From positions 1-30,463 of the forward strand of contig JAMCSN010000106.1 in NCBI GenBank assembly GCA_023381535.1: 30,463 bases of DNA. Reading direction: 5' to 3'. Source of the stretch: Bacteroidota bacterium (GTDB lineage Bacteria > Bacteroidota > Ignavibacteria > Ignavibacteriales > Melioribacteraceae). This document shows positions 1 through 30,463 of the stretch, piece after piece (within the stretch, counting starts at the first letter, position 1; every line of letters starts with the position of its first letter). Position numbers and translations under genes: made by a program. The notes below the pieces were generated by a model, which was given only the letters and a program-made list of their open reading frames with translations, made no database searches and was not told where the DNA came from.

Positions 1-2
1 TT

Positions 3-401
3 TTCACACTTGCGGCTTTCAGCACACAGGTTCAGTACGCCCAAGCAAATGATGAAAACACGGTTAAATCCACTCTCAAAAATTTGTTGGAGTTCAGCAA
101 AACCAAAGCATATAATAAAGCTGCAAACTTAATTGCTTACGAAGGCGACGACAAAAATAGAACCCACAAGGATTCCTTCAATCCAGCCAACAAAGAGGAA
201 TTAAACCAGGTAAAAAGAATTTGCAAAAAAATTACGGCGCTTCTTGAACTAAGCAGCAAGTATGAATTCGGCGAATTCAAATCGGCAAGTGAAGGAGTCT
301 ATACTGTTCAGGTTACTTTCATAAGCGGGGAACAAAAGTTAGCTACTACATTCAACTTTGAGAAAACCGGAAAAGGGTTTCTGTTAGTAAGTATGAATTA
401 G
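3..401 (+). CDS. Small exported protein of unknown function, 5' end missing
   Basis: The reading frame is open from the window edge, so the start codon lies upstream. The first visible residues are hydrophobic and end in an Ala-Gln-Ala-type site (around positions 36-47), which looks like the tail of a signal peptide, so the mature protein is probably periplasmic. The mature part is about 115 residues, rich in Lys, Glu and Asn, with no Cys and no membrane segment. A TTG at 84 could be called as a start but would cut away the export signal. I do not recognise the family. Small exported proteins of this type are common in Bacteroidota and relatives. The next gene points the opposite way, so it has no operon partner downstream. 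Confidence 0.6.
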   Translation, partial: FTLAAFSTQVQYAQANDENTVKSTLKNLLEFSKTKAYNKAANLIAYEGDDKNRTHKDSFNPANKEELNQVKRICKKITALLELSSKYEFGEFKSASEGVYTVQVTFISGEQKLATTFNFEKTGKGFLLVSMN

Positions 402-458
402 GAAATTCAGAATTATTAACGGCGCGATTCTTTGCAGATAATCCCATGCATGACAAGG

Positions 459-1346
459 TTATGTTTCACTTCCCTTTTTAACCAGCACAACTCCAGCTAA
501 AATTACTACCGCAGCGATTATTATGTTGAAAGAAATTACTTCACCCAAAACCAGCCAGCCGAGAAACAACGCAATCACCGGATTGATATAAGCATACGTC
601 GAGACAAACGAGACCGGCAAATGCGCGATGGCATAAACGTAAGAGACAAATCCAACTAAAGAGCCGAATACAACTAAATAGGCTAATGCAAATAAGCTTC
701 CGGAAGAAATAGTAAATTTAGAAAACTCACCTAACACACCGGCAAGCAATATTAAAACAATTCCGGCAGTTATCATTTGAATAGCGGCTCCCATTAAAGG
801 ATGCACGCTAACCTTTTTATATTTTGAATACACTGTTCCACCTGACCAGCCAATAACGCCGATCATCAAACCTATTACACCTGTAAGGTAACTTTGATCA
901 AACAAGCTTTTCAGATCGAGACCAAATATTAAACCTACGCCGGCAAATCCAAAAAGCAGTCCGCCCAATATTTTTAAATTGAACCGTTTTCCATGTGGTA
1001 GCAACGAATCAATTCCAACAATCCAGAATGGAACTGTAGTAACCAAGAGTGCACTCAGGCCGCTTGGAATATATTCTTCAGCAAATGTTAGTAAGCCGGT
1101 ACCCATTCCAAGTAGTGTTAGACCCATGATTGCAAGATGTATCCATTCTTCTTTCTTCGGCAGTTTATATCCTCGAAGAATTAGAATTACAAAAAGTATT
1201 GGACCGGCGATAAGGAACCGTAATCCGCAAAAAAGAGCTGCCGGTAATTCTTTTACTCCAATTCGAATTGCCAAATAAGTAGTTCCCCAAAAGAAGCATA
1301 CTGCCATCCACGCTAAGTACGCACGGAAGTTTTTTTCTTTTGTCAT
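459..1346 (-). CDS. EamA/DMT-family inner-membrane transporter (10 TM)
   Basis: The protein has 295 residues and about ten hydrophobic helices, with two repeats of the EamA fold. The first repeat starts with the family-typical segment FFWGTTYLAIR (about residues 18-28). The second, from about residue 155, has the matching IGWSGGTVYSKY. This is the drug/metabolite transporter superfamily, whose members usually export amino acids or metabolites. The substrate cannot be read from sequence. The start is the ATG at 1346, giving a short charged N-terminus (MTKEKNFRAY) before helix 1. The C-terminus is a short Lys-rich tail (VKKGSET), as is usual. The gene stands alone, divergent from the cupin gene and convergent with the upstream exported protein. 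Confidence 0.85.
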   Translation of the reverse strand: MTKEKNFRAYLAWMAVCFFWGTTYLAIRIGVKELPAALFCGLRFLIAGPILFVILILRGYKLPKKEEWIHLAIMGLTLLGMGTGLLTFAEEYIPSGLSALLVTTVPFWIVGIDSLLPHGKRFNLKILGGLLFGFAGVGLIFGLDLKSLFDQSYLTGVIGLMIGVIGWSGGTVYSKYKKVSVHPLMGAAIQMITAGIVLILLAGVLGEFSKFTISSGSLFALAYLVVFGSLVGFVSYVYAIAHLPVSFVSTYAYINPVIALFLGWLVLGEVISFNIIIAAVVILAGVVLVKKGSET

Positions 1347-1504
1347 TTAAACTGAGCCTAAGATTTGGAGTTCAAAAATAATCTTTTTACAGCAAGCAAT
1401 GATGATTTTAATTCCATTAAAAGAGGATAAAAATTTTGTAGTTTTGTAACAAATAATTCCGTCATAAGTTGTTTGCACTGTTTTTTAGATAACAAAAACG
1501 ATTG

Positions 1505-1840
1505 ATGCTTAAGATGAACGGACAGCAAATCAAAAATATCTTCGACAAAATCCCGGATGATTTAGCAAACGAGGCATTCGAAGAATTGGTTTCTTCAAAA
1601 GAATTTAAGCTGGAACGCATAATTTCTGAAGGTCATTCATCACCCAAAGGATTTTTGTATGATCAGGAAAAGAATGAGTTTGTTCTCCTTCTTTCCGGAT
1701 CGGCAAAACTAAGTTTTGAAAATGGTGAATCGCTTGAATTAAAACCCGGAGACCATTTGATTATTCCGTCTCATAAAAAACACAGAGTAGATTGGACCGA
1801 TCATGAAAAGAAAACAATCTGGCTGGCGCTGCATTACTAA
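1505..1840 (+). CDS. Small single-domain cupin protein
   Basis: The protein is about 111 residues with one cupin beta-barrel from about residue 40 to the end. The segment around LKPGDHLIIPSHKKHRVDW carries the second cupin motif (PGD, then I-P, then H..H), and the preceding strand FVLLLSGSAKLSFENGE carries the first. Cupins of this size bind a metal or small ligand, and their function varies widely. A TTG at 1502 precedes the ATG at 1505, and a further in-frame ATG lies at 1514. I chose 1505 without a strong ribosome-binding site to decide. The following outer-membrane gene begins two bases after the stop, so the two are probably co-transcribed, but that does not reveal a role. Confidence 0.75.
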   Translation: MLKMNGQQIKNIFDKIPDDLANEAFEELVSSKEFKLERIISEGHSSPKGFLYDQEKNEFVLLLSGSAKLSFENGESLELKPGDHLIIPSHKKHRVDWTDHEKKTIWLALHY

Positions 1841-1841
1841 G

Positions 1842-2390
1842 ATGAATGCAAAAATCTATTATATAATATTTTTTTTGTGCGCTTTTGTTTTAACGACTAA
1901 AGCACAAATCAGTTCATTTAATGTCGGCGGTTCAGTTCATGTCGGAAGCATCGCGGGTAATTCTCCATCCGTTACAAGTTTGGGTGGCACAGTTTTTTTC
2001 GATTTCTACCCTTGGTTCGAAAATGATGTTTCATTTAGGTTGGGCTATTCATATTCGCAAAAAGCAGAACAATTTATTCCGGAAAACCGGGTTGGGCGTT
2101 ATTATCCGTTCGTAAAAGTTTTATCGCTTAAAGGATTCATCCGCCAGGATTTGTCTTTTCCAATTTACTTAGAAGAAGGCGCCGGAATCATTTACCTGAA
2201 CGACCGCACTTTCCCCGATGTGAACAATTGGCAAGTCGGAACTTCTTTTTCGGCTTCAGTCGGTTACGATTTTAGAAAAGTTGACGAGAAAGGTCTTTGC
2301 ATGAATCTCGGACTGGATTACGGTGTAACATTCACTCAAACAACTGCGAATTATTTTCTAGTTTTCCTACAGGGTCAGTATTATTTCTAA
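1842..2390 (+). CDS. Small outer-membrane beta-barrel protein
   Basis: The start is the ATG at 1842, which gives a clean signal peptide (MNAKIYYIIFFLCAFVLTTKAQ). A longer frame reaches back to 1803 inside the cupin gene but would bury that signal. The mature part is about 160 residues of alternating polar and aromatic strands with Gly turns (VGGSVHVGSI, FRLGYSYSQKA, FSASVGYDF, LGLDYGVTF), and it ends in Phe (QGQYYF), as outer-membrane beta-barrels usually do. It resembles the small 8-stranded barrels common in Bacteroidota. No enzyme motif is visible. It ends 7 bp before the convergent pheA-like gene, and the intervening bases contain a short inverted repeat (2391-2408). Confidence 0.7.
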   Translation: MNAKIYYIIFFLCAFVLTTKAQISSFNVGGSVHVGSIAGNSPSVTSLGGTVFFDFYPWFENDVSFRLGYSYSQKAEQFIPENRVGRYYPFVKVLSLKGFIRQDLSFPIYLEEGAGIIYLNDRTFPDVNNWQVGTSFSASVGYDFRKVDEKGLCMNLGLDYGVTFTQTTANYFLVFLQGQYYF

Positions 2391-2397
2391 ACAAGCA

Positions 2398-4449
2398 TTA
2401 CAGCTTGTACAACTCCTTCATCATATCTTCAAATTGAGCAAAGTACAAGGCTTGTTCAGGATCGCTCAAAGCATTCGGCGGATCGGGATGAAATTCAACC
2501 ATTATTCCGTGAGCGCCGACAACTTTTGCAGCTTTAGCCAACGGCACAACTTTGTTTCGTTCACCGATAGCATGTGACGGGTCAACAATTAAAGGAAGGT
2601 GTGTAAGTTCTTTGAGTACCGGTATTGCGCTAAGATCAAGCGTGTTTCTTGTTGCGGTTTCAAATGTTCTGATACCGCGCTCGCACAAAATTACTTGTCT
2701 GTTGCCTTGAGCCAAAATATATTCCGCGGCGTTTAACCATTCGTTTATCGATGCACTCAATCCGCGTTTCAACATTACCGGTCTGTGAGTCTTGCCAACT
2801 TCTTTTAGCAGCGCAAAGTTTTGCATGTTGCGCGCGCCGATTTGCAGTATGTCGGCAGTCTTCGCCACTTCTACAACTTGATCGGTGTCCATTACTTCAG
2901 TGATAACTGGCAAATCGTAGTATTTGCCGGCATCAACCAACAATTTTAATCCCTCGAAACCCATTCCTTGAAAACTATACGGTGAGGTTCTGGGTTTGAA
3001 ACAACCGCCGCGTAAAATTTGTGCGCCGTTCTCTTTTGCTTCTAGTGCACACTTCATTATCATTTCCGGATTCTCAACAGAACATGGTCCGGCAATAACA
3101 ACAAAATTATTTCCACCAATTACAACGTCTTTAACCTTTATGATTGTATCATCGGCTTTGTAATCGCGGCTCGCAAGTCGGTAGCTCTGGCTTTTGGATT
3201 TTTTTGTAGAAGTTGTTTTCTTCCCCGGTGCTTCTGCCGGAATTTCTTTTTCAGTTTGGTCGGTTAGAATTTTCGGGTACTCCAGTTTCGTCCGCGCCAG
3301 TTCTTGTGAAGGATAGCTTCCCAGAACTTTCAGAAAACGCGTATGCTGACCAAGTTCATCTAAAACATTTTGAATTGTTTCTTCAATAATGTTTCCCTCG
3401 AAATCAAGATAGAACATTTCTTCCCATGGATTGCCCATGATCGGACGGGATTCCAATTTCGTCAGGTTAACATTGTATTTTCTAAAAACATTTAACGCTT
3501 CCACCAAAGAACCCGGAGTGTGCGATGTTGCCATTACAATCGACGTTTTACAACGAATACGATGATCAACTTCATGCGGCTTTCTAGTTGCAATCAAAAA
3601 TCTTGTATAATTCTCTGATTGATTTGCAATGCTGGTTTTCAAAATCTTCAGACGGAATAATTTTGCCGCTTCCTCACTTGCAATTGCTGCGTGTGAAAGA
3701 TTTCCATCGTCCTTAATCTTTTGAACTGACATTGCTGTATCTGTAAAGTACTCTACCGATGCACTCGACAACGTTTGCAAGAATTTACTGCATTGCAGTG
3801 CAGCCTGGTAATGTGAAAAAACTTTTTTGATTTTTTGAAGCGGAATATTTTCGAGAGCAACAAGACAATGTTTTACTTGAAATTTTTCTTCACCAATAAT
3901 TGAAAGTGTTGTGTGAAGCAGTAAATCATAAACTTCGTTTATTCCGCCGGATGTTGTATTCTCGATCGGCAGAACTGCAAAATCTGCTTCTCCTTTTTCA
4001 ACCGCATCAACAACTTCATCAAATCTATCTTTGAATAAGAAGTGAAGGTTAACTTTTTGATGAGCAAAGAATTTGTGAGATGCTAAAAAACTGTACGATC
4101 CTTCGATTCCCTGTATGGCAAGCGTTATCGATTTTTTCTTCTCGCCTCTTGTGTTCAGTTTCGTCTGAACATAATTCTGCTGCAGCCGAACCGAGTCTTC
4201 AATTATTTCGTAAAAAACTTTTGAGAGAAAGTGCGAGTCCAATCCTTTTTTCTTTCCCGACTTAACTAGTTTATTGAGTAAGTCGGATTCCCTTTTTTGG
4301 TCTCTTATCGGACTTTGAGAAGTTTCTTTAGCCAAAATTACTTTTCCGGATAAATTCCTTCTCTCTGCTAATAGCGAAATTAGTTTTTCATCAACCCGAT
4401 TGATGTTTTCTCTAAGTTTATTTATTGGTTCTACTTTTTTCTTTGCCAT
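2398..4449 (-). CDS. Fused chorismate mutase - prephenate dehydratase - DAHP synthase
   Basis: This 683-residue protein joins three steps of aromatic amino acid synthesis. Residues about 10-95 are an AroQ-type chorismate mutase, with Arg13, Arg30, Lys41, the RDQKRE segment at 49-54 and a Gln-rich end of the last helix (VRLQQ). Residues about 108-295 are prephenate dehydratase ([23 protein letters not shown], the family TRF motif). Residues about 300-378 are an ACT domain with the phenylalanine-binding ESRP motif ([12 protein letters not shown]). After a Lys/Thr/Ser-rich linker, residues about 435-683 are a KDO8P/type I-beta DAHP synthase ([42 protein letters not shown]). All key motifs are present, so all three activities should work. 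The ACT domain suggests Phe could feed back on both the first and the branch-point step, which is inference. The gene is not linked to other aromatic genes here. Confidence 0.92.
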
Positions 4450-4550
4450 TTATGGATCAATTAATTGTAAAATTTGAGGCAGGAAAGTAAGAAAATTAGA
4501 ACGATAAATAAAGCTTAAACGAAACTCTAACCGTGTGTTGCTGAATCAAA

Positions 4551-4581
4551 TTGACAGAAAAAAGGAAATGTGGTAAGTTTG
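4551..4581 (+). promoter_or_regulatory. Candidate promoter of the FeS/NrfD/cytochrome/sensor operon
   Basis: A perfect TTGACA (4551-4556) is followed after 17 bases by TAAGTTTG (4574-4581). The latter fits the TAnnTTTG minus-7 element described for Bacteroidota, while the former fits a classical minus-35. The site lies 74 bp upstream of the 4655 start, whose ribosome-binding site CGGAGGTAAT is very strong. The divergent pheA-like gene starts at 4449, so both promoters share this 205-bp gap. The call is by eye only. Confidence 0.4.
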
Positions 4582-4654
4582 AATTGGATATAAGTCTCCA
4601 TTATTCTAAAATAAAGATTGACTTCGAATTTAGTTCAATCTATTCGGAGGTAAT

Positions 4655-5569
4655 ATGGCAAACCAATCCCGCAGAGATTTCTTGAAAACTGCTGCCATAG
4701 CTGGAGCCACTCTCACCGGAATTTCTTCCAATCCAACGAAAGCAGCACAACAAAATGTATTATCTGAAAATCGAATGGGTGTATTAGTTGATACGACTGT
4801 ATGTATAGGATGCAGAAAATGTGAATGGGCATGTAAGACCGCACACAATTTACCAACTCAACCGCTTGAAAGTTACGATGATAAGAGCGTGTTCAAATCT
4901 ATGAGACGACCAAATGATAAGGAACTGACTGTGATCAATGAGTACCCGGCAAGAAGCTGGGATGATTATCCCACAACAGTCAAAGTGCAATGTATGCACT
5001 GCGAAAAACCGGCGTGCGTCTCCGCATGTATAGTCGGAGCTTTTTCAAAAGTAGAAAACGGATCTGTAATTTGGAACGGTGACAAATGTATAGGATGCAG
5101 ATACTGCATGGTTGCTTGTCCATTCCAAATTCCAGCATTCGAATTTGAGAAAGCGCTCAAGCCGGATATTAAGAAATGTGATTTTTGTTTTGATCGAACC
5201 AAAGAAGGAAAACTTCCCGCTTGCGTAGATATTTGTCCTAACGAAGTTCTCACTTACGGACCGCGGGAAGAATTAGTAAGAGTTGCTCACCAAAAAATTC
5301 AATTGTATCCGAAACGGTATATCAATTACATCTACGGTGAAAATGAAGTCGGGGGAACTTCGTGGATGTATTTGGCGAGCCGGCATTTCAAAGATTTACA
5401 ATTTCCGGCATTGGGCGGAAGCCCCGCTCCCGGTGTTAGCGAAGCAATTCAACACGGAATCTTCGCGTACTTCGTTCCACCAATTGCTCTTTATGCTTTG
5501 TTGGGCGGCGTAATGTGGATTAACAAAAACAGAAAATCTTCTGAGTCAGATTCGGAGGGACAGTCATGA
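4655..5569 (+). CDS. Tat-exported membrane-tethered 4x[4Fe-4S] ferredoxin subunit (HybA-like)
   Basis: The 304-residue protein begins with a twin-arginine signal (RRDFLK at 6-11, then a hydrophobic stretch), so it is folded before export and works in the periplasm. Sixteen cysteines form four cluster motifs: Cys50/53/56/60, 113/116/121/125, 145/148/151/155 and 175/178/190/194. A hydrophobic helix near the C-terminus (about 267-286) anchors it to the membrane. This arrangement matches HybA of hydrogenase-2 and related FeS subunits of NrfD-type quinone oxidoreductases. Its role should be to pass electrons between the NrfD-like protein encoded next and the 13-haem cytochrome. No hydrogenase, formate dehydrogenase or molybdopterin subunit is nearby, so the partner enzyme is probably the cytochrome itself. 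The stop overlaps the next start (ATGA). Confidence 0.9.
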   Translation: MANQSRRDFLKTAAIAGATLTGISSNPTKAAQQNVLSENRMGVLVDTTVCIGCRKCEWACKTAHNLPTQPLESYDDKSVFKSMRRPNDKELTVINEYPARSWDDYPTTVKVQCMHCEKPACVSACIVGAFSKVENGSVIWNGDKCIGCRYCMVACPFQIPAFEFEKALKPDIKKCDFCFDRTKEGKLPACVDICPNEVLTYGPREELVRVAHQKIQLYPKRYINYIYGENEVGGTSWMYLASRHFKDLQFPALGGSPAPGVSEAIQHGIFAYFVPPIALYALLGGVMWINKNRKSSESDSEGQS

Positions 5570-6801
5570 GCGAAAACTTAAAACCCACTCCGATATCACA
5601 CAAATTTTTTACGCCGGGAGTTATTTTTTTAAGTGTCCTTGCTGCTAACGGGCTAGTATTTCTTTTAGGAAGATTTCTATTCGGACTTGGAGCGATAACA
5701 AACCTCGACAATCAGCATCCGTGGGGAATATGGATCGGAATTGATGTTGCCGCTGGCGTTGCTCTTGCCGCCGGAGGTTTTACAACCGCCGCGCTCGGTC
5801 ACATAATGCACAAAGAAGAATACCACGTGATTGTTCGTCCCGCGTTACTTACTGCAATGTTGGGATACACTTTAGTCGCCGTGAGCGTTATGATCGACCT
5901 TGGACGATACTATTACATTTGGCATCCGCTCATCATGTGGAACGGAACTTCAGTTTTATTCGAAGTCGGTATGTGCGTTATGATTTACCTATTTGTACTG
6001 TACATCGAATTTCTGCCAATTGTTACCGAACGATTTATTGGAAGAGTAAATCTTCCGGGCATGTTAAAACGATTTAACAACACCATCGATAAATTTCTGC
6101 GTGTTCTAGACAAGGGATTGAACAAAACAATGTTCGTCTTCATAATTGCCGGAGTGGTTTTGTCATGTCTGCATCAATCATCTCTTGGAACTTTAATGGT
6201 AATTGCCGGACCGAAGATGCATCCACTTTGGCAGACACCTATTCTTCCGCTTTTGTTTTTGCTTTCGGCAGTTTCTGTAGGTTTTCCAATGGTCATAATG
6301 GAATCGATTGCAACTTCCAAATCATTTGGTTTGAAGCCGGAAACTCATATACTTTCTAATCTAGGAAGTATGGTTGCACCGTTACTTGGGATTTATCTCT
6401 CATTCAAAATCGGCGATATGGTTATACGGCAAACATTTGTTTACTTAACCGAATTCAACACGGCAAGCGTGATGTTTGTTATCGAAGTCGTAGTCGGCAT
6501 AGTAATTCCGTTACGAATGTTTCTATCAAGAGAGATTTCAAAATCACCGACGGGATTGTTTATAGCTTCCATGCTGGTGATCTTTGGTGTGCTTCTGAAC
6601 AGAATCGACAACTTCATTGTTGCTTACACACCGCCATATCAATTTAATACATACTTCCCTTCAATCGGAGAAATTTCTGTAACTGTTGGATTTGTCGCGC
6701 TGGAAATTTTATTCTTTAGAGTGATGGTAATGATTTTTCCAATCGTAAGTTTACCATATGTATCTACATTGCGAACGAAATTTTCGATCAAGGGGGTGTA
6801 G
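5566..6801 (+). CDS. NrfD/HybB-family quinone-reactive integral membrane subunit
   Basis: The 411-residue protein has about nine to ten transmembrane helices. It shows NrfD/PsrC/HybB features: the first helix is followed by NLDNQHPWGIWIGIDVAAGVALAAGG, and later come the LGRYYYIWHP segment and the CLHQSSLGTLMVIAGPKMHPLWQTP segment that is typical of HybB. Family members exchange electrons with menaquinone or ubiquinone and lack bound haem. It overlaps the FeS gene by 4 bp (ATGA), and the cytochrome starts immediately after its stop, so the three proteins should form one complex. The direction of electron flow (quinol oxidation or quinone reduction) cannot be read from sequence. With only cytochromes as partners, quinol oxidation towards the periplasm is more likely. 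Confidence 0.9.
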   Translation: MSENLKPTPISHKFFTPGVIFLSVLAANGLVFLLGRFLFGLGAITNLDNQHPWGIWIGIDVAAGVALAAGGFTTAALGHIMHKEEYHVIVRPALLTAMLGYTLVAVSVMIDLGRYYYIWHPLIMWNGTSVLFEVGMCVMIYLFVLYIEFLPIVTERFIGRVNLPGMLKRFNNTIDKFLRVLDKGLNKTMFVFIIAGVVLSCLHQSSLGTLMVIAGPKMHPLWQTPILPLLFLLSAVSVGFPMVIMESIATSKSFGLKPETHILSNLGSMVAPLLGIYLSFKIGDMVIRQTFVYLTEFNTASVMFVIEVVVGIVIPLRMFLSREISKSPTGLFIASMLVIFGVLLNRIDNFIVAYTPPYQFNTYFPSIGEISVTVGFVALEILFFRVMVMIFPIVSLPYVSTLRTKFSIKGV

Positions 6802-6802
6802 T

Positions 6803-7960
6803 ATGAAAAAGATAATTCTAAGTTTGATCGTCGCAATACCTTTATTGATTTCCGCTCAAACAAAAGTTGGCGATAACCACGCGAGTACGCTGGGACTTAA
6901 ATGTCTGACGTGTCATTCATGTCCAATTCCGACAAAAGAAAATCCGTGCTTAAAACCGTGTCCGCGTGAAGGTATGATTCGCATAGACCAAAGACCTGAA
7001 GACGGACCCAAAGTAATTATAATAGATAAATTCAAAAAACAATCCGATCTGTACATGCCGGTTCGCTTTACACATTTGGCTCACGCAGAAATGTCCGAGA
7101 TGGGCGGCGGTTGCAGAATGTGCCATCATTACAATCCACCGGGAAACGTAATCGGCTGTTCCGAATGTCATGAAGTTTCAAGAAAACGCGCTGACGTAAG
7201 CAAGCCCGATTTAAAAGGCGCTTATCACCGCCACTGTATGGATTGCCATCGCGCATGGACAGGCGGCACCGATTGTAATTACTGCCACTTGCCTAACGGA
7301 ACTAATCGACTTCTACCGGAAAAGCCAAAAGCCGATGAACCGAAAGGAAGAATTCACCCAAAGGTTGAAACGCCAGAAAAAATATTATTCAACACAAATA
7401 CAAGCTACGGCAAAACGGTTTTGTTCCGACATCAGGAACATAACAAAGTGTTTGGATTCGACTGCTCGGATTGTCATTCAAACGAAAGCTGCGTCAAATG
7501 TCATAAAGCTCAAAAGACAATTGAAGTTTCAAAATTATCGGCGGCAGACAAACATAAAAAGTGTTCTGAATGTCACGATACAAAATCATCGTGCAATATG
7601 TGTCATTCAAACAGAGAGACAAGCGCTTTCGATCACATGGCAAAAACCGGTTTTGACAATTCAAAATTCCACAGCGAACTTGCGTGTATTAGATGCCATA
7701 CGACAAAAGGCACATTTACAGGCTTGACTACCGATTGTAGTTCATGCCACGGTATTTGGACGCAGAGTAATTTCAATCATAAAATAACCGGCGTAGTTCT
7801 TGATGAAACACACGCGGCAGCCGAATGCAAAGATTGTCATCAAGAGAAAAACTTTGCCAAACCGGTTTGCACAAATTGTCACGATGATAAATCGTTCCCG
7901 GCAAATGTTCCGGGCAAACTTGTCCCGAAGGGATGGATTCCCATTAAGAAGAACAAATGA
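6803..7960 (+). CDS. Periplasmic 13-haem cytochrome c
   Basis: The start is the ATG at 6803, one base after the previous stop. It has a purine-rich GGGGGTG just upstream and gives a proper signal peptide (MKKIILSLIVAIPLLISAQ). A frame reaching back to 6758 is an overlap artefact. I count thirteen CXXCH haem sites in 385 residues, with many extra His residues as distal ligands, in the style of multihaem cytochrome c3/c7 domains. The N-terminal region contains additional cysteines (CPIPTKENPCLKPCP, after the first CLTCH), which is unusual and might bind another cofactor. There is no C-terminal anchor. It should take electrons from the HybA/NrfD-like pair and hand them to other periplasmic cytochromes. 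The stop overlaps the sensor kinase start (ATGA). Confidence 0.9.
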   Translation: MKKIILSLIVAIPLLISAQTKVGDNHASTLGLKCLTCHSCPIPTKENPCLKPCPREGMIRIDQRPEDGPKVIIIDKFKKQSDLYMPVRFTHLAHAEMSEMGGGCRMCHHYNPPGNVIGCSECHEVSRKRADVSKPDLKGAYHRHCMDCHRAWTGGTDCNYCHLPNGTNRLLPEKPKADEPKGRIHPKVETPEKILFNTNTSYGKTVLFRHQEHNKVFGFDCSDCHSNESCVKCHKAQKTIEVSKLSAADKHKKCSECHDTKSSCNMCHSNRETSAFDHMAKTGFDNSKFHSELACIRCHTTKGTFTGLTTDCSSCHGIWTQSNFNHKITGVVLDETHAAAECKDCHQEKNFAKPVCTNCHDDKSFPANVPGKLVPKGWIPIKKNK

Positions 7961-9849
7961 GAACTGTAAAGAAATTATTTGGGAAGATTAGTCTAAAACT
8001 CATTTGGGTTGTAAGCGCAACCGCGATTACGATCATAGGAGTTTATTCCTATTTCAATATCAAATCTCAAAGCGATGTTCTGTTGGCTGAAGTTGAGCGT
8101 CACGCAAATCAATTGAGCGAGACAATCAAAAACAGCACACGCTACGGAATGCTTTTAAATCAGCGCGAAAGCATTCATGAAATAATAAATACCATTGGAA
8201 AAGATCCAGCGATAAACGGTGTTCGCATTCTTAACAAGGAAGGCGAAATAATTTATTCCACGCGTAAAGATGAAATCGGCAGAATGCTGAATAAGCAAGC
8301 CGAAAGCTGTTACGCTTGTCATGCAGAAAATAAACCGTTGGAAAAATTAGCTATTAAGGATAGAACAAGAATTTTCAAAGTGCATGCAGATTCATCGCGA
8401 GTACTTGGTGTAATCAATCCGATCTATAATGAAAGCTCGTGTTACGACGCCGATTGCCATGCGCATTTGAAAAGTGCAAAGGTGCTTGGAGTTCTGGATG
8501 TAACGATTACTCTCAATGAAGTTGATGCACAAATCAAGAGAAATGAAATTCAAGAACTCTTGTTTGCTCTTGTTGCAATTTCCGCTATCGGTTTTATAAT
8601 CGGATTTTTTGTTAAACGCTGGGTTGATCGACCGGTCAAGGAATTGGTGAAAGCTACCGATCAGGTATCAGCGGGCAATTTAAGTTACACGATTAAGAAT
8701 CTCAGCGATGATGAATTAGGCGCACTCGGAAAGTCATTCAACAACATGATCAAGAAACTTGATGAAACAAGTCAACAGCTTTATCAATCGACCAAGATGG
8801 CATCGCTGGGTCAGCTTGCCGCTGGTGTTGCGCATGAAATCAACAATCCACTCACCGGCGTGTTAACATACAGCAGTTATTTATTGAAGCGCACAAAAGA
8901 TAATCCGCAAATGCAGGAAGACTTAAATGTGATTGTCCGCGAAACAATGAGAAGCAGGGAAATAATTAAAGGACTTCTTGATTTTGCTAGACAATCAACG
9001 CCAAAGAAAAGTTCGATCGACTTAAACGAAATCATTAACCGCGCATTGGCAGTCGTACACAATCAGTTAAAGCTGAACAACATCGCACTTGAAAAAGAAT
9101 TTGATTCATCGCTACCGAAAATAACTGCCGATACAAATCAAATTCAGCAAGTGTTTCTAAATTTATTTGTCAACGCGATTGATGCAATCGGACACGATGG
9201 AACAATTAAGGTGAACACTTCACAGATTAGTTTGTCGCCCAAAGGTATCACGCAAATTAAAAGTGCGGTTTGTCCCAAGATGCATAACTTGATTGACTCG
9301 GGACACAAAATCGGCGGCATGTCCTCTCTTCGAATGAAGATCAAATCCAACGGCAACACGGGCTTCGTTCATCTCGATCCGATTTACGGAAGCCACCGGC
9401 ACTTTTTTGAAATATCATTTGAGAAGAAAGATGATATGACTTTATTGTGCCCCACTTGCGATCTTCCGTTGATTGACAAAAACAACCGATGTCCCGAATG
9501 CGGCGGTCCGACGTACAAAATTCAAATTCCCAACCAAGGATTTATTGAAGGCTGCGCAACATTCAGAGATAATTGGCAGAGGTGGGAATTAGTTGACCGC
9601 GCCGGACAGAAAAAATTTATTGAGGTGAAAGTTCACGATTCCGGCTGTGGAATTCCGCCGGAAAATATTAACAAAATTTTTGAACCGTTTTTTTCCACCA
9701 AAGGTCAACGCGGAACCGGCTTAGGGCTTTCCGTTATTTGGGGAATTCTCGATAACCATAACGGTTCAATTTCAGTTCAAAGTGAAGTTGGAAAAGGAAC
9801 AACATTTTCAGTAAGACTTCCGCAAGGCGACTTTACAAAAAATATTTGA
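7957..9849 (+). CDS. Haem-c sensor histidine kinase with Zn-ribbon insert in its ATPase domain
   Basis: The 630-residue protein has a transmembrane helix at about 13-33, a periplasmic domain at 34-200, a second helix at about 200-219, HAMP at about 220-275, HisKA with the phospho-acceptor His293 (VAHEINNP), and HATPase_c to the end. The periplasmic domain has a CXXCH motif (Cys118-Cys121-His122) and a CX4CH motif (Cys162-Cys167-His168), so it probably binds one or two c-type haems and senses redox state, NO or O2. Between the N box (NLFVNAIDA, about 402-410) and the G1 box (DSGCGIP, 561-567) lies an extra segment of about 130 residues. It carries a likely zinc ribbon (Cys498/Cys501, Cys512/Cys515) and further Cys/His (439, 443, 450). 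Its start overlaps the cytochrome stop, and its stop overlaps the next regulator (TGATG). Confidence 0.9.
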   Translation: MRTVKKLFGKISLKLIWVVSATAITIIGVYSYFNIKSQSDVLLAEVERHANQLSETIKNSTRYGMLLNQRESIHEIINTIGKDPAINGVRILNKEGEIIYSTRKDEIGRMLNKQAESCYACHAENKPLEKLAIKDRTRIFKVHADSSRVLGVINPIYNESSCYDADCHAHLKSAKVLGVLDVTITLNEVDAQIKRNEIQELLFALVAISAIGFIIGFFVKRWVDRPVKELVKATDQVSAGNLSYTIKNLSDDELGALGKSFNNMIKKLDETSQQLYQSTKMASLGQLAAGVAHEINNPLTGVLTYSSYLLKRTKDNPQMQEDLNVIVRETMRSREIIKGLLDFARQSTPKKSSIDLNEIINRALAVVHNQLKLNNIALEKEFDSSLPKITADTNQIQQVFLNLFVNAIDAIGHDGTIKVNTSQISLSPKGITQIKSAVCPKMHNLIDSGHKIGGMSSLRMKIKSNGNTGFVHLDPIYGSHRHFFEISFEKKDDMTLLCPTCDLPLIDKNNRCPECGGPTYKIQIPNQGFIEGCATFRDNWQRWELVDRAGQKKFIEVKVHDSGCGIPPENINKIFEPFFSTKGQRGTGLGLSVIWGILDNHNGSISVQSEVGKGTTFSVRLPQGDFTKNI

Positions 9850-10640
9850 TGAAAGAACACACTAACATATTGATAATTGATGACGAAGATGTTGTGATCA
9901 ACTCGATTTCCAAAATTGCCGTGATGGAAGGTTACACGGTTGATTCCGTTGGCGATGCAAATGCTGCGCTGGAAAAAATTGCATCAAGTGAATTCGATCT
10001 TATAGTATGCGATATTATGCTGCCCGGAATGGACGGATTTCAATTTCTTGCTGCGCTTGAAGCCAAACATATCGACACACCGGTCATAATGACTACGGGA
10101 TATTCAACAATTGAGAATGCCGTTACTTCACTTTACGCAGGTTCAATCGATTTTATTCCGAAACCATTTTCTGTTGATGAAATGACCGGCGTTATCCATC
10201 GTGGCATGAAATACAGCTTGTTGATGAAGCAGCGCAAAGCTAACGATGAATCGGTAATCATTGTTCCATGTCCGGCAAAATATTTTAGACTTGGTTACTC
10301 AAGCTGGATGAATAAAGAGCCGGACGGATCGGTGGTTATCGGCGCAACGGATTTATTTGTAAAGACGCTCGATCAAATTCAGCGCATCGAACTTTTCAAT
10401 ATTTCCGATACACTGACGCAGGCAACTTCAGCAGTTACATTTGTTTGTGAAAACACATTCGTGCATCAACTGTATTCTGCCATCAGCGGAACAATCATTG
10501 CAAGAAACGAACGACTTTTAACCGAGCCGGAATTATTGGAAAAGGATCCTTACTTCGACGGATGGATTTACAGAATAATTCCGAGCGAGCTCGAATACGA
10601 AATGAAATTATTAATACCGTGCAGTTCAGATAGAATTTAA
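9849..10640 (+). CDS. Response regulator with C-terminal GcvH-like domain
   Basis: Residues 1-125 (263 total) are a standard receiver: acidic Asp11/Asp12, phospho-acceptor Asp55 (CDIMLPGMDG), Thr83 and Lys105 (PKPF). Residues about 143-258 are not a DNA-binding domain. They follow the glycine-cleavage H protein from end to end: SSWMNKEPDGSVVIGATDLF, then IQRIELF, then YSAISGTIIARN, then LLTEPELLEKDPYFDGWIY. At the position of the lipoylated lysine (about twelve residues before the Gly of ISG) I see Thr203, so the carrier arm appears to be lost. The domain may be a protein-docking or lipoyl-enzyme-binding output. The gene overlaps the kinase stop by one base, so its ATG at 9849 is well supported. 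A second, related regulator follows 25 bp downstream. Confidence 0.88.
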   Translation: MKEHTNILIIDDEDVVINSISKIAVMEGYTVDSVGDANAALEKIASSEFDLIVCDIMLPGMDGFQFLAALEAKHIDTPVIMTTGYSTIENAVTSLYAGSIDFIPKPFSVDEMTGVIHRGMKYSLLMKQRKANDESVIIVPCPAKYFRLGYSSWMNKEPDGSVVIGATDLFVKTLDQIQRIELFNISDTLTQATSAVTFVCENTFVHQLYSAISGTIIARNERLLTEPELLEKDPYFDGWIYRIIPSELEYEMKLLIPCSSDRI

Positions 10641-10665
10641 GTTTATCAAACTAAGGAGAACTATT

Positions 10666-11820
10666 ATGCCGCTCTTCATTTTAGCAGTAATCATATTCAT
10701 AATAGCCGATGTAATTATTAGATACGTTATCAAGTCACTAAATGAAAAGAAGACCCGCAAAGAGCGAGAATCAATTTTGAAAGAAAGTGTAAAAGTTGAT
10801 TTCAGTAAAGAGGCTGTTTCGCTTAAACGTGCAGAAGTGCCAAATCCTCAAGCCAGAATCTTATGTGTTGATGACGAAGATGTAATTCTCGACAGCTTCA
10901 GAAAAATTTTGGTGCTGGATGGTTATTCTGTTGATACAGTTAACTCCGGCCCCGAAGCGCTCAGTCTTATTAAATCACATCACTATGATTTTGTTTTCAC
11001 AGATTTGAAAATGCCGGTAATGGACGGCGTTGAAGTAACAAAATCTGTCAAGTATCTCCGTCCCGACATTGATGTTATAATCATCACCGGTTATGCAACT
11101 GTGGAAACTGCAGTTGATTGTATGAAACTTGGCGCAATGGATTACGTTCAGAAACCTTTCACAGAAGATGAGCTTCTTGGGTTCACCAAGAAATCATTGA
11201 TCAAACGTCAGGATCGAGTCCAGAAGCAGCTCAAGCCGCGTGTGCATATAACTCATCTTACCGAAAAAGAGAAATTGAACGTTGGAGAATTTGCAATTCC
11301 CGGCGGAGTATTTATTTCAGAAGGACACTGCTGGGCATCGGTATCACAAGACGGTTCAGTTAGAGTTGGAATAGACGACTTTGCTAAAAAGCTCATTGGA
11401 AAAATCGACGACATAGAATTTCCTAATCTTGGTATGAGTATTTCGATCGGACAACCGTTATTCATTTTGAAGCAAGGCAAGAAATCAATTTCGTTCAACT
11501 GTCCGGTAAGCGGACAGGTGAAAAAAGTTAACAATGAACTCGGCGACAATTTGGACGCACTAGATTTTTCGACCTATGAAAAAAATTGGATCTGCATAAT
11601 CGATGCAGATAAATTGGAGAACGAATTACCGCAACTCAAAATCGGCAACAGCGCCGTTTCGTTCTACCAAGACGAGATAGACAAATACTTGAAACAAATA
11701 AAAGAATTGCTTGGCAAAGAAAATCAAAAGAAAGAAAGCGTTGAAATTCTTTGGGGTCAGCTGGAAAAGCTCGAAGAAAAAGATTGGTATATTGTAACAG
11801 GAGAATTTTTTAAGAAATAG
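10666..11820 (+). CDS. Membrane-anchored response regulator with GcvH-like domain
   Basis: The 384-residue protein starts with a transmembrane helix (MPLFILAVIIFIIADVIIRY) and a basic linker, which tether it to the inner membrane with the rest in the cytoplasm. Residues about 63-185 are a receiver (Asp69/Asp70, phospho-acceptor Asp113 in TDLKMPVMDG, Lys163). Residues about 205-315 match the H protein of glycine cleavage: GHCWASVSQDGSVRVGIDDF, AKKLIGKIDDIEFP, then CPVSGQVKKVNNEL. Aligning on PVSG puts Lys272 at the lipoyl-lysine position, but the surrounding sequence (LKQGKKS) is unlike the usual ESVKA. The last 60 residues are a charged helix. No DNA-binding domain is present. A good ribosome-binding site (AAGGAG) precedes the ATG. 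It resembles its upstream neighbour, so the pair probably arose by duplication. Confidence 0.87.
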   Translation: MPLFILAVIIFIIADVIIRYVIKSLNEKKTRKERESILKESVKVDFSKEAVSLKRAEVPNPQARILCVDDEDVILDSFRKILVLDGYSVDTVNSGPEALSLIKSHHYDFVFTDLKMPVMDGVEVTKSVKYLRPDIDVIIITGYATVETAVDCMKLGAMDYVQKPFTEDELLGFTKKSLIKRQDRVQKQLKPRVHITHLTEKEKLNVGEFAIPGGVFISEGHCWASVSQDGSVRVGIDDFAKKLIGKIDDIEFPNLGMSISIGQPLFILKQGKKSISFNCPVSGQVKKVNNELGDNLDALDFSTYEKNWICIIDADKLENELPQLKIGNSAVSFYQDEIDKYLKQIKELLGKENQKKESVEILWGQLEKLEEKDWYIVTGEFFKK

Positions 11821-11845
11821 TAAATCTTCAATCTAAACTATCAAG

Positions 11846-11878
11846 AAGAGAAAGGAATTTCCTTTCTCTTTTTGTTTT
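11846..11878 (+). terminator. Rho-independent terminator of the sensor/oxidoreductase operon
   Basis: A perfect 12-bp inverted repeat, AAGAGAAAGGAA / TTCCTTTCTCTT (11846-11857 and 11859-11870), runs directly into a T-rich tract (TTTGTTTT). It begins 26 bp after the stop of the second response regulator and separates that operon from the cytochrome island. Confidence 0.85.
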
Positions 11879-11886
11879 AAACGACG

Positions 11887-11915
11887 TTGACAAATTCAGT
11901 CAATCTGAATATTTT
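11887..11915 (+). promoter_or_regulatory. Candidate promoter with a dyad in its spacer, upstream of the cytochrome island
   Basis: A perfect TTGACA (11887-11892) is separated by exactly 17 bases from TATTTT (11910-11915). The spacer holds a hyphenated palindrome, ATTCAG-N5-CTGAAT (11894-11910), which looks like an operator for a dimeric regulator. If used, transcription would begin near 11922 and leave a leader of about 180 bases before the ATG at 12102. In the rest of the 281-bp gap I see no gene. The call is by eye, and no regulator for it is encoded in the window, because the nearby response regulators lack DNA-binding domains. Confidence 0.4.
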
Positions 11916-12101
11916 GTGACCAGATATTAGTGTCTTTTATCTGATATTTTAGAATAAGCTTTCTCATTTTCGGTAAATTTTCTTCAAAATTTGTTCATTA
12001 TTTATTGACCGATACGGATGTTGCTGAAATTTCAACATTCCTCAGAAGCATATTTGTGCATAGTTCTTGCATGCCGAACACAATCATCAAGAATATATAA
12101 A

Positions 12102-14051
12102 ATGAAAAAATCCGTAATCAGTTCTTTTTTTGTTCTCTTTTTTGCCGGATGTCTTTTTGCCCAGAGTAAGAGTGATCAGGTTTGTCTTGAGTGCCATGGT
12201 GATAGAACCTTTACAACAACAAGAGACGGTAAAGTTGTTTCACTTTTCGTCAATGGAAAATCATTTGCCGGGTCGGTTCACGAAGAAATAAGTTGTACAG
12301 GCTGTCATTCGGATGTAAATCCAGAGGAACTTCCTCATCCGGAAAAACTGAGCAAGGTTGATTGTGCATCGTGCCATGAAAAACCTGTTCAGCATTACGA
12401 AAGAAGTCTTCACGCACAAGCATTGAAGGCCGGCAAAGCGTTAGCCCCGACTTGCGTAACATGTCATACCAAACATGAAATTCTCTCATCGAAAAATCCG
12501 AAGTCGAGAACTTTTGTTATGAACATTCCTTCGCTTTGCGGTCAATGCCACAAAGAAGGAACCCAAGTTTCCAAACTGGTTAATCCAGAAGAAAGAAAAG
12601 TTTTATCTGATTACTCGGAATCCATCCACGGCGAAGGTTTATTTAAAAGAGGTTTGATTGTTACAGCAGTTTGCACAAGCTGCCACACATCTCACGATAT
12701 ACTGCCGCACACAAATCCGGCATCAACAATCAATAGAAATAATATTGCAACTACTTGTACTCAATGCCATAGAGAAATTGAAAAAGTTCACCTCAAAGTT
12801 ATTCGCGGGGCACTTTGGGAAAAGCAGCCGAACAAAATTCCGGTTTGTATCGATTGCCATGCACCGCACAAAGTGCGAAGAGTTTTTTACGACGACAGTT
12901 TCCCGGATGAGATGTGCATGAAGTGTCACAGCGATAAAGAACTTCACAAAGTTGTCAACGAAAAATCTGTATCACTGTATGTTAACTATGATGAATTTAA
13001 AACTTCCGCGCACACAGTTAACCAATGTATCAAATGTCACACAAATATTAGCAAATCAAAAAGTCCGGTTTGTTTGAACAGCGGCAAGGTTGATTGTTCT
13101 ATCTGTCATACAACCCAGGTGGACGATTACAATATTAGTATTCACGGTACAAAACATTATGCCGGAGATACCCACGCTCCGTATTGCACGGATTGCCATA
13201 CAAAACACAACATGCAGGCGAAGAAAAATACAGACTCACCTACTTTTGCACGAAACGTTCCCGAACTTTGCGGCAAGTGTCATCGTGAAGGAAAAAACAT
13301 TGCAATTGCTATCGATGAGAGCAACAGAGGAATCGTAACAAGTTACAGAGAAAGCATTCACGGAAAAGGTTTGTTGCAGAGCGGTTTGTTGGTAACGGCA
13401 ACTTGTGTTAATTGTCATTCGAGTCACAAAGAGTTACCGCCGAACGATCCGCGTTCTACAATTAATCCGAAAAACATTGCAACAACATGTGCGCAATGTC
13501 ATTTAGGAGTTTATGAACAATTTCAAAACAGCGTTCATAGTCCCACTGTAACCAAAACGTATAAGAAACTTCCAGTCTGTAACGATTGTCATTTCTCACA
13601 TGAAATTAATCGTGTTGACCTTAAGGATTTCCGGCAATCAATAATTCTTCAGTGCGGAAGATGCCACGAAGATGTTTCTTCAACTTATTTTCAAACGTTT
13701 CATGGTAAGGTTTCAAAACTTGGTGATGCCGGTGCAGCAAAATGTTTTGACTGTCACGGTTCTCATAATATTTTACCAACCGATAATCCAAAATCAACTC
13801 TGAGCCGCCAAAACATTGTGCAGACTTGCAAGAAATGTCACGAAAATTCAAACAGAATGTTCGTCGGTTATTTGACTCATGCGACTCACCATAACAGAGA
13901 CAAGTATCCTTACCTGTTTTACACTTTCTGGTTTATGACAATTTTATTGGTTGGTACATTCACATTCTTCGGGATTCATACTTTGCTGTGGCTTCCAAGG
14001 GCGTATAAAGATAAAAAAGCAAAACAGTTGAAAAATAAAAGAGAAAATTAA
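12102..14051 (+). CDS. Membrane-anchored 19-haem cytochrome c
   Basis: The start is the ATG at 12102, which opens a signal peptide (MKKSVISSFFVLFFAGCLFAQ). The frame reaches back to 12018 but without an export signal. I count nineteen CXXCH motifs in 649 residues, with His-rich spacing of the kind seen in cytochrome c3/NrfH-like multihaem proteins (repeated S.H..GL motifs such as SIHGEGLFKRGLIVTAVC). A single C-terminal helix (FWFMTILLVGTFTFFGIHTLLW) anchors it in the inner membrane, with the haems in the periplasm. The sequence contains an internal duplication: the part around 75-280 is repeated at about 310-500. The stop overlaps the cytochrome b start by one base (TAATG), so these two should form a quinol:periplasm electron-transfer module. 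Confidence 0.88.
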   Translation: MKKSVISSFFVLFFAGCLFAQSKSDQVCLECHGDRTFTTTRDGKVVSLFVNGKSFAGSVHEEISCTGCHSDVNPEELPHPEKLSKVDCASCHEKPVQHYERSLHAQALKAGKALAPTCVTCHTKHEILSSKNPKSRTFVMNIPSLCGQCHKEGTQVSKLVNPEERKVLSDYSESIHGEGLFKRGLIVTAVCTSCHTSHDILPHTNPASTINRNNIATTCTQCHREIEKVHLKVIRGALWEKQPNKIPVCIDCHAPHKVRRVFYDDSFPDEMCMKCHSDKELHKVVNEKSVSLYVNYDEFKTSAHTVNQCIKCHTNISKSKSPVCLNSGKVDCSICHTTQVDDYNISIHGTKHYAGDTHAPYCTDCHTKHNMQAKKNTDSPTFARNVPELCGKCHREGKNIAIAIDESNRGIVTSYRESIHGKGLLQSGLLVTATCVNCHSSHKELPPNDPRSTINPKNIATTCAQCHLGVYEQFQNSVHSPTVTKTYKKLPVCNDCHFSHEINRVDLKDFRQSIILQCGRCHEDVSSTYFQTFHGKVSKLGDAGAAKCFDCHGSHNILPTDNPKSTLSRQNIVQTCKKCHENSNRMFVGYLTHATHHNRDKYPYLFYTFWFMTILLVGTFTFFGIHTLLWLPRAYKDKKAKQLKNKREN

Positions 14052-14908
14052 TGACTGAAAATAATCAAGAACATAACGGAAAGTATTACGAGCGCTTTGA
14101 CGCTTATTCCAGGTTTCTTCACGTGCTGGTTATTATCAGCTTTATCTCTCTTGCAACAACTGGAATGGTAATAAAATTTTCCGGCGTTGGAGTTTTTCAA
14201 ACCCTATCAAAAATTTTGGGCGGTTACGTAGTTACGGGTTTTATTCACAGAACAGCGGCAATAATTACTTTCATTTATTTCTTTCTCCACATCACTTACC
14301 TGTTAAGAAAAAAGATTAAACGCGGAGTGCCCATCACGTCTTTTTTGAAAGGGGAAAACTCACTGGTCCCAAACAAAACAGATATCACCGAATTCGTTCA
14401 AACAATGAAATGGTTTTTTGGAAAAGGTCCACGACCCGCGTACGGCAGATGGACTTATTGGGAAAAGTTCGACTACTTTGCCGTTTTCTGGGGCGTTGCG
14501 GTCATCGGATTCAGCGGATTGATCTTATGGTTCCCGGAACTTTTCACTGCGATCGGTTTTCCAGGATGGTTGATAAATATTGCTACAATTATTCACAGTG
14601 ATGAAGCATTGCTTGCCGTCGGATTTATTTTTACGGTTCACTTTTTCAACACACATTTCAGACCGGATAAATTTCCAATGGACACAGTGATTTTTACAGG
14701 CAAAGTACCAGTTGAAGAAATGAAAGAAGACCGTCCGCGGGAATTTGAACAGGTAATGCAAAGCGAAGAATTGCAAAAAAAGATTTCCAATGTAGCCCCC
14801 TCACTGGCTTTAACTAAAGCGGCAAGAATTTTTGGTTTTACGGCTTTAACCATTGGAATAATTTTAATCGGGTTAATAATTTATTCTATGTTGTTCCTGT
14901 ACCAATAA
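14051..14908 (+). CDS. Di-haem cytochrome b subunit (FdnI/HydC-like)
   Basis: The 285-residue protein has four core transmembrane helices plus a C-terminal helix. Conserved His residues sit in the first helix (RFLHVLVII), the second (IHRTAAIITFIYFFLHITYLL) and the fourth (IIHSDEALLAVGFIFTVHFFNTHFRP), as in the cytochrome b subunits of Ni,Fe-hydrogenases and formate dehydrogenases. These bind two b haems and a menaquinone. Here the partner is the 19-haem cytochrome encoded just upstream, whose stop overlaps this start. The same cytochrome b fold recurs as the C-terminal half of the next gene, with the same histidine pattern. It probably oxidises menaquinol and passes electrons out to the multihaem chain. 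Confidence 0.85.
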   Translation: MTENNQEHNGKYYERFDAYSRFLHVLVIISFISLATTGMVIKFSGVGVFQTLSKILGGYVVTGFIHRTAAIITFIYFFLHITYLLRKKIKRGVPITSFLKGENSLVPNKTDITEFVQTMKWFFGKGPRPAYGRWTYWEKFDYFAVFWGVAVIGFSGLILWFPELFTAIGFPGWLINIATIIHSDEALLAVGFIFTVHFFNTHFRPDKFPMDTVIFTGKVPVEEMKEDRPREFEQVMQSEELQKKISNVAPSLALTKAARIFGFTALTIGIILIGLIIYSMLFLYQ

Positions 14909-14930
14909 TTTTGAGTATGGAGTTTATTTA

Positions 14931-17339
14931 ATGATATTGTTCCTAAAAAGAATTTTCCCGGTCGCAGTTTTTTTATTTTTTATTTTCGTTCTCGATGCCA
15001 AGCTTAGTGCGCAAGATTTCAAATGCGCGGACTGCCATGAAAATGTTATTCAGAAATCTGTTCATGATGGCGCTATCGGCTGCCAGGATTGCCACGTAGA
15101 TATAAAAAACGAAAGTCACATCGAGAAAAAGAATTATAAAAAAGTTAAGTGCGAAACTTGTCATGAAGAATATGCCGACCTGGTTAAAAGTGACATCCAT
15201 CATCGCTTAAAAGGTAAGGTAAAAAATCCGCCCGATTGCAAAGTTTGTCACGGTACTCATCAAATTACTTCCCCGCCGAAAGATAATGTTCTCAAGGTGA
15301 AAGAAATTTGCTCAAAGTGTCACGCGAGTATGGTGCTGGCAAACCCTTATCATTCCAAAGCCGTTGAGGGAAACAGATGCATTAGCTGCCACAAACAGAA
15401 TGGCTATACAAAACTTTCTCAATCGGTTCACAAAAATTTAGAATGCGCTGATTGCCATAACTTCATTTCGAACAATCTTGCAAATCATCCTAAGAATGTT
15501 GGCGCAACACAAAAAGCCGATTGTTATCTCTGTCACTCAGCTATAGCAAAAGAACATCGTGAAAGCATACACGGAATTTCCCTCAGCGAAGGTGTTGACG
15601 AGGCTGCGATGTGTTGGAACTGCCATGGTTCTCATGACATATTAAAAGTTAATGATCCGAAAAGCAAAGTGTATCCGAAAAACTTGGCACAGACATGCGG
15701 CGCTTGTCATAACAATCCGAAAATTTATAAAAACTACTCGCTAAGTATCCAAAACCCCGGCATTTTATATACTCAGTCAGTCCATGGAAAACTCGTTGAG
15801 GAAGGTAAATTAAACGCCGCAAATTGCAGCACATGTCACGGCGTTCACAATATTAAAAATCGAATTCAGCCGGGGTCAACAATTTCCAGTTTCGAAATAC
15901 CCGAAACGTGCGGAAAGTGCCACCGACAAATTGCCGACGAGTATGAAAAATCAATTCATTGGATTAGAGCAAAAGTTGGGATTAGAGAGGCTCCGGTTTG
16001 CAACGATTGCCATAGTGAACATGGAATGCAGCCGGTCAATAACCGGTTGGAAGCAAAAAAGTTACAACAGCAAACTTGTATTGTTTGTCATCAGAATCCG
16101 AAAATTGCCCAACGGTTCGGCATCACAGGCGGACAAGTAAAACAATACGAAGATAGTTATCACGGCATGGCGGTAATGCGCGGCGATAAAGAAGCTGCTA
16201 TGTGCGTCGATTGCCATAATGTTCATAAAATTTTACCGAAGGATCATCCGGAATCGTCTGTAAATCCGGCTAACATTACGGCAACATGCAGGAAATGTCA
16301 TCCCAACGCCACCGACACATTTTCAAAAAGTTATTCACATAAAACTTTAGACAATAGGGCTTCTAAAATTGAAGATGTGGTTACAACAATTTATTTCTGG
16401 TTGATCATTTCCGTTATCGGCGGAATGATCTTACACAATTTGTTAATTTTTATTTATGAAATACGAAAAAAATATCGTCATGAAAAAAGTGAAATTACAA
16501 TTCCTCGATTTACAAAGAACGAAGTCTTCCAGCATCTGCTGCTTCTAATTTCATTCATAACTCTGGCTGTCACCGGCTTTGCATTGAAGTTTCATCAAAG
16601 CTGGTGGGCAGAATTATTAACAACATTTGGATTAAGTGAAACCGTCCGTCAAAACGTTCACCGTACGGCAGCCGTTGTTATGATTGTTACAGGTATTTAT
16701 CACATTTTCTATTTGATCTTCACACCGAGAGGAAGAGATGTTTTGGTAAGCCTGCTTCCAAAATTCGATGATATTACAGAAGCGCGAGACAATATTCTCT
16801 ACTATCTGAAACTGAGAAAACAGAAACCAAAATTTGATGCATATGATTACGCTGAGAAAGCGGAGTACTGGGCACTCATCTGGGGTACAATCGTAATGGG
16901 TCTTACCGGCTTCATACTTTGGTTCCCTACTGTAGTTGGTAATTGGGCACCAGTATGGTTGATCAAAGTCAGCGAGCTGATACATTTTTACGAAGCGATA
17001 CTCGCAACGCTTGCAATTTTGGTCTGGCATTGGTTCTTCGTGATCTTTCATCCTCACGAATACCCTATGAGTGTGACCTGGATAAACGGAAGGATGTCGC
17101 TTGAAAACTACCGCCATCATCACGAAAAACATTTTAGAAGGATTGTACTTGAATGGAAAGAATACCGAGGCGGGACAAGAGACATTAAGAGAGTGAGCAA
17201 CTCTACATTGTTATTCACTTCTACACTTGAAAAAAACGGCTTAGAGCCTGATTTAATTATTCAAAATGAGATTGATGAGGATCCTGAGCTAAGAACCTGG
17301 ATAGAAGAAAAAATGAAACCAAAAACGGAGAAAAGTTAA
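14931..17339 (+). CDS. 16-haem cytochrome c fused to cytochrome b (CbcL-like)
   Basis: The protein has 802 residues. After a signal peptide (MILFLKRIFPVAVFLFFIFVLDAKLSAQ) come sixteen CXXCH motifs to about residue 470. A membrane helix at about 482-505 follows, and then a cytochrome b domain whose His pattern (VFQHLLLLISF, NVHRTAAVVMIVTGIYHIFY, LIHFYEAILATLAILVWHWFF, IFHPHEYP) matches the preceding gene. The layout is that of Geobacter CbcL, an inner-membrane menaquinol oxidase used for extracellular electron transfer, although CbcL has fewer c haems. It looks like a fused version of the 12102/14051 pair, so the two may be alternatives that work at different redox potentials (inference). A short Lys/Glu-rich cytoplasmic tail ends the protein. 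Confidence 0.87.
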   Translation: MILFLKRIFPVAVFLFFIFVLDAKLSAQDFKCADCHENVIQKSVHDGAIGCQDCHVDIKNESHIEKKNYKKVKCETCHEEYADLVKSDIHHRLKGKVKNPPDCKVCHGTHQITSPPKDNVLKVKEICSKCHASMVLANPYHSKAVEGNRCISCHKQNGYTKLSQSVHKNLECADCHNFISNNLANHPKNVGATQKADCYLCHSAIAKEHRESIHGISLSEGVDEAAMCWNCHGSHDILKVNDPKSKVYPKNLAQTCGACHNNPKIYKNYSLSIQNPGILYTQSVHGKLVEEGKLNAANCSTCHGVHNIKNRIQPGSTISSFEIPETCGKCHRQIADEYEKSIHWIRAKVGIREAPVCNDCHSEHGMQPVNNRLEAKKLQQQTCIVCHQNPKIAQRFGITGGQVKQYEDSYHGMAVMRGDKEAAMCVDCHNVHKILPKDHPESSVNPANITATCRKCHPNATDTFSKSYSHKTLDNRASKIEDVVTTIYFWLIISVIGGMILHNLLIFIYEIRKKYRHEKSEITIPRFTKNEVFQHLLLLISFITLAVTGFALKFHQSWWAELLTTFGLSETVRQNVHRTAAVVMIVTGIYHIFYLIFTPRGRDVLVSLLPKFDDITEARDNILYYLKLRKQKPKFDAYDYAEKAEYWALIWGTIVMGLTGFILWFPTVVGNWAPVWLIKVSELIHFYEAILATLAILVWHWFFVIFHPHEYPMSVTWINGRMSLENYRHHHEKHFRRIVLEWKEYRGGTRDIKRVSNSTLLFTSTLEKNGLEPDLIIQNEIDEDPELRTWIEEKMKPKTEKS

Positions 17340-17359
17340 AAAAAACTAATAAAGGTCGG

Positions 17360-17388
17360 TTGTAAAAAAGTTATAATTACGCTATATT
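17360..17388 (+). promoter_or_regulatory. Possible internal promoter before the tetrahaem cytochrome gene
   Basis: TTGTAA (17360-17365) and TATATT (17383-17388) are 17 bases apart in the 130-bp AT-rich gap after the CbcL-like gene. This is the longest gap inside the cytochrome island, and the next gene has an unusually strong ribosome-binding site (AAGGAGG at about 17457-17463). Separate, strong expression of that gene is therefore plausible. The match is weak and such matches are frequent in AT-rich DNA. Confidence 0.28.
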
Positions 17389-17469
17389 AAAACAGGATTA
17401 ATACGTTCTTTTATTTTATAAAAAGTCATTAAGCTCCATTAATTAAATCATTTCCAAGGAGGAAAAACA

Positions 17470-18018
17470 ATGTTACACAAGAAAGCACTTGTAGTTTTGG
17501 TTGTTGCTGCTGCTTATTTTGTTTTGCCGGCCAATAGCAATGCACAAGGAAAGTTCAGTTATGAAGGCGTGCAAGTTTGCGGCATGTGCCATAAAACTGA
17601 AAAATCTGGAAATCAACTGAAGATTTGGCAAGATAGCAAACATTCGCAGGCTTATAAAACTCTTTTGACTGCAAAAGCAGATGAGATTTCTAAAAAGAAG
17701 AGCGGTAAAAAAGCTGTTGAAAATACGGAATGTTTGAAATGTCACGCATCCGGTTACAATGTTGACAAAGCATTAGTCGGTGCAAAGTTCAAAGTAGAAG
17801 ACGGTGTTCAATGCGAGACATGCCATGGCGCCGGTTCGGGCTATAAATCTATGAGCGTTATGAAGAACAAAGCTGAAGCCGAAAAGAAAGGATTGCTAAT
17901 GCATTCTGATACCGAAAAATTCTGCAAGACATGCCACAATCCTGAAAGTCCTTCATACAAAGAATTTAAGTTCCAAGAAATGTGGAAGAAGATTGCACAC
18001 AAAGTTCCGAAAAGCTAA
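17470..18018 (+). CDS. Periplasmic tetrahaem cytochrome c (c554 family)
   Basis: The 182-residue protein has a clear signal peptide ending in SNAQG and four CXXCH motifs (CGMCH, CLKCH, CETCH, CKTCH). The order and spacing, with WQDSKHSQAYKTL after the first haem and GVQCETCHGAGS around the third, are those of the cytochrome c554 (cytochrome_C554) family. In nitrifiers this family is a small soluble electron carrier. Here it is likely the mobile shuttle between the inner-membrane modules and the outer-membrane conduit encoded downstream. The Shine-Dalgarno AAGGAGG lies close to the ATG at 17470 and is the strongest in the island, which suggests high abundance. The downstream barrel gene starts 20 bp after its stop. 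Confidence 0.85.
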   Translation: MLHKKALVVLVVAAAYFVLPANSNAQGKFSYEGVQVCGMCHKTEKSGNQLKIWQDSKHSQAYKTLLTAKADEISKKKSGKKAVENTECLKCHASGYNVDKALVGAKFKVEDGVQCETCHGAGSGYKSMSVMKNKAEAEKKGLLMHSDTEKFCKTCHNPESPSYKEFKFQEMWKKIAHKVPKS

Positions 18019-18038
18019 TACTATTTTCAGGGCATAAA

Positions 18039-19307
18039 ATGAAAAAACTATTTTTTACTCTATTAATTTTAAGTCTGCCGTTTATGATTTCTGCCCAGAA
18101 TCTGAACGGCAGTATTTCTTCCACTTTCTACACCTTCGAAAGATTTGACACCGCCAAAACTTCCGACTCGTTTTTACGAACATATGAAACGCTTGCGCTG
18201 AATTTCAATTATCAAACGATCTCGGTGCGAACCAGAATGAATTATGAAAGCAATATAGGAAACGCATTAGCAAGCGACCCGAGATTGCGTTTTTACGACT
18301 TGTATTTTGAAGCGCGCAACATAGTTGACATGTTTACATTAAAACTGGGACGGCAGCCGTTATACACACCGGTTGCCGGCGGTTTATTCGACGGAGTTAA
18401 CCTGAAGTTCAAATACGATAACGTTTCGTTAACAGGTTATTACGGCGGAAATGTTCCGGCGTATCAGAAATTGGAAGTTACCAACGATTTTAAAAACGAT
18501 TATGTAATCGGCGGAAAGTTTGAAATATTTTTTCTCGAACATTTCAATTTTGGACTGGGCTATATTAACAAAAACTTCAAGCCGGTTGATTACAATACGC
18601 TGCGTTTAGATGCTAATCTCGATCCTGTCACCATCATGATTCAGCAAAATTCCAATCAGTACAAATTTCTTTCGGCGAACGCTTCATACTTCTTGCCCGG
18701 GGTTGCTAATGTCGATACACGTTACGAGTACGACATGAACTTCCAAACAACTTCAAAGTTTGAGCTTGATGGAAGAGTTCAAGCTACCGACAAGCTTGGC
18801 GTAGATGTTTACTACAATTTCCGCGAACCCAAGATTAGGTATAATTCAATTTTTTCAGTCTTCAATTTCGGCAACTCGCAAGAAATTGAAGGCGGCGTTG
18901 ACTATAAGTTTTGTTCCGACTTCACTGTATTTGGAAAATTCGGCAATGTTAAATACGAAGACGATAATTCCCAGCGTCTTAATGTTGGCGTGAATACAAA
19001 ATACGGAAGCGTTAGTTTCAGAAAAACGTTCGGTTATTCGGGTGAACTCAACAGCGTTTCTTTGTACACAGCCCACTCATTCGCTGACGGATTTGTCACT
19101 CCGTCTTTCGGAATTTCATTTACAAATTATAAGCTCGATAAAGACTCAGATGTAAATAACATAACATCGGTTCTTGCCGGCGTAAATTTGCGCCCATGGC
19201 GGGATCTTTCATTCGATCTTCAAGGACAATATTTCAACAACAAGATTTACAAAAACGATTACAGAATTCTCTTCAAAGTAAATCACTGGTTTAATACTAA
19301 TTTCTAA
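18039..19307 (+). CDS. Outer-membrane beta-barrel (porin of a porin-cytochrome conduit)
   Basis: The start is the ATG at 18039, giving a signal peptide (MKKLFFTLLILSLPFMISAQ). The frame continues back to 17982 inside the previous gene. The mature protein is about 400 residues of amphipathic beta strands with aromatic girdles (LALNFNYQTISVRTRMNYES, LRFYDLYFEARN, VSLTGYYGGN) and terminates in Phe (NHWFNTNF). The length suggests roughly 16-20 strands. Because it is sandwiched between periplasmic cytochromes and a cytochrome lipoprotein, I infer that it acts as the sheath of an electron conduit, analogous to MtrB/OmbB. No sequence similarity to those proteins is claimed. The N-terminal CXXC seen in MtrB is absent. 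Confidence 0.75.
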   Translation: MKKLFFTLLILSLPFMISAQNLNGSISSTFYTFERFDTAKTSDSFLRTYETLALNFNYQTISVRTRMNYESNIGNALASDPRLRFYDLYFEARNIVDMFTLKLGRQPLYTPVAGGLFDGVNLKFKYDNVSLTGYYGGNVPAYQKLEVTNDFKNDYVIGGKFEIFFLEHFNFGLGYINKNFKPVDYNTLRLDANLDPVTIMIQQNSNQYKFLSANASYFLPGVANVDTRYEYDMNFQTTSKFELDGRVQATDKLGVDVYYNFREPKIRYNSIFSVFNFGNSQEIEGGVDYKFCSDFTVFGKFGNVKYEDDNSQRLNVGVNTKYGSVSFRKTFGYSGELNSVSLYTAHSFADGFVTPSFGISFTNYKLDKDSDVNNITSVLAGVNLRPWRDLSFDLQGQYFNNKIYKNDYRILFKVNHWFNTNF

Positions 19308-19313
19308 AAAATT

Positions 19314-20522
19314 ATGAAGATAAAATATTACTATGCTGCTTTTGCACTTTGTTTGGTTTGCTTTTTGACGATTGCTGCAGTTGATAAGAAAGACAACGAT
19401 ACACCGGGAAAGACAAACAAAGATGTGATCAAGTTTTCTCATACCGTTCATAAAGACATTGCCGAATGCACAGATTGCCATACGGGCGTCTCGGAAAGCA
19501 CTTCATTGAACAATAGATTACTTCCTCAAAAGTCTGTTTGCGCTACATGCCACGATGTCAACGATGAAAAAAATTGCAGCCAGTGCCATTATGATAATGT
19601 TTACGAACCGTTGATTCAGAAAAAACCCGTCATGATTTTTAACCACAAATTCCATTTGACGGATCAAAAGTTAGAATGCGTAACATGCCATAAAGGATTG
19701 GATAACGTTGCATATAGTTTTGAATCTCCGAACGTTATCCCCGCAATGTCAACTTGTATGACGTGTCACAACGGGCAATCCGTTGCAAGCAACGTTTGCG
19801 AATCATGTCATATCTCAACCGCAAATTTGCTGCCCGACGATCACAAAGAAGTTGGTTTTTTTAAGTCGCATAAATTTCACGCGACTTCGGAAAATGCACA
19901 ATGCCAAACGTGCCATGATAATTCATTCTGCGAATCATGTCATGCTTCAACAACTATGATTACGGAAAAGAATACTTCAAGAGATTTCTATACTCCTTAT
20001 TCGCCTCACAAGTTTATCGATAATACGAAACAGCAGCAGATTACACGAGTGCACGATTTGAATTATCAATACACGCACGGCATCGACGCAAAAGGCAAAA
20101 CGACGGAATGTCAAACATGTCATCAGACGGAAACATTCTGCGCGCAGTGCCATGAATCAAAAGGCGGCGACTTTGCACTTGAAGGCAACACACCTTCATC
20201 GCATAAGCAGCCGAACTTTGTTACTATTGGCGTTGGTACGGGCGGCGGGCAGCATGCTATACTTGCACGCAGAGATATCGAAAGCTGCGCATCATGTCAC
20301 GATGTTCAAGGCGCTGATCCAACATGCGTAATGTGTCACGTTGATAACGACGGCATTAAAGGAACAAATCCCAAAACGCATACTGCCAACTTCATGAATA
20401 ATAAAGACGGCGGAGATTGGCATACTGACCGCGGTTCGGTATGTTATGTTTGCCATACTGATGCAAACGCGCATCCAGGCGGTTTGAAAGGAGTTGGTTT
20501 CTGTGGTTACTGTCATCATTAA
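19314..20522 (+). CDS. Exported 14-haem cytochrome c
   Basis: The 402-residue protein has an N-terminal signal sequence (MKIKYYYAAFALCLVCFLTIAAVDKK) and fourteen CXXCH motifs, the last at the very C-terminus (CGYCHH). The first half (for example IKFSHTVHKDIAECTDCHTG and MIFNHKFHLTDQKLECVTCHKG) follows the F.H..H...C..CH pattern of cytochrome c7/c3-type domains. The second half is richer in Gly and less repetitive. The signal has a Cys (LVC) but no Gly/Ala/Ser before it, so a lipoprotein is unlikely and a soluble or pore-inserted protein more likely. It lies 6 bp after the barrel gene and 25 bp before the lipoprotein cytochrome, consistent with being the periplasm-facing or in-pore cytochrome of the conduit. 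Confidence 0.85.
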   Translation: MKIKYYYAAFALCLVCFLTIAAVDKKDNDTPGKTNKDVIKFSHTVHKDIAECTDCHTGVSESTSLNNRLLPQKSVCATCHDVNDEKNCSQCHYDNVYEPLIQKKPVMIFNHKFHLTDQKLECVTCHKGLDNVAYSFESPNVIPAMSTCMTCHNGQSVASNVCESCHISTANLLPDDHKEVGFFKSHKFHATSENAQCQTCHDNSFCESCHASTTMITEKNTSRDFYTPYSPHKFIDNTKQQQITRVHDLNYQYTHGIDAKGKTTECQTCHQTETFCAQCHESKGGDFALEGNTPSSHKQPNFVTIGVGTGGGQHAILARRDIESCASCHDVQGADPTCVMCHVDNDGIKGTNPKTHTANFMNNKDGGDWHTDRGSVCYVCHTDANAHPGGLKGVGFCGYCHH

Positions 20523-20547
20523 GAAAACTTAACCTCTTAGGTAGAAC

Positions 20548-21726
20548 ATGAGATATTCAAAATATTATTTTATTACTGTTATAGCGCTTGGATTGATTTC
20601 ATTTTCATGCAGCGATTTGAAAAATGATTTGACTTCGCCAACCCAGCTCGCATTGCACGGTTCTAACGTTCTTAATCAATCGTCTCAAGATTTCCACGGC
20701 GTAACCGTTAAGAACAAAGGATTGGAAAGCTGTAAGCAATGTCACGATGCAAATTTTGACGGCGGGACTGCAAAGGTTAGCTGCGCAACTGCAAATTGTC
20801 ATCCCACGATATCGGTACATCAACCGGGAATAAACGAAACGACATCACCGGAATTTCATGGATTGTTTATTGCGAACAACAAAATAAAGATGAGCAATTG
20901 CAGCCAATGTCACGGAAGCAACTTTTCCGGTGGAACAGCAAGTCCTTCATGTGTTCAATGTCATTCAACAATCACAGTTCATCAGACCGGCATTGCCGAT
21001 CCGGCTTCTGCAAATTTTCACGGAAGATATGTAGCATCATTGAATTGGGATATGCCGCAGTGCAAAACTTGTCATGGTAACGATTACGCCGGCGGTGTTG
21101 CAAGTACTTCATGCAACTCTTGTCATACAAATCCCGGCGGACCGGAAGCGTGCAATACATGTCACGGTGATTTCAATAATCCGGCATCAATTGCACCGCC
21201 TGTTGATTTGAACAGAAGCACTGATACAAAATCACCTGGCGTGGGCGCGCATTCCACTCACCTTCTGAACGTAAAGATCGCTCAACTGGTTAAGTGCAAC
21301 GAATGCCATACCGTTCCGACCGCTCTTAATTCACCGGGACATATTGATACGAACGGACACGCAGAAGTTATTTTGAACACGAACTACTCGACATATCAGC
21401 TTGGCAATGGAACTTACGATTACACTACAAACAAATGTTCCAACACTTACTGCCACGGCAATTTCTCTTTCCCGAAAGCAACTTCTCAATGGCAGTTTGC
21501 TTACACGGCAGATAAAATTGACGGCAATAATTTTTCGCCGACATGGAACAAAGTTGACGGCACACAAGGCAAATGCGGCACATGTCACGGCTTACCGCCA
21601 ACTGGACACATGGATTCTGATTTATCCGGCTGTGCAACTTGTCACATCGGTGTTGTTGATAAATACGGTAACATAATCGATAAGACAAAACACATGGATG
21701 GAAAAATTGAAGTCTTCGGAAATTAA
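20548..21726 (+). CDS. Multihaem cytochrome c lipoprotein, likely outer surface (CxxxxCH/CxxCH type)
   Basis: The 392-residue protein has a lipoprotein-type signal (VIALGLISFSCSD, lipid Cys about 21). I count nine CXXCH motifs plus two CX4CH motifs (CATANCH, CSNTYCH), so up to eleven haems. The C-terminal part, with CSNTYCHG, then FSPTWN, then GKCGTCHGLPPTGHM, resembles the CxxxxCH/CxxCH domains found in Geobacter surface cytochromes. The N-terminal half contains three tandem repeats of about 50 residues, each with FHG, C..CH, a Gly-Gly-(T/V)-A turn and a second haem site. The first two repeats also carry VHQ.GI. As the only lipoprotein cytochrome in the island it is the best candidate for the surface terminal reductase. 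A terminator follows. Confidence 0.85.
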   Translation: MRYSKYYFITVIALGLISFSCSDLKNDLTSPTQLALHGSNVLNQSSQDFHGVTVKNKGLESCKQCHDANFDGGTAKVSCATANCHPTISVHQPGINETTSPEFHGLFIANNKIKMSNCSQCHGSNFSGGTASPSCVQCHSTITVHQTGIADPASANFHGRYVASLNWDMPQCKTCHGNDYAGGVASTSCNSCHTNPGGPEACNTCHGDFNNPASIAPPVDLNRSTDTKSPGVGAHSTHLLNVKIAQLVKCNECHTVPTALNSPGHIDTNGHAEVILNTNYSTYQLGNGTYDYTTNKCSNTYCHGNFSFPKATSQWQFAYTADKIDGNNFSPTWNKVDGTQGKCGTCHGLPPTGHMDSDLSGCATCHIGVVDKYGNIIDKTKHMDGKIEVFGN

Positions 21727-21744
21727 TCCAACCGTTTTAAGATT

Positions 21745-21777
21745 AAAAGCCTCGGTGAGAATCGGGGCTTTTTTATT
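21745..21777 (+). terminator. Rho-independent terminator after the cytochrome island
   Basis: A 10-bp stem, AAAAGCCTCG (21745-21754) against CGGGGCTTTT (21763-21772), with one G-T pair and an 8-base loop, runs into a T-rich tract. It lies 18 bp downstream of the lipoprotein cytochrome stop and separates the island from the haem operon. Confidence 0.85.
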
Positions 21778-21805
21778 TCAACACTTTACAGAAAGTATTC
21801 AAACC

Positions 21806-21889
21806 TTAAAAATCTCGGTTTCGCTTAGATTTTTAACACACTTACTACGGGTAATTCGTTCAAGATTTTCATAATTTTCGATCCGAAAA
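21806..21889. promoter_or_regulatory. Hairpin and short palindrome in the leader of the haem operon
   Basis: The 220-bp gap before the hemX-like gene contains a perfect 10-bp inverted repeat, TTAAAAATCT / AGATTTTTAA (21806-21815 and 21827-21836, 11-base loop). Further on is a 15-base hyphenated palindrome, TTTTCG-ATC-CGAAAA (21875-21889). The first has no following T-tract in the plus direction, so it is not a simple second terminator. The second has the size of an operator. Either could control haem synthesis, but I see no specific known regulator motif. Confidence 0.35.
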
Positions 21890-21946
21890 AGAACATTAAT
21901 GACGTTTTCGCGGCTTAATATAGAACCAAACTTGAATGTTGAATAA

Positions 21947-22771
21947 ATGTCACAAACAATAACTACGCTAAATGTCCTGCTGCCTTTGCTGTACTTAACC
22001 AGCTTTGCAGTCTATCTCTATGATTTCTTCAAAGAACAGAAAGCGGTCGGCAATGTTAATAGAATTATTCTATTCATCACAATCATCGTTCACGTTTCAT
22101 ACTTGTTAGCTCTGACTGTTGAATATGATCATCCGCCGATTACAACCAAGTTCGAAATATTTTCGATCATCGCGTGTTCAATTGCATTTTCGTATTTCAT
22201 TCTGGAGCTTCTCACTGATATACGCGGAACCGGTGCATTCATAATTCTGTTCTCCGTCGTCTTTCAAGTGATTTCATCTATCTTTATTGAACCGAACTAC
22301 AAGGTGCCGGAAATCTTAAGAAACCGTTTGCTCGGTCTTCATGTTATAAGCGCGCTGCTCGGTTATTCGGGAATTATTATCTCGGCAGTTTACGGTGTAT
22401 TGTTTTGGCTTCTTTATCGAAACTTAAAAGGAAACAAGTTCGGATTAATCTTCAACCGATTGCCGAGTTTGGAGATTTTGGAAAAGCTCAGTTACTACGC
22501 TGCAGTAATCGGTTTTGTACTTTTAACGGTTGCAATAGTGATTGGAATAATTTGGCTGCCGAGCGCGTTTCCGCATTTCAGTTATTTCGATCCCAAGCTA
22601 ACAGGGACATTATTCGTTTGGCTTGTTTACGGCGTGGGAATAACAAGCAAGTGGATTGCTAATTTGTACGGAAAAAAATTCATAATTTTTTCTTTGATTG
22701 GATTTGTTGTGGCGATTGCATCATTGATAGTTACGAATTCTCTGGCTAGGACGTTTCATTCTTTCTATTAA
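21947..22771 (+). CDS. CcsA/HemX-like membrane protein
   Basis: The 274-residue protein has about eight transmembrane helices. It shows the layout of the cytochrome c assembly (CcsA/CcmC) family, with conserved His in helix positions (IIVHVSYLLAL; LLGLHVISALLGYSGIIISAVYGVLFWLLYR; a late His in RTFHSFY). I do not see the Trp-rich WWD haem-handling motif, so it is closer to HemX of Bacillus (also about 275 residues), which is encoded beside hemA and influences glutamyl-tRNA reductase levels. Here too it directly precedes hemA (9-bp gap). A role as haem-pathway regulator or in haem delivery to cytochromes c are both possible. Given the neighbouring cytochrome island, either would make sense. The start is the ATG at 21947. 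Confidence 0.75.
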   Translation: MSQTITTLNVLLPLLYLTSFAVYLYDFFKEQKAVGNVNRIILFITIIVHVSYLLALTVEYDHPPITTKFEIFSIIACSIAFSYFILELLTDIRGTGAFIILFSVVFQVISSIFIEPNYKVPEILRNRLLGLHVISALLGYSGIIISAVYGVLFWLLYRNLKGNKFGLIFNRLPSLEILEKLSYYAAVIGFVLLTVAIVIGIIWLPSAFPHFSYFDPKLTGTLFVWLVYGVGITSKWIANLYGKKFIIFSLIGFVVAIASLIVTNSLARTFHSFY

Positions 22772-22780
22772 TAGTTTAAA

Positions 22781-24109
22781 ATGAATTTAATAGGTATTTC
22801 AATAAATCACAGGACATCCCCGCTCGAATTGCGGGAGGCACTGCATCTCAACCGCGATGAAATCGTTTCGCTTATTCCCCGTTTGAAAGAGCAGATTTTT
22901 TCCGAAGGCGTTGTAATCTCCACATGCAACCGTACCGAGATATTTGGATTTCCCCAAACCGAAGGGCTTGATGTAAATTCAATTATCGGCTCGCTGCTTC
23001 AGGCAAAACCGATCGATGGAATTATGCCGGAACATTTTACAAGATTTTTTTCGTGCGGAGCGGTAAAACATTTGTTCTCTGTTGCCTCAGGTATTGATTC
23101 AATGGTCATCGGCGACAGCCAAATTCTCGGACAAGTGAAAGATGCATTCGAGATTTCAGAGGATCTCGATTTTGCCGGTTCAATTTCACGCAGAATTTTC
23201 GATACGGCAATCAAGGTCGGAAAGCGTTCCATAAAAGAAACAACAATCGGCGAAGGCGCCGTTACGGTTAGTTATGCCGCCGTTCAAGTCGTTGAAAAGA
23301 TTTTTGCCAATCTAGAAAAGAAATCTGCTTTAGTAATAGGCGCCGGAGAAACAAGCGAGCTTGCGGCAATTCATCTACATGATAAAGGCGTTGGCAAAAT
23401 TACCATATCAAACCGCACGATTGAACGCGCTGAAAATCTTGCTGATAAAGTTCACGGCGAAATTATTCCGTTCCAATATTTAAAAGAACATCTTCATAAC
23501 TTTGATATAATTATAAGCGCAACAAGTTCAAACGAACTTATAATTCACGCCGACGAGATTAAAAGTGCAATGAAGAAACGAAAAGGAACGCCGGTTGTGT
23601 TGATGGATATTGCTGTTCCGCGTGATATCGATCCTGATGTTCGCAAGATCGATAATGTGTTTTATCACGACATGGATTCGTTGAAAATCATTGTTGATCA
23701 GAACATGCAGAAACGGAAAGAACAAATTCCGCTTGTAGAAAAAATTATTATGGAAGAGCTAGTTGGATTTTTCAACTGGTACAATACGCTGGATGTAGTG
23801 CCGACTATAAAATCGATCCGCAGCTTTTTCGAAGAGATCAGATTAGATGAGCTGGAAAAAATTAAGAATAAAGTAAACGAAGAAGATTTTACAAAGATTG
23901 AAGACATGACACGCCGCATGGTAGGACGACTGCTGCATAACCCGACGGTTAAGCTCAGAGGGTTTGCCGAATCCGGCGCAAACATAAAAGAAGTTTTAAC
24001 AAACACATTGATATTGAAAGAACTTTTCAATCTTGAGGATTTCCCTACTAACGGTAAAAACGACGCCGAGGAAAATCATAATTCAGAAGGCAACGATGAA
24101 AAAAAATAA
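22781..24109 (+). CDS. hemA: Glutamyl-tRNA reductase
   Basis: HemA reduces glutamyl-tRNA to glutamate-1-semialdehyde, the first committed step of haem synthesis by the C5 pathway. The 442-residue protein has the catalytic-Cys motif STCNRTEI (Cys49), the substrate-binding segment SGIDSMVIGDSQILGQVK, the NADPH-binding Rossmann segment ALVIGAGETSELAA and a C-terminal dimerisation helix region. Length and motifs are standard, with a Lys/Asn/Glu-rich tail of about 20 residues added. Its 3' end overlaps the hemC start by 14 bp, so translation is likely coupled. Presence of HemA shows that 5-aminolevulinate is made from glutamate and not by the glycine route. Confidence 0.96.
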   Translation: MNLIGISINHRTSPLELREALHLNRDEIVSLIPRLKEQIFSEGVVISTCNRTEIFGFPQTEGLDVNSIIGSLLQAKPIDGIMPEHFTRFFSCGAVKHLFSVASGIDSMVIGDSQILGQVKDAFEISEDLDFAGSISRRIFDTAIKVGKRSIKETTIGEGAVTVSYAAVQVVEKIFANLEKKSALVIGAGETSELAAIHLHDKGVGKITISNRTIERAENLADKVHGEIIPFQYLKEHLHNFDIIISATSSNELIIHADEIKSAMKKRKGTPVVLMDIAVPRDIDPDVRKIDNVFYHDMDSLKIIVDQNMQKRKEQIPLVEKIIMEELVGFFNWYNTLDVVPTIKSIRSFFEEIRLDELEKIKNKVNEEDFTKIEDMTRRMVGRLLHNPTVKLRGFAESGANIKEVLTNTLILKELFNLEDFPTNGKNDAEENHNSEGNDEKK

Positions 24110-25040
24110 GCTTGTTATCGGTTCACGCGGAAGCGAGCTTGCTCTCTGGCAAGCCAAATTTGTTAAGAAAGAATTGGAACGAAAAAACAAAAATCTTTCC
24201 GTTGAAATAAAAATTATTAATACGAAGGGTGATAAAATTTTAGACGTTGCGCTTTCGAAGATCGGCGATAAAGGTTTGTTCACTAAAGAATTGGAGAATG
24301 AACTGCTGAAAGGTTCGATTGACATTGCTGTTCATAGTTTGAAAGATTTGCAGACAGAACTTCCCGAAGGATTAAAACTTGCCGCTGTTACAAAACGTCA
24401 CCCGGTTGAAGATGTTTTGATTGCCCGAAAGAAAGGAACGAAGATTAAAGATTTGCCGGAAGGCGCTATCGTTGCAACCGGATCGCTTCGCCGCCGTTCT
24501 CAGCTTCTTCATTTTCGTCCCGACATAAAAATTGAAGAGCTCCGCGGCAATGTTCCAACTCGAATCAAAAAGTTTTGGGAATCGAAGTGGGATGCGATAA
24601 TCCTCGCGCGGGCTGGAGTTGAGCGACTGAAATTAAACAAGTACATTTCTTCAATTATCAAGATTGATGAAATTCTTCCAGCTGTTGGACAAGGCGCTTT
24701 GGGAATCGAGATTCGTTCGGATAATAAATTGGCAGACAAAGTTTTAAAATCGATTCACCACGATGCTACTTATAAAGCCGTTCTCGCGGAACGAGCATTG
24801 TTGAAAGCTCTTGAAGGTGGCTGCCAGGTTCCAATAGGAGCGTATGCTCAAGTGAAACCGGCCGGCTTATTTCTCGATGCTGTAGTTGGCTCGATTGATG
24901 GGTCGGTAACTTTTAGAAAGAAAATTAACGGCTCAAAAAATAACCCGGAAAAACTTGGACAGAAACTCGCCAACGATTTACTGAAAGCCGGCGCTTCCGA
25001 TGTATTAAGTGAAATCTACAAAGGCACACGAGCAAATTGA
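24096..25040 (+). CDS. hemC: Hydroxymethylbilane synthase (porphobilinogen deaminase)
   Basis: HemC joins four porphobilinogen units into hydroxymethylbilane. The start is the ATG at 24096 (MKKNKLVIGSRGSELALWQA). The frame extends back to 24033 inside hemA, but that part has no family similarity. The 314-residue length is normal. Motifs: GSRGSELALWQ (10-19), FTKELE (62-67), HSLKDL (80-85), ATGSLRRRSQL (128-138) and the dipyrromethane-cofactor Cys243 in EGGCQVPIG. It overlaps hemA by 14 bp, and its TGA overlaps the TTG start of hemD. Confidence 0.95.
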   Translation: MKKNKLVIGSRGSELALWQAKFVKKELERKNKNLSVEIKIINTKGDKILDVALSKIGDKGLFTKELENELLKGSIDIAVHSLKDLQTELPEGLKLAAVTKRHPVEDVLIARKKGTKIKDLPEGAIVATGSLRRRSQLLHFRPDIKIEELRGNVPTRIKKFWESKWDAIILARAGVERLKLNKYISSIIKIDEILPAVGQGALGIEIRSDNKLADKVLKSIHHDATYKAVLAERALLKALEGGCQVPIGAYAQVKPAGLFLDAVVGSIDGSVTFRKKINGSKNNPEKLGQKLANDLLKAGASDVLSEIYKGTRAN

Positions 25041-25825
25041 ATTCATTATTAAAAAATAAAACCATCTTAGTTACTAAGAGTAAAGAAGAAGCTTTTAAGT
25101 CTGTTTCTATATTAGCCGATCATGGCGCCACTCTCATTTTCTTTCCGACAATTAAGGTTGTGCCGATTTTTAATTCGCCTGAGTTGGATGAAGCGCTGAA
25201 GATGTTTGTTAATTTCGATTATCTGGTTTTCACTTCATCAAATGCTGTTGAAGTATTTGCAGAGGTTACGCAGCGATATAGATTAAACTTATCAAAAGTA
25301 AAGATTGCGGCTGTGGGAAAAAGCACTGCGGATGAATGTGAATCATTCGGATTTACCGTAACAATTTTGCCGGACGAATTCAGCGCAAATGGACTGATCA
25401 AAAAGTTTTCTGAGATTGATCTAAAAAACAAAAAGATTTTCATTCCAGGCTCTTCATTAGCACGAGGTGAGTTGAACATGGGTTTGTCGGAACTTGGCGC
25501 CCAAGTTTTCTCTGTTCCGGTTTACGATGTTGTTCAAAATGAATTGAGCGATTTGAAAAATGAGCACAAGCAAATACAAAAGAAACATCCGAATGTTTTT
25601 GTTTTTACCAGTCCTTCTGCTTTTAACAACTTTTTAACATTAATGAACGTTTCCGATCCGGATAAATTCTTTGATGCACATATTATTTGCACAATCGGTA
25701 CAACTACGGAAAATGCAATTAGAGAGAAAGGTTTGTCGGTTCATATCGTCCCGGAAACATTTTCACTTAACGGCGTGGCAGAAGCAATCATCAAATATTT
25801 TCATATAACTGCACACGTAGCTTAA
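25037..25825 (+). CDS. hemD: Uroporphyrinogen-III synthase
   Basis: HemD cyclises hydroxymethylbilane with inversion of ring D to give uroporphyrinogen III. The 262-residue protein shows the weakly conserved family pattern: VTKSKEEA near the start, FPTIKVVP, FDYLVFTSSNAVEVF (about 57-71), AAVGKSTAD and the C-terminal-domain segment VFVFTSPSAFNNFL with CTIGTTTENAI. The start is a TTG whose bases overlap the hemC stop (TTGA at 25037-25040), which puts the N-terminus where family members begin. The call is supported strongly by position between hemC and hemE. It ends 11 bp before hemE. Confidence 0.9.
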   Translation: MNSLLKNKTILVTKSKEEAFKSVSILADHGATLIFFPTIKVVPIFNSPELDEALKMFVNFDYLVFTSSNAVEVFAEVTQRYRLNLSKVKIAAVGKSTADECESFGFTVTILPDEFSANGLIKKFSEIDLKNKKIFIPGSSLARGELNMGLSELGAQVFSVPVYDVVQNELSDLKNEHKQIQKKHPNVFVFTSPSAFNNFLTLMNVSDPDKFFDAHIICTIGTTTENAIREKGLSVHIVPETFSLNGVAEAIIKYFHITAHVA

Positions 25826-25836
25826 ACGGAGAAACA

Positions 25837-26910
25837 TTGACAGAATTTAAAAATGATTTATTTCTCAGAGCATGCAAACGGCAGCCGGTAGAGCGAACGC
25901 CGATTTGGATTATGCGTCAAGCCGGAAGATTTTTACCCGAGTACCGTGCTGTTCGTGAGAAAGCAGATTTCCTAACGATGTGCAAAACGCCGGAACTTGC
26001 CGCAGAAGTTACGATTCAACCGGTTGATATTATCGGCGTTGATGCTGCAATAATTTTCTCGGATATACTTGTTATACCCGAAGCGATGGGAATGAAATTG
26101 GAAATGATTGAAAACAAAGGTCCCAAGTTTTACGACCCGATAGGAACCGTTGATGACGTGAATAAGCTTAAAGAAATAGACCCGGCTAAAAACTTGAAGT
26201 TTGTTCTTGATGCGGTATCACTTACGAAAAAGGAGTTGAACGGACGTGTTCCGTTAATCGGTTTCGCCGGCTCACCATGGACATTGATGACGTACATGGT
26301 TGAAGGCGGCGGTTCGAAAAATTTTTCCGAAATCAAGAAATTCATTTATAATCAACCCGCTGCGGCGCACAAACTTTTAGAAAAACTTTCTAAAGCCGTT
26401 GCGGATTATCTTTCGGCTAAGATTGAAGCGGGCACCAATGCGGTGCAGATATTCGATACGTGGGGCGGATTGCTTTCACAAACCGACTTCGAGGAATTTT
26501 CTTTGCGTTATATTCAAAAAGTGATTTCGCAGATTAAACGTAAAGACGAACCGGTAATCGTTTTCGCCAAAGGTGTTCATTACAAACTTGATAAGATTGC
26601 AGAAGCCGGCGCTGATGTAATTGGTCTTGACTGGACAATAGATTTAGGCGACGTAAGAAAAATAGTTGGGGATAAAGTTGCTCTGCAAGGCAATCTTGAT
26701 CCCACAGTTCTTTATGCAAACAAAGAAAAGATTAAAGAAGAAGCCATCAAAGTTTTGGAGTCATTTGGAAAAGGTTCCGGACACATTTTCAATCTTGGTC
26801 ACGGAATATTGCCGGATGTAGCTCCCGAAAACGCAAAATGGCTCGTCGAAATCATAAAAGATTATAGTAAAGCTTTTCACCGCGGAGACACAGAGTCACA
26901 GAGAAAATGA
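25837..26910 (+). CDS. hemE: Uroporphyrinogen decarboxylase with element-derived C-terminal tail
   Basis: HemE decarboxylates uroporphyrinogen III to coproporphyrinogen III. The 357-residue protein has the signature RTPIWIMRQAGRFLPEYR (about 20-37) and the downstream FSDILVIPEAMG, GFAGSPWTLM, FDTWGG and LQGNLDP segments. The start is a TTG at 25837 with ACGGAG upstream. The last residues (FHRGDTESQRK) are unusual. They are translated from the left inverted repeat of the element that holds the next gene, so the family-normal end (around KDYSK) has been extended by about a dozen residues. The stop overlaps the start of the GxxExxY gene (ATGA), which keeps translational coupling. Activity should be unaffected. 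Confidence 0.94.
   Translation: MTEFKNDLFLRACKRQPVERTPIWIMRQAGRFLPEYRAVREKADFLTMCKTPELAAEVTIQPVDIIGVDAAIIFSDILVIPEAMGMKLEMIENKGPKFYDPIGTVDDVNKLKEIDPAKNLKFVLDAVSLTKKELNGRVPLIGFAGSPWTLMTYMVEGGGSKNFSEIKKFIYNQPAAAHKLLEKLSKAVADYLSAKIEAGTNAVQIFDTWGGLLSQTDFEEFSLRYIQKVISQIKRKDEPVIVFAKGVHYKLDKIAEAGADVIGLDWTIDLGDVRKIVGDKVALQGNLDPTVLYANKEKIKEEAIKVLESFGKGSGHIFNLGHGILPDVAPENAKWLVEIIKDYSKAFHRGDTESQRK
26875..26904 (+). repeat. Left imperfect inverted repeat flanking the GxxExxY gene
   Basis: The 30 bases begin TTTCACCGCGGAGACAC. They pair in inverted orientation with 27294-27323 at 23 of 30 positions by my alignment, and the outer nine bases (TTTCACCGC) are identical. The repeat lies inside the 3' end of hemE and supplies its last codons. 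Confidence 0.75.
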
Positions 26911-27293
26911 ATAACGATGAATTAAATAAAGTTAGCGGGATAATTTTGGATTCAGCTATTGAGGTGCATAAACAATTAGGTCCGGGATTATTGGAAAGCG
27001 TCTATGAAGTCTGTTTGTTCAAAGAATTGAGAGCAAGAAATTTATTCGTTGAAAGACAAGTACCTGTAAATGTTGTTTACAAAGGAGAAAGTCTTGACAT
27101 TGATTTCAGAATCGACTTACTAGTTGAACACGAAATAATTATCGAACTAAAAGCGGTCGAGATCATTTTGCCAGTACATGAGGCGCAAATACTGACTTAT
27201 CTTAAACTCGCGGAAAAGCGTCTTGGTTTATTAATTAATTTCAATGTACCAAAGTTAGTAGATGGGTTTCGTAGAAAAGTTATGAATTTTTAA
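26907..27293 (+). CDS. GxxExxY-family (PD-(D/E)XK nuclease-fold) small protein
   Basis: The 128-residue protein has the signature GPGLLESVYE at 25-34 that names the GxxExxY family (PDDEXK_3). It also has a PD-(D/E)XK-like core, Asp70 then Glu80-Leu-Lys82 (DFRIDLLVEHEIIIELK). The family is widespread in environmental bacteria as scattered single genes. It is predicted to be nuclease-like, but I know of no settled function. The gene has no relation to haem synthesis, yet it sits inside the hem operon between hemE and hemN, bounded on both sides by an imperfect inverted repeat. Together these form a 449-bp unit (26875-27323) that looks like a mobile or spreading cassette. It overlaps the hemE stop by 4 bp. 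Confidence 0.85.
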   Translation: MNNDELNKVSGIILDSAIEVHKQLGPGLLESVYEVCLFKELRARNLFVERQVPVNVVYKGESLDIDFRIDLLVEHEIIIELKAVEIILPVHEAQILTYLKLAEKRLGLLINFNVPKLVDGFRRKVMNF

Positions 27294-27323
27294 TCTTTGC
27301 GTCTCTGCGCCTTTGCGGTGAAA
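27294..27323 (-). repeat. Right imperfect inverted repeat flanking the GxxExxY gene
   Basis: The sequence begins TCTTTGCGTCTCTGCGCC and starts right after the stop of the GxxExxY gene. Its complement begins TTTCACCGC and matches the left repeat. Most differences between the two copies are G/A or C/T transitions. I see no target-site duplication outside the repeats. Confidence 0.75.
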
Positions 27324-27337
27324 GAAATGAGGTTAGT

Positions 27338-28714
27338 ATGTTTAACATAGATTTAGATTTAATAAAAAAGTATGATAAGCCGGGTCCGCGGTACACCAGT
27401 TACCCAACCGCGCCGCATTTTAACGAATCATTCACATCGGAAAAGTATTTAGACGAGATCATCCGCACTAACAATGAAGCAAATCCGCCGGATCTTTCGC
27501 TCTACTATCATCTTCCCTTCTGCGATACGCTCTGTTATTTCTGCGGCTGCAACATGATCATCACGCGCAATCGTGACCGAATTAAAGAATACATTAAACA
27601 TTTGAAGAACGAAATTGATTTACTTCGAACATTTATCGTACCTAACCGGAAAGTTGTGCAGCTTCACTGGGGCGGCGGAACACCGACTCATCTCGATCCC
27701 GATGAAATTGCAGATTTGGTTTCATACATCAACAAAAGTTTTGAATTTAAGCCCACTGCTGAGGAAGGATGTGAGATCGATCCCCGCGGACTTACAAAAG
27801 AACATTTGGAAGCATTACGTCACGGCGGGTTTAACCGTATCAGCATGGGTGTTCAAGATTTTAACGAGAAAGTTCAAGTAGCGGTTAACAGAGTTCAGCC
27901 GGAAGATATGACGCGTCAAGTTGTAAGCTGGGTTCGTGAACTCGGATTCCAAAGCATTAATCTTGATCTGATCTACGGACTTCCGTTCCAGTCGGCAGAA
28001 ACATTTGCAAAAACCGTAGATGCTACAATCAATATTTCTCCGGATCGAATTGCTGTTTTCAACTACGCGCACGTTCCGTGGATGAAGAAACATATGGCGT
28101 TAATTAAACCGGAAGATTTACCGACGCCGGAAGAAAAACTTCAAATACTTAAAATGACAATTGAAAAATTGACCGATGCCGGATATGTTTTCATTGGGAT
28201 GGACCATTTTGCAAAACCAACCGATGAACTCGCCATTGCATTGAGAGAGAAAAAACTTTACAGAAATTTTCAAGGATACAGCACACACGCCGGCGCCGAC
28301 TTATACAGTATGGGAATTACCGGAATCAGCCAGATCGGAAAAGCGTATGCGCAGAATGTCAAAAAAGAAAAAGAATATTTCGAGGCGTTAAATAATGAAA
28401 CTTTGCCCATCGAACGCGGCGTTTATCTTACCGAAGACGATGTGCTGCGCCGTTATGTGATTACAAAAGTTATGTGCGACTTCGAACTTGATTTCGATTC
28501 GGTTGATAAGAAATTCGGCATCGAGTTCGAAAAATATTTCAGCAAAGGATTGGAAGGAATGGTTGAGTTTATTGCCGATGGACTAGTTGAAATTAAAAAT
28601 AGAAAATTAGCCGTCACGGAAATGGGTCGTTTGCTCATCCGGAATATTGCGATGAATTTTGACGGATACATCGAACGGAAAGAAGACACAGCAAGATACT
28701 CGAGAACTGTTTGA
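27338..28714 (+). CDS. hemN: Oxygen-independent coproporphyrinogen III oxidase (radical SAM)
   Basis: HemN converts coproporphyrinogen III to protoporphyrinogen IX without O2, which fits an anaerobic or facultative lifestyle. The 458-residue length is that of true HemN, not the shorter HemW. Motifs: PRYTSYPTAPHF (17-28), the radical-SAM cluster CX3CX2C followed by the HemN-specific extra Cys (CDTLCYFCGC), GGGTPTHL, EIDPRGLT, GLPFQ, and the C-terminal HemN domain with RRYVITKVMCDFE. It has a weak Shine-Dalgarno (GAGGTTAG) derived from the edge of the inserted element. The stop overlaps the TTG start of the next gene. Confidence 0.95.
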   Translation: MFNIDLDLIKKYDKPGPRYTSYPTAPHFNESFTSEKYLDEIIRTNNEANPPDLSLYYHLPFCDTLCYFCGCNMIITRNRDRIKEYIKHLKNEIDLLRTFIVPNRKVVQLHWGGGTPTHLDPDEIADLVSYINKSFEFKPTAEEGCEIDPRGLTKEHLEALRHGGFNRISMGVQDFNEKVQVAVNRVQPEDMTRQVVSWVRELGFQSINLDLIYGLPFQSAETFAKTVDATINISPDRIAVFNYAHVPWMKKHMALIKPEDLPTPEEKLQILKMTIEKLTDAGYVFIGMDHFAKPTDELAIALREKKLYRNFQGYSTHAGADLYSMGITGISQIGKAYAQNVKKEKEYFEALNNETLPIERGVYLTEDDVLRRYVITKVMCDFELDFDSVDKKFGIEFEKYFSKGLEGMVEFIADGLVEIKNRKLAVTEMGRLLIRNIAMNFDGYIERKEDTARYSRTV

Positions 28715-29538
28715 TCACCAGCGAAATAATAATAAAACCGATCGGAACTGTGCATTCGGAATTGGTTCAAAGATATGAAACTCCTAGGCAAGGGATCCTT
28801 GCCGGTGAAAAGATTTCAGTTATTGAACTTAATTCCAAAAATAATTTTCAGCAGGCTTTAAAATATCTCGACGGTTTTGAGCGAATTTGGGTTCCGTACC
28901 AATTTCATTTGAACAAAAATTGGAAACCGCTTGTTACCCCGCCGAGACATACAAGAAAAAAAGTTGGTGTGTTTGCTACACGTGCGCCATATAGACCGAA
29001 TCATATTGGAATGAGTTGCGTCAAGCTGGAAAAAGTTGACGGGTTGAAAATATTTATTTCAGAATCTGATATACTCAATGGTTCGCCGGTACTCGATATC
29101 AAACCGTACCTTCCATATTCAGATTCATTCCCGGATGCATTGACAGGCTGGGTTAAAAAGGATTTTGCAAGTATTTACAAAGTAATTTTCGAATCACGAT
29201 CTGAGAAACAATGCTCATGGTTAAAAGAAAATGCTGGCATTAACTTAGCTAATTTCGCCCAGTTGCAGCTTGAGTTTAATCCAGATGATTCTGCGAGAAA
29301 AAGAATTTCACAGCTGAAAACCGCCGGCAACTTGAATAAAAATGTTTTTGAATTAGAATACAGAGCTTGGAAAATTCGTTATACGGTCAACGAAACAGAT
29401 AAAAAAGTTATAGTTCGTGAGATCATCTCAAGCTATAGTAAGGAAGAACTGAAGAACAAAGAAGAAAGCAAGTATCGCGACAAGCCGTTGCATATAGAAT
29501 TTGTTAGGCAGTTCAAATCGGTAAAAAAAGTTTCTTAG
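28711..29538 (+). CDS. trmO: TsaA/TrmO-type tRNA (N6-threonylcarbamoyladenosine-37) methyltransferase
   Basis: The 275-residue protein matches the TsaA/YaeB/TrmO family. In E. coli TrmO methylates N6 of t6A37 in tRNA-Thr using S-adenosylmethionine. Visible family blocks: IKPIGTVHSE near the start, ETPRQGIL, YLDGFERIWVPYQFH, FATRAPYRPNHIGMSCVKLEKVDG, and DILNGSPVLDIKPYLPYSD. The C-terminal third (IRYTVNETDKKVIVREI) is also typical. The start appears to be the TTG at 28711, overlapping the hemN stop as TTGA. No better start lies close by. A tRNA modification gene inside a haem operon is probably just carried along. Confidence 0.9.
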   Translation: MITSEIIIKPIGTVHSELVQRYETPRQGILAGEKISVIELNSKNNFQQALKYLDGFERIWVPYQFHLNKNWKPLVTPPRHTRKKVGVFATRAPYRPNHIGMSCVKLEKVDGLKIFISESDILNGSPVLDIKPYLPYSDSFPDALTGWVKKDFASIYKVIFESRSEKQCSWLKENAGINLANFAQLQLEFNPDDSARKRISQLKTAGNLNKNVFELEYRAWKIRYTVNETDKKVIVREIISSYSKEELKNKEESKYRDKPLHIEFVRQFKSVKKVS

Positions 29539-29580
29539 TTTTTAACGTTGAAAAATAAATCCTAATAAAGGTATTTGTTT

Positions 29581-30463
29581 GTGCAAAAGATTGCGGTAGT
29601 ACTTTTCAATTTAGGCGGACCGGATTCACTTGAGGCTGTGGAACCATTTTTGTTTAATCTTTTTTGCGATCCGGATATTTTCAATCTTCCATTCGGACAA
29701 AAGCTTTTCGCAAAAATTATTTCCAGCCGTCGTGCGCCAAAAATTATAGGAGAATACAAACTCATTGGTGAAAAATCTCCTATTAATGAGTGGACTGAAA
29801 AGCAAAGGTCCATACTCGAAAAAAATCTACGCAAAGATTATCCTTCACTCGACGTCCACATAGCAATGCGCTATTGGAAACCTTTAACCGACGAGACAGT
29901 TGCAAAGCTTGAGAAAGCAAATTATGAAAAGATAATCCTTCTTCCTTTGTATCCACATTACTCGATAACAACAACCGGTTCTTCGTTCAATGAATGGAAG
30001 CGTCACTATAAAGGCGAAACATCAAAGCTTGTCTTTATTAATGATTATTATATAGATGAAAAATATATTGCTGCAATCAATCAACGGATTGATGAGACAA
30101 TTCTTCAGTTCCCGGAAAAAGTTAGGAACGAAGTACAAATAGTTTTCAGTGCTCACGGTACACCGGTCAGTTTGGTTAAGAAAGGTGATCCCTATAGCAA
30201 TCATATCAAAGAAACTGTGAAGGCAGTGATGGATGCGCGAAAACATTCTCATGAACACCATTTGTGTTTTCAAAGTAAAGTTGGACCGATGAAATGGCTG
30301 GAACCGACAACTGCATCGATGATCGAAGAACTTGCACAAGAGAATAAAAAAAATTTATTAATTGTTCCGATAAGCTTTGTATCGGACCACGTTGAAACTT
30401 TGTACGAACTTGACATTGAATACCGCCATGTTGCCGACAAATGCGGAATCGAAAATTATATCG
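29581..30463 (+). CDS. hemH: Ferrochelatase, 3' end outside the window
   Basis: HemH inserts Fe2+ into protoporphyrin IX, the last step of protohaem synthesis. The frame is open to the window edge, giving 294 residues of an expected 320-350. The start is GTG at 29581 with AAAGG about 9 bases upstream. An in-frame TTG at 29575 is an alternative. Motifs: VVLFNLGGPDSLEAV, AMRYWKP, ILLPLYPHYSITTTGS, the catalytic His192 in FSAHGTP, the QSKVGPMKWLEP segment, and Glu272 within FVSDHVETLYELDIEY. The operon thus contains hemA, C, D, E, N and H. hemL, hemB and a protoporphyrinogen oxidase are not in view. Confidence 0.94.
   Translation, partial: MQKIAVVLFNLGGPDSLEAVEPFLFNLFCDPDIFNLPFGQKLFAKIISSRRAPKIIGEYKLIGEKSPINEWTEKQRSILEKNLRKDYPSLDVHIAMRYWKPLTDETVAKLEKANYEKIILLPLYPHYSITTTGSSFNEWKRHYKGETSKLVFINDYYIDEKYIAAINQRIDETILQFPEKVRNEVQIVFSAHGTPVSLVKKGDPYSNHIKETVKAVMDARKHSHEHHLCFQSKVGPMKWLEPTTASMIEELAQENKKNLLIVPISFVSDHVETLYELDIEYRHVADKCGIENYI

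Follow-up and report, generated by a model that had tools for sequence, protein, structure and literature searches.

The 30,463-nucleotide stretch of DNA analysed here (the window) encodes two adjacent response regulators, RR1 and RR2, each of which is, by its predicted structure, an intact receiver joined to a domain with the fold of the glycine cleavage H protein (GcvH). We tentatively propose, as a possibility somewhat short of even, that both proteins act as docking subunits of a membrane redox complex under the control of phosphorylation. Because the pair sits with a haem kinase and with membrane electron-transfer genes, the signal may directly target the machinery of respiration, and an output other than transcription is plausible. 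To our knowledge, direct phospho-control of a respiratory complex has seldom been proposed for bacterial two-component systems.

Domain architecture of RR1 and RR2

Pfam assigns a receiver to both proteins (Response_reg, E 4e-27 in RR1 and 3.2e-30 in RR2). The only other domains above cut-off are GCV_H in RR1 and GCV_H with Biotin_lipoyl in RR2, the GCV_H matches reaching E 1.4e-15 (57.7 bits) and E 9.4e-17 (61.5 bits), respectively, for a cut-off of 22.2. The receiver residues are present in RR1 (D11, D12, D55, T83 and K105) and in RR2 (D69, D70, D113, T141 and K163); D12, D55 and K105 show no variation in 66 aligned RR1 rows, with D11 and T83 conserved in at least 90%, and all five are invariant in 63 RR2 rows.

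In profile searches with the C-terminal domains, solved H-proteins were the top match (RR1, E 8.5e-18; RR2, E 7e-17). AlphaFold modelled RR1 with a mean pLDDT of 92.8 and a pTM of 0.88, and RR2 with 79.1 and 0.53, the GcvH domain of the latter lying mostly at 86-94 with a dip to 74-79. A preliminary description of this DNA had read the pair as adjacent regulators with GcvH-like output and had suggested a comparison with GcvH structures. Pfam, profiles and models bear this out, Foldseek placing an E. coli H-protein first in the PDB for RR1 (3a7a_B; TMt 0.86, 1.7 Å) as well as for RR2 (3ab9; TMt 0.91, 1.7 Å). The H-protein ending which RR1 had been said to keep, KDPYFxGW, is indeed invariant or nearly so across the 66 rows. 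In agreement with the preliminary description, neither the Pfam scan nor the AlphaFold models gave a DNA-binding or enzymatic output domain in RR1 or RR2. No hidden DNA-binding domain was found in the same analyses, the sole Pfam hint (Dark_WHD in RR1, E 0.16) lying far below cut-off.

A conserved six-gene cassette

RR1 and RR2 are preceded by genes for a haem kinase and for electron-transfer proteins, as follows:

4655..5569, + strand: Fe-S ferredoxin subunit, HmcB/HybA-like, with a Tat signal and a C-terminal hydrophobic tail (Pfam Fer4_11)
5566..6801, + strand: NrfD-family membrane subunit, HybB/HmcC-like (Pfam NrfD, 6e-20)
6803..7960, + strand: multihaem c-type cytochrome (class III cytochrome c; weak HmcA/TmcA similarity)
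7957..9849, + strand: membrane histidine kinase with haem motifs in the sensor (Pfam HAMP, HisKA and HATPase_c, the last in two stretches)
8308..8322, + strand: kinase haem c motif CYACH, residues 118-122
8440..8460, + strand: kinase CYDADCH, a CX4CH haem-type motif, residues 162-168
9448..9501, + strand: kinase CPTC...CPEC, a Zn-ribbon-like stretch inside an insertion of the ATPase domain
9849..10640, + strand: RR1, 263 aa, without membrane helix; receiver (~9867-10193) and GcvH-like domain (~10302-10613)
10666..11820, + strand: RR2, 384 aa, membrane-anchored; receiver, GcvH-like domain and C-terminal helical tail
10666..10737, + strand: RR2 N-terminal hydrophobic helix, whose Asp15 and Arg19 do not vary across 63 aligned rows
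10858..11178, + strand: RR2 receiver domain (Pfam)
11320..11661, + strand: RR2 GcvH-like domain with Lys272 at the lipoyl position, a lysine not conserved among RR2 relatives
12018..17339, + strand: three more multihaem cytochrome or cytochrome b genes, often but not always beside the cassette

The Fe-S subunit has a twin-arginine N-terminus and a hydrophobic tail starting at residue 268. It scores under the NCBIfam cut-offs for HmcB (314.1 bits vs 420) and HybA (244.5 vs 263), as does the NrfD subunit for PRK10881 (HybB; 358.7 vs 450) and HmcC (264.2 vs 550). Its gene, encoding a dicluster Fe-S subunit, adjoins that of the NrfD subunit, which makes the pair an NrfD-type Fe-S/membrane module in the broad sense. 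The cytochrome frame is open from 6758, and its start is inferred to be at 6803 from a signal-peptide-like stretch. CxxCH is found in 23/23 aligned kinases and both CxxC of the ATPase insertion in 21/23. The RR1 start codon overlaps the kinase stop codon (TGATG).

This order (Tat/Fe-S protein, NrfD, multihaem cytochrome, dihaem kinase, RR1, RR2) is complete in 18 of 22 Ignavibacterial loci, and three of the other four are cut by contig ends; at L014 the Fe-S and NrfD genes are missing from their usual place, perhaps through an assembly join. In two sets of loci, the kinase gene lies directly before RR1 (22/22 and 19/19). The haem kinase and NrfD operon noticed beside the pair thus belong to a conserved cassette. 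The genome search for receiver-GcvH architectures that had been suggested gave the same picture: kinase, RR1 and RR2 occur together in all 19 loci L202-L220, at least three of which are the same contigs as in an earlier set, and 18 of the 19 have the Fe-S, NrfD and cytochrome genes upstream. The RR2 membrane helix, the Zn-ribbon-like insertion of the kinase and the six-gene cassette are additions to the preliminary description.

Unfused modules in other lineages

Outside these loci, relatives of the RR GcvH-like domains are separate proteins, membrane-anchored and soluble, encoded beside Fe-S, NrfD and dihaem-kinase genes, mostly with a sigma-54 regulator and often with an archaemetzincin. Three samples (L121-L140, L151-L161 and L182-L201) were chosen from match lists, so the following rates are those of a non-random sample: NrfD was near in 19/20, 6/8 and 9/17 loci, and a kinase in 16/20, 6/8 and 13/17, fused receivers being present in three of the 20 loci and one of the 8. 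Loci without a GcvH-like protein of 200-520 aa had been dropped before counting (L154-L156, 3/11 of the mixed sample; L189, L191 and L194, 3/20 of the third). Among control loci of true gcvH, NrfD, Fe-S or kinase neighbours were found in 0/20. A GcvH-like domain of the same kind is also C-terminal in an Fe-S/FlpD electron-transfer protein. For phylum labels, Bacteroidota is taken from G001 (L007, Stygiobacter), and Desulfobacterota from G400 (L077, "Deltaproteobacteria") and P0311 (Thermodesulfobacteriota).

Proposed mechanism and alternatives

According to the proposed mechanism, the kinase would sense, through its c-haems, how oxidised or reduced the periplasm or the cytochrome pool is, and would phosphorylate both receivers. 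RR2, tethered to the membrane by its single helix, would probably lie beside NrfD, with RR1 in the cytoplasm. Their H-protein-fold domains, in which lipoate is not expected, would serve as protein-docking surfaces, and phosphorylation would alter RR1/RR2 pairing or the contact with the Fe-S/NrfD/cytochrome complex. Such altered contact could change electron flow or assembly at the post-translational level. Docking is favoured by the fold and the intact receivers, by the conserved cassette, by the GcvH-like domain of the Fe-S/FlpD protein, by the differences in NtrC-type regulators and archaemetzincin between fused and unfused modules (see below), and by the separate GcvH-like proteins in a like gene setting elsewhere, including the 19 of 20 loci near NrfD, as opposed to none of the 20 gcvH controls. 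Against it, the Fe-S subunit has a Tat signal, so that mainly NrfD would be within reach of cytoplasmic domains; unlinked sigma-54 regulators abound and might receive the signal; and some loci have GcvH-like proteins without NrfD (L188, L190, L192 and L193) or, as in L130 and L131, with NrfD but no kinase nearby.

The GcvH-like domains might instead attach to the kinase and adjust how active or specific it is, the redox complex being co-regulated and not a direct target. This scaffold role, which we regard as unlikely yet deserving of attention, is suggested by the ATPase insertion of the kinase. At fused loci, counted with sample overlaps, 39 of the 47 haem kinases have the insertion with two CxxC, vs 0/27 at unfused ones. 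The four NrfD-less loci above, where GcvH-like proteins and an NtrC-type regulator accompany a soluble PAS/GAF kinase, point the same way. Of the eight fused-locus kinases without the full insertion, three are second kinases (L012, L134, L220), three have one CxxC (L016, L017, L210), and the remaining two (L135 and L221) are one single locus, G140. There, RR1 and RR2 are fused although the insertion is missing, which argues against a scaffold, as do NrfD genes near 19/20 loci of the first sample and upstream in 18/19 fused loci.

A transcriptional output, in which phosphorylated RR1 and RR2 pass on or sequester a signal for a linked or unlinked sigma-54 regulator, appears rather improbable. 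In its favour, the nearest receiver in unfused modules is that of the NtrC-type regulator. Against it, such a regulator is near in 33/41 unfused loci but in 1/41 fused stretches (L002-L022, L202-L221). At the sole exception, L012, the regulator and a second dihaem kinase follow directly behind the cassette. At L018, L218 and L220, additional kinase or GcvH-like genes lie alongside and run off the stretch taken, and L134 holds both fused and unfused modules; these five loci show that fusion does not always accompany loss of a nearby regulator. A strict sigma-54 pattern, which overlooks the regulator of L012, was found in 28/51 stretches of the three samples (4 of the 51 with fusions) and in 0/20 and 0/21 fused stretches; no sigma-54 motif was seen within the window, and RR1 and RR2 have no DNA-binding domain. 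Genome-wide, sigma-54 regulator matches number 16-28 in each of 11 fused-only genomes and 16-25 in each of 6 unfused ones. This abundance, together with L012, makes docking less likely and transcriptional output more likely.

Further evidence against the latter comes from the companion archaemetzincin, found in 30/30 genomes with the unfused module vs 0/24 with fused receivers only, counts that come from related genomes without correction for descent. This split was re-sorted after a first result in which 2/23 presumed fused-only genomes (G385 and G022) matched, both of which hold the unfused module; a second round gave 0/3 for additional fused and 10/10 for additional unfused genomes. G267, G224, G216 and G094 were classed as unfused by frame length alone.

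Thiol chemistry in RR1 is possible, judging from two cysteines, C141 and C258, each conserved in at least 90% of the 66 rows. A full redox relay, in which these residues and the kinase Zn-ribbon replace a Cys4 motif of soluble GcvH-like proteins, seems improbable. The soluble separate relatives do frequently bear CxWMxAGVxxYKLCDxxxxCxxCPFD, but a pattern search gives two RR1 cysteine motifs in only 32/41 and 34/41 RR1 proteins, and RR2 has no corresponding cysteine pair.

Concerning lipoate, the preliminary description correctly placed Thr203 of RR1 at the lipoyl position (ATG numbering, ungapped count; N202 in the gapped alignment). Lys272 does occupy this position in RR2 of the window, in an atypical context, but the column holds K in only 43 of 63 RR2 rows (N 13, R 2, T 2, G 2, S 1). 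K is found in 3/66 RR1 rows and 1/35 separate GcvH-like proteins vs 8/8 true GcvH. The E-x-V-K lipoylation context was not found in RR1 or RR2, and their NCBIfam GcvH scores are 62.0 and 62.7 bits for a cut-off of 117. Because the lysine is absent in RR1 and unconserved among RR2 relatives, a lipoate carrier role is unlikely, and lipoylation as a family trait is rejected. Lipoylation as a working principle is not supported either, nor is the earlier suggestion of docking to lipoyl-handling enzymes, none of which was found among 26 window proteins scanned, the neighbours being Fe-S, NrfD and cytochrome genes. That RR2 is a lipoylated carrier, its swinging arm gated by phosphorylation, is hardly credible given this column and context, Lys272 of the window protein notwithstanding.

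Origin of the pair

Unfused GcvH-like proteins without the lipoyl lysine are regular neighbours of the kinase and NrfD genes in other lineages; receivers were therefore probably joined to such proteins. In a quick tree, RR2 (19 rows) forms one group (support 93) inside a 43-row group with membrane-anchored GcvH-like proteins (92), RR1 (17 rows, support 94) stands apart, and true GcvH falls outside (92). In AU tests on 88 rows, RR1 and RR2 as one clade, as duplication of a single receiver-GcvH ancestor might give, was not rejected (p 0.337), and an exclusive clade of RR2 with all TM-GcvH was (p 1e-7). In a receiver tree, RR1, RR2 and NtrC-type receivers fall apart and no donor is indicated.

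It is conceivable, and we advance it with some reserve, that the pair represents a new two-component output class, in which lipoate-free H-protein folds let a haem-sensing kinase gate an NrfD complex directly. This class would have arisen by the addition of receivers to the adaptor subunits of a widespread, older GcvH-like/NrfD/kinase/sigma-54/archaemetzincin module, whose transcriptional branch was mostly dropped. The GcvH-like/NrfD/kinase module is apparently undescribed. Its GcvH-like proteins appear in databases under labels such as "glycine cleavage system H protein", and metabolic reconstructions can be misled by them. What is known of the H-protein fold concerns mainly the carrying of lipoate; if the proposal is true, the fold also serves as a docking module in signalling, and haem redox sensing is tied to electron flow with no transcriptional step between them.

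Comparison with known systems

No description of receiver-GcvH proteins was found in open-licence literature, in line with the preliminary view that the coupling of H-protein homologues to receivers beside a haem-sensor kinase is not known as characterised. With GcvH (PF01597), RR1 and RR2 share the hybrid barrel-sandwich fold, the PxSG turn and the DPYxxGW ending; they differ in lacking a conserved lipoyl lysine, in scoring about 62 bits for an NCBIfam cut-off of 117, in having a fused receiver and in their neighbour genes. Like other two-component response regulators, they have all phospho-acceptor residues, a gene position directly behind a histidine kinase and receivers nearest to NtrC/FixJ types, whereas their output is an H-protein-fold domain and RR2 is membrane-anchored.

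Hmc/HybAB-type NrfD complexes also combine a Tat-type tail-anchored Fe-S protein, an NrfD-type subunit and a multihaem cytochrome. In D. vulgaris, the hmc locus likewise carries regulators, rrf1 and rrf2, and the parts of its description consulted mention no GcvH-like protein (PMC10924467). The window proteins nevertheless remain under the HmcB, HmcC, HybA and HybB cut-offs.

LbpA of the sHdr system, also related to GcvH, binds lipoate and works in a redox pathway other than glycine cleavage. LbpA is lipoylated, whereas RR1 and RR2 probably are not, and no hdr genes were found among the 26 window proteins scanned. Finally, the cassette shares its Fe-S, NrfD, dihaem kinase and GcvH-like families with the unfused GcvH-like/NrfD/dihaem kinase/NtrC/archaemetzincin module, in which, by contrast, the receiver is on the sigma-54 regulator and the GcvH-like proteins stand alone.

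Two response regulators ending in an H-protein fold

The dihaem histidine kinase gene is followed by two genes, here RR1 and RR2, whose products join a receiver to a glycine-cleavage H protein (GcvH) domain. The features concerned are:

2398-4449, -: chorismate mutase, prephenate dehydratase, ACT and DAHP synthase domains combined in a single protein of 683 aa
7957-9849: dihaem histidine kinase
9448-9501: Zn-ribbon-like insertion splitting the ATPase domain of the kinase
9849-10640, +: RR1, 263 aa, receiver and GcvH domain
10666-11820, +: RR2, 384 aa, receiver and GcvH domain
21947-28714, downstream: haem synthesis run (glutamyl-tRNA reductase, porphobilinogen deaminase, HemD, HemE, HemN-like) and a cytochrome c assembly gene

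The kinase gene and RR1 overlap in TGATG, a TTG at 9846 being an alternative start of RR1. Both receivers are intact, solved H-proteins are the top matches for profiles of both C-terminal domains, and the E. coli H-protein is the best PDB match for both AlphaFold models. This likeness to GcvH is far from chance, and the agreement of profile and structure comparisons upholds the preliminary description, which had proposed an H-protein-fold output and its comparison with GcvH structures. RR2 starts with a hydrophobic helix that this description lacked, in which Asp15 and Arg19 are invariant (63 aligned rows).

Lipoate on RR1 or RR2 appears unlikely, because lysine is not conserved at the lipoyl column of either family. 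True GcvH from eight related genomes has lysine there in 8/8 sequences; in the same smaller alignment it was found in 6/13 RR2 and 1/12 RR1 sequences, and in larger alignments in 43/63 and 3/66, respectively. It occurs in 1/35 separate GcvH-like proteins and in 0/5 receiver-fused ones of a second sample. A standalone full-length GcvH is also present in all eight cassette genomes checked.

Conservation of the cassette

Of 22 loci (L001-L022), whose records bear the names Ignavibacteria, Melioribacter, Stygiobacter or Bacteroidetes, 18 show the full order Fe-S, NrfD, multihaem cytochrome, kinase, RR1, RR2, and in three (L001, L010, L020) the stretch begins inside the cassette. As counted from the listing, 26 of 395 genomes of the same phylum, Bacteroidota, have an RR2-type match above 250 bits. 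One RR2 homologue, P0107, is recorded under the name Rosettibacter firmus, a cultured organism. Kinase, RR1 and RR2 stand together in 19/19 of those loci newly retrieved, at least three of which are shared with the 22; the Fe-S, NrfD and cytochrome genes lie upstream in 18, and in the remaining one (L206) the contig end is soon reached. One variant (genome G140) combines a shorter kinase with both receiver-GcvH proteins. Locus L136 has three receiver-GcvH genes, the third (3450-4568) upstream of its cytochrome/Fe-S/NrfD set. At L014 (5163-9971), the cassette is without Fe-S and NrfD genes and its cytochrome is shortened, either by true loss or by an assembly join.

The kinase sensor carries a CX4CH motif besides CxxCH, and the Fe-S subunit combines a Tat signal with a hydrophobic tail at its C-terminus; like the ATPase insertion, these were absent from the preliminary description. 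The two CxxC of the insertion were found in 39/47 haem kinases at fused loci (overlapping samples counted) and in 0/27 at unfused loci, where the GcvH-like proteins are separate. The Fe-S subunit is closest to HmcB/HybA and the NrfD subunit to HybB/HmcC, none of the four cut-offs being reached by either. The haem synthesis and cytochrome c assembly genes, among which a PDDEXK_3 gene is also found, fit the haem demand of the cytochromes.

Unfused relatives

The genome scan giving RR2-type matches also turned up receiver-free GcvH-like proteins of about 215-300 aa. A recurring unfused set comprises a membrane-anchored GcvH-like protein, Fe-S, NrfD, a soluble GcvH-like protein, dihaem kinase, NtrC-type sigma-54 regulator and archaemetzincin; Pfam identified the sigma-54 and archaemetzincin domains in L121 and archaemetzincin in L137, the other loci being assigned by receiver score, length and motif. 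Membrane-anchored and soluble forms have a C-terminal DGG in common, without exception in alignments of 16 and 12 rows. An N-terminal Cys4 motif is frequent in the soluble ones, some of which, P0311 for example, carry it twice. In one chain, P0341, GcvH-like and cytochrome c554/c7 domains are listed together; its GcvH part oddly bears this Cys4 motif, and it is possibly an assembly chimera.

NrfD lies within 6 kb of the GcvH-like genes in 19/20 loci of the first sample, 6/8 from mixed phyla and 9/17 of the third, and a kinase in 16/20, 6/8 and 13/17. Within 8 kb of true gcvH, used as control, NrfD, Fe-S and kinase genes were each found in 0/20. Some GcvH-like genes of the third sample are accompanied by an NtrC-type regulator and a soluble PAS/GAF kinase but have no NrfD nearby. 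A GcvH-like domain without the lipoyl lysine also ends an Fe-S/FlpD/molybdopterin-binding-like protein (L189:9607-12522, L191:5136-8099), near HdrA-like and methylene-THF-reductase-like genes (both named by eye).

ORFs with the archaemetzincin-type motif HExxHxxGxxHC occur in 13/20 (L121-L140), 5/11 (L151-L161) and 11/20 (L182-L201) stretches, and in 0/20 and 0/21 fused stretches. Genome-wide, a first batch gave 13/13 unfused genomes, 5/5 with both modules and 2/23 counted as fused-only, both of which also hold an unfused module; a second gave 10/10 unfused and 0/3 fused. Pooled, archaemetzincin is present in 30/30 genomes with an unfused module versus 0/24 fused-only. At L134, both modules lie side by side.

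Descent and possible function

A tree built from 134 GcvH domains (137 columns) gathers RR1 and RR2 into one group each, with true GcvH outside and RR2 among the membrane-anchored GcvH-like proteins; a single common origin of RR1 and RR2 was not rejected in a topology test. RR2 is laid out like a membrane-anchored GcvH-like protein, except that a receiver separates the helix from the GcvH domain, and is therefore read as such a protein that would have acquired its receiver.

Tentatively, and as the favored reading, RR1 and RR2 could be docking subunits that phosphorylation controls and that act on the NrfD complex. Of the two main alternatives, that their GcvH-like domains serve as a scaffold for the kinase is less likely. 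Output via transcription through another regulator is more doubtful still: an NtrC-type regulator is near 33/41 unfused loci and in 1/41 fused stretches (L002-L022, L202-L221), a count that may be too low since at L018, L218 and L220 more kinase or GcvH-like genes lie at the border and run beyond the retrieved stretch. An unlinked sigma-54 regulator is conceivable given the 16-28 activators in each of 11 fused-only genomes. Each of six unfused genomes has 16-25, and sigma-54 activators at large do not split fused from unfused genomes as archaemetzincin does.

The single fused stretch with an NtrC-type regulator, L012, has a second dihaem kinase and this regulator directly behind RR2 (10441-13392), with no separate GcvH-like genes in the stretch. 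This arrangement is perhaps an intermediate or a remnant; no archaemetzincin match was found in its genome (G005).

Receiver-GcvH proteins are present in databases as domain pairs, and no description of them was found in open-licence literature; a term search within passages of PMC10924467 returned no GcvH-like partners of Fe-S/NrfD modules. According to these passages, a tail-anchored Fe-S protein and a HybB/NrfD-type quinol oxidase form a module, often with periplasmic cytochromes, and the hmc locus carries the regulators rrf1 and rrf2 (PMC10924467). As far as this source goes, regulators adjoining such modules are therefore already known.
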